Source: Blautia massiliensis (ex Durand et al. 2017)
GTDB taxonomy: Bacteria > Bacillota > Clostridia > Lachnospirales > Lachnospiraceae
Assembly (NCBI RefSeq): GCF_001487165.1
Contig: NZ_LN913006.1
Span: 991,293 to 1,055,292 of the forward strand
Direction: 5' to 3'
Length of the DNA: 64,000 nt
The position numbers and the translations under genes were made by a program. Below the pieces are notes generated by a model. It did no database searches. It was not told the DNA's origin and saw only the letters and a list, made by a program, of their open reading frames with translations. Every line of letters starts with the position of its first letter. Position 1 is the first letter of the stretch. This document shows, one piece after another, positions 1-64,000 of the stretch.

Positions 1-476
1 TGTCCTATGAATTACGGGACAGGCTTGGAGATGCGGCAGGGGTTTATTACCGAAAACAGGATCTTCCGGAAGAAGTGCTGCAGTATACTCCACCGTCTGA
101 TCCCCAGGAACTTCTCCGGGGTCTGACACTGGAGCGGATGAGTGCGATCTATCAGGCTTTGATCCGCAGACAGGAAAATAAGATCGACCCAATCCGAAGT
201 AAATTCGGAAGGATCGAAAAAGAGGAAATATCACTTTCCGATAAATTGCTGGAAATGAAGGAATATGCAAAAACTCACCGAAAATTCAGCTTTCGCAGGC
301 TGATGGAAAACCAGCATTCCAAAATACAGCTGATCGTGACATTTCTGGCAATTCTGGAATTGATGAAAATGGGACATGTTCATGCAGAACAGGAAGATCT
401 TTTTGATGATATTCATGTGGAAGTTATCACGGATCCGGACACATGGAAGAATCTGACAGAGTTCGCAGATGAATAA
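1..476 (+). CDS. scpA: Segregation and condensation protein A, C-terminal part
   Basis: The 3' part of a gene that starts upstream of the window; the reading frame is open from base 3. ScpA is the kleisin that joins ScpB and the Smc ATPase in the condensin-like complex that compacts and segregates the chromosome. The visible part is a charged helical stretch (IDPIRSKFGRIEKEE region) followed by the winged-helix end typical of kleisins (a run near TFLAILELMKMGHVHAEQ). The gene ends 23 bases before scpB, the usual pairing, so the two are likely co-transcribed. The call rests on the C-terminal sequence and on the scpB neighbour. Confidence 0.9.
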   Translation, partial: SYELRDRLGDAAGVYYRKQDLPEEVLQYTPPSDPQELLRGLTLERMSAIYQALIRRQENKIDPIRSKFGRIEKEEISLSDKLLEMKEYAKTHRKFSFRRLMENQHSKIQLIVTFLAILELMKMGHVHAEQEDLFDDIHVEVITDPDTWKNLTEFADE

Positions 477-499
477 TATAGTAGGAATGAGGACAATAA

Positions 500-1069
500 G
501 TGGAAATCAAACGAATTGAAGGAGAAATCGAAGCCATCCTGTTTGCAATGGGAGAAGCAGTGGAATTACCCCGTATTGCCAGAGCGATCCGTCAGGATCC
601 GACAACAACGGAAAATATCATCCGAAATATGATGATCCGTTATCAGGAAGAAGAACGGGGGATCCAGATCATAGAGCTCGAAAACTCCTTTCAGCTTTGT
701 ACAAAAAAAGAATACTATGATTCTCTTATCCGGATCGCAGCGCAGCCAAAGAAACCCACGCTGACAGACGTTATGCTTGAAACCCTTTCGATCATTGCCT
801 ACAAACAGCCCGTTACAAAAGCAGAAATCGAAAAGATCCGAGGGGTAAAATGTGATCATGCCATCAATAAACTGATGGATTATGATCTGGTGAGAGAACT
901 TGGACGTCTGGATGCTCCGGGTCGCCCGATCCTCCTGGGAACCACCGAAGAATTTCTGCGCTGCTTTGGTGTCCAGGGGCTGGAAGACCTTCCGGAAATG
1001 GATCCGGTCCAGCTGGAGGATTTCAAGGCGGAAGCAGAGGAAGAGATCCAGCTGAAGCTGGACGTATAA
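500..1069 (+). CDS. scpB: Segregation and condensation protein B
   Basis: A 189-residue protein of normal ScpB length. ScpB dimers bind the ScpA kleisin in the Smc-ScpAB condensin. The N-terminal half reads as the first winged helix (EAILFAMGEAVELPRIARAI). The second carries the family pattern around TLSIIAYKQPVTKAEIEKIR and the turn GRPILLGTTEEFL. The start is a GTG at 500 with a weak AGGAATGAGG ribosome site about 9 bases upstream. The C-terminus is acidic. Its position directly after scpA supports the call. Confidence 0.95.
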   Translation: MEIKRIEGEIEAILFAMGEAVELPRIARAIRQDPTTTENIIRNMMIRYQEEERGIQIIELENSFQLCTKKEYYDSLIRIAAQPKKPTLTDVMLETLSIIAYKQPVTKAEIEKIRGVKCDHAINKLMDYDLVRELGRLDAPGRPILLGTTEEFLRCFGVQGLEDLPEMDPVQLEDFKAEAEEEIQLKLDV

Positions 1070-1142
1070 CAAATAACACGGACAGATGCCGGTTTACCGG
1101 GACCTGCCGGACAGATCAGGAAACAGAAGAGGAGTGACAAAA

Positions 1143-1940
1143 ATGCCCACAACATACGCACATGATCTTTTTGGAAAAAGGGTTTACCGGAAACTTTCCG
1201 CAAAATTACAGCATCTGATCCGAAGCAACGGAAATCTGTACCGGATCGGACAGCATGGTCCGGATATCCTGTTTTATTATTTTATATCCAAAAATCCGGT
1301 GACACAGTACGGAGTGCAGATGCATGGAAGGAAAGCAAGAGAATTCTTTGAAAAGGGCATGGCGAAGGTCCGGGAGGAAAAAAATCCTGCACTGATGGCT
1401 TATCTGCTGGGGTTCGGATGTCATTATATCCTGGATTCTACCTGTCATCCTTACGTCAATCAGGTAGCTGCCGAGGGGAAAGTCTCACATACGCTCTTTG
1501 AGAAGGAATTTGATCGTATGCTGATGTATGAAACCGGCAAAGATCCATTGCGTTTTTATCCGTCTCATGGGATCCGTGCCAGTTTTCTCAGTGCATGGAC
1601 GATCCACCAGGTATTGCCGGCGATCCGTACCTGGAACATTTATCTGTCATTGAAAATGATGAAGATATTCACCTGTATTTTGGTATGTGATGATGGAGGA
1701 AGGAAGAGACGCCTTTCGGAACATGCCCTTTCCCCCGCAGGAAAAAAGATATCTGCGTTTATTACCGAATTTTTTATGAGCCCGGAGCCGGAGATCGACT
1801 GTAAGGAGGAGCTTCTTAAACTGGACAGTCTGATGGAAGAGGCACTTGCCAAGGCGCCGGATATGCTGGAAGAGCTTGCTGCACTTGCAGTCAGGCCAGG
1901 ACATCTTTCTGACAGATGGGATCTGACCTTTAACGGATGA
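1143..1940 (+). CDS. Zinc-dependent phospholipase C family protein
   Basis: A 265-residue protein if translated from the ATG at 1143, which follows GAGGAGTG at a good distance; an in-frame ATG at 1086 lacks a ribosome site. The pattern of conserved His and Asp residues fits the zinc-dependent phospholipase C fold (PF00882-like): H7 in TYAHDLF, H38 and D41 in GQHGPD, then H94, D98 and H102 in GCHYILDSTCHP. No signal peptide is visible, so it probably acts in the cytoplasm. The substrate is unknown. It lies between scpB and a carboxypeptidase gene, a common place in Lachnospiraceae. Confidence 0.75.
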   Translation: MPTTYAHDLFGKRVYRKLSAKLQHLIRSNGNLYRIGQHGPDILFYYFISKNPVTQYGVQMHGRKAREFFEKGMAKVREEKNPALMAYLLGFGCHYILDSTCHPYVNQVAAEGKVSHTLFEKEFDRMLMYETGKDPLRFYPSHGIRASFLSAWTIHQVLPAIRTWNIYLSLKMMKIFTCILVCDDGGRKRRLSEHALSPAGKKISAFITEFFMSPEPEIDCKEELLKLDSLMEEALAKAPDMLEELAALAVRPGHLSDRWDLTFNG

Positions 1941-2001
1941 TCGATCCCGGCAGACAATAGATACAAGTGATATCTGAATGCTATCCCCGCATAAAATTAA
2001 A

Positions 2002-2027
2002 TATAACAGTTACTGTAAACAGTTATA
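2002..2027. promoter_or_regulatory. Inverted repeat upstream of the carboxypeptidase gene
   Basis: The spacer holds TATAAC and GTTATA about 14 bases apart around the small palindrome ACAGTTACTGT. It lies about 25 bases before the ATG at 2053, where an operator or a leader hairpin would act. No T-run follows, so it is not a terminator of the gene upstream. Its role is inferred from position only. Confidence 0.3.
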
Positions 2028-2052
2028 TGAACCGTGTACGGGGTGATGCATT

Positions 2053-3276
2053 ATGAGCAAACGGCGTATGGCCGCTGTCGTGCTGGTGACAGCGGTCCTT
2101 ATTATTTGTCAGATCTTTCCGGTAAAGGCGGCAGATGACGAAAATCTATATGCACTTTCTGCAGTTCTTATGGATGGGGAGAACGGCCGTGTGCTGTACG
2201 GAAAAGAAGCATACAAAGGACGGCCGAATGCCAGCACCACAAAGGTAATGACCTGTATTCTTGCTCTGGAGCTGGCAAAGGGAGATGATTACGTACAGGT
2301 TTCCGGGAATGCGGCATCTCAGCCACAGACACGTCTTGGCATGCGGGAAGGCCAGCAGTTTTATCTGGAGGATCTTCTCTATTCACTGATGCTGAAAAGC
2401 CATAATGATTCCGCAGTGGCCATCGCGGAACATATCGGTGGCTCCGTAGAAGGTTTTGCAGAGAAGATGAATGAAAAAGCAAAAGAGCTGGGATGTAAGG
2501 ACACACATTTTGTTACACCCAATGGTCTGGATGGAGAAGATGAAGGCGGTATCCATCATACAACAGCCCGGGATCTTGCCTTGATCATGGCGTATGCAAT
2601 AAAAAATGCAACATTTGTCCATATTACCCAGACTAGAGATTATACTTTCACGGATATCTCAGGAAAAAAGCATTATTCGGTACATAATACCAATGCTTTC
2701 CTGGATATGGAAACAGGAGTGATCTCCGGAAAAACAGGATTTACAGGAAATGCCGGATATTGTTATGTCTGCGCAGTCCGACAGGACGAGCGATTATTTA
2801 TCGTGGCTCTTCTGGGATGCGGATGGCCCGGAAATAAAAATTATAAATGGAGCGATACTAAGAAGCTCCTTTCCTATGGCAGGGAAAATTATCAGTATAT
2901 GATGCTGCCGGAGCTTCCGCAGCTGCCTGAGATCCCGGTAACAGAAGCAGCACCGGGAAAAGAAGATCCATATCCGCAAAAGTCCGATCATTCCGGATAT
3001 CCTCCCAAACAGGTTATGCTGAAAATACACGCAGTACTTTCTGAAAAAGATCGTGAGAAAAGATATCTTCTGAAAAAAACAGAAACGATCACATGGGAAA
3101 CGGAGCTTCCGGATAAGCTCCCGGCACCAATACAGAAAAACCAGAAGATCGGTACACTCCATGCAAAGCTCAACGGAAAAGAACTCCTTTCCTGCCTTGT
3201 AACCGCCGATGACAAAATCGACAGAATTACCTATAAATGGTATGTGGATAAAGTATTTAAGGATTATTTCCATTAA
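2053..3276 (+). CDS. dacF: Serine-type D-alanyl-D-alanine carboxypeptidase (penicillin-binding protein 5/DacF type)
   Basis: Trims the terminal D-Ala from peptidoglycan stem peptides outside the membrane. The 407-residue protein has an N-terminal signal peptide (about residues 5-27, ending VKAADD). The three catalytic motifs are complete: S61-T-T-K64 (nucleophile and base), S116-H-N118 and K227-T-G229. The C-terminal third, with a proline-rich linker near residues 295-325, fits the beta-rich PBP5 C-terminal domain. DacF paralogues are often sporulation genes, but the sequence does not settle whether this is dacA or dacF. The gene is monocistronic: a terminator follows at 3284. Confidence 0.85.
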   Translation: MSKRRMAAVVLVTAVLIICQIFPVKAADDENLYALSAVLMDGENGRVLYGKEAYKGRPNASTTKVMTCILALELAKGDDYVQVSGNAASQPQTRLGMREGQQFYLEDLLYSLMLKSHNDSAVAIAEHIGGSVEGFAEKMNEKAKELGCKDTHFVTPNGLDGEDEGGIHHTTARDLALIMAYAIKNATFVHITQTRDYTFTDISGKKHYSVHNTNAFLDMETGVISGKTGFTGNAGYCYVCAVRQDERLFIVALLGCGWPGNKNYKWSDTKKLLSYGRENYQYMMLPELPQLPEIPVTEAAPGKEDPYPQKSDHSGYPPKQVMLKIHAVLSEKDREKRYLLKKTETITWETELPDKLPAPIQKNQKIGTLHAKLNGKELLSCLVTADDKIDRITYKWYVDKVFKDYFH

Positions 3277-3283
3277 TTTAGCG

Positions 3284-3312
3284 ACCCCTGGCATATGTCA
3301 GGGGTTAATTTT
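3284..3312 (+). terminator. Intrinsic terminator after the carboxypeptidase gene
   Basis: A 7-bp stem ACCCCTG (3284-3290) / CAGGGGT (3299-3305) is followed by TAATTTTTT. It separates the carboxypeptidase from the decarboxylase cluster. Confidence 0.85.
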
Positions 3313-3334
3313 TTAACGTTCGTGACGAAAAGTA

Positions 3335-3363
3335 TTGAATTTTCTGCAAAAAAAAGGTACAAT
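3335..3363 (+). promoter_or_regulatory. Sigma-A-type promoter of the decarboxylase cluster
   Basis: TTGAAT (3335-3340), a 17-base spacer and TACAAT (3358-3363) lie about 55 bases before the first ATG at 3418. It follows a terminator directly, so it probably drives the whole five-gene operon. Confidence 0.75.
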
Positions 3364-3417
3364 TATACTCGGCTGAATTTTTGGTTATATTAATAAAAAA
3401 ATGGAGGGCATAGTATA

Positions 3418-4854
3418 ATGAGTAATGCGACACAAAGCGTAGCGGCTGCAAGGATCGATTCCCTGCTTGACGCCAACAGTTTTGTTGAGATCGGACAGGC
3501 TGTCACAGCCAGAGCTACGGATTTCAACATGACTGAAAAAAAAGCACCTTCAGACGGTGTGATCACCGGATATGGTGTGATTGACGGCAGTCTGGTGTAT
3601 GTATACAGCCAGGATGCATCTGTACTGAACGGAACAGTTGGTGAGATGCATGCCAAAAAGATCGCCAAAATTTATGATCTCGCTCTGAAAGTTGGAGCAC
3701 CGGTTATCGGTCTTGTAGACTGTGCGGGACTTCGTCTTCAGGAGGCTACCGATGCACTTGAGGCATTTGGTGAGATCTATCTGAAACAGACACTGGCATC
3801 CGGTGTTATTCCACAGATCACTGCTGTTTTCGGAACATGCGGCGGTGGAATGGCAGTTGTACCGGCTCTTACAGACTTTACATTTGTAGAGGAGAAGAAG
3901 GGCAGACTGTTTGTAAACACTCCAAATGCACTGGAAGGAAACAGAGTGGAAAAATGCGATTCAGCTTCCGCACAGTTCCAGAGCGAGGAGACAGGACTTG
4001 TTGACGGCATCGGAACAGAAGAGGAGATCCTTGGACAGATCCGTACACTGGTCAGCATGCTTCCAGAGAACAATGAAGACAATGACAGCTTCAAGGAATG
4101 CACAGATGACCTGAACAGAGTATGTGATGATATTGCAGGCTGCACAGGCGACACAGCTATTGCGCTTTCAAGAATCGCTGATAATGGTGAGTTTTTTGAA
4201 ACAAAGGCAGCTTACGGCCAGGATGTCGTAACAGGCTTCCTTCGTCTGAACGGAGCTACCGTTGGCGCTGTTGCAAACAGAAGCGAATCTTACGATGCTG
4301 ATGGCAATAAGACAGAGATTTCCGACGGAACTCTTTCTGCAAGAGGTGCAAGAAAAGCAGCAGACTTCGTAAAATTCTGTGATGCTTTTGAGATTCCGGT
4401 ACTTACTCTTACTAATGTAACAGGATTTAAAGCTACACTCTGCAATGAGAAGATGATGGCTAAATCTGTGGGTGAGATGGTACATGCTTTTGCATCTGCG
4501 ACTGTACCGAAGGTAAATGTTGTAATTGGTAAAGCATACGGAACTGCATACGTTGCCATGAACAGCAAATCTGTCGGAGCAGATATGGTTTATGCATGGG
4601 ATACAGCTGAGATCGGTATGATGGATGCTTCCCTTGCAGCAAAGATCATGTATGAGGGAGCTGACGCTTCTACACTGAATGAGAAGGCAGCTGAGTACAA
4701 AGAACTCCAGAACGGTATCGCATCTGCAGCAGCAAGAGGATATGTGGATACTGTGATCAAAGCAGAAGATACAAGAAAATATGTAATCGGTGCTTTTGAG
4801 ATGCTGTTCACAAAAAGGGAAGACCGTCCATCCAAAAAGCATGGAACAGTCTAA
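3418..4854 (+). CDS. mmdA: Carboxyltransferase subunit of a biotin-dependent decarboxylase (methylmalonyl-CoA decarboxylase alpha-like)
   Basis: A 478-residue acyl-CoA carboxyltransferase-fold protein. It would move CO2 from an acyl-CoA such as methylmalonyl-CoA to the biotin on the small carrier protein encoded at 5653. The N-terminal half shows the oxyanion-hole segment FGTCGGGMAVVPALTDFTF. The C-terminal half shows the second crotonase-like motif around VIGKAYGTAYVAMNSK. At 478 residues it is a little shorter than the usual 510 or so. It leads the operon with a good ribosome site (GGAGGG). Acyl-CoA specificity (methylmalonyl, glutaconyl or malonyl) cannot be decided from the sequence alone. 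Confidence 0.8.
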   Translation: MSNATQSVAAARIDSLLDANSFVEIGQAVTARATDFNMTEKKAPSDGVITGYGVIDGSLVYVYSQDASVLNGTVGEMHAKKIAKIYDLALKVGAPVIGLVDCAGLRLQEATDALEAFGEIYLKQTLASGVIPQITAVFGTCGGGMAVVPALTDFTFVEEKKGRLFVNTPNALEGNRVEKCDSASAQFQSEETGLVDGIGTEEEILGQIRTLVSMLPENNEDNDSFKECTDDLNRVCDDIAGCTGDTAIALSRIADNGEFFETKAAYGQDVVTGFLRLNGATVGAVANRSESYDADGNKTEISDGTLSARGARKAADFVKFCDAFEIPVLTLTNVTGFKATLCNEKMMAKSVGEMVHAFASATVPKVNVVIGKAYGTAYVAMNSKSVGADMVYAWDTAEIGMMDASLAAKIMYEGADASTLNEKAAEYKELQNGIASAAARGYVDTVIKAEDTRKYVIGAFEMLFTKREDRPSKKHGTV

Positions 4855-4867
4855 GTGAGGTGAGCGT

Positions 4868-5629
4868 ATGAGACAGTTTTATAAAAAGATCTCTTCTGTC
4901 TGCATGGCACTTCTTTGCGTAGCTGCACTTCTGATCGGATGCACAGCTACTGCATGGGCTGCTGATGAGATTGATGATTCTGTAAAGAGTCAGCTTGTCA
5001 CAACAACCAAGGGCCTGACGGATGCGATCATCGCAATGTCCGAGGATGATATCCAGGGATATCTGGAATCAGAGGATGCTTTCACACAGAGTGCTGCAAG
5101 TGCATGGGATGGCTCCAGAGAAGAGCTTGGTGAGAAAAAAGGTGATATCGAGGAGAAAGATATCACAGTGGAGTATTCCGATGATCAGTATACCGTTGTT
5201 GTTCCGGTATCCTTCGAGAAAAACAAAGCGAATTTCACTTATGTATTTGATAAATCAGGAACCCCGACTTCTCTTACAGTTGATGTGAATTATACACTGG
5301 CACAGAACATGGAGAAGGCAGCGATGAATACAGTGATGGGTCTCGGAACAGTATTTGTGATCCTGGTATTCCTGATCTTCGTGATCTCTCTTTTCAAATA
5401 TATTCCCGGACTTGTGGAAGGAAAGAAAAAAGAGAGCAAACCGGCTCCAGCAGCCACAGCACCGGCTCCGGTTGCAGCACCAGTTGCTGAGCCTGCTGTT
5501 GAAGATGTGACAGATGATGGTGAGCTTATTGCCGTGATCGCCGCAGCGATCGCTGCTTCTGAAGGCAAAACAAGCACAGACGGATTCGTAGTACGTTCCA
5601 TCCGCAAAGTCAACCGCAGAAAAAGATAA
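4868..5629 (+). CDS. OadG-like membrane subunit with lipoprotein-type signal
   Basis: A 253-residue protein of unusual build. The N-terminus is a signal sequence with a lipobox-like LLIGC (Cys25), although an AWA cleavage site also follows. An external domain of about 120 residues comes next (DUF3887-like by general appearance), then one membrane segment (about residues 157-177, VFVILVFLIFVISLF). An Ala/Pro-rich linker and a C-terminal cytoplasmic tail end RKVNRRKR. The last part matches the OadG/MmdD gamma-delta subunit, which anchors the carboxyltransferase to the Na+-pumping beta subunit. Ordinary OadG is under 100 residues, so this is an extended form. It starts 13 bases after mmdA. Confidence 0.75.
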   Translation: MRQFYKKISSVCMALLCVAALLIGCTATAWAADEIDDSVKSQLVTTTKGLTDAIIAMSEDDIQGYLESEDAFTQSAASAWDGSREELGEKKGDIEEKDITVEYSDDQYTVVVPVSFEKNKANFTYVFDKSGTPTSLTVDVNYTLAQNMEKAAMNTVMGLGTVFVILVFLIFVISLFKYIPGLVEGKKKESKPAPAATAPAPVAAPVAEPAVEDVTDDGELIAVIAAAIAASEGKTSTDGFVVRSIRKVNRRKR

Positions 5630-5652
5630 TCATTATTTAGGAGGATTTTAAA

Positions 5653-6033
5653 ATGAAGAGTTATACAATTACTGTTAACGGAACAGCATATGAAGTTACT
5701 GTAGAAGAGAACGGAAACGCAGCAGCTCCAGTTGCAGCAGCACCAAAAGCAGCAGCTCCGGCTCCTAAGGCAGCTCCGGCAGCAGCTCCTAAGGCAGCAG
5801 CTCCGGCAGCAGGCGCAGGTTCTGTTAAAGTTTCCGCAGCCGTTCCTGGAAAAGTTGTAAAAATCGTTGCATCTGTTGGACAGAGTGTAAAAGCTGGTGA
5901 CAGCGTAGTGATCGTTGAGTCCATGAAGATGGAGATCCCGGTTGTTGCTCCTCAGGACGGAACAATCGCCAGCATCGATGTTGCAGAGGGTGCTGCCGTT
6001 GAAAATGGAGATACTCTTGCAACAATGAACTAA
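5653..6033 (+). CDS. Biotin carboxyl carrier protein (biotinyl subunit)
   Basis: A 126-residue carrier. A short N-terminal beta segment is followed by an Ala/Pro linker (about residues 23-55), then a biotinyl domain with the motif ESMKMEIP, whose K92 is the biotin site. It shuttles carboxyl groups from the carboxyltransferase subunits (genes at 3418 and 7234) to the beta subunit at the membrane. The linker is low-complexity DNA rich in GCAGCTCC-type repeats. Gaps of 23 and 15 bases to the flanking genes indicate one operon. Confidence 0.9.
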   Translation: MKSYTITVNGTAYEVTVEENGNAAAPVAAAPKAAAPAPKAAPAAAPKAAAPAAGAGSVKVSAAVPGKVVKIVASVGQSVKAGDSVVIVESMKMEIPVVAPQDGTIASIDVAEGAAVENGDTLATMN

Positions 6034-6048
6034 ACAGGAGGTAGACAA

Positions 6049-7197
6049 ATGTCTTATGTAACAAATACCCTGTCAAACCTGATCCATCAGACAGCATTTT
6101 TCAACCTTACCTGGGGAAACTACCTGATGATCGCAGTGGCATGTGTGTTCTTATATCTTGCCATTAAACATGGTTTTGAGCCGCTGCTGTTGGTTCCGAT
6201 CGCTTTTGGTATGCTTCTGGTAAATATTTATCCGGACATTATGCTGAGCATTGAGGATTCATCCAATGGCGTTGGCGGACTTCTTCATTATTTTTACTTA
6301 ATGGATGAGTGGAGTATTCTTCCTTCACTGATCTTCCTGGGTGTCGGTGCGATGACAGACTTCGGTCCGCTGATCGCAAACCCGATCAGCTTCCTGATGG
6401 GAGCAGCTGCACAGCTTGGTATTTACCTTGCATACTTCCTTGCAATTTTCCTTGGATTTAATGGTAAAGCAGCAGCAGCGATCTCTATCATCGGTGGTGC
6501 TGACGGCCCGACTTCCATTTTCCTTGCAGGTAAGCTTGGACAGTCTTCTCTTATGGGACCGATCGCAGTAGCAGCATATTCCTATATGTCTCTGGTACCG
6601 ATCATCCAGCCTCCGATCATGAAGGCATTCACAACAGAGAAAGAGCGTAAGATCAAAATGGCGCAGCTCCGCCCTGTTACAAAACTTGAGAAGATCCTTT
6701 TCCCGATCGTTATCACAATCGTTGTTTGCCTGATCCTTCCGACAACAGCTCCCCTTGTTGGTATGCTGATGCTCGGAAACCTGTTCCGTGAGTCCGGAGT
6801 TGTTAAACAGCTTTCTGAAACAGCTTCCAACGCTCTTATGTACATCGTAGTAATCCTTCTCGGAACATCTGTAGGTGCTTCCACAAGTGCTGAGGCGTTC
6901 CTGAACGTAGATACACTGAAGATCGTAGTTCTTGGTCTTGTTGCCTTTGCCTGCGGTACTTTTGGTGGTGTTATGCTTGGTAAGCTTCTCTGCAAGGTTA
7001 CTCACGGAAAGATCAATCCTCTGATCGGATCAGCCGGTGTTTCTGCCGTTCCTATGGCAGCCCGTGTATCCCAGAAGGTTGGTGCTGAGGCAGATCCTAC
7101 AAACTTCCTGCTGATGCATGCGATGGGACCGAACGTTGCTGGTGTTATCGGTACAGCGGTTGCTGCCGGTACATTCATGGCGATTTTTGGTGTCTAA
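6049..7197 (+). CDS. oadB: Sodium ion-translocating decarboxylase, beta subunit
   Basis: A 382-residue polytopic membrane protein that decarboxylates carboxybiotin and pumps Na+ out. It has about nine membrane segments and the family signatures IIGGADGPTSIFLAGKL (re-entrant region with the key Asp) and SAGVSAVPMAARVSQKVG near the C-terminus, followed by LLMHAMGPNVAGVIG. The length fits OadB/MmdB/GcdB. The family members share this subunit type, so the substrate is set by the alpha subunits encoded on either side. Confidence 0.92.
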   Translation: MSYVTNTLSNLIHQTAFFNLTWGNYLMIAVACVFLYLAIKHGFEPLLLVPIAFGMLLVNIYPDIMLSIEDSSNGVGGLLHYFYLMDEWSILPSLIFLGVGAMTDFGPLIANPISFLMGAAAQLGIYLAYFLAIFLGFNGKAAAAISIIGGADGPTSIFLAGKLGQSSLMGPIAVAAYSYMSLVPIIQPPIMKAFTTEKERKIKMAQLRPVTKLEKILFPIVITIVVCLILPTTAPLVGMLMLGNLFRESGVVKQLSETASNALMYIVVILLGTSVGASTSAEAFLNVDTLKIVVLGLVAFACGTFGGVMLGKLLCKVTHGKINPLIGSAGVSAVPMAARVSQKVGAEADPTNFLLMHAMGPNVAGVIGTAVAAGTFMAIFGV

Positions 7198-7233
7198 CCC
7201 ATTGTCTTATAAAAATTTGTAAGGAGAATAATT

Positions 7234-8646
7234 ATGGCAGAAATAGAGAAAAAACCTGTGAAAGTTGTGGAAACGATCCTGCGTGACGCTCATCAGTCCC
7301 TGATCGCTACACGTATGAGCACAGAGCAGATGCTTCCGATCATTGAGAAGCTTGACAAAGTCGGCTACTATGCAGTAGAGTGCTGGGGCGGTGCTACTTT
7401 CGATGCTTCCTTACGTTTCCTGAAAGAGGATCCGTGGGAAAGACTTCGTAAACTTCGTGACGGTTTCAAAAACACAAAGCTTCAGATGCTGTTCCGTGGA
7501 CAGAACATCCTTGGATATCGTCCATATGCAGATGATGTAGTAGAGTATTTTGTACAGAAATCCGCAGCTAACGGTATCGATATCATCCGTATCTTTGACT
7601 GTATGAATGACCTTCGTAACCTTCAGACAGCTGTAAAAGCAGCAAACAAGGAGAAAGCACATGCACAGGTTGCAATGGCTTACACACTTGGTGATGCTTA
7701 CACACTTGATTACTGGACAGATCTTGCAAAACGTATCGAAGATATGGGTGCAGATTCCATCTGTATCAAAGATATGGCAGGACTTCTTGTTCCGTACAAA
7801 GCTACAGAGCTTGTTCAGGCTCTCAAAGAGACTGTTAAGATCCCGATCGATCTTCATTCTCACTATACATCCGGTGTTGCTTCCATGACATATATGAAGG
7901 CAGTAGAGGCAGGTGTTGACATCATCGACACAGCAATGTCTCCGTTTGCTCTTGGAACATCCCAGCCTGCAACAGAGGTTATGGTTGAGACCTTCAAGGG
8001 AACACCATATGATACAGGATTTGATCAGCAGCTTCTCGCTGAGATCGCTGACTACTTCCGTCCGATGCGTGATGAGGCTCTTGATACAGGTCTTCTCAAT
8101 CCGAAGAACCTTGGTGTAAACATCAAGACTCTTCTGTATCAGGTACCAGGTGGAATGCTTTCCAACCTGACATCACAGCTGAAAGAGCAGCATGCCGAGG
8201 ATAAATTCTACGAAGTACTTGAGGAAGTTCCGCGTGTACGTAAAGACCTTGGTGAGCCACCGCTTGTTACACCGTCCTCTCAGATCGTTGGTACACAGGC
8301 TGTATTTAACGTGATCATGGGCGAGCGTTACAAGGTTGTCACAAAAGAGACAAAAGACGTGTTAAGTGGTAAGTATGGCGCAACAGCCAGACCGTTCAAT
8401 CCGGAAGTACAGAAAAAATGTATCGGCGATATTGAACCGATCACATGCCGTCCGGCAGATCTTCTGGAGGATGAGCTTGATAAGCTTGAGAGCGAGATGG
8501 CACAGTACAAGGAGCAGGATGAGGATGTTCTCACATATGCACTGTTCCCGCAGGTTGCCATGGACTTCTTTAAATATCGCCAGGCTCAGAAGACAAAAGT
8601 TGATGAGACTGTAGCAGATACCAAGAACGGCGCATACCCGGTATAA
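7234..8646 (+). CDS. oadA: Oxaloacetate decarboxylase alpha / pyruvate carboxylase subunit B-like carboxyltransferase
   Basis: A 470-residue protein with the metal-dependent TIM-barrel carboxyltransferase domain: ETILRDAHQSLIATRM at the N-terminus, IRIFDCMNDLRN, a catalytic-Lys region CIKDMAGLL and the metal ligands in DLHSHYTSG. The conserved carboxylase domain follows. The biotinyl domain that ends many OadA proteins is absent; the protein stops at TKNGAYPV. It should therefore use the separate carrier encoded at 5653. With OadB and OadG this forms a Na+-exporting oxaloacetate decarboxylase. Confidence 0.88.
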   Translation: MAEIEKKPVKVVETILRDAHQSLIATRMSTEQMLPIIEKLDKVGYYAVECWGGATFDASLRFLKEDPWERLRKLRDGFKNTKLQMLFRGQNILGYRPYADDVVEYFVQKSAANGIDIIRIFDCMNDLRNLQTAVKAANKEKAHAQVAMAYTLGDAYTLDYWTDLAKRIEDMGADSICIKDMAGLLVPYKATELVQALKETVKIPIDLHSHYTSGVASMTYMKAVEAGVDIIDTAMSPFALGTSQPATEVMVETFKGTPYDTGFDQQLLAEIADYFRPMRDEALDTGLLNPKNLGVNIKTLLYQVPGGMLSNLTSQLKEQHAEDKFYEVLEEVPRVRKDLGEPPLVTPSSQIVGTQAVFNVIMGERYKVVTKETKDVLSGKYGATARPFNPEVQKKCIGDIEPITCRPADLLEDELDKLESEMAQYKEQDEDVLTYALFPQVAMDFFKYRQAQKTKVDETVADTKNGAYPV

Positions 8647-8683
8647 AGCACACATAGAAATGCAGATGCATTTCAAAACAGGA

Positions 8684-8713
8684 AAAGGAGCTTGCTGTAT
8701 GCAGGCTCCTTTG
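8684..8713 (+). terminator. Probable terminator of the decarboxylase operon
   Basis: The stem AAAGGAGCTTGC / GCAGGCTCCTTT has a 4-6-base loop, but the T-run after it is weak (TTTGTG). It lies 38 bases after oadA. Confidence 0.5.
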
Positions 8714-8749
8714 TGCATAAAAAAGATAAAAAAGGCAGGATAACAGGTA

Positions 8750-9979
8750 ATGTCCAAAGTTGCGATCATAGGCGGCGGTGCCGCCGGAATGCTCTGCGGT
8801 GTATATGCTGCGCGCAGAGGACACCAGGTTCACATACTGGAAAAAAATGAGAAACTCGGAAAAAAGCTTTTCATCACCGGAAAGGGACGATGCAACGTCA
8901 CCAATGATTCCGATACCGAAGAACTTTTTCCGGCAGTGATGTCAAACCGCAAATTTCTTTACAGTGCTTTCTACACCTATGGAAGCAGAGATGTGATGGA
9001 ATTTTTTGAGGAGGCAGGAGTGCCGCTGAAAACAGAGCGTGGAAACCGGGTTTTTCCGGTATCGGATCATTCATCAGATATTATCCGTGCGCTTGAGCGG
9101 GAACTGAAAAAAGCCGGAGCGCAGATCCATCTTCATACAGAGGTAAAGGAAGTTTGTACACAGGATGAAAAAGTTACCGGTGTATTACTTTCGGACGGTA
9201 CCTTTTTTGAAGCGGATACTGTGGTAGTTGCCACAGGAGGGCTTTCCTACCCGTCCACAGGTTCCACAGGAGATGGATATCGTTTTGCTGCTGAGACGGG
9301 ACATAAAGTTATTTCCCAGTCACCATCACTGGTACCACTGGTGGCAAAAGAAGATTATGTCTCCAAACTTCAGGGCCTTTCCCTCCGGAATGTGGAGCTT
9401 ACAGTAAAATCCGGCAAAAAAGTTCTCTATAAAGATTTCGGCGAGATGATGTTTACTCATTTCGGAGTGACAGGACCGCTGATCCTTTCCGCCAGTGCCC
9501 AGATCGGCAAAAAGCTGGAAAAGGAGCCTTTGGAGGCTTTCCTGGATCTGAAGCCGGCGCTTGATGCAGAACAGCTTGACGCCCGGATCCTGCGTGAATT
9601 TGATGCAAATCATAACAAGCAGTTTAAAAATGTGATCGGTGTTCTTTTTCCGTCTTCTCTGACTCCGATCATGATCGAAATTGGCGGTATCCCCGGGGAA
9701 AAACCGGTACATGAGATCTCCAGGGAAGAGCGTCAGGCTTTTGGCCGTCTGATCAAGGCTTTTCCGTTTACGATCACGGGAATGGGAGAGTTTAAGGAAG
9801 CGATCATCACAAGAGGCGGTGTGTCAGTAAAAGAGATACAGCCATCCACAATGGAATCCAAAAAAATAAAAAATCTGTATTTTACAGGTGAAGTACTGGA
9901 TCTGGATGCAGTGACCGGTGGCTATAATCTTCAGATCGCATGGTCTACAGCGTATGCGGCAGCTCAGGCGATAGAATAA
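8750..9979 (+). CDS. NAD(P)/FAD-dependent oxidoreductase of the HI0933/BaiN family
   Basis: A 409-residue flavoprotein. The N-terminal FAD-binding motif is IIGGGAAGMLCGVYAARRG, with the family segment GKKLFITGKGRCNVTN after it. The second FAD signature near the C-terminus is LYFTGEVLDLDAVTGGYNLQIAWSTA. The family includes YhiN and BaiN, the latter linked to bile-acid metabolism, but most members have no assigned substrate. It is followed 25 bases later by cmk. The family call is firm; the reaction is unknown. Confidence 0.85.
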   Translation: MSKVAIIGGGAAGMLCGVYAARRGHQVHILEKNEKLGKKLFITGKGRCNVTNDSDTEELFPAVMSNRKFLYSAFYTYGSRDVMEFFEEAGVPLKTERGNRVFPVSDHSSDIIRALERELKKAGAQIHLHTEVKEVCTQDEKVTGVLLSDGTFFEADTVVVATGGLSYPSTGSTGDGYRFAAETGHKVISQSPSLVPLVAKEDYVSKLQGLSLRNVELTVKSGKKVLYKDFGEMMFTHFGVTGPLILSASAQIGKKLEKEPLEAFLDLKPALDAEQLDARILREFDANHNKQFKNVIGVLFPSSLTPIMIEIGGIPGEKPVHEISREERQAFGRLIKAFPFTITGMGEFKEAIITRGGVSVKEIQPSTMESKKIKNLYFTGEVLDLDAVTGGYNLQIAWSTAYAAAQAIE

Positions 9980-10004
9980 CAGAAAAGAGGAAGGAGCAAC
10001 GATT

Positions 10005-10670
10005 ATGGGTATTAATATTGCAATTGACGGACCGGCAGGTGCAGGAAAAAGCACAATTGCAAAAAAAGTGGCAAAGGAGCTGTCCTTTATTTATGTAGAT
10101 ACAGGGGCAATGTATCGTGCCATGGCACTTTATCTTCTGGAAAAAGGGATCAGCGGTGACGAAAAAATCTCTGAAGCCTGTCACGATGCGGATATCTCTA
10201 TCCGTTATGAGAACGGTGAGCAGCAGGTGATCCTTAACGGAAAGAATGTAACTGCGTTCCTCCGTAAGGAAGAGGTAGGAAATATGGCATCTGTAAGCTC
10301 TGCAAATCCGGAGGTGCGTGCACATCTTCTGAAGCTGCAGCGCAATCTTGCAGCCGAGAATAATGTAGTTATGGACGGAAGAGATATCGGAACCACCATT
10401 CTTCCCAATGCGGAAGTGAAGATCTTTCTGACTGCAAGTGCAAAGACCCGTGCCAGCAGACGATACCTGGAGCTTACAGAGAAGGGTGAAGCCTGCGATA
10501 TGGATGAGATCCTGAAAGATATCGTTGACAGAGATGAGAGAGATATGAACCGCGCGGTTTCTCCGCTTAAAAAAGCAGAGGATGCTGTTCTTGTTGATTC
10601 ATCTGAGATGGGAATTGACGAAGTGGTTGAGAGTATCCTTTCCGTATACAGAAAAAGGGTGAACGGATGA
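10005..10670 (+). CDS. cmk: Cytidylate kinase
   Basis: A 221-residue (d)CMP kinase that converts CMP/dCMP to the diphosphate with ATP. The P-loop GPAGAGKST spans residues 9-17. The YVDTGAMYRA motif, the NMP-binding insert and the GRDIGTTILPNAEVKIFLTAS segment are complete. The last four bases overlap ispH (ATGA-type junction), the classic Clostridia cmk-ispH-rpsA order. Confidence 0.95.
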   Translation: MGINIAIDGPAGAGKSTIAKKVAKELSFIYVDTGAMYRAMALYLLEKGISGDEKISEACHDADISIRYENGEQQVILNGKNVTAFLRKEEVGNMASVSSANPEVRAHLLKLQRNLAAENNVVMDGRDIGTTILPNAEVKIFLTASAKTRASRRYLELTEKGEACDMDEILKDIVDRDERDMNRAVSPLKKAEDAVLVDSSEMGIDEVVESILSVYRKRVNG

Positions 10671-11533
10671 ATGTAAAAGTTGCAGAAACTGCCGGCTTCT
10701 GTTTCGGCGTACAAAGAGCAGTTGACCGTGTTTATGAGCTGATCGGTTCCGATGCAGCACCGATTTATACACTGGGCCCGATCATCCATAATGAGGAGGT
10801 TGTCTCAGATCTCGAAAAAAAAGGTGTGGCTGTGATCTGTGAGAAGGATCTTGGCAGCCTGAAGGGCGGCACTGTTGTGATCCGTTCCCATGGAGTAGGC
10901 CGCAAGATTTATAACACGATCAAAAAATATGGTCTCGGATATGTAGATGTTACCTGTCCTTTTGTGCTGAAGATCCACAAGATCGTTGAGAGAGAAAGCT
11001 CCAGAGGTGCCCATATTGTGATCATTGGTGATCCGGATCATCCGGAAGTCCAGGGGATCTGCGGATGGTGTCAGGGACCATATACTGTGATCAGAAATGC
11101 TGAGGATGCTGAGAAATTCAATATTTCTCCGGAAAAAGAAGTATGTGTAGTGTCCCAGACGACATTTAATTACAACAAATTTCAAGAATTAGTTGAAATT
11201 CTCCGCAAAAAGAGTTATGATAATAATGTTTTAAATATTTTAAATATTTTAAACACTATTTGTAATGCTACCGAAGAACGGCAGAAAGAAGCTAAAGCGA
11301 TAGCCGGAGAGGTAGACACTATGTTGGTCGTAGGTGGCCGACATAGCTCCAATACTCAAAAGCTGTTTGAAATATGTAAAAAGGAATGTGGAAATACTTA
11401 CTATATACAAACACCTGTAGACTTGGATTCTGAAATGTTCCAATGCAGTAGTTGTGTAGGTATTACAGCAGGGGCTTCCACCCCAAAGAAAATTATTGAG
11501 GAGGTTCAAGAACATGTCAGAGTTAAGTTTTGA
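10667..11533 (+). CDS. ispH: 4-hydroxy-3-methylbut-2-enyl diphosphate reductase
   Basis: Last enzyme of the MEP isoprenoid pathway, a [4Fe-4S] reductase that makes IPP and DMAPP. Cluster cysteines are present in AGFCFGV, DVTCPFV and ICNATEERQ, and substrate residues lie in the PDHPEVQG and TTFNYN regions. The 288-residue protein is normal except for a repeat LNI-LNI-LNT just before the third cluster cysteine. It comes from three 9-bp units at 11229-11255. From about 11167 the DNA becomes clearly AT-rich with different codon choices until the gene end, unlike cmk before it and rpsA after it. The 3' end overlaps the rpsA start by 20 bases. Confidence 0.93.
   Translation: MNVKVAETAGFCFGVQRAVDRVYELIGSDAAPIYTLGPIIHNEEVVSDLEKKGVAVICEKDLGSLKGGTVVIRSHGVGRKIYNTIKKYGLGYVDVTCPFVLKIHKIVERESSRGAHIVIIGDPDHPEVQGICGWCQGPYTVIRNAEDAEKFNISPEKEVCVVSQTTFNYNKFQELVEILRKKSYDNNVLNILNILNTICNATEERQKEAKAIAGEVDTMLVVGGRHSSNTQKLFEICKKECGNTYYIQTPVDLDSEMFQCSSCVGITAGASTPKKIIEEVQEHVRVKF
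11229..11255 (+). repeat. Three 9-bp tandem repeats inside ispH
   Basis: TTTTAAATA, TTTTAAATA and TTTTAAACA lie head to tail and in frame. They add the residues LNI-LNI before the LNT that homologues normally have next to the Fe-S cysteine. Slippage in an AT-rich segment is the likely cause. Confidence 0.9.
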
Positions 11534-12590
11534 ACAGATGCTGGAAGATTCCGTAAAAACAATCAGAAATGGAGAGATCGTACAGGGTACCGTCATCGAT
11601 GTTAAAGATGATGAGATCATCCTGAATATCGGCTATAAAGCAGACGGTATCATCACAAAGAACGAGTACACAAACGATTCAAGCGTTGTGCTTACAGACG
11701 TTGTTAAACCTGGCGATACCATGGAAGCAAAGGTTCTCAAAGTAAACGACGGAGAGGGACAGGTTACACTTACCTACAAACGTCTTGCAGCAGAGAAAGG
11801 CAACAAACGTCTTGAGGAGGCATTTGAGAACCAGGAGGTTCTGAAGGCTCCTGTAACACAGGTACTTGACGGTGGTCTTTGTGTCAATGTTGAGGAAGCA
11901 AGAGTATTCATTCCTGCAAGCCTTGTATCTGACACATATGAGAAAGATCTTTCCAAATATGCAGATCAGGAGATCGAGTTCGTTATCACAGAGTTCAACC
12001 CAAGAAGACGCCGTATCATCGGTAACCGCAAACAGCTTCTTCTTGCTGAGAAAGCTGAGAAACAGAAAGAGCTTCTTGCTAAGATTAACGTAGGCGATAA
12101 AGTTGAGGGTGTTGTTAAGAATGTTACAGATTTCGGTGCATTCATCGACCTCGGCGGAGCAGACGGACTTCTTCACATCTCTGAGATGTCCTGGGGCAGA
12201 GTAGAGAACCCGAAGAAGGTATTCAACGTAGGTGATAAAGTTACAGTTCTTATCAAAGATATCAACGGAGACAAGATCGCACTTTCCCTTAAATTCCCGG
12301 AGGAGAACCCATGGCTTACAGCTGCTGAGGACTTCGCAGTAGGAAACGTAGTAAAGGGCAAAGTTGCACGTATGACAGATTTCGGTGCATTTGTTGAGCT
12401 TGCACCTGGAGTAGATGCTCTTCTTCATGTATCTCAGATTTCCAGAGAGCACGTTGCGAAACCATCTGATGTACTTTCCATCGGTCAGGAGATCGAGGCT
12501 AAGGTTGTTGATTTCAATGGCGAAGACAGAAAGATCAGCCTCAGCATGAAAGCACTCGAGGATAATTCTGCAGAGCAGACAGAGGAGTAA
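11514..12590 (+). CDS. rpsA: Ribosomal protein S1 (four S1 domains)
   Basis: A 358-residue RNA-binding protein with four S1/OB domains at about residues 17-85, 100-168, 186-254 and 271-340. The last two carry the strong pattern VTDFGAFIDLGGADGLLHISEMSW / MTDFGAFVELAPGVDALLHVSQIS. It would help mRNA bind the 30S subunit, though short S1 proteins of Firmicutes may have other roles. The ATG at 11514 follows GAGGAGG by 8 bases and lies inside the end of ispH, so the two are translationally coupled. The sequence uses highly biased, high-expression codons. Confidence 0.92.
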   Translation: MSELSFEQMLEDSVKTIRNGEIVQGTVIDVKDDEIILNIGYKADGIITKNEYTNDSSVVLTDVVKPGDTMEAKVLKVNDGEGQVTLTYKRLAAEKGNKRLEEAFENQEVLKAPVTQVLDGGLCVNVEEARVFIPASLVSDTYEKDLSKYADQEIEFVITEFNPRRRRIIGNRKQLLLAEKAEKQKELLAKINVGDKVEGVVKNVTDFGAFIDLGGADGLLHISEMSWGRVENPKKVFNVGDKVTVLIKDINGDKIALSLKFPEENPWLTAAEDFAVGNVVKGKVARMTDFGAFVELAPGVDALLHVSQISREHVAKPSDVLSIGQEIEAKVVDFNGEDRKISLSMKALEDNSAEQTEE

Positions 12591-12632
12591 TTTCTCAGAA
12601 GCTGTACAGCAGTTGAATATTTTGAATTTCAG

Positions 12633-12667
12633 AGGCCGTCACATTTATTGTGACGGCCTTTTTTTGA
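12633..12667 (+). terminator. Intrinsic terminator after rpsA
   Basis: Perfect stem AGGCCGTCAC/GTGACGGCCT with a TTTTTTT tail. It ends the cmk-ispH-rpsA operon. Confidence 0.95.
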
Positions 12668-12691
12668 TTGGAATTGCGTAACAGAGAGATA

Positions 12692-13711
12692 TTATTTAAG
12701 AACAGAAAGATAATATGGCAGGCAGTGTTTCAGATAGGTTTTCTGTTTTAAAGGATCATGCAGAAAAGCTTCTGTTACAGGACACCAAGTATAACAGTTG
12801 TCCCTTTTGGCAGGCCTTCGGAGCTTTTTGTCCATGCAGGCACTTAAGGTTTTTGGTATTGCAGTGTCTTCGGAAGGGATGTAATCGTAATCTTTATAAT
12901 TGGAATAATATTGCTTTAAACGTCCATTTTGAAGCTTCACAAGAAGACGGACACGGTTATTCTGTCCGATTATGTAGAATTCTTCACTATGATTTGAAAA
13001 TTCAACAGGCAGATCGTAATTAGTTTTAATGGTAAAGGCCAATTGATCGTCTTGAATTTCACAATTTAGTGCTTCGTAATCTTCATTGAAAAGAGCAAGA
13101 TAGGACAGCATGGAGAAAATTTTTCCAAGTCCCAGAAGATCTTCCCGGTTATGTCCCATAACGATCTCTGCCGCTTCCGGTTTCTTTCCGGAAGCGAATT
13201 GTTTGTAAAGACGGATGCAGGCACCTCCATCACAGTAGTTCCGTTCAGTGATACCGAGAAATGATTCCATAGAAGGCTGATTCATCCGTGAAAGCTTCAA
13301 AAGTCCCTTGAGTGGCTTTAGTTCCCGGTAAAGGTCCAGAGAAGGCAGCTTTGCAAAAGGGGAAGAGAGTCCGTGGATCTGATATCGTGCATCCAGATAA
13401 GGCTGGTCAAAGCTGTCACCGTTATATTGGATCGTACATGAAAAATCCTGAAGGAATTCAGAAAATGTTTTCAGAAGTTCAGGTTCTTCCTCTTCGTTTT
13501 CAATCATCCACTGGTACATCTGCCAGTTGTTTTCTTCGTAGGCTACAGCACCGATCAGATACAGAAAAGTGGAATTTCGTGATAGTCCTGTAGTTTCAAT
13601 ATCATAGAAAAGCGGTACAAAACGCTCTGAAAATCCATGATTTTTAGTCAATTTTTTAACAGTCTCAAAGTCTGGAAATCCTTGTAAAATCGGCATTTTT
13701 TTAACGATCAT
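12692..13711 (-). CDS. Ribonuclease H-like (DEDD exonuclease-fold) protein, YprB-like
   Basis: A 339-residue protein. The start chosen is the ATG at 13711, which has AAAGGAG 11 bases before it; a longer in-frame start at 13768 lacks a ribosome site. The N-terminal half shows the exonuclease motif DIETTGL (D37, E39) followed by YLIGAV. A central IQYNGDSFDQPYL segment fits the second DEDD motif, and GHNREDLLGLGKIFSML fits the third. This matches the YprB/RNase H-like family, whose substrate is not established. It is convergent with rpsA. Confidence 0.8.
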   Translation of the reverse strand: MIVKKMPILQGFPDFETVKKLTKNHGFSERFVPLFYDIETTGLSRNSTFLYLIGAVAYEENNWQMYQWMIENEEEEPELLKTFSEFLQDFSCTIQYNGDSFDQPYLDARYQIHGLSSPFAKLPSLDLYRELKPLKGLLKLSRMNQPSMESFLGITERNYCDGGACIRLYKQFASGKKPEAAEIVMGHNREDLLGLGKIFSMLSYLALFNEDYEALNCEIQDDQLAFTIKTNYDLPVEFSNHSEEFYIIGQNNRVRLLVKLQNGRLKQYYSNYKDYDYIPSEDTAIPKTLSACMDKKLRRPAKRDNCYTWCPVTEAFLHDPLKQKTYLKHCLPYYLSVLK

Positions 13712-13768
13712 GTTAATTTTCTCCTTTATGGATTGTATCTGATTATACACAAAAAAATTGCTTTTCAA

Positions 13769-14189
13769 TAGTGCAATTTAAAGTGAAATGAGTTATAGTT
13801 ATTAGTAGAGTTGATGATAAAAAACAGGAAATGGTACTGGATTTATGTAGGGATTGACAGTGAAAAAATGACTATTATCGCTTCATAAATTAGTTATTCA
13901 TTTACAGCTTTTTATGAGCTGATGAATATCTTCTACCGAAGTATATCACAGGATCGTGTCTGGATTCAACCTTTCATACATATCCTGCTCAAAGCAGAAG
14001 CTACTTTGTTACTGTTTGCTGGTAATGTTTCGCGAAATGATTTATGGGAGCGAAATAGATCTTGTTTGTCTTGGATGAAATAAGAAAAGGAAAATCAGAA
14101 ACACAGAATCAACTTTAAAAAAGAGTATATGCGCAACGCAGAAATACCATGTACATGTACTTGCAAAAATAAAGGAGGAGATGAGATCT
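13769..14189. other. Intergenic region between the RNase H-like gene and rnfC
   Basis: About 420 bases without a recognisable gene. A 53-codon frame at 13922-14083 (MNIFYRSISQ...) has no ribosome site and resembles nothing known to me; it may be a relic or chance. A GTACATGTAC palindrome (14151-14160) lies just before the rnfC ribosome site. A TTGACA (13854) is present, but the nearest -10-like TATTAT is only 14 bases away. I could not place the rnf promoter with confidence. Confidence 0.5.
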
Positions 14190-15515
14190 ATGGCATTTTT
14201 AACCTTCAGGGGTGGTATCCATCCTTATGACGGCAAAGATTTGTCAAAAAACTGTCCTGTCGAGAAGTATCTGCCGAAGGGAGATCTGGCAATTCTTGTT
14301 TCTCAGCACATCGGAGCTCCGGCCAAGCCGATCGTAAAAAAAGGTGATCATGTGCTTGCAGGACAGAAAATCGCAGAAGCAGGAGGATTTGTTTCCGCAC
14401 CGATACACTCGTCTGTATCAGGAACCGTAAAGGGAATCGAGAAACGTCTGACCGCAGTAGGCGCCATGGGTGATGCAATCATCATTGAGAATGACGGTCT
14501 GTACGAATCTGTGGAATATGCACCTGCAAAGCTTTCGGATCTTTCCAAGGAGGATATCTTGAAAAGGATTCAGGAAGGCGGAGTTGTTGGTCAGGGTGGT
14601 GCAGGTTTCCCGACACATGTAAAGCTTTCACCAAAGGAACCTGACAAGATCGATCATATCCTGGTCAACGGTGCGGAATGTGAGCCTTATATTACCAGTG
14701 ACTACCGAAGGATGATGGAAGAACCGGAAAGCATTGTTGGTGGTCTGGAAGTAATCCTGAAAGCTTTCCCGAAGGCAGTGGGATGTATCTGTATCGAGGA
14801 CAACAAACCGGATTGTATTGCCAGGATGAAAGAAGCCATCAAAGGCAAAGAGCGTATGGAAGTAAAAGAGCTTAAGACCAAATACCCTCAGGGTGGTGAG
14901 CGTACACTGATCTATGCGGTAACAGGCAGAGAGATCAATTCCACCATGCTTCCGGCAGACGTAGGATGCGTGGTTGATAACGTAGAGACCGTCACTTCTG
15001 TTTATAAGGCAGTGATCCTTGGACAGCCGGTTATCAGCCGTAATGTAACGGTTACCGGAGATGGTATCCGTACACCGAAGAACTTTTCCGTTCTTACAGG
15101 AACAGATCTGTCTGAACTGGTAGATGCTGCAGGCGGACTGAAGGAAAAGATCGCAAAAGCAATCTCCGGCGGACCGATGATGGGATTTGCGCTGTATGAT
15201 CTTCATATTCCATGTACGAAGACAACTTCTTCCCTGCTTTTCCTGGAGCGTGACGCAGTTTCCGAGGCGAAGCAGATCCAGACTGCATGTATCAATTGCG
15301 GACGTTGTGTAAGCGTCTGTCCGGGCCATGTGGTTCCGGCCCGCCTTGCAACTCTTGCAGAACACGGCGATATGGCAGGCTTCGAAAAAATGGATGGTAT
15401 GGAATGCTGCGAGTGCGGCTGCTGCAGTTACATCTGTCCGGCCAAACGACCTCTGACTCAGAGTATTAAATCTATGAGAAAAATGGTTCTTGCAGAGCGC
15501 AAGAAAAAGAAATAG
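14190..15515 (+). CDS. rnfC: Rnf complex subunit C (NADH:ferredoxin oxidoreductase, NADH-side flavoprotein)
   Basis: A 441-residue peripheral subunit that exchanges electrons with NAD(H). The N-terminal RnfC barrel begins FRGGIHPYDGKDL; the FMN/NADH-binding part contains GGVVGQGGAGFPTHVKL and ILVNGAECEPYITSDYR. Two [4Fe-4S] motifs are near the end: CINCGRCVSVCP and CCECGCCSYICP. The ATG at 14190 lies 11 bases after AAGGAGG; an ATG at 14181 is too close to it. It opens the six-gene operon rnfCDGEAB, which couples ferredoxin oxidation to ion export. Confidence 0.95.
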   Translation: MAFLTFRGGIHPYDGKDLSKNCPVEKYLPKGDLAILVSQHIGAPAKPIVKKGDHVLAGQKIAEAGGFVSAPIHSSVSGTVKGIEKRLTAVGAMGDAIIIENDGLYESVEYAPAKLSDLSKEDILKRIQEGGVVGQGGAGFPTHVKLSPKEPDKIDHILVNGAECEPYITSDYRRMMEEPESIVGGLEVILKAFPKAVGCICIEDNKPDCIARMKEAIKGKERMEVKELKTKYPQGGERTLIYAVTGREINSTMLPADVGCVVDNVETVTSVYKAVILGQPVISRNVTVTGDGIRTPKNFSVLTGTDLSELVDAAGGLKEKIAKAISGGPMMGFALYDLHIPCTKTTSSLLFLERDAVSEAKQIQTACINCGRCVSVCPGHVVPARLATLAEHGDMAGFEKMDGMECCECGCCSYICPAKRPLTQSIKSMRKMVLAERKKKK

Positions 15516-15529
15516 GGGGAGGAATAACA

Positions 15530-16507
15530 ATGGAACAAATGTATAACGTATCATCTAATCCCCATATCAGGGATAAAATGACCACCAGCCGTATTATGCA
15601 GCTGGTAGTGATCGCACTTCTGCCGACAACACTTTTCGGTATCTGGAACTTTGGAGTGCATGCACTCCTTGTAGTGCTGGCGACGGTTGCATCCAGTGTG
15701 TTTTTTGAATGGCTGTATGACCGACTGATGCATAAAAAGAATACAACTACTGATTTCAGTGCAGTTGTAACAGGACTTCTGCTTGCACTGAACATGCCGC
15801 CCCAGATCCCGATCTGGATGCCGATCCTTGGTAGTGCTTTTGCGATCATTGTTGTAAAACAGCTGTTCGGTGGACTTGGACAGAACTTTATGAACCCGGC
15901 TCTTGCAGGAAGATGTTTCCTTATGATCTCTTTTGCCGGAAAAATGACTAACTTTGCAGTTTCCAAAAGCTCCCATGCTGTTGTAGATGCGGTTACACAG
16001 GCAACACCTCTGGCAGCGCTTAAAAGCCAGGGATTCATTGAGGGGACTTCTATTCCTGTAAAGAATCTCTTCCTTGGTAATATCCAGGGTACCATCGGTG
16101 AGACTTCTGCCCTGGCGATCCTCATCGGTGCAGTGATCCTTCTTGCATTTAAGATCATCGATCTGAAGGTACCTCTTACATATATTGGAAGTTTTGCAAT
16201 ATTTGTCATTTTCTATATGCTGGGAACAGGCAAAGGCTTTGATGTAAACTATCTTTTCAGCCATATCTTTGGAGGAGGTCTGATGCTTGGAGCCTGGTTT
16301 ATGGCAACCGATTATGTGACGACTCCGATCACTCCGAAAGGTCAGCTGGTATATGGCTGCTGCCTCGGTATCGTGACAGCGGTATTCCGTCTCTTTGGTG
16401 GTTCCGCAGAGGGCGTTTCCTATGCGATCATTTTCTGCAATCTTCTGGTTCCGCTTATTGAAAAAGTAACAAAACCGGTTGCTTTTGGAAAAGGAGGCAA
16501 GAAATAA
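15530..16507 (+). CDS. rnfD: Rnf complex subunit D
   Basis: A 325-residue membrane protein with about nine helices. It binds FMN covalently in homologues; the candidate site is the Thr in AVTQATPLAAL. The segments NPALAGRCFLMISF and GAWFMATDYVTTPITPKGQ are typical. It is 14 bases after rnfC and overlaps rnfG by one base (TAATG). Confidence 0.95.
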   Translation: MEQMYNVSSNPHIRDKMTTSRIMQLVVIALLPTTLFGIWNFGVHALLVVLATVASSVFFEWLYDRLMHKKNTTTDFSAVVTGLLLALNMPPQIPIWMPILGSAFAIIVVKQLFGGLGQNFMNPALAGRCFLMISFAGKMTNFAVSKSSHAVVDAVTQATPLAALKSQGFIEGTSIPVKNLFLGNIQGTIGETSALAILIGAVILLAFKIIDLKVPLTYIGSFAIFVIFYMLGTGKGFDVNYLFSHIFGGGLMLGAWFMATDYVTTPITPKGQLVYGCCLGIVTAVFRLFGGSAEGVSYAIIFCNLLVPLIEKVTKPVAFGKGGKK

Positions 16508-17085
16508 TGGGTAAGATTATCAGAAATACATTGATCCTTACGATCATTACAGTAGTTGCCGGCCTTGGCCTTGGACTGGTTTACGAAGTTACCAAAGAAC
16601 CCATTGCAAGAACCGAGGAACAGGCAAAAAAAGAAGCATGGCAGACTGTATTCAGTGATGTAAGCCTGGAAGATTTTAAAGCTGTAGATGTAGACAAGGA
16701 AGCAGCAGATAAAACAGTTGCAGATCTTGGAATCAAAGCAACCGTAGATGAAGTCTGTGAAGCAGCAGATGAAGGCTATGTGGTAACTGTAACCGATAAA
16801 GAGGGTTACGGCGGTGATATCCAGATCACAGTTGGTGTAACAAAAGACGGTACCGTCAGCGGCGTTTCCATTCTTTCCATCAGTGAGACTGCCGGACTTG
16901 GAATGCGTGCTACAGAAGCGAAGTTCCAGGAACAGTATGTTGGAAAGAATACCGACAAATTCTATGTATCCAAGGACGGCGGCGAAGGTGAGCCTATTGA
17001 TGCTATCAGTGGTGCGACCATCACATCCAGAGCTTTTACCGGTGCAGTCAATACAGCTATCGGCTATTGCAAAAACGCATTTTAG
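16507..17085 (+). CDS. rnfG: Rnf complex subunit G (covalent flavoprotein)
   Basis: A 192-residue subunit with one N-terminal membrane helix (about residues 7-28) and an external FMN domain. The flavinylation motif is ISGATITSRAF near residue 163, where the flavin is attached to Thr. Its start overlaps the rnfD stop. Confidence 0.95.
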   Translation: MGKIIRNTLILTIITVVAGLGLGLVYEVTKEPIARTEEQAKKEAWQTVFSDVSLEDFKAVDVDKEAADKTVADLGIKATVDEVCEAADEGYVVTVTDKEGYGGDIQITVGVTKDGTVSGVSILSISETAGLGMRATEAKFQEQYVGKNTDKFYVSKDGGEGEPIDAISGATITSRAFTGAVNTAIGYCKNAF

Positions 17086-17099
17086 GAGGGTAGTTGAAT

Positions 17100-17804
17100 A
17101 TGAATAATTGTGGTGAAAGATTAAAAAACGGCATTATAACCGAAAATCCGATTTTCGTCCTGATGCTTGGTATGTGTCCTACCCTTGCGGTAACGACTTC
17201 TGCGATCAATGGTATTGGTATGGGACTTTCCACAACCGTAGTTCTGGTTATGTCAAACATGCTCATCTCCATGCTGCGTAAGGTTATTCCAGACTCCGTC
17301 AGAATGCCGGCCTTTATCGTAGTTGTAGCATCTTTTGTAACTATCGTACAGTTTCTGATGGAAGGCTTTACTCCTTCTCTTTATGAGTCACTTGGAATTT
17401 ACATTCCACTGATCGTTGTTAACTGTATCATTCTGGGACGTGCAGAGAGTTATGCTTCCAAGAACCCTGTCCTTCCGTCTATCTTTGACGGACTTGGAAT
17501 GGGTCTTGGCTTTACAGTGGGCCTGGTTGCCATTGGTCTTGTAAGAGAGATCCTTGGTTCTGGAAAGGCTTTCGGAGCACAGATCATTCCGGTTGCTGAT
17601 GCAGCTACCGGTGCTGCCGGCTATACCCCGATCACTATCTTTATCCTTGCACCTGGAGCATTTTTGGTTCTTGCCGGACTTGCAGCGATCCAGAACAAAG
17701 TAAAGATCAACATGGCAAAGAAGGGCAAAGATGTTTCCAAGATCCAGTCCGGCTGTGGCTCCAATTGTGCGACCTGCGGCGGATGTCCTTCCGACAAAGA
17801 ATAA
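17100..17804 (+). CDS. rnfE: Rnf complex subunit E
   Basis: A 234-residue membrane subunit with six helices, homologous to RnfA and NqrD. The ATG at 17100 is 9 bases after AGGAGGG; an earlier in-frame TTG at 17094 is too close. The family motif LGMCPTLAVTTSAINGIGMG is present. The C-terminus carries an unusual cysteine-rich tail (SGCGSNCATCGGCPSDKE) with four cysteines in two CxxC-like pairs. That tail is not part of the RnfE core. Confidence 0.94.
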   Translation: MNNCGERLKNGIITENPIFVLMLGMCPTLAVTTSAINGIGMGLSTTVVLVMSNMLISMLRKVIPDSVRMPAFIVVVASFVTIVQFLMEGFTPSLYESLGIYIPLIVVNCIILGRAESYASKNPVLPSIFDGLGMGLGFTVGLVAIGLVREILGSGKAFGAQIIPVADAATGAAGYTPITIFILAPGAFLVLAGLAAIQNKVKINMAKKGKDVSKIQSGCGSNCATCGGCPSDKE

Positions 17805-17820
17805 AAAGGGGGAATAGAAA

Positions 17821-18396
17821 ATGGCAAGCTTGATGTTGATCGCAATTGGTTCTGCGCTTTGCAGTAACGTTGTATTGAGTCAGTTCCTGGGAATCTGTTC
17901 TTTCCTTGGAGTTTCCAAGAAAACAGAAACCGCAGCCGGCATGGGTGGTGCAGTTGTGTTTGTTATTACTATTGCATCTTTTGTTGCAGGACTGCTTTAT
18001 AAATTCATCCTGGTACCGACCCATTTTGAGTATCTGAAAACGATCGTATTTATCCTGGTTATCGCGGCACTGGTACAGATCGTAGAAATGTTTCTCAAGA
18101 AATTTGTACCATCCCTTTACAAGGCACTTGGTGTATACCTTCCTCTGATCACAACAAACTGTGCAGTTCTTGGTGTAGCACTGAACAACGTTAAATATGA
18201 ATACAGCATTCTTGAAAGTGTTGTCAACGGATTTGCCACAGGTGTAGGTTACCTGATTGCAATTGTATTACTTGCAGGAATCCGTGAAAAAATGGAATAC
18301 AACGATATTCCGGAATCCTTCCAGGGTATGCCGATCGTTCTGCTTACGGCAGCACTGATGGCTATTGCATTCTTTGGATTCTCCGGAATCGTATAG
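17821..18396 (+). CDS. rnfA: Rnf complex subunit A
   Basis: A 191-residue, six-helix membrane subunit that pairs with RnfE around a [2Fe-2S] centre in the membrane. The motifs ALCSNVVLSQFLGICSFLG and LPLITTNCAVLGVALNN give the conserved cysteines. It starts 16 bases after rnfE and is followed 13 bases later by rnfB. Confidence 0.95.
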   Translation: MASLMLIAIGSALCSNVVLSQFLGICSFLGVSKKTETAAGMGGAVVFVITIASFVAGLLYKFILVPTHFEYLKTIVFILVIAALVQIVEMFLKKFVPSLYKALGVYLPLITTNCAVLGVALNNVKYEYSILESVVNGFATGVGYLIAIVLLAGIREKMEYNDIPESFQGMPIVLLTAALMAIAFFGFSGIV

Positions 18397-18409
18397 GAGG
18401 AAGAAGAGC

Positions 18410-19201
18410 ATGAGTATAACAGGAATTATTATGGCTGCAGTCATTGTCGGCGGTACTGGCTTATTCATTGGTATTTTCCTCGGACTTGCAGACAAGAAAT
18501 TAACCGTTAAGGTAGATGAAAAGGAAGAAGCCATTCTCGGCGTTCTTCCAGGAAATAACTGTGGTGGTTGTGGATATCCGGGATGTTCCGGACTCGCTGC
18601 CGCAATTGCAAAGGGAGAAGCTCCTGTAGATCAGTGTCCGGTTGGCGGTGCTCCGGTTGCAGCCAAGATTGGCGCGATCATGGGACAGGAAGTAAAAGAA
18701 ACCGCACGTCAGGTTGCTTTTGTAAAATGTGCAGGAACCTGTGATAAGACGACTGTGAAATATGAGTACACAGGTGTGGAAGACTGTGAGATGATGGCTT
18801 TCATCCCTGGCAGCGGTGCAAAAAACTGTACATTTGGATGTATGGGCTTCGGAAGCTGTGTAAAGGCATGTCCATTTGATGCGATCCATATAGTGAATGG
18901 TATTGCGGTCGTAGATCAGGAAGCATGTAAAGCCTGTGGCAAATGTGTTGCCAAATGTCCACGTCACCTGATCGAGCTGGTACCATATGACAAACAGACA
19001 CGTGTAGCCTGCAGCTCCCACGCAAAAGGTAAGGCAGTTACAACTGCCTGCGAGCTTGGCTGTATCGGCTGTAAAAAATGTGAGAAGAATTGTCCGTCCG
19101 AGGCGATCACAGTTACCGATTTCTGTGCACACATCGATTACGATAAGTGTACAGGCTGCGGTAAATGTAAGGAAGTTTGCCCAAGACATGTGATTCTGTA
19201 A
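18410..19201 (+). CDS. rnfB: Rnf complex subunit B (polyferredoxin)
   Basis: A 263-residue electron-entry subunit that takes electrons from reduced ferredoxin. One N-terminal membrane helix is followed by the Fe-S motif NCGGCGYPGCSGLA. Four ferredoxin-type Cys motifs come later (MGFGSCVKACP, CKACGKCVAKCP, CIGCKKCEKNCP, CTGCGKCKEVCP). The number of clusters is at the high end, as in clostridial and acetogen RnfB. The ATG at 18410 follows AGGAGGAAG. Last gene of the operon. Confidence 0.95.
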   Translation: MSITGIIMAAVIVGGTGLFIGIFLGLADKKLTVKVDEKEEAILGVLPGNNCGGCGYPGCSGLAAAIAKGEAPVDQCPVGGAPVAAKIGAIMGQEVKETARQVAFVKCAGTCDKTTVKYEYTGVEDCEMMAFIPGSGAKNCTFGCMGFGSCVKACPFDAIHIVNGIAVVDQEACKACGKCVAKCPRHLIELVPYDKQTRVACSSHAKGKAVTTACELGCIGCKKCEKNCPSEAITVTDFCAHIDYDKCTGCGKCKEVCPRHVIL

Positions 19202-19210
19202 AACAAAAAG

Positions 19211-19258
19211 GACTGCCTGTCACGGAAGTTTTCCGAGTGATATGGCAGTTCTTTTTTT
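19211..19258 (+). terminator. Intrinsic terminator after the rnf operon
   Basis: A long imperfect hairpin (GACTGCC...GGCAGTT, with inner GTCAC/GTGAT and GGAA/TTCC pairing) ends in CTTTTTTT. Confidence 0.85.
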
Positions 19259-19359
19259 GGAATAAAGCATGTTGTGCCCGATAATGCATAAATAAAATAA
19301 ATACATACAAACTTTTGGTTATATTTCAATGAAAAATTGCAGTTTCCGGTTAAAAATAT

Positions 19360-19388
19360 TTGACCGGTGAATTTCAAGGGGCTATAAT
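19360..19388 (+). promoter_or_regulatory. Sigma-A promoter of trpS
   Basis: TTGACC (19360-19365), a 17-base spacer and a perfect TATAAT (19383-19388), 41 bases before the ATG. I saw no T-box antiterminator in this leader; it is too short for one. Confidence 0.85.
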
Positions 19389-19429
19389 AGGATATAAATA
19401 TTCAGTATACTTCAAGGAGAACGAAATTC

Positions 19430-20494
19430 ATGAGTAAGATTATTTTAACTGGCGACCGCCCGACGGGGCGCCTTCATGTAGGTCATTATGTTGGATCTCT
19501 GGCAGAGCGTGTGAAGCTGCAGAATTCTGGCTTATATGATGAGATTTATATTATGATCGCAGATGCCCAGGCACTTACAGATAATGCAGAGCATCCGGAG
19601 AAAGTACGTCATAACATTCTTCAGGTTGCTCTGGACTATCTGGCATGCGGGCTTGATCCGGAGAAATCCAATATTTTTATCCAGTCCATGGTTCCGGAGC
19701 TGACAGAACTTACCTTTTATTATATGAATCTGGTTACGGTAGCACGAGTACAGCGTAATCCTACCGTTAAATCCGAGATTAAGATGCGTAATTTTGAAGC
19801 CAGCATCCCGGTAGGCTTTTTCTGCTATCCGATCAGTCAGGCTGCTGATATTACTGCTTTCCGTGCGACACATGTACCGGTAGGTGAAGATCAGCTTCCG
19901 ATGCTTGAGCAGTGCAAGGAGATCGTCCATAAATTCAATACCGTTTACGGTGACACACTGACAGATCCGGAAATTGTTCTTTCTTCCAATAAAGCATGCT
20001 TACGTCTTCCGGGAATTGACGGAAAGGCTAAGATGAGTAAATCTCTCGGAAACTGCATCTATCTGTCTGATGAAGAAGATGTTGTAAAGAAAAAGATCAT
20101 GTCCATGTTTACAGATCCGAACCATCTTCGTGTTCAGGATCCTGGTCGTGTAGAGGGAAATCCGGTATTTATCTATCTGGATGCCTTCAGCCGCCCGGAA
20201 CATTTTGCTGAATTTTTGCCAGAGTATCAGAATCTGGATGAACTTAAGGCTCACTATCAGAGAGGTGGCCTTGGTGATGTGAAAGTCAAGAAGTTCCTGA
20301 ATAATGTTATGCAGGCAGAGCTTGGACCGATCCGTGAAAGAAGGAAAATGTGGGAGCAGCGAACCGAAGATGTGTTCGATATCCTGAAAGCCGGTACAGA
20401 GGTTGCCAGAGAAAAAGCTGCCGCAACGCTTCATGATGTTCGTTCTTCTATGCGGATCAATTATTTTGAGGATCAGGATTTCCTTAATCAGTGA
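19430..20494 (+). CDS. trpS: Tryptophan--tRNA ligase
   Basis: Class I tRNA synthetase of 354 residues. The HIGH-type motif is H16-V-G-H19 in GRLHVGHYVGS, and KMSKS is at residues 201-205. The length and the segment FYYMNLVTVARVQRNPTVK fit the longer bacterial TrpS type. It stands alone between its own promoter and terminator. Confidence 0.96.
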   Translation: MSKIILTGDRPTGRLHVGHYVGSLAERVKLQNSGLYDEIYIMIADAQALTDNAEHPEKVRHNILQVALDYLACGLDPEKSNIFIQSMVPELTELTFYYMNLVTVARVQRNPTVKSEIKMRNFEASIPVGFFCYPISQAADITAFRATHVPVGEDQLPMLEQCKEIVHKFNTVYGDTLTDPEIVLSSNKACLRLPGIDGKAKMSKSLGNCIYLSDEEDVVKKKIMSMFTDPNHLRVQDPGRVEGNPVFIYLDAFSRPEHFAEFLPEYQNLDELKAHYQRGGLGDVKVKKFLNNVMQAELGPIRERRKMWEQRTEDVFDILKAGTEVAREKAAATLHDVRSSMRINYFEDQDFLNQ

Positions 20495-20532
20495 TAAAAA
20501 ACAGCGAGAGGAATCACAGGCTCGTATACAGG

Positions 20533-20569
20533 ATCAACCCGGAGATTGTATTCCGGGTTGATTTTTTTT
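20533..20569 (+). terminator. Intrinsic terminator after trpS
   Basis: Perfect 11-bp stem ATCAACCCGGA/TCCGGGTTGAT followed by eight T. Confidence 0.95.
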
Positions 20570-20640
20570 GAAAATTATGTTACTATTGCGTTCATATGGG
20601 AAACAGATGTTCAGCTGTTTCAGGGAAGGAGCCTTGAGAT

Positions 20641-21252
20641 TTGATTTCTTTTGTAAAAGGTACCGTAGCAGATATCGGTGAAAATTGTCTGGTTGTGGAA
20701 AATGGCGGAATTGGTTATGAGATTTATATGACAGGACAGGATCTTGGGAAAGCACGGATAGGCGATGAAAAGAAGATCCATACCTTTCTCTATGTGCGGG
20801 AGGATATTCTACAGCTATATGGTTTTTTTTCGAAGGATGATCTTGGCATGTTCAAGCTTCTGATCGGTGTCAACGGAGTCGGACCTAAAGGCGCTCTGGG
20901 TATCCTTTCCGGGATCAGTGCAGACGAGCTTCGTTTTGCAGTGCTTTCCGATGATGTAAAAACAATCTCCAAGGCCCCTGGAATCGGGAAAAAGACAGCC
21001 CAGAAAATGATCCTGGAGCTGAAAGACAAGCTGAAGCTGGAAGATGCTTTTGAGATGAAACTGGCGCATCAACAGGAAGAAGCAGCTGAGGGAGCATCTG
21101 ATCTGAGGGATAGTCGTCAGGAAGCGGTGGAGGCGCTTGTCGCATTAGGATACAGTTCTGCAGATGCCCTTCGTGCAGTACGAAAGGTACCGGAAGATGT
21201 GCCGGCAGATGATGTAGAAGCAATTCTTCGGGCTGCACTGAAAAATTTTTAA
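20641..21252 (+). CDS. ruvA: Holliday junction branch migration protein RuvA
   Basis: A 203-residue protein that tetramerises on four-way junctions and recruits RuvB. It starts with TTG at 20641, giving the canonical MISFVKGTV; GGAAGGAG is about 10 bases upstream. The OB domain comes first, then two helix-hairpin-helix motifs (LIGVNGVGPKGALGILS, ISKAPGIGKKTAQKMI). The C-terminal RuvB-binding domain is ALVALGYSSADALRAVRKV. The stop codon lies in TTTTTAAC, where an IS605-type element begins, so ruvA is cut off from ruvB by about 1.6 kb. Confidence 0.96.
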   Translation: MISFVKGTVADIGENCLVVENGGIGYEIYMTGQDLGKARIGDEKKIHTFLYVREDILQLYGFFSKDDLGMFKLLIGVNGVGPKGALGILSGISADELRFAVLSDDVKTISKAPGIGKKTAQKMILELKDKLKLEDAFEMKLAHQQEEAAEGASDLRDSRQEAVEALVALGYSSADALRAVRKVPEDVPADDVEAILRAALKNF

Positions 21253-21260
21253 CAAATGTA

Positions 21261-21301
21261 GCAAGAATTCTCCCACCTCTTCAGATGGTGAGATGAATTG
21301 C
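21261..21301 (+). repeat. Subterminal hairpin of the IS left end
   Basis: GCAAGAATTCTCCCACC pairs with GGTGAGATGAATTGC around a short loop. There is no T-run, so it is unlikely to be a ruvA terminator. Confidence 0.6.
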
Positions 21302-21351
21302 ACATCTGAGCATATCTGCTCAAAAAAATCTCTATAGTATAAAAGAAACAC

Positions 21352-21380
21352 TTGTTCTCCTTTCCCTGATGTAGTATACT
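21352..21380 (+). promoter_or_regulatory. Promoter of the IS605-type element
   Basis: TTGTTC, a 17-base spacer and TATACT, 77 bases before the small ORF at 21457. Confidence 0.6.
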
Positions 21381-21456
21381 GAAAAAGAACAATTAGTTCA
21401 TAAATACATATCCGTCGATATAAGAAAAAGGATGATAAATATAATGGAGTTAGACC

Positions 21457-21594
21457 ATGAAAGATGCATTCTGGAGTCAGATCTTCTGTCTGCTCAGTGC
21501 AGGCGGAGCAACGATTGAAACGATACGGCAGTATATAGAAAGCCAGGGTGAGAAGAATGAACCGCGCCGTAAAAATAAGGATCTATCCAAATAA
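21457..21594 (+). CDS. Small ORF of 45 residues overlapping the tnpB start
   Basis: An ATG frame with a TGGAG-type ribosome site encodes a mostly helical peptide (MKDAFWSQIFCLLSAGGATIE...) with a basic end (EPRRKNKDLSK). It runs 38 bases into tnpB in another frame, so it may couple tnpB translation. I do not recognise it. Confidence 0.45.
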   Translation: MKDAFWSQIFCLLSAGGATIETIRQYIESQGEKNEPRRKNKDLSK

Positions 21595-22654
21595 AGAGCA
21601 GAGAGTTCAGATAGAGCAAACAATCGGCTGCAGCCGCTTTATCTATAACCAGATGCTTGCAGATAAGATCAGCTATTACCAGAAAGAAAAAAAGATGCTC
21701 CGGAACACACCGGCCGGATATAAAAAGGAATATCCATGGCTGAAAGAGGTGGATTCTCTTGCCCTGGCGAATGCGCAGCTGCATCTGGAAAGTGCGTTCC
21801 GGAAGTTTTTTCGGGAACCAGCCTGCGGATTTCCACGTTATAAATCAAAGAAGCATGCAAGAAATTCATATACGACCAATGCACTAAACGGAAATATCCT
21901 TTTGCAGGATACCTATCTGAAGCTTCCAAAGATGTCCGTCATAAGGATAAAACTTCACCGTCAGATTCCATCAGACTGGAAACTGAAGTCTGTAACTGTG
22001 AGCCGTGAGCCATCCGGGAAATATTTAGCCAGCCTTTTGTTCTGCTGTGAGAACCAAACAGTGGAAAAAAGACCGGCAGAGAGATTTCTTGGGATCGATT
22101 TTGCCATGCAGGGAATGTGTGTATTTTCTACAGGAGAAAGAGCCGGGTACCCTATGTTTTACAGAAAAGCAGAGAAAAAACTTGCAAGAGAACAGAGAAA
22201 GCTCTCCCACTGTGAAAAAGGAAGCCGGAACTATCAGAAACAGAAAAAAAGGGTAGCTTTATGTCATGAAAAGATAAAGAACCAGAGAAAAGATTTCCAG
22301 CATAAGCTCAGTAGGGAGCTTGCGGAAAGATATGACGCAGTATGTGTGGAAGATCTGAATCTGAAGGGAATGTCCGGAGGACTGCACCTTGGGAAAGGTG
22401 TGCAGGATAACGGGTACGGGCAGTTTCTGTTCATGCTGGGATACAAGCTGGAAGAATGCGGAAAACATCTTATAAAAGTAGACCGTTATTTTGCATCCAG
22501 CAAGATCTGCAGTGTATGCGGACATAAGAAAAAGGAACTGGCATTGTCGGATAGAATGTATGTTTGTGAATGTGGAAATAGGATGGACCGGGATGTGAAT
22601 GCAGCAGTCAATATCCGTGAAGAAGGAAAAAGAATCTATAAAGAATGTACCTGA
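21557..22654 (+). CDS. tnpB: RNA-guided endonuclease TnpB, IS200/IS605 family
   Basis: A 365-residue protein from the ATG at 21557 (a GTG at 21548 is an alternative). The N-terminal helix-turn-helix-like region is VKIRIYPNKEQRVQIEQTI. The RuvC-like active site appears complete: D181 in GIDFAM, E265 in VEDLNLKG and D346 in DRDVNAA. A zinc ribbon lies between the last two (CSVCG...CECG). TnpB proteins cut DNA guided by omegaRNA made from the element's right end. The intact catalytic set suggests a working nuclease. Confidence 0.93.
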   Translation: MNRAVKIRIYPNKEQRVQIEQTIGCSRFIYNQMLADKISYYQKEKKMLRNTPAGYKKEYPWLKEVDSLALANAQLHLESAFRKFFREPACGFPRYKSKKHARNSYTTNALNGNILLQDTYLKLPKMSVIRIKLHRQIPSDWKLKSVTVSREPSGKYLASLLFCCENQTVEKRPAERFLGIDFAMQGMCVFSTGERAGYPMFYRKAEKKLAREQRKLSHCEKGSRNYQKQKKRVALCHEKIKNQRKDFQHKLSRELAERYDAVCVEDLNLKGMSGGLHLGKGVQDNGYGQFLFMLGYKLEECGKHLIKVDRYFASSKICSVCGHKKKELALSDRMYVCECGNRMDRDVNAAVNIREEGKRIYKECT

Positions 22655-22699
22655 CGGCACAAGAAAAAAATCCATAACCGGATAAACATAAAAAACAAA

Positions 22700-22805
22700 A
22701 CCGCGGGACACGCGGGGATAGCCTGTTTTAGCTTTGCCCTAAAGGGTAATCGAGCAGGAAGCCCCCACTTCAAAATCGTAAGATTTAAGTGGTGGGAGCA
22801 TGTCA
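22700..22805 (+). ncRNA. Candidate omegaRNA scaffold at the right end of the tnpB element
   Basis: Directly after tnpB lie several short stems: CCGCG/CGCGG (near 22726), GCCCT/AGGGT (near 22737), CCTG/CAGG closing them, and the large terminal hairpin CCCACTT...AGTGG-GGG at 22763-22796. This layout matches the scaffold part of omegaRNAs. The guide would be the sequence just outside the element, here the start of the ruvB leader (CCGCCGTGAG...). Boundaries are inferred. Confidence 0.6.
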
Positions 22806-22864
22806 CCGCCGTGAGTAAGAGCAAACATGCTCGCACTGAAATGAAATAGAACGGAGCATAGCAA

Positions 22865-23875
22865 ATGGAGAACAGGATCATTACAACAGATGTTACAGAA
22901 GAGGATTTTTCCCTGGAGGGAAATTTAAGGCCTCAGAGTCTGGATGAGTATATTGGTCAACAGAAAACAAAAGATACCCTGAAAATTTATATCGAAGCAG
23001 CAAAGCAGCGTCATGATTCACTGGATCATGTGCTGTTTTATGGACCTCCGGGGCTGGGAAAGACTACACTTTCCGCGATCATTGCCAATGAGATGGGAAC
23101 ACATATGAAGGTAACATCAGGTCCTGCGATTGAAAAGCCAGGCGAAATGGCTGCGATCCTGAACAACCTTCAGGAAGGAGATGTGCTGTTTGTAGATGAG
23201 ATACACAGACTGAATCGACAGGTAGAAGAGGTTCTTTACCCGGCAATGGAAGATTTTGCTATCGATATCATGATCGGCAAGGGAGCATCCGCCCGTTCCA
23301 TTCGTCTGGATCTTCCGAAGTTTACATTGGTAGGTGCAACAACGAGGGCAGGTCTTCTTTCCGCGCCGCTTCGTGATCGTTTTGGCGTAACACAGAGACT
23401 GGAGTTTTATGATAAAAAAGAACTGACGACGATCATTCTACGTTCCGCTCAGGTGCTTGGCGTGGAAATCGAACCCAATGGAGCTGCCGAGATCGCCAAG
23501 CGTTCCAGAGGAACCCCCCGTCTGGCCAACCGTCTTCTGAAGAGAGTACGTGATTTCGCCCAGGTGAAGTATAATGGTGTGATCACCTACGATGTTGCCT
23601 GCTTCGCATTGGATCTTCTGGAAGTAGATCAGTATGGCCTTGATAAAACAGACCGCCGCATTCTCCAGACCTTGATCCTGAATTTTCAGGGCGGACCAGT
23701 GGGGCTTGAAACACTTGCCGCATCAATCGGAGAAGACTCCGGAACACTGGAAGACGTGTATGAACCCTATCTTTTGCAGACAGGTTTCCTTAACAGAACT
23801 CCACGTGGAAGAATGGCTTCCGTGCTGGCATATACCCATCTTGGATATCCTCGTCCTGATTTATCGACAAAATAA
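22865..23875 (+). CDS. ruvB: Holliday junction branch migration ATPase RuvB
   Basis: A 336-residue AAA+ motor, full length. Walker A is GPPGLGKTT (residues 60-68), Walker B is LFVDEIHRL, sensor 1 is LVGATTRAG and the arginine finger region is APLRDRFG. The C-terminal winged helix is present ([11 protein letters not shown]). With the IS element upstream it has lost the usual direct coupling to ruvA. How it is transcribed now is unclear: read-through from the IS, or a weak promoter in the 60-base leader. ATG at 22865 with GGAGC upstream. Confidence 0.96.
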
Positions 23876-23887
23876 TAGAAAAACTTC

Positions 23888-23916
23888 TATACATTTTTGC
23901 GGGAATCAGTTATAAT
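23888..23916 (+). promoter_or_regulatory. Candidate promoter of zapA
   Basis: TATACA, a 17-base spacer and a perfect TATAAT (23911-23916), 90 bases before zapA. Confidence 0.55.
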
Positions 23917-24005
23917 AAAAGAAATTGCGGGTTGTAAGACCGGCAATGCAGAGGAATGTTATTGAGGAAATTACCAGTAACAGATAAATTCAGGAGGCTT
24001 TACGA

Positions 24006-24413
24006 ATGGCGGTAAAGAATACAGCACAGGTTGTTATCGATGGAAAGATCATTACTCTGGGCGGGTATGAGTCCGAGGAATATTTTCAGAAGGTTGCAGC
24101 CTATATGAATAATAAGATCAGTGAGCTGAGTCAGATGCCGGGATACTCCAGACAGGCCATGGAGACCAAGCATACACTGCTCAGTCTGAATATTACAGAT
24201 GATTATTTTAAGGCAAAAAAACAGGCGGAGATTTTTGAACAGGATCTGCAGCAGAAAGACCAGGAGATGTATGATCTGAAACATGAACTGATCTCTTTGA
24301 AAATGCAGATTGAAGAGGCGAAGAAGGCAGAACAGGAAGCTCAGGAACAGAAGAATCTTCTGGACGGTAAGGTGAAGGAGCTGGAGAAAGAACTTGATGA
24401 ACTGCTTAAATAA
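24006..24413 (+). CDS. zapA: Cell division protein ZapA
   Basis: A 135-residue FtsZ-ring stabiliser. The N-terminal globular domain starts NTAQVVIDGKIITLGGYES. The C-terminal half is a long coiled coil rich in Glu, Lys and Gln (about residues 75-135). The ribosome site is CAGGAGG, and a terminator follows. Confidence 0.88.
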   Translation: MAVKNTAQVVIDGKIITLGGYESEEYFQKVAAYMNNKISELSQMPGYSRQAMETKHTLLSLNITDDYFKAKKQAEIFEQDLQQKDQEMYDLKHELISLKMQIEEAKKAEQEAQEQKNLLDGKVKELEKELDELLK

Positions 24414-24417
24414 GGAG

Positions 24418-24450
24418 GGGGGATTGCTTCGGTAATCCTCTTTTGTTTTA
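24418..24450 (+). terminator. Intrinsic terminator after zapA
   Basis: The stem GGGGATT/AATCCTC has a TTCG-containing loop and is followed by TTTTGTTTT. Confidence 0.7.
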
Positions 24451-24492
24451 TGGTCATCGGATTGATTAACAGATGGGAGATGAGGGAATACT

Positions 24493-26661
24493 GTGAAAAA
24501 TATGATAACAGAACTGCTCTCGCCGGCAGGTTCTTATGAAAGCTTTGAGGCAGCTATTGGTGCCGGGGCTGATGCGGTATATGTAGGGGGACCGGCTTTT
24601 GGAGCAAGAGCTTATGCGCAGAACTTCACCCAGGAAGAGCTGATCACTGCCATTGAGACCGCACATATCCATAACCGTAAATTATATCTTACTGTGAATA
24701 CACTTTTGAAGAACCGTGAACTGGATGATCAGCTGTTTGAATATCTGCTTCCGTATTATGAGGCAGGGCTGGATGCGGTGATCGTACAGGATCTGGGAGT
24801 ATTTTCTTTTATACGCCGGAATTTTCCGGATCTGGATATTCACGCAAGCACACAGATGACAGTAACCGGACCGGAGGGAATGCGGTTTCTGGAGGAAAAG
24901 GGAGCAACGCGTGTGGTTCCGGCCAGAGAGCTTTCCCTGGAAGAGATATCTGCCATGCATAAGGCAAGTCCTCTGGAAATAGAGACTTTTATCCATGGAG
25001 CTCTCTGTTACAGCTATTCCGGCCAGTGCCTGATGAGCAGTATTTTCGGTGGAAGAAGCGGAAACCGTGGCCGCTGTGCACAGCCATGCAGGCTTCCTTA
25101 CAGTGTAACCATGGATCACAGAAAATATAAAGGAGACAAGGATTTTTGTGCATTAAGCCTGAAAGATATCTGCACTCTGGATATTCTTCCGGATATCCTG
25201 GAGGCGGGTGTTATGTCTCTGAAGATCGAAGGGCGTATGAAACAGCCGGCGTACACAGCGGGCGTCACGGCAGTATATCGAAAATATCTGGATATGTATT
25301 TAAGTGGAAAAGAATATCACGTTCAGGAAAACGATCGGAAGTATCTTCTTGAGCTTTTCAGTCGGGGAGGATCCTGCAAAGGATACTATGATATGTATCG
25401 CGGGCCGGAAATGATGGCTTTTGCCAATGAAAAAAAATCCGGTAATATCCAGCCGGAGATCAGAAAAATAAAAGAAAAAATTCATGGGAATTTAATACTT
25501 TCTCCTGAAAGTCCTGTTATACTGGAAATAACCTGCAAGGGCCAGACAGTAACTGCTATGGGCGGTGAGGTACAGTTTGCTAAAAATCAGCCAATGGAAG
25601 AACAGAGGATCCGTCAGCAGATGGAGAAACTGGGAAATACAGATTTTCAGTGGGAGGATCTGAACATTGAAATAAATGGAAGGATTTTTGTTCCGGTTAA
25701 AGTTCTCAATGAAGTACGAAGAGATGCTCTGAGTCAGCTGCGAGAAGCACTGATCGGATGTCAGAAGAGAGCACAGGTTACGAAGCAGCCGACGAAATCT
25801 AAGGATCAGGCTGCCTGCCACAGAAGGGTAACAGACAGCCTGCCTGTGTATGTATCCTGTGAACGTTCGGATACTGCGGAAGTACTTTTGAACGAACCGG
25901 GGATTACAGGTTTTTATTTTCCTTTTGATACTATGGAAAAATATTTTTCACCGGAACTTGCTGCAAGCAGTGAATTATATCTTTCTACTCCACATATCCA
26001 TCGCGGAGAAATCCCCGAAAAGTGGCTTCGATCAGCTCAAAAATGGTTGGAGCAGGGTATGAAGGGCTTTCTGGTAAGAAACCTGGAATCTTACGCCGTA
26101 CTGAAAAAAATGGGATATGGCGAAAAATGTATCCTGGATGCATCCATGTATACCTGGAATGATCAGAGTGTTGATTTCTGGCGGGAAGAGGGAGTTCTTC
26201 GAAATACAGTCCCCCTTGAGTTGAATGAGGGTGAACTGAAACATAGAGATAATACTTCTTCGGAGCTGCTTTTATATGGTTATATCCCACTGATGCTTTC
26301 CGCGCAGTGTGTAAGGAAGAATCTTTTCGGATGTACAGGAAAATATGAGACGGCTTATCTGAAAGACCGCTATAACAGTGAATTTCCGGTAAAATGCAGT
26401 TGTGATCCATGGGGAAAAAACATCTCCGAAAAAGCAAAATACTGTTATAATATCATTTATAATAGCATTCCTTACGGACTTCCGGGTGAAAAAGATCAGG
26501 TAAAAAAACTGAACCTTCACTCTTTGCGACTGGCATTTACGATCGAAGAGCCAGAGAAAGCAAAAGCGATCCTGAAAGAATTCCGGACGGTTTATCAGGA
26601 AAACGGAAAACCTTCCGGACGCAGGTATACAAAAGGCCATTTTAAAAGAGGAGCCGAGTAA
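24493..26661 (+). CDS. U32 family peptidase / RlhA-like protein
   Basis: A 722-residue two-part protein. The N-terminal U32 domain has LLSPAGSYESFEAAIGAGADAVYVGG and the signature FIHGALCYSYSGQCLMSS-FGGRSGNRGRCAQPCR, with cysteines as in RlhA/TrhP enzymes. Members of this family hydroxylate rRNA or tRNA bases rather than cut peptides. The C-terminal half includes a second U32-like region with cysteines (QCVRKNLFGCTG). GTG start at 24493 after GGAGATGAGGG; an ATG at 24502 is possible. It is followed 6 bases later by the ftsW/rodA-like gene. Confidence 0.85.
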   Translation: MKNMITELLSPAGSYESFEAAIGAGADAVYVGGPAFGARAYAQNFTQEELITAIETAHIHNRKLYLTVNTLLKNRELDDQLFEYLLPYYEAGLDAVIVQDLGVFSFIRRNFPDLDIHASTQMTVTGPEGMRFLEEKGATRVVPARELSLEEISAMHKASPLEIETFIHGALCYSYSGQCLMSSIFGGRSGNRGRCAQPCRLPYSVTMDHRKYKGDKDFCALSLKDICTLDILPDILEAGVMSLKIEGRMKQPAYTAGVTAVYRKYLDMYLSGKEYHVQENDRKYLLELFSRGGSCKGYYDMYRGPEMMAFANEKKSGNIQPEIRKIKEKIHGNLILSPESPVILEITCKGQTVTAMGGEVQFAKNQPMEEQRIRQQMEKLGNTDFQWEDLNIEINGRIFVPVKVLNEVRRDALSQLREALIGCQKRAQVTKQPTKSKDQAACHRRVTDSLPVYVSCERSDTAEVLLNEPGITGFYFPFDTMEKYFSPELAASSELYLSTPHIHRGEIPEKWLRSAQKWLEQGMKGFLVRNLESYAVLKKMGYGEKCILDASMYTWNDQSVDFWREEGVLRNTVPLELNEGELKHRDNTSSELLLYGYIPLMLSAQCVRKNLFGCTGKYETAYLKDRYNSEFPVKCSCDPWGKNISEKAKYCYNIIYNSIPYGLPGEKDQVKKLNLHSLRLAFTIEEPEKAKAILKEFRTVYQENGKPSGRRYTKGHFKRGAE

Positions 26662-26667
26662 AAGTGT

Positions 26668-28047
26668 ATGATTAATGTAATTACAGAATTATCTAAGTAT
26701 GTGATCCTCACATTGATGATCGTCTATACCTTTCATTGTTTTTATATGGTGTGGCGGCAGGATGAGGAAGAAAAGAGAGAACTGCTCCATCAGCAGCTGA
26801 CCATGATCTTTTTTATTGATTTTACAGCATTTCTTGTGATCTATTTAAAAAGCATGGATTTCAGGGTCATCCTGTTCTATATCGAAATGATGATCTTTTT
26901 TGCAGCGATCCAGATCCTTTATCGAATTATTTATCAGAATGCATCGCTGCTTCTTTTAAATAATATGTGTATGCTCCTGAGCGTAGGATTTATCATGCTC
27001 TGCCGGCTTTCACTTCCGTCTGCAACTAAGCAGCTTCTGATCGTGGCCGCAGGTAGTGCAGTATCACTGGTAATACCGGTAATGATACGAAAAATGAAAT
27101 TTTTAAAGGATCTTACATGGGCTTATGCCGGAATTGGTATTGTACTTCTGGCGGCAGTTCTTGTTCTGGCAAGCACAAGCTACGGTGCAAAGCTTTCTCT
27201 TATGGGAATCCAGCCTTCCGAGGTGATCAAGATAACCTTCGTATTTTTTATGGCATCACTTCTGTGTACCAAGGTGGATTTTCGCAAAGTAGTACTGGCT
27301 ACGATCGTTGCAGTGATCCATGTAGGGATCCTGGTTCTTTCCAGGGATCTGGGTAGTGCAGTAATCTTTTTTGTCACCTACCTTGTACTGATCTATGTGG
27401 CAACCAGGAATCCGAGCTATTTATTTCTGGGACTTGGCGGAGGATGCGTTGGTTCGGTGATCGCATATCATCTTTTTGGACATGTCCGTCAGCGAGTCAG
27501 TGCCTGGAAGGATCCGATGGCTGTCTATCAAAATGAAGGTTATCAGATCGTGCAGTCTCTGTTTGCAATCGGAACCGGAGGCTGGTTTGGAATGGGACTT
27601 TGCCAGGGCTCTCCGGAGAAGATTCCGGTCGTAAAAAATGATTTTATCTTCAGTGCTATTTGTGAGGAACTGGGTGGCATTTTTGCCATCTGCCTGATTC
27701 TTGTATGCACAAGCTTTTTTCTGATGATCGTTACTATTGCACTAAAGATCAGGAATCCGTTTTATAAACTGATCGCACTGGGGCTCGGAACAGAATATGC
27801 TTTTCAGGTATTTCTGACCATCGGCGGTGCAACCAAGTTTATTCCAATGACAGGAGTTACACTTCCGCTGGTGAGTTACGGAGGCAGTTCTGTCATGTGT
27901 ACCATCCTGATGCTTGCGATCATTCAGGGACTGTATATTCTGAGGGAAGATGAGGACGAACAAATTGAAACGCAGCGAAAAGAAACGATTGAAAGAAGAG
28001 GAAAGAGAGCAACGCCTGAGAGAAAGAGAAATCGCCAGACTCCGTAG
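26668..28047 (+). CDS. FtsW/RodA/SpoVE-family glycan polymerase (SEDS protein)
   Basis: A 459-residue polytopic membrane protein of the SEDS family, which polymerises lipid II into glycan strands. About 12 helices are seen. The family motifs are IQPSEVIKITFVFFMA, LSRDLGSAVIFFVTYLVL, NDFIFSAICEELGG and the C-terminal GVTLPLVSYGGSSVM. The first 100 residues form extra helices before the SEDS core. The C-terminal tail is highly charged. It overlaps the next gene, a class B PBP, by 98 bases, so the two form a polymerase/transpeptidase pair. Confidence 0.9.
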   Translation: MINVITELSKYVILTLMIVYTFHCFYMVWRQDEEEKRELLHQQLTMIFFIDFTAFLVIYLKSMDFRVILFYIEMMIFFAAIQILYRIIYQNASLLLLNNMCMLLSVGFIMLCRLSLPSATKQLLIVAAGSAVSLVIPVMIRKMKFLKDLTWAYAGIGIVLLAAVLVLASTSYGAKLSLMGIQPSEVIKITFVFFMASLLCTKVDFRKVVLATIVAVIHVGILVLSRDLGSAVIFFVTYLVLIYVATRNPSYLFLGLGGGCVGSVIAYHLFGHVRQRVSAWKDPMAVYQNEGYQIVQSLFAIGTGGWFGMGLCQGSPEKIPVVKNDFIFSAICEELGGIFAICLILVCTSFFLMIVTIALKIRNPFYKLIALGLGTEYAFQVFLTIGGATKFIPMTGVTLPLVSYGGSSVMCTILMLAIIQGLYILREDEDEQIETQRKETIERRGKRATPERKRNRQTP

Positions 28048-29443
28048 AAAAAAGAACCGGCCTTTAACTTTTGTATCGGCCTTCTTTATATTGATCTTTG
28101 TCAGTCTGATCGGATATCTGGCCTATTTTGACGCCATAAAAAGCGAAGATTTTATCAACAGCCCGTACAACACCCGTCAGGATACATTTTCGGACCGGGT
28201 AGTACGTGGAAGTATCCAGTCTTCGGATGGTGAGGTTCTGGCACAGACCAATGTGTATGAAGATGGAACAGAAGAGAGAACGTATCCGTTTTCCAATATT
28301 TTTGCACATGCAGTAGGATATGATACCAATGGTAAGAGTGGTTTGGAATCGGAAGCAAATTTCCAGCTTCTCACCTCACATTCATTTTTTCTGGAACAGA
28401 TGAAAAATGAATTCCTGGGAAAAAAGAATCAGGGTGATACCGTGATCTCCAGTCTGAATGCAGATCTTCAGACAACGGCATACAATTCTCTGGGAGACCG
28501 GAGAGGAGCGGTAGTTGTACTGGAACCATCCACCGGACGTATCCTGGCTATGGTGAGCAAACCGGATTTTGATCCGAACACGATCGCACAGAACTGGGAT
28601 ACCCTTGTTAATGATGAAAGTAACAGTAGCCTTTTAAACCGTGCAACCAATGGAGCTTATCCTCCGGGATCAACATTTAAGATCGTCACGGCACTGGATT
28701 ATTTCAGACAAAAGGGATCACTGGAGGGATATTCCTATCTGTGTCAGGGAAGTATCACAGTGGATGACCACACGATCCAGTGTTACAATGGTGCAGTACA
28801 TGGACAGGAGGATTTTTATTCCGCATTTGCACATTCCTGTAACTGTGCATTTGCAGATATGGGACTTGGTCTGGGAGGAGATACTCTGAAAAGTACTGCA
28901 GAGGATCTGCTCTTTAATAGGGCGCTTCCGCTGAATTCCTATAAAACCAGTCGCTTTACCCTTGATAAAGATTCTCCGAATGCACTTGTGATGCAGACCT
29001 CGATCGGCCAGGGTAACACTCTTGTTTCTCCGATGCATATGGCATTGATCACAAGTGCCATCGCCAATGATGGTATACTGATGAAGCCAACCATGATCGA
29101 TAAGATCGTGAATAATTCCGGTGATACGGTCAGGGAAACAGAAAAAACAGAATACAAACGTCTGATGACAAGAAATGAAGCCAATATCCTTGGAAAACTA
29201 ATGAAAAATGTAGTTGAAAACGGTACGGCTTCCGCATTGAATGGACGAGGATATACTGTTGCCGGAAAAACCGGTTCTGCGGAGTTTGATGAAAATGGTT
29301 CCAGTCATTCCTGGTTTGTGGGTTATTCTAATGTAGATGATCCGGATATCGCCATTGCAGTGATCGTGGAAAACGGCGGAACCGGAAGTGAAGCGGCAGT
29401 TCCCATTGCGGCCGATGTTTTTGATGCATATTATTTCGATTAA
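27950..29443 (+). CDS. Class B penicillin-binding protein (peptidoglycan transpeptidase)
   Basis: A 497-residue transpeptidase partner of the SEDS protein upstream. A very basic cytoplasmic tail (about 38 residues) precedes one membrane helix (LTFVSAFFILIFVSLIGYLAYF). The catalytic motifs are S-T-F-K in PPGSTFKIVT, S-C-N in AHSCNCAF and K-T-G in VAGKTGSAEF. It is shorter than PBP2 or FtsI and has a small N-terminal pedestal domain, as PbpA-type proteins do. ATG at 27950 inside the preceding gene after AGGGAAG. Confidence 0.9.
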   Translation: MRTNKLKRSEKKRLKEEEREQRLREREIARLRRKKNRPLTFVSAFFILIFVSLIGYLAYFDAIKSEDFINSPYNTRQDTFSDRVVRGSIQSSDGEVLAQTNVYEDGTEERTYPFSNIFAHAVGYDTNGKSGLESEANFQLLTSHSFFLEQMKNEFLGKKNQGDTVISSLNADLQTTAYNSLGDRRGAVVVLEPSTGRILAMVSKPDFDPNTIAQNWDTLVNDESNSSLLNRATNGAYPPGSTFKIVTALDYFRQKGSLEGYSYLCQGSITVDDHTIQCYNGAVHGQEDFYSAFAHSCNCAFADMGLGLGGDTLKSTAEDLLFNRALPLNSYKTSRFTLDKDSPNALVMQTSIGQGNTLVSPMHMALITSAIANDGILMKPTMIDKIVNNSGDTVRETEKTEYKRLMTRNEANILGKLMKNVVENGTASALNGRGYTVAGKTGSAEFDENGSSHSWFVGYSNVDDPDIAIAVIVENGGTGSEAAVPIAADVFDAYYFD

Positions 29444-29471
29444 ATTGAGAACAGTATCTGCTTCTTGCCCC

Positions 29472-29500
29472 TTGCCTATAAGGTGAAAAAGAGGTATACT
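29472..29500 (+). promoter_or_regulatory. Promoter of the NUDIX gene
   Basis: TTGCCT, a 17-base spacer and TATACT, 43 bases before the ATG at 29544. Confidence 0.65.
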
Positions 29501-29543
29501 ATAGCCAGTGCAAAAGACACACGCATTACAGGAGGATTGCAAT

Positions 29544-29999
29544 ATGATAGAAGCAACAAGCTGTGGCGGTGTGGTAATTCATCGGGGTAAGATCCTGGCA
29601 TTGTATAAATCCTACAGAAACCGTTATGAAGGATGGGTGCTTCCCAAAGGAACTGTAGAAAAAGGAGAGACTTTTGAGCAGACTGCTTTACGTGAAGTAA
29701 TGGAAGAAGCAGGTGTTCGGGCCTCTATCGTGAAATATATCGGTAAGAGCCAGTATAATTTCACCGTTCCGGAGGATGTGGTAATGAAAGAGGTACACTG
29801 GTATCTCATGATAGCTGATAATTATCATAGCAAACCCCAGCGAGAGGAATATTTTGTAGATTCCGGATACTATAAGTTTCATGAGATCTATCATCTTCTC
29901 CGTTTTTCCAACGAGAAGCATATCGTGGAACAGGCCTATCAGGAGTATCTGGAAATGCGAAGTGAGGGCGTCTGGGCGAAACAGCAGAAGTATTTTTAA
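29544..29999 (+). CDS. NUDIX hydrolase
   Basis: A 151-residue phosphohydrolase. The NUDIX box runs from LPKGTVEKGE to REVMEEAG (about residues 37-58) with all metal-binding glutamates. The substrate is a nucleoside-diphosphate-linked compound but cannot be named. The ATG at 29544 follows AGGAGG by 8 bases; an in-frame start 36 bases upstream has no ribosome site. Confidence 0.85.
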   Translation: MIEATSCGGVVIHRGKILALYKSYRNRYEGWVLPKGTVEKGETFEQTALREVMEEAGVRASIVKYIGKSQYNFTVPEDVVMKEVHWYLMIADNYHSKPQREEYFVDSGYYKFHEIYHLLRFSNEKHIVEQAYQEYLEMRSEGVWAKQQKYF

Positions 30000-30005
30000 C
30001 AACAG

Positions 30006-30036
30006 GACAGGGCTGTGTACTTACGCAGCCCTGTTT
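30006..30036 (+). terminator. Hairpin after the NUDIX gene
   Basis: ACAGGGCTG/CAGCCCTGT stem with a short TTT tail. A weak terminator or attenuator. Confidence 0.55.
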
Positions 30037-30063
30037 GGCATTATAAACGGAGGTGATGGCAGA

Positions 30064-30375
30064 TTGCTGAAATGGATGAAAAACTATTACATAGGAAATG
30101 ATGTAAAAAATCCTACTAGAATAAGAGCCAGGATCACTGCTGGCAAATTCGTGCCGGATATCTACGTTGTTACTTTGTCTGATAATCCCGGAAATATTTT
30201 GGAAATTCTTCCCGCAGGCATGCTTGTACAGCGAAGCGCCAGAGCCACCTGTCCTTTGATCGTTGGAATGGCCAGAGGGAAATCCGGTGCTATACAGATG
30301 GTACAGGATATGATCGAACAGGTTTATACCGAAACTGGAAATTTTAAAATAAAAGAATATCTGAAAAACAGGTGA
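30064..30375 (+). CDS. Conserved hypothetical protein, 103 residues
   Basis: Starts with TTG at 30064, six bases after GGAGGTGAT; the ATG at 30076 is too far from the ribosome site. The protein is compact and shows no signal or membrane segment. The middle reads VPDIYVVTLSDNPGNILEILPAGMLVQ and the end is a helix with Gln and Glu. No known domain is recognised. It sits 4 bases before the DUF2953 gene and may belong to the same sporulation-linked operon. Confidence 0.7.
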   Translation: MLKWMKNYYIGNDVKNPTRIRARITAGKFVPDIYVVTLSDNPGNILEILPAGMLVQRSARATCPLIVGMARGKSGAIQMVQDMIEQVYTETGNFKIKEYLKNR

Positions 30376-30379
30376 ACCA

Positions 30380-31450
30380 ATGTTGCATATATTATGGCTG
30401 ATAATAAAATGGATATTGATCCTTCTGGGGATTCTGATCGGGCTGATCTTTCTGATCCTGCTGCTTCTTTTATTTTGTCCAATCAGATACAGAGGGAATT
30501 TAAAAAAAGACCGTACGGATAGTCTTCGCGAAATACATGCTACCGGTGAAGTGAGCTGGCTGCTTCATATAATATCTGCACAGGTATTCTGGGAGCAGGG
30601 CGTTCTGAAAACAAAAATATGTTTTTTAGGGATTCCGTTGGAAAAATTAAAAAATCTGTTTCGTAAAAAAAAGAAACCAAGAGCTCTTTCCAACTCCGGA
30701 AATCAAAATGCAAAAAAACAGACAGAGGCTTCTGGAAGTCATGAAAAGACATCAAAAAGCGAAAATCAGAACGATACCGCAGAGCTGCAAATGTCTGAGC
30801 CTCAGGAAGATACTGTTGAAAATATAAATGAAATTTTGGAAAATGTAATAATGGAGCCGATATCGATTTCCGAAGAAATATCGGAAGAATCGGAAGATGA
30901 AAAGAAGCTTCGGACAAAGATTGCAGATTTAATTTCGAATATAGTGGGAAAAATAAAAACGGCAGTTGGAAAGCTGATCCGAATCGTACAGAATTTTCTT
31001 GGAATCCCCAAAAGGATTCTGAAAAAAATGCAAAGTCTTGCATTAACAATCCGGAATTTCTGTGATAAGATAAACTGGTGGAAGGAATTTTTAGACCATC
31101 CCCGAACCAGAGAGGCTCTTTCCTTTCTGTGGAAAAATGCAAAAAAACTGATTTATCATGTGCTTCCGACAAGGATCACCGGAAAGATCACATTTGGCAA
31201 TGAAGATCCGGCAGTTACAGGTATGGTATTGGCTGTATTAGGAATGACGATTCCTTTTCATAAAAACAAGATCGAAGCAGCGCCCCTTTTTGATAATGAA
31301 AATGTTCTTGAGGGAGAGATCATGTTAAAGGGAAGGATTTATGGAATTGTAGTTCTCACAACAGCAGCGAAGCTTTATTTCAATAAAAATATAAAATACG
31401 TCATCCACCGATGGAGACATAAGGAGGTAAATCATGGAGAAAGAGAATAA
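30380..31450 (+). CDS. DUF2953 domain protein
   Basis: A 356-residue protein with an N-terminal membrane helix (about residues 5-30, WILILLGILIGLIFLILLLLLF). A long charged linker rich in Lys, Glu and Gln follows (about 95-180). The C-terminal DUF2953 core contains KITFGNEDPAVTGMVLAVLG. DUF2953 genes typically sit directly before gerW (ytfJ) in spore formers, as here with a 17-base overlap. Function unknown; a role at the spore membrane is inferred from context. Confidence 0.82.
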   Translation: MLHILWLIIKWILILLGILIGLIFLILLLLLFCPIRYRGNLKKDRTDSLREIHATGEVSWLLHIISAQVFWEQGVLKTKICFLGIPLEKLKNLFRKKKKPRALSNSGNQNAKKQTEASGSHEKTSKSENQNDTAELQMSEPQEDTVENINEILENVIMEPISISEEISEESEDEKKLRTKIADLISNIVGKIKTAVGKLIRIVQNFLGIPKRILKKMQSLALTIRNFCDKINWWKEFLDHPRTREALSFLWKNAKKLIYHVLPTRITGKITFGNEDPAVTGMVLAVLGMTIPFHKNKIEAAPLFDNENVLEGEIMLKGRIYGIVVLTTAAKLYFNKNIKYVIHRWRHKEVNHGERE

Positions 31451-31805
31451 TTTCAAAGATACCGTGAATTCATTATTTAAAGGAATGGATGGCTTTGTAT
31501 CGGCCAAGACAGTGGTTGGCGATGCCATTCATGTAGGCGATACCATTATCCTTCCTCTGGTCGATGTATCCTTCGGCGTGGGAGCCGGAGCTTTTGAAGG
31601 GGACAAGAAGAACAATGGCGGCGGAGGTCTTGCCGGAAAGATGTCTCCCTGTGCAGTACTTGTGATCCAGAATGGAAGCACCAAACTTGTAAACGTAAAA
31701 AATCAGGATGGCCTTACCAAGGTTCTGGATATGGTGCCGGATTTTGTGAACCGTTTTGCGCCAGGTGCAGGCAATGCTGAGGATACAGACGGGAAAGAAG
31801 AGTAG
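31434..31805 (+). CDS. gerW: GerW family sporulation protein (YtfJ)
   Basis: A 123-residue protein of the spore-germination family. The central segment is VGDTIILPLVDVSFGVGAGAF, then a Gly-rich stretch with two Asn, then PCAVLVIQNG. The C-terminus ends DMVPDFVNRF plus an acidic tail. ATG at 31434 with AGGAGG eight bases before. It supports a spore-forming organism. Confidence 0.9.
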   Translation: MEKENNFKDTVNSLFKGMDGFVSAKTVVGDAIHVGDTIILPLVDVSFGVGAGAFEGDKKNNGGGGLAGKMSPCAVLVIQNGSTKLVNVKNQDGLTKVLDMVPDFVNRFAPGAGNAEDTDGKEE

Positions 31806-31885
31806 TATTCCATTTAGATTTCATGCATATACTGTAATAAAAAACAAGAAATGAGCAGACAGGAGTGGGAAAGCTAACTGGTTTT

Positions 31886-32002
31886 ATGCTGTTTTTTATT
31901 GGTGTGGGCATGGTTCTTGGTATCCTTATTACAGAGAATTTTATTGTGATCGCAATGGCAGTCATATGTCTGCTATGCGGATATCATATGTTTTGCAGAT
32001 AA
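31886..32002 (+). CDS. Small membrane protein, 38 residues
   Basis: An ATG frame encodes two hydrophobic segments in succession (MLFFIGVGMVLGILI, FIVIAMAVICLLCGY). AGGAG is 20 bases upstream; a GTG at 31865 would lengthen it by seven residues but sits on the AGGAG. A hairpin terminator follows at once, which supports a real transcribed gene. No family is recognised. Confidence 0.45.
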   Translation: MLFFIGVGMVLGILITENFIVIAMAVICLLCGYHMFCR

Positions 32003-32035
32003 GCGGGAAGTGTGCACCTGGCATACTTCCCGCTT
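32001..32035 (+). terminator. Terminator-like hairpin after the gerW operon
   Basis: AAGCGGGAAGTGTGC pairs with GCATACTTCCCGCTT. The tail (GTAATTTAT) is weakly T-rich. It faces the rpmB terminator. Confidence 0.65.
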
Positions 32036-32056
32036 GTAATTTATCTGTCTTAAAGA

Positions 32057-32087
32057 TAAAAAAACAGCCCCCGCATTCTACGGGGGC
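32057..32087 (-). terminator. Intrinsic terminator of rpmB
   Basis: Read on the minus strand: GCCCCCG/CGGGGGC stem followed by CTGTTTTTTTA. Confidence 0.9.
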
Positions 32088-32099
32088 ATACGATATTAC

Positions 32100-32288
32100 T
32101 TACGCTCTTTCAACTTTTCCGGATCTTAAACAAGAAGTACATACATACATTTTCTTTGCTCCGCCGGCAGTTGTTTTTACTCTGACGGATTTAACGTTAG
32201 ATTTCCACATTTTGTTGGATCTTCTATGGGAATGACTCACATTGTTTCCGAAATGAGCTCCTTTATCGCAGATTGCACATTTAGCCAT
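32100..32288 (-). CDS. rpmB: 50S ribosomal protein L28
   Basis: A 62-residue ribosomal protein starting MAKCAICDKG. The minus-strand ATG at 32288 has AAAGGAGG upstream. It keeps both zinc-binding pairs (C4/C7 and CTSC near the end), so this is the zinc-dependent form. It is the last core gene before the island. Confidence 0.96.
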   Translation of the reverse strand: MAKCAICDKGAHFGNNVSHSHRRSNKMWKSNVKSVRVKTTAGGAKKMYVCTSCLRSGKVERA

Positions 32289-32582
32289 GAATAGCACCTC
32301 CTTTTATCAACAGTCACCATTTTAACAGATGAATTGCTCTTTTGCAAGCAAAAAAAGGAAATTTATCAAAAATTCTGCAAAGAGTTTTAAGGAAAGTATT
32401 CCATACCTCCAGGAACAGGGCGGATCATGGTGGAATTAAGCGTTGTGTTCTTGCAAGAAAAGCAGTAGCACAGAAAAAGATAAGCCGGAGAGAAGAGCTG
32501 ATCGGGGTGTAAGGACAGTGTAGTATAAGCACAATGAGTCAGAGATCACGGATAATATTGTGACTTCCGGCTTTTTTGCGTA

Positions 32583-32610
32583 TTGTCGGAAGAATTATAA
32601 ATGGTATAAT
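32583..32610 (+). promoter_or_regulatory. Promoter of the repeat-protein operon
   Basis: TTGTCG, a 16-base spacer and a perfect TATAAT (32605-32610). The palindrome at 32634 would lie just downstream of the start of transcription. Confidence 0.65.
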
Positions 32611-32633
32611 GTTTGTAAATGAAATAAAAGAAT

Positions 32634-32650
32634 GTCGCCTGTTATGCGAC
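32634..32650. promoter_or_regulatory. 17-bp palindrome, copy 1
   Basis: GTCGCCTGTTATGCGAC. GTCGC and GCGAC form the outer arms. It is one of three related copies (33713, 56803) upstream of island genes: a candidate operator or leader hairpin. Confidence 0.6.
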
Positions 32651-32718
32651 TTTCAAATGAAAAAAGTGTGTTATTCTGAGATCAAACAAGAGGCTAATAG
32701 AGTCAGGAGGGTAAGATT

Positions 32719-33033
32719 ATGAGTAAAAAAGGATATAGCAGACCAGGGTTATTTGGATCCATAAATCATTATGATGCAAACGGAAAAAAAGTGGGCGAGA
32801 GCCGACCGGGATTCTTTGGTGGTATGAACGATTATGATGCAAATGGAAAGAAAATCGGACATAGTTCGCCTTCCTTTTTTGGTGGCATGAATCATTATGA
32901 TAATAACGGGCACAAAATAGGTGAGAGTCGTCCAGGATTCTTTGGCGGTTTGAACCATTATGATGATAAGGGGCATAAGCGGGGGCATAGCAATCCAGGA
33001 TTTTTAGGTGGATTCAATCATTACGATGATTAA
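32719..33033 (+). CDS. Protein built of 21-residue tandem repeats
   Basis: The 104-residue protein is almost only repeats, with consensus SRPGFFGGMNHYDANGKKIGE in about five copies. Each copy alternates an aromatic/Gly part with a charged Asn-Gly turn (Y-D-x-N-G-x-K). There is no signal peptide or membrane segment. The DNA shows the same 63-bp period with many silent differences, so the repeats are old and under selection. Function unknown. It leads the block A genes, 24 bases before the XRE-like gene, with AGGAGGG as ribosome site. Confidence 0.8.
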   Translation: MSKKGYSRPGLFGSINHYDANGKKVGESRPGFFGGMNDYDANGKKIGHSSPSFFGGMNHYDNNGHKIGESRPGFFGGLNHYDDKGHKRGHSNPGFLGGFNHYDD

Positions 33034-33057
33034 AAATTATAAAAGGCGGTACAGATT

Positions 33058-33693
33058 ATGGCAGATCAGAAGCTGATTGATGAGGTAGGGAAATACATAG
33101 ACAAGTATTATGAGCCAGTAAAAGATGATATCAAAATGGATAAAGAAATGAAATCCATTTTTGATAAAATTACAAAATTCCGGAAAAAGAGAGCCGAAGA
33201 AAAGGCTTTACAGGAAGAGCCGGTAAAAGAAAGCAGTTTTTCAGAAAAAGCATTACCAGAAGAATTTGATGTTTCAACGATGCAGAAGACGAAAATACAA
33301 AAAGGTATGTCTTCTACGATGTCAGTAAACAGAAACATTGATAATCTGATGAATCAGCTGGAGGAAACATTTTCACAGAGATTACTCCGAATGATCGATG
33401 AGCGTGGTATGACTGATTCAGAAGCATATACAAAGGCATATGTGGATCGTCGACATTTTTCAAAAATCCGGAAAGATGTCAATTATGTTCCAAATAAAAA
33501 AACGGTACTGGCTTTTACGATTGCCTTGGAATTATCCCTGGATGAAGCAAAGGATTTACTGGCAAGTGCCGGTTTCGCATTATCCAGAAGTTCCAAAACA
33601 GATATTATCGTAGCATATTTCTTGCAGAATAAGATTTATGATATGTTTGAAATCAATGATGTGCTGGATGCGTATGGACAACCAGTGTTTTAA
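33058..33693 (+). CDS. XRE-like helix-turn-helix protein, 211 residues
   Basis: The N-terminal 105 residues are charged and helical (probable coiled coil with a linker). The C-terminal half (about 105-205) resembles a cryptic XRE/Cro fold: SEAYTKAYVDRRHFSKIRKD is followed by PNKKTVLAFTIALELSLDEAKDLLASAGF, then a helical end DIIVAYFLQNKIYDMFEIND. Proteins with this end are common beside VWA genes in Clostridia. It could bind the palindromes found here or act as an adaptor; neither is shown. Confidence 0.65.
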   Translation: MADQKLIDEVGKYIDKYYEPVKDDIKMDKEMKSIFDKITKFRKKRAEEKALQEEPVKESSFSEKALPEEFDVSTMQKTKIQKGMSSTMSVNRNIDNLMNQLEETFSQRLLRMIDERGMTDSEAYTKAYVDRRHFSKIRKDVNYVPNKKTVLAFTIALELSLDEAKDLLASAGFALSRSSKTDIIVAYFLQNKIYDMFEINDVLDAYGQPVF

Positions 33694-33712
33694 TAAAATA
33701 TTTTGGTGCAAT

Positions 33713-33729
33713 GTCACCTGACAGGCGAC
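33713..33729. promoter_or_regulatory. 17-bp palindrome, copy 2
   Basis: GTCACCTGACAGGCGAC, the most symmetric copy: CCTG-A-CAGG within GTC/GAC. It lies 20 bases after the XRE-like gene and 113 before the VWA gene. Confidence 0.6.
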
Positions 33730-33841
33730 CAACCCAGTTGGTTCTGTAGATAAAATGTGATTAACAACAAATATCAGAGGAGGAAATCCCACAAGGGGAT
33801 ACCATGATGGCTTGAAAACAAGCCAGTAAGGAGGAAATCAC
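33730..33841 (+). promoter_or_regulatory. Structured leader of the VWA gene with a mini-ORF
   Basis: An ACCAAC/GTTGGT stem partly overlaps the palindrome at its left edge. AGGAGGAAATCCCAC (33779) is nearly repeated as AGGAGGAAATCAC directly before the ATG. Between them ATGATGGCTTGA (33804-33815) is a three-codon frame preceded by AAGGGGA, and its end forms the hairpin GGCTTG-AAAA-CAAGCC. This could couple or delay ribosome entry; it is inferred from layout. Confidence 0.45.
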
Positions 33842-34495
33842 ATGAATACAGAATTGACTGAGTTGGTTTTTATTTTGGACAGAAGTGGATCAATGGGTGG
33901 ATTGGAAAGTGATACAATTGGCGGATTTAACGGCATGATCGCAAAGCAAAAGGCGCAGGGAAAGAAAGTAAATGTGACCACTATTTTATTTGATGATGAA
34001 GTAGATATCATTCATGACAGATTCCCGGTGGAGATCATCGAACCACTCACAGAGAAGGAGTACTTTGTACGTGGCTGTACCGCTTTATTAGATGCAGTTG
34101 GAACAGCGATTGAAAAAATGGAAAATGTACAGAAACATCTCCCAGAGGATCACAGGGCAGGAAAAATCATATTTGTTATTACTACAGATGGATTAGAAAA
34201 TTCCAGTGAGCATTTCACACAGGAGCAGATCAAGCGAAAGATAGAAGCTAAGAAAGAATGTGGATGGGAATTTCTGTTCCTGGGTGCCAATATTGATGCA
34301 GGAAGAGAGGCTGAGAAGATAGGGATTGCCAGAAACAGATCTGTAACTTATGAAAATGATTCCAAGGGCGTTGAATTAAATTTTAAAGCTGTAGGAAGAG
34401 CAATTTCAAAAGCTGTTGATAGTGATGCAATGATGGATTTTATGGACGATCATTGGGCAGATGAGATTCAGGCATATAAAGAAGGAAAAAAATAG
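33842..34495 (+). CDS. VWA domain protein
   Basis: A 217-residue single-domain von Willebrand factor A protein. The MIDAS motif is D13-R-S-G-S17 in VFILDRSGSMGG, and the other metal ligands are likely T in GCTALLDAVG and D in VITTDGLENSS. No signal peptide is seen, so the protein is intracellular. The C-terminal helix ends DDHWADEIQAYKEGKK. Intracellular VWA proteins usually hold ATPase or kinase complexes together. It is co-located with a membrane zinc-ribbon protein and is distinct from the TerY-like VWA at 58719. Confidence 0.88.
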   Translation: MNTELTELVFILDRSGSMGGLESDTIGGFNGMIAKQKAQGKKVNVTTILFDDEVDIIHDRFPVEIIEPLTEKEYFVRGCTALLDAVGTAIEKMENVQKHLPEDHRAGKIIFVITTDGLENSSEHFTQEQIKRKIEAKKECGWEFLFLGANIDAGREAEKIGIARNRSVTYENDSKGVELNFKAVGRAISKAVDSDAMMDFMDDHWADEIQAYKEGKK

Positions 34496-34560
34496 ACTGG
34501 AAAAACTACTGGAAATGGTAGAGACGGAATTGAAAATGAAAAATTTGGAGGAAAAAGATT

Positions 34561-35388
34561 ATGGCTATGACAACATGCCCGAATTGCGGCGAGCAAATAT
34601 CAGATAAGGCGAAGAAATGTGTGCATTGTGGAACCGTGTTGGTCCCAGAAGAAAAGAAATACTGTCCGGACTGCGGAGCGGAACTGGAAGAAGGAATGGA
34701 TATATGTCCGAAATGCGGTTGCCCAATAGAAAACATTATTGAGACAGAAAAAACTCCACAGCAGGTAGAAGTCACCGGTGTGAAGATAACCAAAAAATCA
34801 AAGAAAATAATTGTGATTGCAACGATAGCAGTTCTTGTTGCGGCAATCATCACAGCCATTGGAGTACAGACACATAAGAAGAATGTGACAGCGAAGGCAG
34901 TGGCAGAGGCCCAGAAACAAAGCGAGAAATATGGGACAAATTTGAATATGGCAGCATATTCCATGCTTTCAGGAGCCAGTGATGCGGAAACATGCGGTAA
35001 TCTGATCAAGCAGGTATGGTACAACGCAATTTATAAAGAAAGTGATAGCACGACAAATAAATATACAAAACCGGATGGATACTTTGTATCTGACTTTAAT
35101 GATGCCCTGCAAAAGCTCTTTTCAGATAGCAGTTTCAGTGGACAAATAGCGGATATCAATAGCAATAAAGATACTGTAAACTCCCTGATGAAGAAATTAA
35201 AGAATCCACCAGAAGAGTATAAAGATGCTTATGAATCCCTTTCAAAGTTGTATGATGCCTATATATCACTGACAAATCTGGTTACGGATCCAACAGGAAG
35301 TCTGCAGACCTATTCCCAGAATTTCAATGATGCAGACAATGAGACACTGAACTGCTATAACGCACTGAAAATGTATTTGGAAGAATAG
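34561..35388 (+). CDS. Zinc-ribbon membrane protein
   Basis: A 275-residue protein. The N-terminus holds two zinc ribbons (CPNCGEQISDKAKKCVHCG and CPDCGAELEEGMDICPKCG) within residues 5-60. One membrane helix lies at about 84-104 (IIVIATIAVLVAAIITAIG). A helical outer part of about 170 residues follows with no known fold. Such ribbon-plus-helix proteins are common sensors or anchors in Firmicutes. It is 65 bases after the VWA gene and closes block A. Confidence 0.8.
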   Translation: MAMTTCPNCGEQISDKAKKCVHCGTVLVPEEKKYCPDCGAELEEGMDICPKCGCPIENIIETEKTPQQVEVTGVKITKKSKKIIVIATIAVLVAAIITAIGVQTHKKNVTAKAVAEAQKQSEKYGTNLNMAAYSMLSGASDAETCGNLIKQVWYNAIYKESDSTTNKYTKPDGYFVSDFNDALQKLFSDSSFSGQIADINSNKDTVNSLMKKLKNPPEEYKDAYESLSKLYDAYISLTNLVTDPTGSLQTYSQNFNDADNETLNCYNALKMYLEE

Positions 35389-35465
35389 GAGCAAATCTTA
35401 TGTGCTATCATTAGATTTTTCAAATGAATCTTTCGCAAAGTCGAAGCTATCATTTGCACTTATTG

Positions 35466-35494
35466 TTGAAGAAAAATATACAGTATGATACAAT
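35466..35494 (+). promoter_or_regulatory. Promoter of the BREX operon
   Basis: TTGAAG, a 17-base spacer and TACAAT (35489-35494), 93 bases before the HTH gene. It is the only clear promoter seen before the BREX genes. Confidence 0.65.
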
Positions 35495-35586
35495 AATGAA
35501 GATTGAGAGTATAAGGACGAAAAGAAATAATATACTTTCAAAATACAGAAAAACCATAAGTTTTGCATAACAAAGAGGGAATACAT

Positions 35587-35874
35587 ATGGCAGTATCATA
35601 CAATGGATTGTGGAAGCTATTAATCGATAAAAAAATGAAGAAAGTGGATATGATGAACCAGGTGGGAATCAGCAGCAGCACCGTGGCAAAAATGACCAAT
35701 GACGAGCTGGTTTCCATGAAGGTTCTGGAAAAGATCTGCGAGAAGTTAGATTGTGATTTCGGAGATATTGTCCATTATGAACGCAAGCCGCAAAGCGGCT
35801 GCGTTCATGAGCAAGTAGCGAAAGCGGATTGCGAATGTCCGCTGTGCCAGGAAACAAAGGATGGTGGACAGTAA
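35587..35874 (+). CDS. XRE-family HTH regulator at the head of BREX
   Basis: A 95-residue Cro/CI-type regulator: LWKLLIDKKMKKVDMMNQVGISSSTVAKMTNDELVSMKVLEKICEKLDCDFGDIV is the standard HTH with second and third helices at about 23-45. The last 30 residues are unusual: the DNA there is a strong palindrome (35777-35808), and the protein ends with a CECPLC pair. The stop overlaps the brxA start (TAATG), so it is in the BREX operon and probably controls it. Confidence 0.85.
   Translation: MAVSYNGLWKLLIDKKMKKVDMMNQVGISSSTVAKMTNDELVSMKVLEKICEKLDCDFGDIVHYERKPQSGCVHEQVAKADCECPLCQETKDGGQ
35777..35808. repeat. REP-like palindrome inside the HTH gene
   Basis: ATGAACGCAAGCCGC and GCGGCTGCGTTCAT pair around AAA with one bulge. 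A second weaker stem, AGCGGA/TCCGCT, follows. The sequence is translated in frame. It is GC-rich compared with the rest of the gene. Confidence 0.7.
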
Positions 35875-36464
35875 TGGACTACAGTGCAGGACTTACATCA
35901 AAATTATTCTGGTTGCAAGAATCCAGAAAAACAGCAGCTTATATTCTGGAAGGACTTAGCAAGGCAGACATCCGCAAGATTGCCTGGGAGGAAAATATCT
36001 ATCAGGTGAAAGCAGAATATCGAGCTTATGAGGTGTTGAATGGAACGTACCGAAGGGTATCAGCCTTACCAGAAGCAGTATTACAGGCATTTATCACTTG
36101 TGATGTAGAAACCGCAAAGATTCTGAATCTGATTGCAATTCTGATGGACAGCAGATTATTTTTTGAGTTTTTACATGAAGTATACGACGAGAAGATTCGA
36201 TTAGGTGAAAAAGAGATCACAGACAGGGATCTGAATGTCTTTTTTGCAGATAAGGCAATGCAGAGTGATGTGGTTGCCGGCTGGACAGATACTGCAGTAC
36301 GGAAGTTAAAACAGTGCTTTACCAGAATGATGTTTGAGGCGGGATTACTGGAAAGCAGTGCAAAACCAAGAACAATCAAGTCAATTCATATTGATTACCG
36401 GACAGAAGAATTACTGACTGCAAATGGGCTTGGCGAATACTTGAAAGCAGTGAAGGGAGTCTAA
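35874..36464 (+). CDS. brxA: BREX protein BrxA (DUF1819)
   Basis: A 196-residue small BREX core protein. The family segments are TSKLFWLQESRKTAAYILEG at the N-terminus, then the central FFEFLHEVYDEKIRLG and the C-terminal winged-helix part. BrxA binds DNA in studied systems, but its exact role is unsettled. The ATG at 35874 overlaps the HTH stop; brxB follows after 2 bases. Confidence 0.92.
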   Translation: MDYSAGLTSKLFWLQESRKTAAYILEGLSKADIRKIAWEENIYQVKAEYRAYEVLNGTYRRVSALPEAVLQAFITCDVETAKILNLIAILMDSRLFFEFLHEVYDEKIRLGEKEITDRDLNVFFADKAMQSDVVAGWTDTAVRKLKQCFTRMMFEAGLLESSAKPRTIKSIHIDYRTEELLTANGLGEYLKAVKGV

Positions 36465-36466
36465 GG

Positions 36467-37054
36467 ATGGCAAGATTAAGTTTGGAAGAACGACTGAACC
36501 GGATTGAGGATAAGATTTCTGAAAAGTCTTTCCGTGAAAATAAAGGACTTGGAAATGAAGTCGGATATTATGTGTTTGATTACGATCCGAGAGCAGAGCT
36601 GGAAGTACGGAATCATATCGCATACTTAAAAGACAGAATCAACAATGGCAATAAAGATTTTAAAATCATAGAATTTGACCTGTTTCACACGATGATTCAG
36701 GTATTGGAGGAAGAAGGATATCTGGAAGCCTTCTTTGATCTGGAAAAAGACAATGGTTTTTTTGATATGGCAGACAGTCTGGTAGAGACATTGGGACTGG
36801 ATGAAACGAACGAACTGAACCTGATTATCTCAAAGATTTTACAGGAGGATCTGACAGACAGCGTGATTTTCCTGACAGGAGTTGGAAAATGCCATCCGAT
36901 CATTGCAAGCCATAATATTTTGAACAATTTACATCAGGTACTGGACAGTGTGCCGGTTGTGATGTTTTATCCTGGAGAATACAGCGGACAGGATCTGAAA
37001 TTATTTGGAACGATGGATTCCAGAAATTATTACCGGGCATTCCGGCTTGTGTAA
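36467..37054 (+). CDS. brxB: BREX protein BrxB (DUF1788)
   Basis: A 195-residue core protein. It contains YVFDYDPRAELEVRNHIAYL near the N-terminus and FLTGVGKCHPIIASHNILNNLH followed by VVMFYPGEYSGQDLKLFG near the end, typical of DUF1788. It is needed for BREX defence, with unknown activity. Tight spacing to brxA and brxC. Confidence 0.93.
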   Translation: MARLSLEERLNRIEDKISEKSFRENKGLGNEVGYYVFDYDPRAELEVRNHIAYLKDRINNGNKDFKIIEFDLFHTMIQVLEEEGYLEAFFDLEKDNGFFDMADSLVETLGLDETNELNLIISKILQEDLTDSVIFLTGVGKCHPIIASHNILNNLHQVLDSVPVVMFYPGEYSGQDLKLFGTMDSRNYYRAFRLV

Positions 37055-37071
37055 AACAAAGGAGAAGAACA

Positions 37072-40000
37072 ATGCAGATTAAAGAGATGTTTGAGAAACA
37101 GATTGACCGTGATATTAAGGGCGTAATCAAAGTAGGTCAGTCTGATGAAGAAAACGTATCTCAGGAATTGGACGAATATGTAGTAACAAAAGAATTGTTA
37201 AAACATTTCCGTGATTTTTTCGATAACTATGAAAAGGGGATCAATAACAATACGGACAAAATGGGCGTCTGGATTTCCGGTTTCTTTGGAAGTGGTAAAT
37301 CTCATTTCTTAAAGATTCTTTCTTATCTGCTGAAAAACAGTGTGGTAGAGGGAAAGAGAGCCATCGAGTACTTTACAGACGGAAAGAAAATCGATGATCC
37401 GATGCTGATTGCTAAGATGACCAATTCCGGAACCATTTCTTCTGATGTCATGCTCTTTAATATTGATTCTAAAGGATCTGCAAAGGTTGGATCAGGAAAA
37501 GAAGCTATCGTGGAAGTATTTATGAAGGTGTTTAATGAAATGCAGGGATACTGCGGATCCATTCCATATCTTGCAGAATTTGAACGTCAGCTGGATAACG
37601 AAGGCAGATTTGAAGAGTTCAAAGAGAAATTTGAAGAGATTGCGGGTGCACCGTGGGAGAAAAAGAGACAGGCCTTTGCAGTTATCCAGGATAAAATCGT
37701 AAAGACGATCGTGGCTATGGATTTCATGAGTGAAGAGGCTGCCCGCAACTGGTGTAAGAATGCCAAGGGAAGTTATGACCTCAGTATTGAGAAGTTTGTA
37801 TCTCTGGTCAAAGAGTACTGTGAGAAAAAAGGACCGAACCATCATGTAATCTTCCTAGTGGATGAGATTGGACAGTACATTGCGGATGATACCCAGTTAA
37901 TGTTGAACTTACAGACCATCGTAGAAGATCTGGGAACTGCCTGCAGAGGAAAAGCATGGGTTATCGTTACCAGCCAGGAAGATATTGACTCTATCACAAA
38001 GACAAAAGGAAATGACTTCTCCAAGATTCAGGGGCGTTTCGATACCAGATTATCCCTGTCTGCATCCAATGTAGATGAAGTTATCCGTAAACGTATCCTG
38101 GAGAAAAATGAGATCGCAGAATCTGCCTTGAAGCTGTTATATGAGCAGAAAGAATCCATTATTAAGAATCTAATCACATTTACAGCAGATACAGCAGATA
38201 AAAAATTATATACAGATAAAACAGATTTCGCTGACTGCTATCCGTTTATCCCATATCAGTTTAATTTGCTTGGACAGGTATTGACAGCTGTGCGTACCCA
38301 TGGAGCCAGTGGAAAGCACTTATCGGATCAGTCCCGTTCCATGCTGGCACTGTTCCAGGAGTCTGCGATCCGCTTAAAAGACAGCCAGGAAGGCGTACTG
38401 GTACCGTTCAGCTATTTCTATGATCCGCTGCATAAATTCATTGATCATCAGCACAGCCAGGTGATTACCGATGCAGAGGATAACAGCCGACTGGATGAGT
38501 TCGATGTGGAACTGCTGAAAGTTCTGTTCATGATTAAATATGTCAAAGAGATCAAGGCAAATGTAGATAATCTTACGACACTGATGATCTCCAATATAGA
38601 TGATGACCGTATTGAAATCCGTGGCAAGATTGAAGAGTCTTTAAAGAAATTGATTCGTGAGACACTGGTGCAGAAGAATGGAGAAATTTATATCTTCCTG
38701 ACTAATGAAGAACAGGAAATCAATAATGCCATCAATAATGAATCTGTAGAAATGGGAGAGATTATCGGAGAGGCATCCACTGTGATCTTCGAGGAAATCT
38801 TTACAGATAAGAAATACCGTTATAGTAGTCGTTACTTATTCCCTTTCAACCAGAAAGTGGACGATCGCTATTTTAAAGGGAATCAGTCGAATGACATAGG
38901 GATATCTATTATTACTCCATATGGGGACGACTATCCGGATTCCGCACTTCGTATGCTTTCTACACAGGAACATACAGTGATTATAAAACTTCCAAATGAC
39001 AGTACGTTTCTGGATGAAATTACAGAATCCATCAAGATTTATAAATTCCTGAATAAAAATGCGGCAGGAGCAAGAGGAACTATTGACAGTATCCGCCGTG
39101 CCAAAGAAGATGAGCGTATTGAAAAGAAAGACCGTATCCGTATCTTTATTGAGGATGCACTGAAACATGCAGATATCTATGTGAATGGTGATAAAGCAAA
39201 TATCTCAGCAAAAGAGCCGGCAAGTCGTATCAATGAGGCACTTGGCAAGCTGGTTGAGATGCAGTATAACAAGCTAACCTACATGGAGACAGCACCGGAA
39301 CTTTCAGATATTGCGGCAGTGTTTAATGGCAATGATGGACAGCTTTCCTTTCTTGGAACTAGTGACACCACACCGAATAAGCTGGCGCTGGGAGAAGTGA
39401 TACAGGTCATCAGTCTGAACAATGCGAGACATATGAAAACATCTCTGAAGTCTTTGCAGGATAAATTCGGGGCAGCTCCATATGGATTTGATCCAAAAGA
39501 TGTACAGTGGCTGGTTGCCATGCTTTTTAAGATGGGAAGAATATCTTTGATTTATAGCAGTCAGAGTTTATCTCTTATGTCTAACACAAAAGATGAACTG
39601 GTGCGTTACCTGACCAAACGTGAATTTGTAGAAAAACTTCTGATTGATATCAGAGAACGGGCAACAGATGGACAGATCCGTTCTGTAAAAGAAGTATTAA
39701 AGGACTATTTTGGTTATTCTTTATCCAGTGATGATGATGATACCATTATGAGCAATTTCAAGAACAAAGTGCAGGATAAGCTGGGAACATTTGATGAAAT
39801 TATGATTGAATACCGTATTAATCCAAAGCTTCCCTGCAAAGCTTTAATGGAACAGGCAAAGACAAATCTGGAAGAACTTCTGACGATCAAAGAACCAGTA
39901 GAGTTCTTCAAAACAGTAGATAAGAAGCGGGATGATCTGTTAGATGATGCAGAGGATACAGCACCGGTATTTGATTTCTTCAAGGGTGGACAGAAAAAGA

Positions 40001-40662
40001 TCTTTGAGAAAGCACTGGAGCAGATTCAGATGTTTGAAAACAGTAAGGTTTATGTGAGGGAAAAGGAAATTGCTGATAATGTAGCTCAAATGGAAGCGAT
40101 TGTAAATGCAAGGAATCCATTTGGACAGATACAAAAATTACCGGATATGTCCATGAAATTTGTACAACAGTATGGGGCGTTGCTGGAAAAAGAGACAGAG
40201 GCTATGCGCCCAGTTGTGGAAGCCGATTTCAAGACGGTATTAAGTGAACTCGATAGTAAGTCATTTGCAGCAGTTTTCCGTGATAAATTTATTGCGATTT
40301 TTAAAGAACTGCAGCAAAAACTGGAAACATCTCAGGAAATTGCGACAGTTAAAAATATACGATTGGAAAGTGATACAAGAAAGTATCAGTGTATGGAGGA
40401 AATAAAAGAATACGAAGAAATGCATCAACCGGAAGCATCGGTAACTCCAGTGCCAGATGATAATCAGGTAGAAAATGTGAAACCAGTAACACCATCCGTT
40501 CAGCCGAAATCAAAAAAGCGTAAAAATGTATTAATTAGTAATGTGACAGGTGCAAGAACCTATTCCATCGAAAGTGAGCAGGATATTGATAAATTTCTGG
40601 CAGAGATGAAGCGAAAATTATTACAGGAGTTGGAAGAGAATACAATTATTACATTGAGTTAA
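37072..40662 (+). CDS. brxC: BREX ATPase BrxC
   Basis: A 1196-residue protein, the expected size. Walker A is GFFGSGKS (residues 70-77), and HHVIFLVDEIGQYIADD gives Walker B. The long C-terminal part is helical with a Pro/Val linker near residue 1130 and a Lys-rich stretch. BrxC is the large AAA ATPase that joins the methylation and defence steps. Codon use matches the other BREX core genes. Confidence 0.95.
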   Translation: MQIKEMFEKQIDRDIKGVIKVGQSDEENVSQELDEYVVTKELLKHFRDFFDNYEKGINNNTDKMGVWISGFFGSGKSHFLKILSYLLKNSVVEGKRAIEYFTDGKKIDDPMLIAKMTNSGTISSDVMLFNIDSKGSAKVGSGKEAIVEVFMKVFNEMQGYCGSIPYLAEFERQLDNEGRFEEFKEKFEEIAGAPWEKKRQAFAVIQDKIVKTIVAMDFMSEEAARNWCKNAKGSYDLSIEKFVSLVKEYCEKKGPNHHVIFLVDEIGQYIADDTQLMLNLQTIVEDLGTACRGKAWVIVTSQEDIDSITKTKGNDFSKIQGRFDTRLSLSASNVDEVIRKRILEKNEIAESALKLLYEQKESIIKNLITFTADTADKKLYTDKTDFADCYPFIPYQFNLLGQVLTAVRTHGASGKHLSDQSRSMLALFQESAIRLKDSQEGVLVPFSYFYDPLHKFIDHQHSQVITDAEDNSRLDEFDVELLKVLFMIKYVKEIKANVDNLTTLMISNIDDDRIEIRGKIEESLKKLIRETLVQKNGEIYIFLTNEEQEINNAINNESVEMGEIIGEASTVIFEEIFTDKKYRYSSRYLFPFNQKVDDRYFKGNQSNDIGISIITPYGDDYPDSALRMLSTQEHTVIIKLPNDSTFLDEITESIKIYKFLNKNAAGARGTIDSIRRAKEDERIEKKDRIRIFIEDALKHADIYVNGDKANISAKEPASRINEALGKLVEMQYNKLTYMETAPELSDIAAVFNGNDGQLSFLGTSDTTPNKLALGEVIQVISLNNARHMKTSLKSLQDKFGAAPYGFDPKDVQWLVAMLFKMGRISLIYSSQSLSLMSNTKDELVRYLTKREFVEKLLIDIRERATDGQIRSVKEVLKDYFGYSLSSDDDDTIMSNFKNKVQDKLGTFDEIMIEYRINPKLPCKALMEQAKTNLEELLTIKEPVEFFKTVDKKRDDLLDDAEDTAPVFDFFKGGQKKIFEKALEQIQMFENSKVYVREKEIADNVAQMEAIVNARNPFGQIQKLPDMSMKFVQQYGALLEKETEAMRPVVEADFKTVLSELDSKSFAAVFRDKFIAIFKELQQKLETSQEIATVKNIRLESDTRKYQCMEEIKEYEEMHQPEASVTPVPDDNQVENVKPVTPSVQPKSKKRKNVLISNVTGARTYSIESEQDIDKFLAEMKRKLLQELEENTIITLS

Positions 40663-40687
40663 ACATTCCAGTGGGAGGAAACAGTAC

Positions 40688-43600
40688 ATGAACAAAAATG
40701 CAATAAAGAAGTTTGCCATAGAAGCAAGAAAAAAATTAATTGATTCTGTTACAGATAAAGCCGGTATGCTTGGTATAACAGAAAAATCATGCAGTGAGCC
40801 AGTTACCAGAGGAACAGATTTTGAAGTATACCAGACAATTGCAGGAACAGAAATAACACTGAACCGAAGACAGTGTGAGCAGAGAAGACGACTGGTCTCT
40901 CAGATCGAATCTCGAGGATTTGAGGCTGTTGTAGAAGAAGTGGCTTATACCTGGTTTAACAGAATCTGTGCTATCCGTTTTATGGAAGTGAATGACTATC
41001 TTCCAAACAGAGTTCGTGTACTTTCTTCAGAAAAAGAAGGAAAGATGGAGCCGGATCTTGTGACTCAGGCACCGGATGTAGATTTAGACCTGACAGCACA
41101 GGAAAAAGAAGAGATCATTAACTGGAAAATGAGCGGTACATCAGAAGACACCGATAAACTGTACTGCAAATTATTCCTGAAACAGTGCCATCAGTTGCAG
41201 GATATCCTGCCGGGACTTTTCGAGGCAGACTCCGACTATATGGAATTACTGTTTGGTATTTCTTATACGAATAAAGATGATGTCATCTATATGCTGGTAA
41301 ATCCGGAGACTGGTATTCCGGAAGCTGACTTTAATGTATCCACACTGGATGAAGAAGGGAATCCGACAGGACAGGTGGAGATTATTGGATGGTTGTATCA
41401 GTATTACAATACAGAATTAAAAGACGATACCTTTGCAAAATTGAAAAAGAATGTAAAAATCACAAAAGAAAGAATCCCTGCGGCAACCCAGCTCTTTACA
41501 CCGGACTGGATTGTTCGTTATATGGTAGAAAACTCTGTAGGAAGAATCTGGATTGAGCATTTACGGGCAGTAGATCCAAGCATAGATGAAAAAGCAACTG
41601 CGGAAAGATTCGGGTGGAAATATTATCTTCCGGAAGCAGAGCAGGAAGAGTCTGTAAATGTGAAATTGGCAGAAATCCGTACCACATACAGGGATCTGAA
41701 ACCAACGGATATTACCTGTATTGATCCATGTATGGGAAGTGGACATATCCTGATTGCAATGTTTGATGTATTGATGGATATCTATGAAAGTGCTGGATAT
41801 GATAAGAGAGAAGCTGTATTTGAAATCGTAGAACATAATATTCATGGACTAGATATTGATCAGAGAGCATATCAGTTGGCATACTTTGCGGTTATGATGA
41901 AGGGGCGTGGATATAATAGGCGATTTTTGCGTGGAAGAGATGGAAAGTCGAAGCCGAAGGTATATGCGATTGTAGAGAGTAATGATATTAACAGAAATCA
42001 TCTGCAGTTTTTTGGAACACATTTGAGTGAGATGGAAAGAAATCTGGCTGTGATGCAGATAGAAGGATTACTGGATACATTTAAAGATGCCAGAGAGTAT
42101 GGTTCTATTTTAAATGTAGATGCATGTGATTGGGTTGTGTTGGAAAGATTTGTAGATGATTTAGGTACAGCTGGACAGATTTCATTTGAGAGTGTTGGAA
42201 GTGAAGAAACACAAGAACAGTTAAGAAAATTATTAAGAGTGGCACGAAATCTGGAGCACAAGTATGATGCAGTAGTAACAAATCCGCCATATATGGGTTC
42301 TAGTAATATGAACCCAATACTTGGTAAATTTATTAAAGATAACTATACAGATTATAAATCAGATTTCTTTTCTGCTTTTATAATAAAGTGCTCAAGAATG
42401 GCAAAAGAACAAGGATATTTAGGATTTTTGACGCCTTATGTGTGGATGTTTATTCAATCATATGAAAAATTGAGACAGTATCTATTTACAAATGCAACGA
42501 TACAGACGTTAATACAGTTTGAATATTCAGCTTTTGAGGAAGCTACTGTACCAATTTGCACTTTTGTATTCAAAAATTCATATGTAGATAAAAAGGGTTG
42601 TTATTTGAGATTAACAGATTTTCGTGGGGGAATGGAAGTCCAGAGAGAAAAAGCACTTGAAGCAATTCATAATCATCAATGTGGATTTTTTTATGAACAA
42701 AATGCAAAACAATATTCAAAAATTCAGGGGAATCCAGTTGCTTATTGGATTACAGATCCAATAGTAAATGCATTTGAAACAGGTGAGGCATTAGGAGAGA
42801 TTGCTGTTCCTAAAGTAGGATTACAAACAGGTGATGTTGATTTATTTGTAAGAAAATGGTACGAGTGTGAAATAGATAAATTTTCAGTGATAACATTAGA
42901 GTATAAAAGATGTAAGTGGTTCCCTTATAATAATGGTGGATCGTATAGAAAATGGTATGGAAATAATGATGAAGTTGTAAATTGGTTCGATAACGGAAGA
43001 CAAGTAATTAACCATATAAATAAAGCTGGAAAACATGGTGCAAGGCCACAAAATAGAGAGTATTATTTCAAACCTGGTGCAACTTGGTCTGCTATTTCTA
43101 GTGGTGCTTTTTCAATTAGATTGTTTCCAAGAGGATACATTTTTTCTAATGCAGGGATGGCTGTGTTTGCAGAAGAGGATACACTTATATATATTGCTGG
43201 TTTTTTGAATAGTAAGTTGGCACAAATTTTTTTGAAAGTGTTCAATGAAGGGTTAAATTATAATCAAGGAGATATTGCAAAAATACCAATTTTAAGAAAT
43301 TCTAATAAAACAATCCATATAAAAGAATTGGTGGAAAATAATTATAAAATTGCAAAGGCAGATTGGGACTCTTTTGAAACATCTTGGGATTTTAAATATC
43401 ATCCATTAGTTTGTAAAACAGATACTATTGTTGAAGCATTTGACCAGTGGCAGTTAGAATGTAGTAATCGCTTCTATCAGCTGAAAATAAATGAGAAAGA
43501 ACTAAATCGTATTTTTATTGATATTTATGGCTTACAAAATGAACTTATGCCAGAAATAGAGGATAAAGATATCACAGTTCGAAAAGCTGATTTAAATCGA

Positions 43601-44473
43601 GAAATTAGAAGCTTTATTTCGTATGCATTAGGTTGTATGTTTGGGCGTTATTCTTTAAATAAAGAAGGACTAATATATGCTGGTGGTAATTTTGATGAAT
43701 TTTATAAAAAGATAGATGAACCATTATTAGACACAGCGGATGAAATAATTTTAGACTCTAATGGAGAAGTGATTATTGTAGGTGAAAAATATGGAAAGAT
43801 AAAAATTGATAATGAATGGAAGGATATCTCATTTGGCCCAAATGTAGATAACTGTATTCCAATCACGGATCAGGAATATTTTTCAAAAGATGAGGATATT
43901 GTTGCTCGTTTTGAGGAGTTTGTTAAAAAAGTTTATGGTGTAGACACTTTGGAAGAAAACCTTGATTTTATTGCCAATGCATTAGGCAACAAAGGTGATA
44001 CTTCGAGAGAAGTTATTCGCAACTATTTCCTGAAAGATTTTTATGCAGATCATCTAAAGGTATATCAGAAGAGACCAATTTACTGGCTATTTGACAGCGG
44101 CAAACAAAACGGCTTTAAAGCCCTGATTTATATGCATCGCTACGATGCAGACACAGTCGGCCGTGTGCGAACCGATTATCTCCATCGTGCCCAGAAATAT
44201 GTAGAAACAGCAATGCAAAGCGCTCAGTACACTATTGAAAATGCAACATCTGCTTCCGAAAAATCAAAAGCAACAAAAGCAGTAACCAAATACACCAAAC
44301 AGCTCGCAGAAATGAAAATCTACGACGAAGCCATCGCCCACATCGCCAACAAACGAATCGAAATCGACCTTGACGATGGCGTAAAAGTCAACTACGCAAA
44401 ATTCCAGGGCGTGGAAGTTGCACAGGAAGGAAAGAAAGCATTAAAAGTAGATTTATTGGCAAAACTGAAATAA
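40688..44473 (+). CDS. pglX: BREX adenine-specific DNA methyltransferase PglX
   Basis: A 1261-residue N6-adenine methyltransferase that marks host DNA and sets the target sequence. Motif I is DPCMGSGHILIAMFDVL (near residue 348) and motif IV is NPPYMGSS (near 531). The section from about 42250 to 44050, the target-recognition part, is markedly more AT-rich than either end of the gene. This suggests exchange of the specificity domain. The frame is intact, with no phase-variation repeat. Confidence 0.95.
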   Translation: MNKNAIKKFAIEARKKLIDSVTDKAGMLGITEKSCSEPVTRGTDFEVYQTIAGTEITLNRRQCEQRRRLVSQIESRGFEAVVEEVAYTWFNRICAIRFMEVNDYLPNRVRVLSSEKEGKMEPDLVTQAPDVDLDLTAQEKEEIINWKMSGTSEDTDKLYCKLFLKQCHQLQDILPGLFEADSDYMELLFGISYTNKDDVIYMLVNPETGIPEADFNVSTLDEEGNPTGQVEIIGWLYQYYNTELKDDTFAKLKKNVKITKERIPAATQLFTPDWIVRYMVENSVGRIWIEHLRAVDPSIDEKATAERFGWKYYLPEAEQEESVNVKLAEIRTTYRDLKPTDITCIDPCMGSGHILIAMFDVLMDIYESAGYDKREAVFEIVEHNIHGLDIDQRAYQLAYFAVMMKGRGYNRRFLRGRDGKSKPKVYAIVESNDINRNHLQFFGTHLSEMERNLAVMQIEGLLDTFKDAREYGSILNVDACDWVVLERFVDDLGTAGQISFESVGSEETQEQLRKLLRVARNLEHKYDAVVTNPPYMGSSNMNPILGKFIKDNYTDYKSDFFSAFIIKCSRMAKEQGYLGFLTPYVWMFIQSYEKLRQYLFTNATIQTLIQFEYSAFEEATVPICTFVFKNSYVDKKGCYLRLTDFRGGMEVQREKALEAIHNHQCGFFYEQNAKQYSKIQGNPVAYWITDPIVNAFETGEALGEIAVPKVGLQTGDVDLFVRKWYECEIDKFSVITLEYKRCKWFPYNNGGSYRKWYGNNDEVVNWFDNGRQVINHINKAGKHGARPQNREYYFKPGATWSAISSGAFSIRLFPRGYIFSNAGMAVFAEEDTLIYIAGFLNSKLAQIFLKVFNEGLNYNQGDIAKIPILRNSNKTIHIKELVENNYKIAKADWDSFETSWDFKYHPLVCKTDTIVEAFDQWQLECSNRFYQLKINEKELNRIFIDIYGLQNELMPEIEDKDITVRKADLNREIRSFISYALGCMFGRYSLNKEGLIYAGGNFDEFYKKIDEPLLDTADEIILDSNGEVIIVGEKYGKIKIDNEWKDISFGPNVDNCIPITDQEYFSKDEDIVARFEEFVKKVYGVDTLEENLDFIANALGNKGDTSREVIRNYFLKDFYADHLKVYQKRPIYWLFDSGKQNGFKALIYMHRYDADTVGRVRTDYLHRAQKYVETAMQSAQYTIENATSASEKSKATKAVTKYTKQLAEMKIYDEAIAHIANKRIEIDLDDGVKVNYAKFQGVEVAQEGKKALKVDLLAKLK

Positions 44474-44497
44474 ACAGAGAATACAGGAGGTGGAAAA

Positions 44498-45694
44498 GTG
44501 AAGAAGGTATTAGAAATAGATGATGAAATAGAAAAGTTGGAATCAGAATATGCTGGATTAGAGTATGAAGAGAATTTTTCCCAGGATGTTGATGATGACA
44601 AGGAAATTCCATTTAATGCGGATAAAATTAGAATTGATCAACAAATGTTATCTTTAAAATATATTATGGAATTAAAAGATGGTAGTTTATTAGAACTGAA
44701 TCCTGGATATCAGCGAAATAGAGTATGGAAAGATAATAAACGAAAATCTTTATTGATAGAATCACTTATGCTTAGAATACCTATCCCGGCATTTTATTTC
44801 TATGAAAATGAGGATTCAAAATTTCAAGTAATTGATGGGCAACAGCGTTTAGCTACTATTCATGAGTTTGTAAATAACGAATTTCAATTAACCGGATTAG
44901 AATATTTGAGTGATACTTGTTCAAATAAGTATTTTAAGGATTTAGATGTTAAGTATCAACAAAGAATATATCGTACACAATTAGCTGTAAATGTCTTAGA
45001 TGCACGTTCCCCTAAAAAAGTCATCTACGATATTTTCAGAAGGATTAATACAGGTGGAATGAAATTAAATCCACAAGAAATGCGGAATGCAATATGCAAA
45101 CCACAAGTGCGATTATTTTTGAAAAAAAGCATACAAAATAAAAACTATCTTAAAGCAACACGGGCATTGGTTAAAGATGATCGAATGGATGCACAAGAAT
45201 TAGCTCTTAGATTTTATTCTTTTTATTTAACATATGACTTTGAAAAAGAAGAATTAAAATATGATTATAAAAATGTTTCTTCTATGTTGGATGATAAAAT
45301 TGAAGTATTAAATGAGATGGATGAAAAAAAACTTGATCAATTATTTGATAAATTCGATACGGCGATGAAAAGATGTTATCAAGTGTTTGGACAGTATTGC
45401 TTTACAAAAATTTCCATAACGGAAGGGAATGAGATAAAAATAATGTCAAGAGATTATATAAATAAATCACTTTTTACGGCGTACTCAGTATTATTAAGTC
45501 ATCCTAAGTATAATGAAGTAGTGTTACAATCTTATCAAGATAAGGTAGTAAAAGTATTTGCAAATGAATTGAAAAATCAAGATTATATTAATTCCATAAC
45601 AGTAGGTACTGGAGATCGAAGTAGAGTGAATCAAAATTTTTATTTTTCAGCAGAAGTGTTAAGAAAGGGATGCGGAGATGATACAGAAAATTGA
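44498..45694 (+). CDS. DUF262 domain protein (GmrS/ParB-like), trio gene 1
   Basis: A 398-residue protein. The DUF262 domain is seen in LNPGYQRNRVWKDNKRKSLLIESL, then IPIPAFYFYE and D113-G-Q-Q-R in IDGQQRLATIHEF. This motif is linked to NTP hydrolysis or nicking in GmrSD and BrxU restriction enzymes. The DUF1524 nuclease half found in those enzymes is missing. It overlaps the ATPase gene by 17 bases. The DNA is AT-rich relative to the BREX core, pointing to separate acquisition. Confidence 0.85.
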   Translation: MKKVLEIDDEIEKLESEYAGLEYEENFSQDVDDDKEIPFNADKIRIDQQMLSLKYIMELKDGSLLELNPGYQRNRVWKDNKRKSLLIESLMLRIPIPAFYFYENEDSKFQVIDGQQRLATIHEFVNNEFQLTGLEYLSDTCSNKYFKDLDVKYQQRIYRTQLAVNVLDARSPKKVIYDIFRRINTGGMKLNPQEMRNAICKPQVRLFLKKSIQNKNYLKATRALVKDDRMDAQELALRFYSFYLTYDFEKEELKYDYKNVSSMLDDKIEVLNEMDEKKLDQLFDKFDTAMKRCYQVFGQYCFTKISITEGNEIKIMSRDYINKSLFTAYSVLLSHPKYNEVVLQSYQDKVVKVFANELKNQDYINSITVGTGDRSRVNQNFYFSAEVLRKGCGDDTEN

Positions 45695-46787
45695 TTTGGA
45701 AAATTTTAAATGTCACAAAAACTTTAAAGAAGAGCTGAATCAGATAACAATTTTAACAGGCGCCAATGCAACTGGAAAATCCAGTGTTATTCAGGCAATT
45801 TTACTTGCAGTAAATAGCTATAGAAATATAGAAAGAAAGAAAGTCCGTACAACAGATATTTTTAATGTTAATTTAGGACTTCCAATTAATATAATATCTG
45901 AAAATTTTAATGATGAAGAATTAAAAATAAGCTTGCAACTACAAAATGAATCAGAAGATGTCATATTAGCGTTGGATGAGAAGGATGACACAGCTTTTCA
46001 GATATGTAACTATGAACAAATGCTAGAAGATATGGAAAAACCAAATTTTTTATGGACGAAGAATTTTTATTATCTCAATGCAGAAAGAATAGGACCGAGA
46101 ATAACTTACGGAATAAAAAATACACTGGATGATTATGTTGGAAGTAAGGGTGAATACACGAGTTATATTATAAATGAAATAGACAAAAATCAGCGCTTAG
46201 ATAGTGATATGATCTTACCAGATTTACTAAAGATATCTTCAATTACCAGATTCTCTGCGAATTGTGAAGAATGGTTGAAACTGCTTTTCCCTAATACTGC
46301 TTTACAGAGTAGTGTAGACATGGAAAAAAATATTTCTATTATTAAGTTTAGAAACGAAGGAGAATTTTATTTACCAACAGGAACTGGTTTTGGAATATCA
46401 TGTTCGCTCCCTATTATCGTTCAAGCGCTAATTGCAAGCATGCAAAGAGAAAGTATTTTACTGATTGAAAATCCAGAAGCACATTTGCATCCTTTTAGTC
46501 AATCACAGATGGGAAAATTTTTAGCATATATTGCGGTAAGCGGCGTACAAGTTATTGTTGAAACCCACAGCGAACATATTATAGATGGTTGCCGTTTGCA
46601 ATTAGCGCATTTAAAACAATGTGGATTAATGAAAACGATTTTTTTTGATAAAAATGGAAAAGAGAGTGTTCATAAAAATATTTTGACAAAAGAAAATGGT
46701 GAATTAGAGGATTGGCCAGAAGGATTTTTTGATCAAAAGAGATTGGATTTGAGAGAATTACTGGAGATGAGGAGATGCAAAGCATAG
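45678..46787 (+). CDS. AAA ATPase (AAA15/DUF3696-like), trio gene 2
   Basis: A 369-residue ABC/SMC-like ATPase. Walker A is GANATGKSS (residues 28-36), the signature region is LPTGTGFGISCSLPI, and Walker B with D-loop is ILLIENPEAHLHPFSQSQMG. VETHSEHIIDGCRL is the switch His region typical of the OLD/AAA15 group. There is no TOPRIM nuclease domain. It overlaps both neighbours (17 and 13 bases), so the three genes are expressed as a unit. Confidence 0.88.
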   Translation: MIQKIDLENFKCHKNFKEELNQITILTGANATGKSSVIQAILLAVNSYRNIERKKVRTTDIFNVNLGLPINIISENFNDEELKISLQLQNESEDVILALDEKDDTAFQICNYEQMLEDMEKPNFLWTKNFYYLNAERIGPRITYGIKNTLDDYVGSKGEYTSYIINEIDKNQRLDSDMILPDLLKISSITRFSANCEEWLKLLFPNTALQSSVDMEKNISIIKFRNEGEFYLPTGTGFGISCSLPIIVQALIASMQRESILLIENPEAHLHPFSQSQMGKFLAYIAVSGVQVIVETHSEHIIDGCRLQLAHLKQCGLMKTIFFDKNGKESVHKNILTKENGELEDWPEGFFDQKRLDLRELLEMRRCKA

Positions 46788-47584
46788 ATTTTTATACATT
46801 ACCGTCTACCAATTATAATGGAATTACGTTTGACGATGCGTGTATCTGGGAAGAAAATATTGAAGATATTGAAACTGGTGATAATTTGTATGTACCAAAT
46901 GAGTTTTATGATAAGCCTGATAAAAATGGTATTACTGCTATAGAGTTTATATATGGACAGTCAAATGATTTGAGTACATATATAATGCGAATTTTATGTA
47001 CAAAGCATCATGTAGAAGATACTTATAATTGTTTAGAAACAAAGGATTTAACAGGCTATTTAGCATTTCCACATGATTTTATAGAAGATGAAAAACTAAA
47101 AAAATGCGTACATAAGTCGAGAAACGATTTACTTACTATTAAAAGAAATTATGCATTAAAGTCAAAAAGTTATGAAGATTATTTACAGTGGTTCCCAAAC
47201 ATATTTCCTAATTTATTATTTCATGAGCATTCATGTGATTCAATAGAAAAATTGGGAGATTTTGAAAGTAATATAGAAGAACTCCATAAACATTTAAGTG
47301 TGTTAAATGATTATGGACAAAAAATATATTTTGGTGAGGACAAAAATGAATCCGTTGCATTGAAAAATTTGGCTAGTAAATATGGAATCATATGCTCTGG
47401 AAAAGGATCGAATGAAAATATAGAATATAAAGAAATCTATAAAGGCGTGGAAATTACTTGTAATCCACATACAAAACTCCATTCTCGATATAGTAACCAG
47501 AGGATTTATTTTTGTTGGGGAAGAGATGAGATAGAAAATCATAAAATAATTATTGTGAAAATAGGAGATCACTGGAAGAAGTAA
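46775..47584 (+). CDS. Unknown protein, trio gene 3
   Basis: A 269-residue protein with no family I recognise. The N-terminal two thirds are acidic with many Asn and Asp. The end (about 220-269) has NPHTKLHSRYSNQRIYFCWGRDE followed by KIIIVKIGDHWKK. This His/Lys/Arg cluster between beta strands resembles the active end of small RNase toxins, but the likeness is only by eye. As the most variable member beside a DUF262 and an ATPase gene it may be the effector. AT-rich. Confidence 0.6.
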   Translation: MQSIDFYTLPSTNYNGITFDDACIWEENIEDIETGDNLYVPNEFYDKPDKNGITAIEFIYGQSNDLSTYIMRILCTKHHVEDTYNCLETKDLTGYLAFPHDFIEDEKLKKCVHKSRNDLLTIKRNYALKSKSYEDYLQWFPNIFPNLLFHEHSCDSIEKLGDFESNIEELHKHLSVLNDYGQKIYFGEDKNESVALKNLASKYGIICSGKGSNENIEYKEIYKGVEITCNPHTKLHSRYSNQRIYFCWGRDEIENHKIIIVKIGDHWKK

Positions 47585-47659
47585 AAAGTATAAGGTGTAT
47601 TGATATGACAGAAATATTTAAATCTTGCAGTTAATAACAAAATAACGAGGTAATGCCGA

Positions 47660-48976
47660 ATGAATTTAAAAAGTATCAAAATTAAAAATTATAGATGCTT
47701 CAAAGACGTAGAAATTGATTTTGATAATCGTGTTACATTAGTAGTTGGAAAGAATGGGGCTGGTAAAACAGCAATATTGGATGCTGTAGCTGTTTCTGTC
47801 GGCACATTTTTATTAGGTATTGATGGAGGAGTAGGCAGAAGTATATTAAAGGATGATGCACGATATGAGTTTTATGATTTGGAGGGAACAATTGATTCAC
47901 AGCATCAGTTTCCAGTAGAAATTGAAAGTATTGGCGATTGTAGGAAAGAGGAAAATGTGAAGTGGGTTCGTTCCCTGAATTCAGAGAATGGTAAAACTAC
48001 GATTAAAGATGCGGTAGAATTAACAAGTATCGCAAAGAAAGTGCAGCAGCAGATTATGAAGGGATATAAGACTTTGATACTCCCGTTAATATCTTATTAC
48101 GGAACCGGACGTTTGTATGCACAGAAAAAAGAAAAAAGAAATATTAAATCTTTGACAGAATTTAGACGTCAAGTTGGATATGTAGATTGTATGGCAGCGG
48201 AATCTAATGAGAAACTGATGTTGAATTGGTTTCAAACGCAGACATTAAAAAGTCTTCAGAAGCAACAGAAAACAGGATTGCTGGAACCTCCAATACTTTT
48301 AAAAACTGTTGAAAAAGCTATCTGCAGATGTTATGAGAGAATTAGTGGATCGAAAAATGCGAGTATTTCTTTTGATCTTGACACACATAGATTAATGCTG
48401 GAATTCGAAACAACAGAAGGTGATGCGCAAAAATTTGCAATGGATGAAATGAGCGATGGATATAAGAATACACTTAGTATGATTGGAGATATTGCTTATC
48501 GTATGGCCGTTTTAAATCCTATGTTAGGAGAGCAGGTACTGGAAAGAACGCCGGGGATTGTTTTGATTGATGAAATTGATTTGCATTTACATCCGCAGTG
48601 GCAGCAGACGATTTTAAGCGATCTTCAGGCAATTTTTCCCAAGATTCAATTCATAGTCAGCTCTCATGCACCAGCAGTAATTAATTCAATTTCAAGAGAA
48701 AAGATCCGAATTTTGGATAATGGAAAAATCTATATGCCGTCAGCACAGACTTATGGAAGAGATGCGAATTCTATATTGAGAGAGGTTATGCAAGTATCAG
48801 AACGTCCAGTTGATATTAAGCACCGTATGAACTTATTCTATGCATATATGGATGAAGATAATTACGAAGAAGCAGACAAGATTCTGATGGAGATTGAGGC
48901 AATCGTCGGAACAACAGATCCGGATATTGCAGCCGCAAGGACATCTCTGGATTTGGAAAGAATATTGGGGGAATAG
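47660..48976 (+). CDS. ptuA: Septu-like ATPase PtuA
   Basis: A 438-residue ATPase. Walker A is VVGKNGAGKTAIL (G30-T37), the signature region is DEMSDGYKNTLSMIGDIAYRM, and Walker B is GIVLIDEIDLHLHPQWQQTIL (near residue 300). SSHAPAVINSI follows. It pairs with the HNH gene 3 bases downstream, as in Septu and in the related retron-linked ATPase/HNH pairs. No reverse transcriptase is present here, so Septu is the better fit. Confidence 0.85.
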   Translation: MNLKSIKIKNYRCFKDVEIDFDNRVTLVVGKNGAGKTAILDAVAVSVGTFLLGIDGGVGRSILKDDARYEFYDLEGTIDSQHQFPVEIESIGDCRKEENVKWVRSLNSENGKTTIKDAVELTSIAKKVQQQIMKGYKTLILPLISYYGTGRLYAQKKEKRNIKSLTEFRRQVGYVDCMAAESNEKLMLNWFQTQTLKSLQKQQKTGLLEPPILLKTVEKAICRCYERISGSKNASISFDLDTHRLMLEFETTEGDAQKFAMDEMSDGYKNTLSMIGDIAYRMAVLNPMLGEQVLERTPGIVLIDEIDLHLHPQWQQTILSDLQAIFPKIQFIVSSHAPAVINSISREKIRILDNGKIYMPSAQTYGRDANSILREVMQVSERPVDIKHRMNLFYAYMDEDNYEEADKILMEIEAIVGTTDPDIAAARTSLDLERILGE

Positions 48977-48979
48977 CGT

Positions 48980-49657
48980 ATGATTGTTGTAAAAAGAGGA
49001 AAAGAGCCCAATAGTCTTTTAAAATTTCGTAAAGAAAATCCGGATGCAGATTATGAGACGGATATGCCTACGGATGTACTGAAGGATATTAGAGAACAAA
49101 TGTGGAAAGAGCAAAGCGGATTATGTGCATATTGTATGAAGCGAATTAAAGAGCCAGGTGTTGTGAGAATCGAGCATTGCAGACCAAGACATCCACAAGA
49201 TGAAAAGGAACATGATAGAAAGGCAACCTTGGATTTTAAATGGATGCTTGGTGTATGTTATGGAAATAGTCTGTTAAGAGGTGTGAAACCGGAAGACAAG
49301 ACTTGTGATGCACATAGAGGAAATACGGAGCTTACTATTAATCCATTTGATGAAGTATCAGTCAGGAAGATAAAATATAAAACAGATGGCAGTATTTATT
49401 CGGATGATGTTGAAATCAATAAAGATGTAACGGAGACATTGAATTTAAATTGTGAGGCACTTTCTTTACCACAGATACGGAAAAATGTTTTGATGACAGT
49501 GCAGGATAGAATCACGAAAAAATGCAAGGGCAAATCACAAGATGCATTTATGCATGAGTTAGAACGCATTTATGCAAGTCTTGTACAGGAAAGAAATTTA
49601 ACCCCGTATTGTGGAATTATTATTTCTTGGCTTGAGAACAAATTGAAGATATCATAA
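48980..49657 (+). CDS. ptuB: Septu-like HNH nuclease PtuB (TIGR02646 type)
   Basis: A 225-residue protein. The HNH region has CAYCMKRIKEPGVVRIEHCRPRHP (CxxC and the active His) followed by the C-terminal ligands near CYGNSLL and CDAHRGN. The start MIVVKRGKEPNSLLKFRKENP is typical. PtuB is the DNA-cutting partner of PtuA. The gene lies inside the BREX operon between the trio and pglZ. Confidence 0.85.
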   Translation: MIVVKRGKEPNSLLKFRKENPDADYETDMPTDVLKDIREQMWKEQSGLCAYCMKRIKEPGVVRIEHCRPRHPQDEKEHDRKATLDFKWMLGVCYGNSLLRGVKPEDKTCDAHRGNTELTINPFDEVSVRKIKYKTDGSIYSDDVEINKDVTETLNLNCEALSLPQIRKNVLMTVQDRITKKCKGKSQDAFMHELERIYASLVQERNLTPYCGIIISWLENKLKIS

Positions 49658-49699
49658 ACTGTGCAGAGATTTGGCACAAATAAACTTGAAGGTGAAAAG

Positions 49700-52246
49700 A
49701 TGGATTTACAAAATATACAAGAGCAGTTGAATACTGAATTTTCTAAGGAAGATATCCGTATTATATTCTGGTTTGATGATAAAGGGGAATATGAAGACGA
49801 GGTGTCTGAGCTGCAACTGGATAATGCAAAATTACATATTCTGGATGGAGCAAATTGGTTTTATTCCAAATGGTTATTAAATGAATCAGATACAGAGAGT
49901 AAGTATCTTGTATATGCACCATTCCCAAAACCAAGTGATGCAGAGAACCCATTGGCGGATATGTGTTTTTATTCAGCACTGTATTATACGGATCGCATTT
50001 CTCAGATGTCACAGGAAATGGGGATTGATAATCGATTCAAGGAGTATCTGGCTCAGTATAGTAATTTCTGGAAAGATAGAATTCGTATTGAAAAGTTTAA
50101 AGAGCTTAGTATAGACCATTTCAATGTGGAAACCATTGATATTGGTCTTATTGCTGTGCTTACAAATGTGGAAACTCCAAATTTTGAAGAGATTATAAGA
50201 CAGTTATTATTGAATAATAGCGAAGCATATATGAAGGCATTAGAGGATAATGGACTTTTAGAAAAATTCTGGGAATTATGCGAGAGATATTTTGGATATC
50301 AGTCGGAGAGTCCCAATATGGATGATTTGGCAGCATGTATGCTTTTGACTTATGCATCTGTGGCATTAAAGGATACGCTGCCAGCTGTCTTGAAGTCTTA
50401 TGTGTTGAAAAAGAAGAATGATGTAGTTGTGTTTGTCCGGAATTTGATGGACAATGTATTGTATCAGGAGGTTTATGATGCATTATCTGAAAAAGTGGAC
50501 AAAACGTTGCGGGTAGTAAGCAGAATTCGTGATGAGCTGAAAAAGGATATAGATAAATCAAAAGATCATTCAGCGCAGCTTTTAGATATTGTAAATTGTG
50601 ATGCCTTTTTGGGGGTGGATGATATTTTAATTGACTGGGCACTGGAGCAACTTAATAATGAGATCCTGGATGCCCAAATAGATGATATGAACATTGCACA
50701 GATCGCTGATCAGAGAACTGCGAAGACATGTCATTTTGGAAATGTATATAAAAACGAATATCAGGCAATTAAATATGCATATCAGATGATGAAAGCAGTG
50801 TCGGTTCTGGAAGTGCCTAGTGATATTAAGGGAATGGTGGAAGCTTATCAGACTCAGACATATTTAATTGATTCATATTATAGATGGTTTTACAGTGCTT
50901 ATGACTGTATAGGAGATGTGGAGAGATTTTCCCAGGTGAGAGAACGAATTGAAAATATGTACTCTTTCACTTATCTGCAGAAAATAACACCGAAGTGGAA
51001 TCAGGAGCTGACAGATAATCTAATGACGGATACCGGATTAAAACAGCAGGAAGATTTTTATCGTAACTATATGAATGCCTATGAAGGTAAGAAGCGTGTG
51101 ATTGTTATTATTTCTGATGCGTTTCGATATGAATGTGCAAAGGAACTGATGGAACGTTTGGAAATGGATGAAAAATGTACGCCGAAATTGGAGTGTATGG
51201 TCAGCGGACTACCTTCGGTGACATCAGTAGGAATGGCAAGCTTTTTACCGCATAACGAATTGCAGGTGGATGAGAATTTAAATGTTACAGTGGATGGACA
51301 AAACTGTGGAGATCTGGCGGCAAGGGATAAAATCTTAAAGGCAAGGAATGAAAATAATGTAGCAGTAGCTTTTGATGACTTGATCAATGCAAGTCAGGAA
51401 CGGCTCCGTGAACTTTTGCAGGGGAAAAATATTGTCTATATTTATCATAATCAGATAGATGCCAGAGGAGATAAGCCTGCAAGTGAAAATGAAGTGTTTA
51501 AAGCTTGCGAAGAGGCAATCAAAGAAATTCATCGATTGGTTCACAGACTGACAATGTATTTGTCTGCTCCTAAATTTTTTATTACGGCAGATCATGGATT
51601 TTTATATAAGCGAGATAAATTACAGGAGTATAATAAGGTATCTTATGACAGAGAAATTTGTACTTATACAAATAAACGTTTCTTGATTACAAAACAGCGA
51701 CTGAAGGATACAGGAATGAGATCAAGGGCGATGTCATATTTAAAGAATTTTTATGTTACAACACCGATAGGCACAGATATTTTTAAAGTTGCTGGTGGTG
51801 GGCAGAATTATGTGCATGGAGGATCTTCCTTACAGGAAATGCTGATACCGGTTATTGAAGTGACGACAAATGCCAAGTTTGTAGCATATAATTATGTTGA
51901 TGTGGTTTTGACATCAACAAATCGTAAAGTAACAAATTTGATTACCTACTTTGATTTTATCCAGACAGAGAAAGTGACCGATACTATGAAGGCAAGAAGC
52001 CTGGTAGCATATTTTAGGACAGAAGATGGAGAGAAAATATCTTTTGATGTACCGATCATGGCAAACAGTAGAGAAGACGCACCAGAGAAGAGAACATTCC
52101 ATGAGAAATTTACATTGAAGTCCAGAGAATATAAGTATGGTGATAAATATTATCTGGTGTTGGCAGATGCGAATGATGAGAAGAATATTTTGCAGCAGTA
52201 TGAATTTATGATTGATATTGCGTTTGTGGATGATTTTGGATTTTAA
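49700..52246 (+). CDS. pglZ: BREX phosphatase-like protein PglZ
   Basis: An 848-residue type I PglZ from the ATG at 49700, which follows GAAGGTGA; an earlier frame extension lacks a site. The alkaline-phosphatase-like core has VIVIISDAFRYECAKELMERL (metal-binding Asp) and FITADHGFLYKRD (second metal site). A C-terminal beta domain follows. It works with PglX in modification. Confidence 0.94.
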   Translation: MDLQNIQEQLNTEFSKEDIRIIFWFDDKGEYEDEVSELQLDNAKLHILDGANWFYSKWLLNESDTESKYLVYAPFPKPSDAENPLADMCFYSALYYTDRISQMSQEMGIDNRFKEYLAQYSNFWKDRIRIEKFKELSIDHFNVETIDIGLIAVLTNVETPNFEEIIRQLLLNNSEAYMKALEDNGLLEKFWELCERYFGYQSESPNMDDLAACMLLTYASVALKDTLPAVLKSYVLKKKNDVVVFVRNLMDNVLYQEVYDALSEKVDKTLRVVSRIRDELKKDIDKSKDHSAQLLDIVNCDAFLGVDDILIDWALEQLNNEILDAQIDDMNIAQIADQRTAKTCHFGNVYKNEYQAIKYAYQMMKAVSVLEVPSDIKGMVEAYQTQTYLIDSYYRWFYSAYDCIGDVERFSQVRERIENMYSFTYLQKITPKWNQELTDNLMTDTGLKQQEDFYRNYMNAYEGKKRVIVIISDAFRYECAKELMERLEMDEKCTPKLECMVSGLPSVTSVGMASFLPHNELQVDENLNVTVDGQNCGDLAARDKILKARNENNVAVAFDDLINASQERLRELLQGKNIVYIYHNQIDARGDKPASENEVFKACEEAIKEIHRLVHRLTMYLSAPKFFITADHGFLYKRDKLQEYNKVSYDREICTYTNKRFLITKQRLKDTGMRSRAMSYLKNFYVTTPIGTDIFKVAGGGQNYVHGGSSLQEMLIPVIEVTTNAKFVAYNYVDVVLTSTNRKVTNLITYFDFIQTEKVTDTMKARSLVAYFRTEDGEKISFDVPIMANSREDAPEKRTFHEKFTLKSREYKYGDKYYLVLADANDEKNILQQYEFMIDIAFVDDFGF

Positions 52247-52259
52247 AAGGAGATATTTT

Positions 52260-52964
52260 ATGAAGATTCATTTTACAGTTCATGTTTATGCAGAAGAAAA
52301 ACTGTATGATGAAGTTTTAATTCCGCATAGCAGAAATTATGGCATTGTAGGAAAAAACATAATTGCACCGCTTAGAAAAATTAATAATAGCAATGTAGAA
52401 TGGAATATTGATGATACATTAACTGTGGAAGAATTTTACGAAAAAATAGATGAATATATATATTCAGGAAAAAATAATATGCCAGATCCGTATATAGAGG
52501 GAAAGACAACTTTAGATTTTGTGAAAGAATGTAAAATTCTTAAGAAATATATTTTGAAAAATGGGATTCGTTATTCTGTAAGAAATGAGGAAAAGAATTT
52601 AGGCTTTTATTTAAGTAGACTTAGTGTTGAACAAAATAATACAATTAATATTCAAATTTTAGTAAGTTCAGATGCTGGAACGGTATATAGGGATCATGGA
52701 ATACGTTTTTATATAAATTGTAGAGAAGGAACAAAGCATAATGAACCTCATATACATGTTGATATTCGATACGGAGAAGCAACAGGAGCATTTTCTTTAA
52801 AAACAGGACAACAATTAACAGGAGATAAAATTGGAAGAAAAGATAAGAAAATAATAGAAGAAACTATTTCTTTACATCAGAGTGAATTTTTACAATATTG
52901 GAATGAGCATACAGATGGATTAGATGTTGATTTAAATCAAGTTTTGGGACTTATAAAGTATTAA
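52260..52964 (+). CDS. DUF4160-ending protein inside BREX
   Basis: A 234-residue protein from the ATG at 52260 (AAAGGAGA site). The N-terminal 140 residues are not recognised. The end matches DUF4160: IRFYINCREGTKHNEPHIHVDIRYGEATGAF, then a helix with IGRKDKKIIEE. DUF4160 proteins are often found in toxin/antitoxin-like pairs. It is AT-rich compared with pglZ and brxL, so it was probably added later. Confidence 0.7.
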   Translation: MKIHFTVHVYAEEKLYDEVLIPHSRNYGIVGKNIIAPLRKINNSNVEWNIDDTLTVEEFYEKIDEYIYSGKNNMPDPYIEGKTTLDFVKECKILKKYILKNGIRYSVRNEEKNLGFYLSRLSVEQNNTINIQILVSSDAGTVYRDHGIRFYINCREGTKHNEPHIHVDIRYGEATGAFSLKTGQQLTGDKIGRKDKKIIEETISLHQSEFLQYWNEHTDGLDVDLNQVLGLIKY

Positions 52965-52991
52965 AGAGTATTTTGAGTTGAGGTGAATGTA

Positions 52992-53423
52992 ATGGGGACA
53001 TTAATAGATGTTTTGAAAACTTGTATTCCAATAATTGTAGGTGCATTGATTGCTATAGTGCCGTCAATTACAGAAAAATTAATTTCAAATAAATATGAAC
53101 ATAAAGAGAAACAGCAGCAAGAAAAGCAAGAATTGTATATAGAATTAATTTCATTATTTAGTCGTGTTTTAAAGGAAAATCGAACTGAAAGAGATCTTCT
53201 TTTATTAAGAAATAAAATAAACTTGATAAGTATTACAGGCAGTGTAGAGGTAGTAAAAGCTTTAAATGAATATATAAATACATGGGGAAGAGCATCTGGG
53301 GAGGTGCAAAATGAAAAATATCGAACTCTTCTACAAGTTATGCGTAAAGATTTAAATGTGGATAAAAAAATTGATGAAGATTTTCCTAGTATTGGACTAT
53401 GTGATATAAATGTAAAAAGATAG
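52992..53423 (+). CDS. Small membrane-anchored protein inside BREX
   Basis: A 143-residue protein starting at ATG 52992 (GAGGTGA six bases before). An N-terminal membrane helix (VLKTCIPIIVGALIAIVPSI) is followed by a Lys/Gln/Glu-rich helical stretch and a cytoplasmic helical domain. No known family. It is 27 bases after the DUF4160 gene. A membrane partner of an abortive module is conceivable but unproven. Confidence 0.6.
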   Translation: MGTLIDVLKTCIPIIVGALIAIVPSITEKLISNKYEHKEKQQQEKQELYIELISLFSRVLKENRTERDLLLLRNKINLISITGSVEVVKALNEYINTWGRASGEVQNEKYRTLLQVMRKDLNVDKKIDEDFPSIGLCDINVKR

Positions 53424-53575
53424 AATAATGGTTTAATAGGTTGGATTTGTAGATGTATTTCGGATTATTATTCCGTTGAATGATGAATATTCAATGGTTG
53501 AGAAGCTTATTTTTCAACGACAGGATTCGTATAAGAGCACAGCATATGTATTAAAAGAGGGAAGGAAAAACTGAT

Positions 53576-55654
53576 ATGGAAGAATATAATAATGTACAGG
53601 AAAATACAACAGAGGACAAGCGAGAAGAAATAAAGCAAAAACTCCGTCAGTACTATGACGGTCGTATTGTCCGGAAGGATTTAACAAAGTCCATTCGTGA
53701 AGGCGCCAATGTTCCGGTTTATGTATTGGAATATCTTCTCGGACAGTATTGTAATTCCGATGATGAAGAGATCATTGAAGAAGGAGTAGAAAACGTAAAG
53801 CGTATTTTGAGAGATAATTATGTGCGTCCGGATGAGGCACAAAAGATTCTCTCTCTTTTGCGTGAAAGAGGTAGTTATACGGTGATTGATCGTATCACGG
53901 TTGTATTGAATACAAAGGAAGACCGTTATGAAGCGACGTTTTCCAATTTGGGCATAAAAGGGATTCCGCTTCATCCAGATTATGTGAAGGATTATGACAG
54001 ATTACTCTGTGGGGGTATCTGGTGTATTCTGCAGATGGAGTATGAGTTTATCGAGGAAGATAAGAAAAATACGCAGCCAATCCGTATCCGGAAGCTGACG
54101 CCGATCCAGATGCCTCATGTGGATATGGATGAAGTGAAGAATGGCAGAAAAGCTTTTACCAAGGATGAATGGATGGATATTCTTCTCCGTTCAACTGGTT
54201 TGGAGCCGGAGCGTTTCAGCGAGAGAGCAAAGTGGCTGTTGATTGCCCGTATGATTCCGCTGGTGGAGAATAACTTTAATCTTTGTGAGTTAGGACCTCG
54301 ATCCACCGGTAAGTCTTACATATATGAGCAGATTTCTCCAAATAGTATTCTTGTTGCCGGTGGTCAGACAACAGTTGCTAACCTTTTCTATAATATGTCC
54401 AATCATACGGTTGGTCTTGTTGGCATGTGGGATTGCGTAGCTTTTGATGAGGTTGCTGGTATCAAGTTTAAAGATAAAGACGGAATTCAGATTATGAAAG
54501 GATACATGGCTTCCGGAGCATTTTCACGAGGAAAAGCAGAGATTCAGGCAAAAGCGTCCATGGTGTTTGTGGGAAATATCAATCAGAGCGTGGAAACTCT
54601 TTTAAAAACTTCCAGTTTATTTGATCCATTCCCATCTGAAATGGGAACCGATACAGCATTTCTGGATCGTATGCATTGTTATATTCCTGGATGGGAGATT
54701 CCGAAATACAGACCGGATTCTTTTACCAATGATTATGGATTTATTACCGATTATTTGTCAGAGTTTATGCGTGAATTGCGTAAAGACAGCTACAGTGATC
54801 TGATGGATAAGTATTTCCGTTTGGGAAACAACCTGAACCAACGTGATACCATTGCAGTCCGTAAGATGATTTCCGGATTTACGAAGTTGTTATATCCGGA
54901 TGGAGAAGTAACAAAAGAAGAGTTACGTGAGATTGTAGAGATTTCGTTGGAACTTCGCCGTAGAGTAAAAGAGCAGCTGAAAAAAATTGGTGGTATGGAG
55001 TTCTATGATGTGAATTTTTCCTATACGGATAATGACAGTTTTGAGGAACATTATGTTTCTGTTCCGGAGCAGGGTGGCGGTAAGCTGATTCCTGAGGGAA
55101 TGGGTAAACCAGGATCTGTTTATACGGTTTCCAAGTCAAAGACAGGTATGATCGGTTGTTATATGTTGGAAACTCAGATGATGCCTGGTAATGGAAAGTT
55201 GACTTGTACCGGTATTGGCGCAGGAAAAGAGCCGAAAGAAGCAACAAATACAGCATTTAACTATTTGAAAGCTAATGGAAACCGAATTTCCGGTCTGATT
55301 AGTACCACAACAAAGGACTATATTATTAATTATCAGGATATGCAGGGTATTGGAATGACAGGAAATCTGGCATTGCCGACATTGATTGCAATCTGTTCCG
55401 CAGCACTTGGAAAAACACCGCTGAACAGTCTTGCAATTCTTGGAGAAATCAGTATTGGCGGCACTTTGATTAAAGTAGATGAACTGGCAAGTACGTTGCA
55501 GGTATGCCTGGATAGTGGTGCAAAGAAAGTGTTGCTTCCAATTACTTCTGCCGGAGATTTGGGAACGGTACCATCGGATCTGGTTGGTGCATTTAGCCTT
55601 ATTTTTTATTCTTCCGTGGAAGAGGCAGTATTTAAAGCACTTGGTGTGGAGTAA
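53576..55654 (+). CDS. brxL: BREX Lon-like protein BrxL
   Basis: A 692-residue protein. It has an AAA+ core with Walker A in LGPRSTGKSYIYEQ (near residue 240) and CVAFDEVAGIKFKDKDG as Walker B. The C-terminal Lon-protease-like domain contains LGEISIGGTLIKVDEL and ALDSGAKK-type segments (here CLDSGAKKVLLPITSAGD). BrxL forms a DNA-binding ring in studied BREX systems. Last core gene; the set brxA, brxB, brxC, pglX, pglZ and brxL is complete. Confidence 0.95.
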   Translation: MEEYNNVQENTTEDKREEIKQKLRQYYDGRIVRKDLTKSIREGANVPVYVLEYLLGQYCNSDDEEIIEEGVENVKRILRDNYVRPDEAQKILSLLRERGSYTVIDRITVVLNTKEDRYEATFSNLGIKGIPLHPDYVKDYDRLLCGGIWCILQMEYEFIEEDKKNTQPIRIRKLTPIQMPHVDMDEVKNGRKAFTKDEWMDILLRSTGLEPERFSERAKWLLIARMIPLVENNFNLCELGPRSTGKSYIYEQISPNSILVAGGQTTVANLFYNMSNHTVGLVGMWDCVAFDEVAGIKFKDKDGIQIMKGYMASGAFSRGKAEIQAKASMVFVGNINQSVETLLKTSSLFDPFPSEMGTDTAFLDRMHCYIPGWEIPKYRPDSFTNDYGFITDYLSEFMRELRKDSYSDLMDKYFRLGNNLNQRDTIAVRKMISGFTKLLYPDGEVTKEELREIVEISLELRRRVKEQLKKIGGMEFYDVNFSYTDNDSFEEHYVSVPEQGGGKLIPEGMGKPGSVYTVSKSKTGMIGCYMLETQMMPGNGKLTCTGIGAGKEPKEATNTAFNYLKANGNRISGLISTTTKDYIINYQDMQGIGMTGNLALPTLIAICSAALGKTPLNSLAILGEISIGGTLIKVDELASTLQVCLDSGAKKVLLPITSAGDLGTVPSDLVGAFSLIFYSSVEEAVFKALGVE

Positions 55655-55689
55655 AATTGAGAGCCACATAATAACGGGGAAGAAGGTGA

Positions 55690-56787
55690 TTGATTATTTT
55701 TGAACAGGATTTTGAAGAAATGCTGTGGAAGTATCAGGCAGCTCTGGATGATAGAAAGAAATTTACCGCATTGGTGAAAGACTTATTTCCGGATCAGGCA
55801 AAAAATGTAAATCTATTATTGATGGCATATAATATGGGAATTGCTCAGGATATACAGAGTGCATCTTATATCAATAATACATTTGCTTTTCGATATGTGA
55901 AGCAGCTTATGGATGATTTTGGTATGAGCCGTGTTAATGCAGACTGGATTGTATCGGTGTGGTGTTCCTGTTATGGAGGAAAAGTGCTGGGAAAAGCCTG
56001 TGACATTTCTGTACAGAAGCAGGGAAGTGGGCCGGCGATTCAGGGCGAACAGTCATCTTCTGGTAAAGTTTACGGAGATCTTTTTGAATATAAAAGAAGT
56101 CAGAGAGGAAATGGGTTGGCAGTTACTGGATTTCGTGGATCCAAAAATCAGACAATCATTTTTCAAAACAGATCTGGAAATACTCCAGTAGTAGAAATTG
56201 CGGCTGACAGTTTTTGTAATTCTTCTACAGAGGAAGCGATTTTGACAGAGGGAATTGTCTGCATTGGAAGAAATGCTTTTTCTGGATGTGATAAATTACA
56301 TCAGGTAGTACTGCCGATCAGTATCGAGGAGATCGATGATTACGCTTTTGAAAATTGCGGAAATTTAAAATCAGTATCCTTACCAGGGGCGCTTAAGACA
56401 ATTGGAAATGAAGCTTTTAAAGGAACTGGCTTAAGAACAATAGCGATTCCTGAAAGTGTGTTTTGGATAGGTAATGGTGTGGTGGCGGATTGCCAGTTGC
56501 TGGAACATGTAACGATTCCTTCAAATATGGACAAGATACCAGAGCATATGTTTGAAGGCTGCATAAATTTGAAAAAAGTGGAATTGCATGAGAGGTTGAA
56601 TGAAATCGGTGAACGGGCATTTTTCGGATGCAGTTCTTTGGACTTTATTGTGATTCCAGATAGTGTAAAAAAGATCGGGAAGAATGCATTTACTAATACG
56701 GATAAACAGTTTATTATGCAATGTTCTTTTGGATCTTATGCAGAAGAATACGCCAGAAAGAACAAATTTAAATATCAACTGGTATAG
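55690..56787 (+). CDS. BspA-type leucine-rich-repeat protein with novel N-terminal domain
   Basis: A 365-residue protein. The start is uncertain: TTG at 55690 is close to GAAGGTG, and ATG at 55720 is the alternative. The N-terminal 100 residues form a helical domain (KFTALVKDLFPDQAKNVNLLLMAYNMG, then MSRVNADWIVSVWCSCYG), likely a protein-docking unit. Residues 160-350 are LRR_5 repeats (FENCGNLKSVSLPGALKTIG type). No signal peptide is seen, so the repeats are inside the cell. It is a candidate sensor of block C. Confidence 0.8.
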   Translation: MIIFEQDFEEMLWKYQAALDDRKKFTALVKDLFPDQAKNVNLLLMAYNMGIAQDIQSASYINNTFAFRYVKQLMDDFGMSRVNADWIVSVWCSCYGGKVLGKACDISVQKQGSGPAIQGEQSSSGKVYGDLFEYKRSQRGNGLAVTGFRGSKNQTIIFQNRSGNTPVVEIAADSFCNSSTEEAILTEGIVCIGRNAFSGCDKLHQVVLPISIEEIDDYAFENCGNLKSVSLPGALKTIGNEAFKGTGLRTIAIPESVFWIGNGVVADCQLLEHVTIPSNMDKIPEHMFEGCINLKKVELHERLNEIGERAFFGCSSLDFIVIPDSVKKIGKNAFTNTDKQFIMQCSFGSYAEEYARKNKFKYQLV

Positions 56788-56802
56788 CCTAGAATTCAGA
56801 TT

Positions 56803-56819
56803 GTCGCCTGCTATGCGAC
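56803..56819. promoter_or_regulatory. 17-bp palindrome, copy 3
   Basis: GTCGCCTGCTATGCGAC differs from copy 1 at a single base. It lies 50 bases before the GRAM-like gene. Confidence 0.65.
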
Positions 56820-56868
56820 AACGAAAGAGAAAATTCACGGTATATTAACAGAACAAAGAGGTGAAAGG

Positions 56869-57378
56869 ATGGGGCTTTTTGATATACTGTTTGGAAATCG
56901 AAATCAGATTCCCACGGTGACAACGATTTTACCGGATGTAGCAAGGCAGGAGATTATCGCGGGCAGACTTCCGATTTTGAATACAGACAAATTATTCCTG
57001 AAACGGGGAGAAAAGATACATTTTATTGATAAAGCAATCAATATGGAAAAGAAGACTGTAAAAGAGTTCCGACATGTGGGAGGAAGTGCTCCCGGATTAT
57101 TTGAAGGGACCAGGGTGAGTTCAGGAAGAGGAAAAACAGTCGAACATACTGAATTAATTCAGCATAGAGGAATTTTATATATAACAAATCAGAGAATTGT
57201 GTTTCAGGCAACGGAGTGGGGATTTGACAAGACCTATCGTTATCTGACCGCAATTACTCCATACAGCAATGCCTGTGAGATGCAATTTGGAAATAAATCC
57301 TATTGCATGATCGTGGCGGATGGCAGTGTAGTAAATCAGGTATTGCAGTTGATCAAACAAAGGAGGCAGATACCATAA
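56869..57378 (+). CDS. GRAM/PH-like domain protein
   Basis: A 169-residue protein. The start MGLFDILFGN is amphipathic and may touch the membrane. The core (about 40-165) looks like a GRAM/PH-type beta barrel: LKRGEKIHFIDKAINMEK, then HRGILYITNQRIVFQATEWGF and LTAITPYSNACEMQFGNKSYCM. Such domains bind lipids or proteins. It overlaps the kinase gene by one base (TAATG), so the two are coupled. Confidence 0.7.
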   Translation: MGLFDILFGNRNQIPTVTTILPDVARQEIIAGRLPILNTDKLFLKRGEKIHFIDKAINMEKKTVKEFRHVGGSAPGLFEGTRVSSGRGKTVEHTELIQHRGILYITNQRIVFQATEWGFDKTYRYLTAITPYSNACEMQFGNKSYCMIVADGSVVNQVLQLIKQRRQIP

Positions 57379-58676
57379 TGGAAGGACAATTAAAAAATGG
57401 AACAATTCTCACTTCAGAGAGTGGAAACAAATATGAGATAGTCAGTCTCCTGGGAGCCGGTGGGCAGGGAGAAGTCTATGATGTGAAATGTAGCGGCAAT
57501 CATTATGCACTGAAATGGTACTTTAAGGGCAGTGCTACGGAACGTCAGAAAAAGATTTTGGAAACGATCATTGCCAAAGGTTCACCAGATGAAAGTTTTC
57601 TCTGGCCTATGGAGCTGATTGTGCCGGTGAAAAGTGATCTGTATGGTTATATCATGCCTCTTCGACCGAAAAATTATAAAAGTATCGTGGACTTGATGAA
57701 GAAACGTGTGAATCCATCTTTTTATACCCTCTGCAGAACTGCTTTTAATCTGACCAGAGGCTACCAGAAACTGCACGCTATGGGAGCCAAGTATCAGGAT
57801 ATTTCTTTTGGAAACTTATTCTTTAATCCGGATAATGGAGATGTACTGATTTGTGACAATGACAACGTATCCTTTGATAACAGTAAGCCAGGTGGAGTCC
57901 TTGGTACACCGGGATTTATGGCACCGGAGATTGTAAGAGGTGAGAAACGTCCATCCAAAGATACAGACAGATATTCGCTTTCTGTGCTGTTGTTCTATCT
58001 TTTTATGGTGAATCATCCACTGGAAGGAAAATTGGAAGCAAGTATCCGTTGCATGGATATGGCAGCCAGAGTGAAGTTGTATGGCACAGATCCGGTATTT
58101 ATCTTTGATCCGAATAATAAGACGAACAGACCGGTGAAAGGAATCCATGATAATGCAACGATTTACTGGCCACTGTATCCGGAGAAATTGCGTCAGATGT
58201 TTACCAGAGCATTTACAGTCGGACTGAATGAGCCGAGCAAACGTATTACAGAGCCGGAATGGATGACGTTATTCTCTAACATGATGAGCGGAATGTTACA
58301 GTGTTCCTGCGGTGCACAGCTCTTTTATGATGAAGATCTGGAAACAAAGGGTGTGGCACATACCTGTTGGAACTGTGGAAAGACAATACAGGTACCAAAT
58401 AAGATTATCATTGGAAAGAATCGGGTGCTGTTACATCAGAATACGAAGCTGTTACATCACCATGTTTACGATGATTTTGATATGGATACCGTAGTAGGTT
58501 CTGTCGTTCAGAATCCAAAGAACCCAGCACTCTGGGGAATCCGGAATGAGGACAAGGTGAACTGGACGTATCAGAAAGCAGATGGCACACAGATACCAGT
58601 TGCTCCAGGAAAGACAGCTGGAATTGCGAAAGGTGTAAAGATTTTATTCCCTGAATCAACAGGGGAGTTCAGATAA
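57378..58676 (+). CDS. Serine/threonine kinase with zinc ribbon (TerY-P kinase)
   Basis: A 432-residue protein from the ATG at 57378. The Gly-rich loop is LLGAGGQGEVYDV, the ATP-binding Lys is K46 in YALKW, and the catalytic Asp is D141 in YQDISFGNLF in place of the usual HRD form. DFG is replaced by DND in ICDNDNVSF. A zinc ribbon follows (CSCGAQLFYDEDLE...CWNCGK, near residues 313-343), then a C-terminal beta domain. This matches the kinase of TerY-P triads, which phosphorylates partners and is opposed by the PP2C at 59536. Confidence 0.88.
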   Translation: MEGQLKNGTILTSESGNKYEIVSLLGAGGQGEVYDVKCSGNHYALKWYFKGSATERQKKILETIIAKGSPDESFLWPMELIVPVKSDLYGYIMPLRPKNYKSIVDLMKKRVNPSFYTLCRTAFNLTRGYQKLHAMGAKYQDISFGNLFFNPDNGDVLICDNDNVSFDNSKPGGVLGTPGFMAPEIVRGEKRPSKDTDRYSLSVLLFYLFMVNHPLEGKLEASIRCMDMAARVKLYGTDPVFIFDPNNKTNRPVKGIHDNATIYWPLYPEKLRQMFTRAFTVGLNEPSKRITEPEWMTLFSNMMSGMLQCSCGAQLFYDEDLETKGVAHTCWNCGKTIQVPNKIIIGKNRVLLHQNTKLLHHHVYDDFDMDTVVGSVVQNPKNPALWGIRNEDKVNWTYQKADGTQIPVAPGKTAGIAKGVKILFPESTGEFR

Positions 58677-58718
58677 GGATTGAGAAAAAAATAAAAGCAC
58701 ATGTGGGAGGGATCAACC

Positions 58719-59519
58719 ATGGAAGTATTACAAAGACCAGGCGGAGAGTTAGCAACAAGACCAATTCATTTCTTTTGGGTAGTAGATTGTTCCGGATCTA
58801 TGTATGGAGAGAAGATTGGAATCGTAAATAATACGATTCAGGAGTGCATACCGGAAATGCGCTCAGCAGCGGACAATAATCCAAATGCACAACTTCTGAT
58901 TCGTGCATTACAGTTTTCATCAGGAGCAAGTTGGATCACATCCAGTCCGGTGCCGGTAGAGGATTATGGCTGGGAAGATATGGATGCCAACGGACTGACA
59001 GAACTTGGAAAAGCATTTGATCTTCTGGCTGCACAGTTAAGTATTCCACCAATGCCGGAGAGAGCATTGCCGCCGGTGATTGTACTTCTTTCAGATGGAC
59101 AGCCGACAGATGATTATAAAAAGAGCATAGAGAAACTGAAAAAACTGCCATGGTTCCGAAAAGCAGTGAAGATTGCAATCTCCATTGGACAGGATGCAGA
59201 TGATGAAGTATTGATTGAGTTTACTGGAAATAAAGAGCTTGTTCTGCAGGCGAATAATGCAACAGCACTTGCAAAGATGATTAAATGGGCATCTACCACA
59301 GCTTCTATGGTATCCGCACCATCAAGTAAGCCAATGAATTCGGTTGCAGCATCTACACCTGCAGCATCCGTATCCACGCCTGCAGCTGCATCAGGAGCTT
59401 CCGTAGCATCTGCACCGGCAGATGATCCGTTTGCACCGGCAAACAATGGGGCACCACTGGTACTTGATATGAGTAATATTCCAAATCCAGATGATTTTGA
59501 TGAAGGAGCTGTCTGGTAA
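58719..59519 (+). CDS. terY: TerY-like VWA protein
   Basis: A 266-residue intracellular VWA protein from the ATG at 58719 (GGGAGG site). The MIDAS is D23-C-S-G-S27 in FWVVDCSGSMYG, with VIVLLSDGQPTDDY after it. The last 60 residues are an Ala/Ser/Pro linker ending in an acidic tail (NPDDFDEGAVW), possibly a kinase or phosphatase docking end. It is the second member of the triad. Confidence 0.88.
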   Translation: MEVLQRPGGELATRPIHFFWVVDCSGSMYGEKIGIVNNTIQECIPEMRSAADNNPNAQLLIRALQFSSGASWITSSPVPVEDYGWEDMDANGLTELGKAFDLLAAQLSIPPMPERALPPVIVLLSDGQPTDDYKKSIEKLKKLPWFRKAVKIAISIGQDADDEVLIEFTGNKELVLQANNATALAKMIKWASTTASMVSAPSSKPMNSVAASTPAASVSTPAAASGASVASAPADDPFAPANNGAPLVLDMSNIPNPDDFDEGAVW

Positions 59520-59535
59520 GAAGAGGAGGAGTCGG

Positions 59536-60369
59536 ATGAAACGCTATATATGTGACGGAATCGTCAAGGGTGCGACTCACGTAAGAAACCAAATGCCTTG
59601 CCAGGATAATAAACGAATTGTAGAGATTTCAGATAAAATTGCAATCATCGCAGTTGCAGACGGACATGGAAGTTCTAAATGTCCAAGAAGTGATAGAGGT
59701 TCCATGATTGCTGTTAATTCTTTCTATGAAGTCATGAAGAACTACCTGAAAGTTTATGGAGAAGATGAAGCAGGACTTTCTAATCTGATTACTTTCCTTA
59801 ACCGGGAAGGGGATATGCGGTTTGCCCAGGATGTATGTGAAGAGTGGCAGGCAAGAGTGAAACAGTCTTTTTATAAAAATAAAGTAGATGGAATGACCGA
59901 TGAAGATGGAAATATCAAGTGGCCGTCCGTATTTTCATTGTATGGAACGACACTGCTTGGAATGCTGGTGACTGACAGCTTTGTATTTTCCTTCCAGATC
60001 GGAGACGGAGATATCAGTGTTGTGACAAAAGAAGAAGTCGAACCACTGGTAGAACCGGAGAAATTCCTTGGAACAGAAACACATTCCCTTTCAAAACCGG
60101 ATGCATGGAGAAAAGCCGTGGCATCGGTGCGAAGACGGGAAATGGAAAGTGAAGAGCCATATATGTATATCCTTTCGACAGATGGATTTGCAAACAGTTA
60201 TACTTCTGATGAAGAGTACCAGAAGACATGTAAGGATTATCTGCAGATGCTTCAGGAGCATGGAGCTGATACAGTACAGGCAAATCTGAAGAACTGGCTG
60301 ACGGAGACCAGTGAACTTGGATGTGGAGATGATATCACAGTTGTTATGGTGTATTTTACAGGAGAGTAA
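59536..60369 (+). CDS. PP2C-family protein phosphatase (TerY-P phosphatase)
   Basis: A 277-residue metal-dependent phosphatase. Motifs: D42-G-H-G in VADGHGSSKCPRSDRG, YGTTLLGMLV, LSTDGFANSY and GDDITVVMVYF. It should reverse the action of the kinase upstream. The ATG at 59536 follows GAGGAGG. The kinase, VWA and PP2C genes lie in direct succession with gaps under 45 bases. Confidence 0.92.
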   Translation: MKRYICDGIVKGATHVRNQMPCQDNKRIVEISDKIAIIAVADGHGSSKCPRSDRGSMIAVNSFYEVMKNYLKVYGEDEAGLSNLITFLNREGDMRFAQDVCEEWQARVKQSFYKNKVDGMTDEDGNIKWPSVFSLYGTTLLGMLVTDSFVFSFQIGDGDISVVTKEEVEPLVEPEKFLGTETHSLSKPDAWRKAVASVRRREMESEEPYMYILSTDGFANSYTSDEEYQKTCKDYLQMLQEHGADTVQANLKNWLTETSELGCGDDITVVMVYFTGE

Positions 60370-60383
60370 GGGAGTCACAGGAA

Positions 60384-61403
60384 ATGATTGTAGATCGCTA
60401 TTATTATCATCAACTGAATAAACAAGAACAGGCGATTTACAAGGCATTTTACAAAGGTGTAATGTCACATCAGGAGATTATTCCAATTCCGGTGCGTGGA
60501 GAATTCAGCCAGGAGAGTTTTGAGCGTATATTCATGGCAATGACGAGGGATAATCCATTGATTTATTTCTTGAATCAGTCCGCTTGTAGCACTGCCAGTG
60601 ATATGTTTGGACGTCTTGCGATATGTCCGCAGTATTTTTTTTCGAAAGAAAAGGTAAAAGAATATAATCGTAAAATTGAAAAAGTAGTGAATGAACTGGC
60701 AGGACAGCTGCATTTGCTGGAATGTAATGATTATGAAAAAGAACTTCGGGTGCACGACTGGATTTGCCAGAACATTGAATATGATTATGAAGAAGCTGAT
60801 ACGGATAAAGTGTCCAGAGTGATTGCCTCACATAATATACTCGGTGTTTTTGCACATCGTAAAGCTCAGTGTGAAGGAATTGCTAAAGCAGTAAAGGTTC
60901 TTCTGAATGCAGTTGATGTGAAATGTATCGTTGTAACGGGTGATTCAATAAAAGGCGGACAGTGTGTGCCACATGCATGGAATATTGTGGATATTGATGG
61001 AGAACCGTATCAGTTAGATGTCACCTGGGATGTAGGTGCAACAGGGCAGAATAAGCAATCCATGGTATATGATTATTTTAATCTGACAGATGAATTAATG
61101 AATTGGGATCACAAAGCAGATAGTAGCTTGCCAGCATGCAGAAGCAAGAAAGCAAATTATTATGTGCAGAAAGGTTGTTCTTTTCAGATGAGACACCGAC
61201 TTATGGCATATATAGACAGGTTAATTGAAAAGAATGAACGGATATATGAATTCCGTGCAGAAGGTAGATTGAATAAAGTTGCCATAGAGAAGGAAGTTGC
61301 TGATCATATTGTGCAGAAATTATATGAGCAGGGAAGAAGTAGCGTTGGAATAAGAACATGTTCCAACAAGAAACTTGGAATATATTGTATAGAAATATCT
61401 TGA
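60384..61403 (+). CDS. Transglutaminase-like cysteine protein
   Basis: A 339-residue protein. The catalytic triad of the transglutaminase/protease-like fold is seen as C163 in AQCEGIAKAVKVLL, H197 in PHAWNIVDIDG and D212 in LDVTWD. The N-terminal 100 residues and the C-terminal 90 are helical. There is no signal peptide, so it acts inside the cell, as a protease or cross-linking enzyme. It starts 14 bases after the phosphatase gene. Confidence 0.85.
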   Translation: MIVDRYYYHQLNKQEQAIYKAFYKGVMSHQEIIPIPVRGEFSQESFERIFMAMTRDNPLIYFLNQSACSTASDMFGRLAICPQYFFSKEKVKEYNRKIEKVVNELAGQLHLLECNDYEKELRVHDWICQNIEYDYEEADTDKVSRVIASHNILGVFAHRKAQCEGIAKAVKVLLNAVDVKCIVVTGDSIKGGQCVPHAWNIVDIDGEPYQLDVTWDVGATGQNKQSMVYDYFNLTDELMNWDHKADSSLPACRSKKANYYVQKGCSFQMRHRLMAYIDRLIEKNERIYEFRAEGRLNKVAIEKEVADHIVQKLYEQGRSSVGIRTCSNKKLGIYCIEIS

Positions 61404-61416
61404 AGAGGTTAAAGAT

Positions 61417-61653
61417 ATGCTGGAATTAACGATTTATGGAATTGGATTTTTCTTATGTACGTTGCTGATTCAATATATGCTTTTCAAATTCAGAAAAAAC
61501 CATAATTACGGACCGAATGGCGTATGGGTTGGAAATAGAGCAATTATGGTTTTGTGTGTGGTCGGCATTGTGAATCATAGGATGGAATATCTCGCAGCAA
61601 TACTTGGATTTATCTGTGCGGATGAGATTGGCAAGGCTACTGGCTGGCATTGA
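61417..61653 (+). CDS. Small membrane protein, 78 residues
   Basis: Two hydrophobic segments (YGIGFFLCTLLIQYMLF, then MVLCVVGIVNHRMEYLAAILGFICA). It is 13 bases after the transglutaminase gene. It may be the membrane arm of block C; no family is recognised. Confidence 0.65.
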   Translation: MLELTIYGIGFFLCTLLIQYMLFKFRKNHNYGPNGVWVGNRAIMVLCVVGIVNHRMEYLAAILGFICADEIGKATGWH

Positions 61654-61713
61654 GAATATTAAAGAAAATAATGAACAACTGTATGATTATTTAAAAAGTC
61701 AGGCGAGGATAGA

Positions 61714-62403
61714 ATGGGAACAGTAAAAGCTACACTGGTAGGAGTAAGTAATTATGATAACCCAAGAACACCAAATTTAGAAGCTTGTAAAAACGATATA
61801 ATAGCAGTGAAGGATGCATTGGTAAATGGATTATGCGTATCCCAACGGGATATTAGAACTTTGGGAAGTTCTGGTACGGTTAATATAAATGAGCTTGCTG
61901 ATGAATTGAAAATAGCATCGATGTTGGTAGAAGCGGATGATACGTATATTTTTTACTTTTCTGGTCATGGTAATAATGGAACACTTGCACTCAGTGAAAC
62001 TAATATACGTGTACAAGAAGTGATTGAGTTGGTGAATGCGATAAAAGCAAAAAACAAAATTATCATTTTGGATAGCTGCCGCTCAGGTGATTTTATGATT
62101 CCTAAAGTTGAAACATTAGGAATTAGTGAATTGGTTGAAGAGTTTGCAGGAGCAGGATATGCAGTTATGGCTTCTTGTGGAGCAAGCGAGAACTCGGCTT
62201 TTTATCCACCGGAAAATAAAATAAGCTTGTATACACATTTTTTATGCAATGCATTAACTGCGGATTTTATAATAAAAAAGGGAAAAAAATCCCTTGAAGA
62301 AATAAACGAACTTATTATTCGAATGACAGATATATGGAATCAAAAAGGCGATAATATTCAGCATCCTGTGTTCAGAGCTAATATAACAGGAACTAAGTCA
62401 TGA
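61714..62403 (+). pseudogene. Caspase-like peptidase, N-terminal part, cut by IS200
   Basis: A 229-residue caspase domain with the catalytic pair intact: H85 in YFSGHGNNGT and C122 in ILDSCRSGDF. It opens TVKATLVGVSNYDNPRTPNLEACKNDI, as in bacterial metacaspases. The frame runs into the IS200 end and stops at once (NITGTKS). The rest of the protein appears to continue at 63062 beyond the IS. The caspase domain itself might still fold and act without its tail. Confidence 0.8.
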
Positions 62404-63061
62404 ACCACCAGTTCAACTGGTGGTTTGATTATGCCCCTATAAGGGGCCTATGCCTGCAACGCCTGAAAGGCGGATGCCTCAAGCACTTATACCGGCTGGC
62501 CTCTAAAAGAGGCTATCTTCTAGTATCTTCTCTTCTCGATTCTTCTTTTTGTTGCTGAATGTATTCCTTTACCGCATCTTCTGTGATATTGCCTACTGTT
62601 GCGACATAATATCCTCTGGCCCAAAAAGCTTTTGACCATCCATTTACACTTTCCGGATATTTATCGTGTATCATTAATGCACTTTTTCCTTTTATGTACC
62701 CTACCACATCTGACACTTTTTCGCTTGGCGGAATGCCTAAACACAAATGTACATGATCTGCGCATACTGCACCTTCTACTATTTCTATGTTCCGGTAATC
62801 GCACAGTTTTTTTATTATTTCTCTTACATCTGCTTTTAATCTTCCGTACATAATTCGTTTTCTATACTTTGGTATAAACACTATATGATACTGGCATTTA
62901 TACCTTGTATGTGATAAACTACTACTGTCCACGTTGGACCGCCTCCTATTCTCTTTAGTATTGGCTTGAGACACCTTTACTATTGTATCATAGGAGGCTT
63001 TATTATACATTCTACAACGTCACTACTACACTATTCGCCCCAGCATAGCTGGGGGATTAGC
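62404..63061 (-). mobile_element. IS200 element inserted in the caspase gene
   Basis: A single-gene IS200/IS605-group element of about 660 bases. Right end: hairpin AACCACCAG/CTGGTGGTT at 62403-62425, then GCCCCT/AGGGGC and further stems. Left end: CCCCAGC/GCTGGGG at 63038-63054. tnpA is on the minus strand. Ends are approximate, because this family makes no target duplication. Confidence 0.8.
62513..62932 (-). CDS. tnpA: IS200 transposase TnpA (Y1 HUH)
   Basis: A 139-residue single-strand transposase. The HUH motif is H60-V-H62 in CADHVHLCL and the catalytic Tyr is Y124 in VKEYIQQQ. The start is a GTG at 62932 with AGGAGG upstream; a longer frame reaches into the left end. All active-site residues are present, so the element may be mobile, and it might also move the tnpB element at 21254 if the ends are compatible. 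Confidence 0.93.
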   Translation of the reverse strand: MDSSSLSHTRYKCQYHIVFIPKYRKRIMYGRLKADVREIIKKLCDYRNIEIVEGAVCADHVHLCLGIPPSEKVSDVVGYIKGKSALMIHDKYPESVNGWSKAFWARGYYVATVGNITEDAVKEYIQQQKEESRREDTRR

Positions 63062-63919
63062 TCTTTCATTTATTTTCCGATTCAGAAGTATACGCCATAT
63101 GAAAAGCAAAATATATATAAAGATACTGATGAATATATTATATATGAGGTTGTGCCATTTCATCAATCTTTACAAAAACAATATACCGCTAAGGTTATTT
63201 TGAAATATCATTTTGCAGAATCTGATATTGTAAGAATAGTGAAAAGCATTGTTGATGATATAAAATATTCGAATGTTTATAAAAATGCGGCACAAGAACA
63301 GCGATTAAATGGTTTGCCAGCTAATATGATACGTTGTCATATGGGATATGATGAACAGGATATGGTAAAGTGTAATTTTGCTTGGATTACTATTTGGGTT
63401 GATGATACAATGGATAAAAAGCATTGGTATGGAAACGGAAAAAATTCCGAAATAATAGATGGGATATTTGTAGAAAGACAGATTTCTTATAATGCATTGA
63501 GGATGTTAAATCAGCAGACTGTAACACAAGAAGAATACATTAAACAAGCAAAACAATATTTAAATGAAATAATAGATTGCGCCAATCAATTCATTGCCCA
63601 ATATAGAGAATATTCTAATGATACTATTTCAGAGAACCAATTAGTCGATAATGTACAAATGTTTAACAGACAAATAACATCTTTATATTTTAAAATTACA
63701 GACCTTCCAAGTACACCGCTGAAATGTAATTCCTGGTCAGAATCGATTCAACAAATAGCAGCTACTATTCATGATTTTACATTGTTTTATGGACAAAAAA
63801 CAATGGATACTTGGAGTCAAGAGAATAGAAATCATCTCATGAAAGCATCACTAAAACGATATCAGCAAGAGATTGAACTAGTGAAACAGAAAGAAACAGA
63901 ATTATTGAGTGAAATATAG
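63062..63919 (+). pseudogene. C-terminal part of the caspase-like protein
   Basis: About 285 codons of open frame joined at the left to the IS end, without a start of its own. It begins near FIYFPIQKYTPYEKQN and reads well as a continuation of NITGT before the IS. The body is beta-rich then helical (IIDCANQFIAQYREYSNDT...), ending in a Lys/Glu coiled coil. No domain recognised; possibly the part that links the peptidase to its partners. Frame 2 here versus frame 1 before the IS fits an insertion whose length is not a multiple of three. Confidence 0.65.
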
Positions 63920-64000
63920 GAGTAATGAAAGAGCGAGAGATGTGTTAAGATGACACCTTGCCCTTTATAAAATTTCTTCTTTTCCTAGGGATGCAAGTTG

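Follow-up and report, generated by a model that had tools for sequence, protein, structure and literature searches.

TerY-P systems are built on a triad of a kinase fused to a zinc ribbon, a TerY-like VWA protein and a PP2C phosphatase, a combination reportedly set out by Anantharaman in 2012. We know of no established inputs or outputs of this triad. For the TerY-P modules tested by Gao in 2020, which are also covered in passages of PMC7699616, the relevant passages of PMC11090510 describe an OB-fold as replacing the zinc ribbon. The same passages state that CoCoNuT types II and III-A very often include TerY-P and that BREX is among the restriction systems frequent in CoCoNuT superoperons, which are thus prior art for the company of TerY-P and BREX (PMC11090510). 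They make no mention of a block of BrxL, an LRR protein and TerY-P or of the adaptor domain described below. An association of LRR proteins or of this adaptor with TerY-P may have been mentioned earlier in the literature.

Here we report that a set of LRR, GRAM, TerY-P and transglutaminase genes, docked in a gut bacterium at brxL of the known anti-phage system BREX, recurs as a unit in related bacteria. In the window (the whole stretch of 64,000 nucleotides that was analyzed), the set and its surroundings are as follows.

32389 to 64000, no strand: genomic island delimited by blastn, 33.5 kb in all and ending at about 65,892 in window-equivalent numbering, ~1.9 kb beyond the window
35829 to 52246, plus strand: type I BREX core, with brxA from 35829, brxB from 36467, brxC from 37072, pglX from 40688 and pglZ at 49661 to 52246
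44498 to 46787: NsnA/NsnB-like pair, embedded inside the BREX core
47660 to 49657: Septu PtuA/PtuB pair, embedded inside the BREX core
53576 to 55654, plus strand: brxL, 692 aa (PADLOC BrxL, 1113.6 bits), last gene of BREX and first of the conserved block
55720 to 56787, plus strand: LRR_5 protein, 355 aa, with an N-terminal adaptor domain and BspA-type LRRs
55720 to 56013, plus strand: the adaptor domain, ~98 aa, six helices predicted
56869 to 57378, plus strand: GRAM/PH-like protein, 169 aa
57378 to 58676, plus strand: Ser/Thr kinase of TerY-P, ATG start, whose C-terminal zinc ribbon is followed by a tail
58701 to 59519, plus strand: TerY-like VWA protein in which the MIDAS is intact and a Trp at the C terminus is conserved
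59536 to 60369, plus strand: PP2C phosphatase
60384 to 61403, plus strand: transglutaminase-like protein with the catalytic Cys-His-Asp intact
61417 to 61653, plus strand: membrane protein, 78 aa
61714 to 62403, plus strand: piece with the caspase domain, from a gene that appears to be interrupted; outside the conserved block
62513 to 63010, minus strand: IS200/IS605-type Y1 transposase, flanked on either side by a piece of the caspase gene
63068 to 63919, plus strand: C-terminal piece of the caspase gene, apparently detached, judged by comparison with a relative (G253)

The eight co-directional genes that the earlier note had grouped together, from the LRR gene to the caspase, are all present, and they form the 3′ part of a single 33.5-kb island. 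This island is missing from two genomes of the same genus, which have 33 and 48 bp instead (blastn of the window and L002 against L173/G004 and L174/G028). The window copy of the module sits in an island rich in defense genes, in which brxA, brxB, brxC, pglX, pglZ and brxL lie in one cluster, as in type I BREX. A Pfam scan of island proteins, ending with the window, showed no TerD, TerC or TerB; genes of the BREX part were read with PADLOC only. The range proposed for the unit, extending to 63919, also took in the opposite-strand transposase and the apparent caspase fragment, and it omitted brxL, directly upstream, and with it the docking to BREX. The LRR reading frame is open from a TTG at 55690, the ATG at 55720 being the likely start, as in relatives.

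Assignment of the kinase-zinc ribbon, VWA and PP2C genes to the TerY-P triad holds. The three adjacent genes match the Pkinase (7e-16), VWA (1e-6) and PP2C_2 (3e-37) profiles, and their catalytic residues are intact. In alignments made from the window and, for each locus, one sequence that passed a length cut (those below it were dropped), kinase residues K47, D142, N147 and D161 and zinc-ribbon cysteines 310, 312, 331 and 334 are kept in 80/80 rows, window included, the VWA residues D29, S31, S33, T100 and D132 (DxSxS, T, D) in 76/76, the PP2C residues D42, D216 and D265 in 71/71 and the transglutaminase residues C163, H197 and D212 in 15/15. No PADLOC model matched the VWA or PP2C protein, and the kinase matched only models of other kinases, such as PD-T4-6 and MAD6. 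The GRAM domain proposed earlier has a motif recognized by eye and a predicted PH-like fold behind it, with no match in Pfam or NCBIfam. With the AlphaFold model of this protein (pLDDT, 84.8), Foldseek returned nothing at an E value of ≤1e-3; its top match was a Lam6 PH-like domain (2e-3), followed mostly by PH, PTB and FERM folds.

We compared the neighborhoods of 80 kinase loci, the best 80 of 299 relatives, with kinase identities of 56 to 97%; these loci are nonindependent, since 39 of the kinase rows form one clade. Neighboring genes were identified among called ORFs by BLAST or HMM searches, an approach that possibly missed small genes. The VWA gene is present in 76/80 loci and the PP2C gene in 73/80, while GRAM is found in 27, the transglutaminase in 16, BrxL in 15 and the small membrane protein in just 3 (it is lineage restricted, with a further copy in G350 at 58% identity). 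A small TerY_C-like protein (PF15616, an identity taken from the query protein) occurs in 40 loci, and the caspase in none. The earlier note had staked its grouping on linkage of the LRR, transglutaminase and caspase genes to the triad in other genomes. Linkage is seen for the LRR N-terminal domain (74/80), the transglutaminase and GRAM, hardly for the membrane protein and not at all for the caspase. The conserved block is brxL-LRR-GRAM-kinase/ZnR-VWA-PP2C-transglutaminase.

The most widely shared part of the LRR protein is its adaptor domain rather than its repeats. Among the 80 loci (best of 299 relatives), 87 proteins in 74 loci carry this domain, and the six loci lacking it have 3.0 to 13.7 kb of sequence each; two or three adaptor proteins are present in 9 of the 80. 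LRRs are the fusion partner in 56 of the 87 proteins, and further partners are ankyrin, TPR and Sel1 repeats and DEAD and UvrD helicases, together with an SNF2 helicase in G001 (iE, 7e-6) and an SF1 helicase in G350. These helicases are of kinds found in defense loci. A draw of genomes from the class gave the adaptor in 2/291 (this genome and G702), both times at TerY-P, and a draw from the family gave 12 places in 10/397 genomes. Eight of these 12 lie within 9 kb of a kinase, and one more, at a contig start, adjoins PP2C and transglutaminase genes; the place in G427 has no triad gene within 20 kb. At an E value of ≤1e-6, the adaptor profile recovers 7 of the 14 family genomes having the kinase, and weaker signal is seen at several loci of more distant kinases. 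The adaptor is the feature that unifies the TerY-P loci and a near-constant companion of this kinase family, and it is rare elsewhere. It has no consistent Pfam match and no assigned Pfam family, and a PDB profile search with its alignment gave nothing below an E value of 0.24. The adaptor part of the LRR-protein model has block pLDDT values of 65 to 84; Foldseek matches to that model were dominated by the LRR part and are uninformative on the adaptor.

Behind brxL, the gene order recurs. In 15/15 BrxL-linked loci, the LRR gene directly follows brxL on the same strand, −14 to 96 bp away, and precedes the kinase gene, down to 63% kinase identity and across several genera. GRAM lies between the LRR and kinase genes in 14 of them, the VWA and PP2C genes lie 3′ of the kinase in 14 and the transglutaminase is present in 12; L063 has no VWA or PP2C ahead of its contig end, and L048 has no transglutaminase. 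Most module loci are not BREX linked: among the 63 loci whose flank is long enough, 48 have no BrxL, and 17 of the 80 have too little upstream sequence to judge. G020 keeps BrxL and the module, with BrxA, BrxB, BrxC and PglZ not found within 35 kb upstream (a 5.3-Mb assembly with 6% contamination). In G310, PglX, PglZ and BrxL (98%) are kept, but the module is gone except for a remnant of its LRR gene, so the module seems to be dispensable for BREX. We also read the surroundings of BrxL at 24 places beyond the window (L024, L026, L125-L128 and L132-L149; 43 family genomes have BrxL). The slot 3′ of brxL holds many unrelated genes across 21 other BrxL loci, for two of which hardly any downstream sequence is available, and position alone could therefore be a hot-spot effect.

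The kinases of BrxL-linked loci fail as a single clade (AU P value, 1e-15). The linked BrxLs comprise 16 sequences: that of the window, those of 14 of the 15 BrxL loci (L042, at <300 aa, was left out) and that of G310. Together with 21 other Lachnospiraceae BrxLs, all 16 formed a single clade (support, 100/99), which was broken by the addition of 12 BrxLs from a phylum draw. This broader tree took 12 of the 23 phylum-draw BrxL places, leaving out the window itself, a duplicate, a second copy resembling one already included, sequences at ≤48% identity and fragments. In it, L063 and L045 fall outside a clade that unites the other 14 linked BrxLs (SH-aLRT, 96), and we therefore recognize a main clade of 14 rather than one of all 16. 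These trees suggest that module and BrxL came together more than once or that parts were exchanged. Starred branches in the broader tree are compatible with one origin. BrxL and kinase distances correlate over 15 rows (Mantel r, 0.48; 3 of 5,000 permutations), as shared descent alone would also produce. The two BrxL sets differ at nine diagnostic alignment columns, and at three of these the linked set has a hydroxyl residue (Y378, S395 and Y529); because the sets are not cleanly separate, we take these residues as a lead only.

The explanation that we favor, with a probability of about 0.55, is that the block encodes a TerY-P phospho-switch arranged around an undescribed small helical adaptor and docked 3′ of a type I BREX operon. 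Adaptor domains would bind each other or a triad protein, the LRR repeat protein would serve as a scaffold or, as the earlier note had it and as is possible, as a sensor, and the kinase and PP2C would set the phosphorylation state. With a single adaptor copy (E value, ≤1e-3) and none found on the kinase, VWA or PP2C, this genome offers no partner for a homotypic bridge. The GRAM protein would anchor or localize, and the transglutaminase-like enzyme would modify or cleave a partner. A second, variable adaptor-bearing ATPase would be the effector; here the effector slot, 3′ of the transglutaminase and membrane-protein genes, would hold only the apparently IS-interrupted caspase. The module as a whole would be an accessory or backup response of BREX, with BrxL as the contact point. 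We only infer a role in defense, because in another clade the kinase directly follows rnfB (26/80 loci).

This rnf context fits a general stress or envelope module, in which LRR-TerY-P would be a housekeeping phosphorelay for sensing metal, redox or membrane state, merely carried along into the BREX island. In those 26 loci, among the best 80 of 299, the kinase starts −132 to +241 bp from the rnfB end on the same strand, a housekeeping context. TerD-like genes adjoin the kinase in the distant relatives L032, L034 and L035 (the latter two nearly the same locus), two of which also have a P-type-ATPase-like gene (both by eye), and BrxL is absent from most judged loci. However, all 26 rnf loci fall within a single kinase-tree clade of 39 rows and may represent a single historical event, and both the fusion of adaptors to helicases of defense-locus kinds and the defense-rich island around the window copy speak for another role; we consider this reading unlikely. 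A chance neighborhood, with unrelated accessory genes piled up behind brxL and the module functionally unconnected to BREX, appears more improbable still. It would account for the highly variable slot behind other brxL genes and for the loss of the module from G310 with PglX, PglZ and BrxL kept, but not readily for an order and strand of brxL, LRR and kinase genes that hold in all 15 loci to 63% kinase identity, for a module that stays with BrxL in G020 or for trees that suggest more than one union; the BrxL-kinase distance correlation points the same way, though shared descent gives the same.

The earlier note had inferred a whole pathway of sensor, switch and executioner that ends in caspase-mediated cell shutdown. 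For the caspase, its reading frame begins 60 bp past the membrane-protein gene on the same strand, and it has caspase-typical His and Cys motifs (by eye). Nevertheless, the caspase is found in 0/80 loci (best 80 of 299), is not in the slot in G001, G033, G020, G381 or G350 and has no detected adaptor domain. Its gene appears to be split by the IS200 element: in the G253 relative, a single frame covers the C-terminal region together with most of the caspase domain. The caspase looks like a broken one-off passenger; its part in an eight-gene pathway is largely refuted, its proposed task as executioner does not stand and cell death by the complete pathway is very improbable. An EACC1-caspase two-gene system was also rejected, since NF047832 scored 84.3 bits against a cutoff of 140 and no EACC1-named match occurred among the scanned proteins.

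The adaptor-based TerY-P switch behind BREX can be extended to a broader reading, which we hold as possible though doubtful. Homotypic adaptors, as a new family, would define a large and so far unrecognized class of conflict systems with TerY-P that spans Clostridia and Synergistes, in which the triad would be the switch, adaptor repeat proteins the sensors and adaptor helicases the effectors, with one branch operationally fused with BREX via BrxL as a phosphorylation target. If the favored reading is true, the TerY-P triad gains a concrete set of partners and a testable coupling domain, BREX provides an example of how a phospho-signaling switch may join it and the adaptor becomes a search term for further effectors. 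The rnf-linked branch makes the choice between a defense and a stress role of TerY-P directly testable.

Models of effector-associated domains (EADs) are present in Pfam. The EADs of MoxR-vWA and related conflict systems, in the passages of PMC7159879 on them, are small, predicted all-helical, nonenzymatic N- or C-terminal domains with neighbors that have different partner domains, and the adaptor is likewise a small helical nonenzymatic domain fused to varied partners. Unlike EADs, it has no consistent Pfam match; of the pairing of a core copy with effector copies, only the loci with two or three adaptor proteins are seen, none of the copies being on the triad core, and the several copies per genome that are typical of EADs, though not obligatory, contrast with one here. 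Accessory effectors of BREX share the position of extra genes in or behind a type I operon, but those listed in PMC12839542 are nucleases and OLD-ABC modules, with LRR, transglutaminase and caspase absent from its main text and TerY and PP2C from its listing. In the GAP1-N2 GTPase systems, a kinase-ZnR, PP2C and vWA triad is likewise recruited to another conflict system; these are actinobacterial, and the passage of PMC7159879 on them contains neither an adaptor domain nor BREX. CoCoNuTs, in the passages of PMC11090510, are built on McrBC-type CnuB/CnuC with CnuH/CnuE, none of which was noticed here on inspection, and their LRRs are fused to a CDC48-like ATPase, unlike the LRR protein here. 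With the TerY-P triad itself, the locus shares the adjacent kinase-zinc ribbon fusion, TerY-like VWA and PP2C and, in half of the 80 loci, a protein of the TerY_C kind, and it differs from the triad in its specific helical adaptor, its LRR, GRAM and transglutaminase partners and its docking at BrxL.

ORF calling and Pfam searches found all of the genes that the earlier note had named at the locus, the GRAM-like protein being present without a Pfam match. The features of the window (bases 991,293 to 1,055,292 of contig 4 in a 3.7-Mb genome) that are relevant here are as follows:

55720-56787, + strand, LRR protein (Pfam LRR_5, 4.5e-59)
kinase with zinc ribbon (Pfam kinase, 7e-16)
58701-59519, VWA protein (Pfam VWA, 1e-6)
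PP2C phosphatase (Pfam PP2C_2, 3e-37)
transglutaminase-like protein (Pfam transglutaminase core, 2e-8)
membrane protein (78 aa)
caspase-domain ORF (Pfam caspase domain, 1e-13)
62513-63010, - strand, IS200-type transposase (Y1_Tnp, 8e-38), behind the caspase ORF

The GRAM-like protein matched none of the Pfam and NCBIfam models. The top Foldseek match of its AlphaFold model (pLDDT 84.8) was the Lam6 PH-like domain (E 2e-3), followed mostly by PH, PTB, and FERM folds, with no match at E ≤ 1e-3. Alignment of loci showed that the catalytic residues of the kinase-VWA-PP2C (TerY-P) triad and of the transglutaminase are intact. At its C-terminal end the VWA protein has a linker rich in Pro, Ala, and Ser and then an acidic tail, whose terminal Trp is shared by 75 of 76 rows; this tail looks like a docking peptide.

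The kinase was found in 9 of 61 genomes in the draw of relatives and 14 of 397 in the family draw (the window genome counted in both), so its distribution is patchy. Among 80 kinase loci, the best 80 of 299 relatives in a scan of genome contigs, partners included VWA (76), PP2C (73), the adaptor domain formed by some 100 N-terminal residues of the LRR protein (74), GRAM (27), transglutaminase (16), BrxL (15), and the membrane protein (3); a small TerY_C-kind protein, whose query from genome G378 matches TerY_C, occurred in 40. The neighborhood search that the earlier note had proposed thus upheld the recurrence of VWA, PP2C, the adaptor, GRAM, and transglutaminase, but not that of the caspase, for which neither the domain nor its C-terminal part, searched in the correct frame, was found at any of the 80 loci. 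Whether BrxL is present could be decided for 63 loci, of which 15 have it and 48 lack it. In all 15 with BrxL, brxL adjoins the LRR gene and the kinase lies downstream of the latter; GRAM falls between LRR and kinase in 14, VWA and PP2C follow the kinase in 14, and transglutaminase does so in 12. The GRAM gene of one genome (G381, locus L041) lies past an insert, and in G381 (L024, 7654-13572) a Cas9-like 1,358-aa gene, judged by eye from length and N-terminal sequence, and three small genes separate LRR from GRAM. Locus L063, the exception for VWA and PP2C, ends with two further LRR-adaptor proteins.

The region past the IS200 element (63068-63919) has one relative among 250 family genomes (G253; 30%, 1e-49). 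There, a 420-aa single frame joins this C-terminal region to caspase-domain residues 91 to 227, and the window caspase gene therefore appears to be interrupted. The first 88 caspase residues in G253 sit in a different frame, and the 3.8 kb around this relative holds none of the triad genes. The apparently interrupted caspase occupies a variable slot after the gene for the transglutaminase or the membrane protein, and the large genes in this slot differ between relatives. G001 has a GHKL/sacsin-type protein and an SNF2 helicase whose C terminus bears an adaptor copy (iE 7e-6), G350 has an SF1 helicase with an N-terminal copy, and locus L044 has SNF2 plus a sacsin-type protein, with no adaptor copy detected in either.

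Adaptor residues 2 to 89 form six helices by AlphaFold (block pLDDT 65 to 84). The domain is common to 87 proteins in 74 of the 80 loci, at either terminus; LRRs are present in 56 of these proteins and absent from 31. A Pfam scan of ten carriers returned DEAD helicase (two), UvrD helicase (two), ankyrin, TPR, and Sel1 with an RNA-polymerase-alpha-CTD-like domain; three had no telling domain. When 40 adaptor sequences of the alignment were scanned singly, no Pfam family was hit by two or more of them, and the best E was 0.03. In the reverse direction, the adaptor occurred in 2 of 291 genomes of the class draw (the window genome and G702), both times next to TerY-P, and at 12 places in 10 of 397 family genomes, 8 of them within 9 kb of the kinase. 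The other four are a place at the start of a contig, next to genes for PP2C, transglutaminase, and the membrane protein (G350), an LRR remnant behind brxL (G310), a second copy whose kinase is 12 kb away (G329), and one with no triad gene within 20 kb (G427). At E ≤ 1e-6 the adaptor was seen in 7 of 14 kinase genomes of the family draw, and several distant loci show weaker matches. On one contig (L026 9518-10690 and L056 4947-6119), a C-terminal-adaptor protein lies directly upstream of brxL, placing adaptor proteins on both sides of it.

In the window, brxL (53576-55654) lies directly 5' of the LRR gene and closes a type I BREX set that is complete and encloses an NsnAB-like and a Septu gene pair. 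The stretch from 32,389 to a window-equivalent position of about 65,892 is absent as one piece from two same-genus genomes, replaced by 33 bp in G004 and 48 bp in G028, indicating that BREX, Septu, NsnAB, and the module share one 33.5-kb island. Its start (33058-35388) encodes one protein of 211 aa that matches no Pfam family, another VWA-like protein, and one with a double zinc ribbon. Each has relatives close to the module in G020 or G001.

The BrxL label requires four changes on a tree of 81 kinases, and the AU test rejected a single clade of all 16 BrxL-linked kinases (p 1e-15, or 2e-4 when L063 is left out). The linked BrxLs formed one clade against 21 Lachnospiraceae BrxLs; with 12 more from the phylum draw, 14 of 16 stayed together (SH-aLRT 96) and two fell outside, and the strongly supported branches alone are still compatible with one origin. 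Taken together, the trees suggest that a single lineage accounts for most of the union with BrxL and that at least one more event or exchange probably took place. BREX and the module are separable, since in G310 the module is gone and PglX, PglZ, and BrxL remain, and G020 kept BrxL and the module, its upstream 35 kb containing two short PglX pieces and no BrxA, B, C, or PglZ. These pieces (L016 1399-1650 and 13123-13416) are short ORFs that match the N-terminal region of PglX over about 48 aa each (85% and 77%). G020 also has the 211-aa gene from the upstream end of the island in two copies, with unrelated cargo between them, as if BREX had been replaced through exchange at repeated ends. BrxL columns Y378, S395, and Y529 carry a hydroxyl in 15 or 16 of the 16 linked proteins, and the 21 other BrxLs have F (all 21), A (18), and F (all 21) there; these columns are possible phosphosites, a weak lead.

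Linkage, gene order, intact catalytic residues, and adaptor sharing were all observed. We favor, at a probability of 0.55, a model of a phospho-switch docked on BREX in which adaptor domains would assemble the proteins into a complex, phosphorylation would act as the switch, effectors would be recruited, and the module would be tied to BREX function. That it is instead a general stress module seems unlikely. In 26 of the 80 loci (L066 to L106), the kinase starts -132 to +241 bp from where rnfB, which it shares a strand with, ends, and genes for LRR-adaptor, VWA, and PP2C proteins come after it; this neighborhood is not a defense context. All 26 fall in one 39-row kinase-tree clade, mostly Lachnospiraceae, so the linkage is possibly one event, and the rnf operon of the window (14181-19201, named by eye) lacks the module. 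That the module and BREX are mere neighbors is more doubtful still; beside their separability stands the constant LRR-kinase order behind brxL.

We compared the literature by passages or sections (PMC11090510, PMC7699616, PMC8195603, PMC7159879, and PMC12839542). The titles, abstracts, and passages covered contained no BrxL-linked TerY-P block with such an LRR/adaptor protein, and the main text of PMC12839542 had no matches for LRR, transglutaminase, or caspase. The novelty of the BrxL-linked block is provisional. In the passages compared, PMC11090510 describes CoCoNuT superoperons of types II and III-A, often with TerY-P, in which BREX is also frequent, and the co-neighborhood of TerY-P and BREX is therefore not new in itself.
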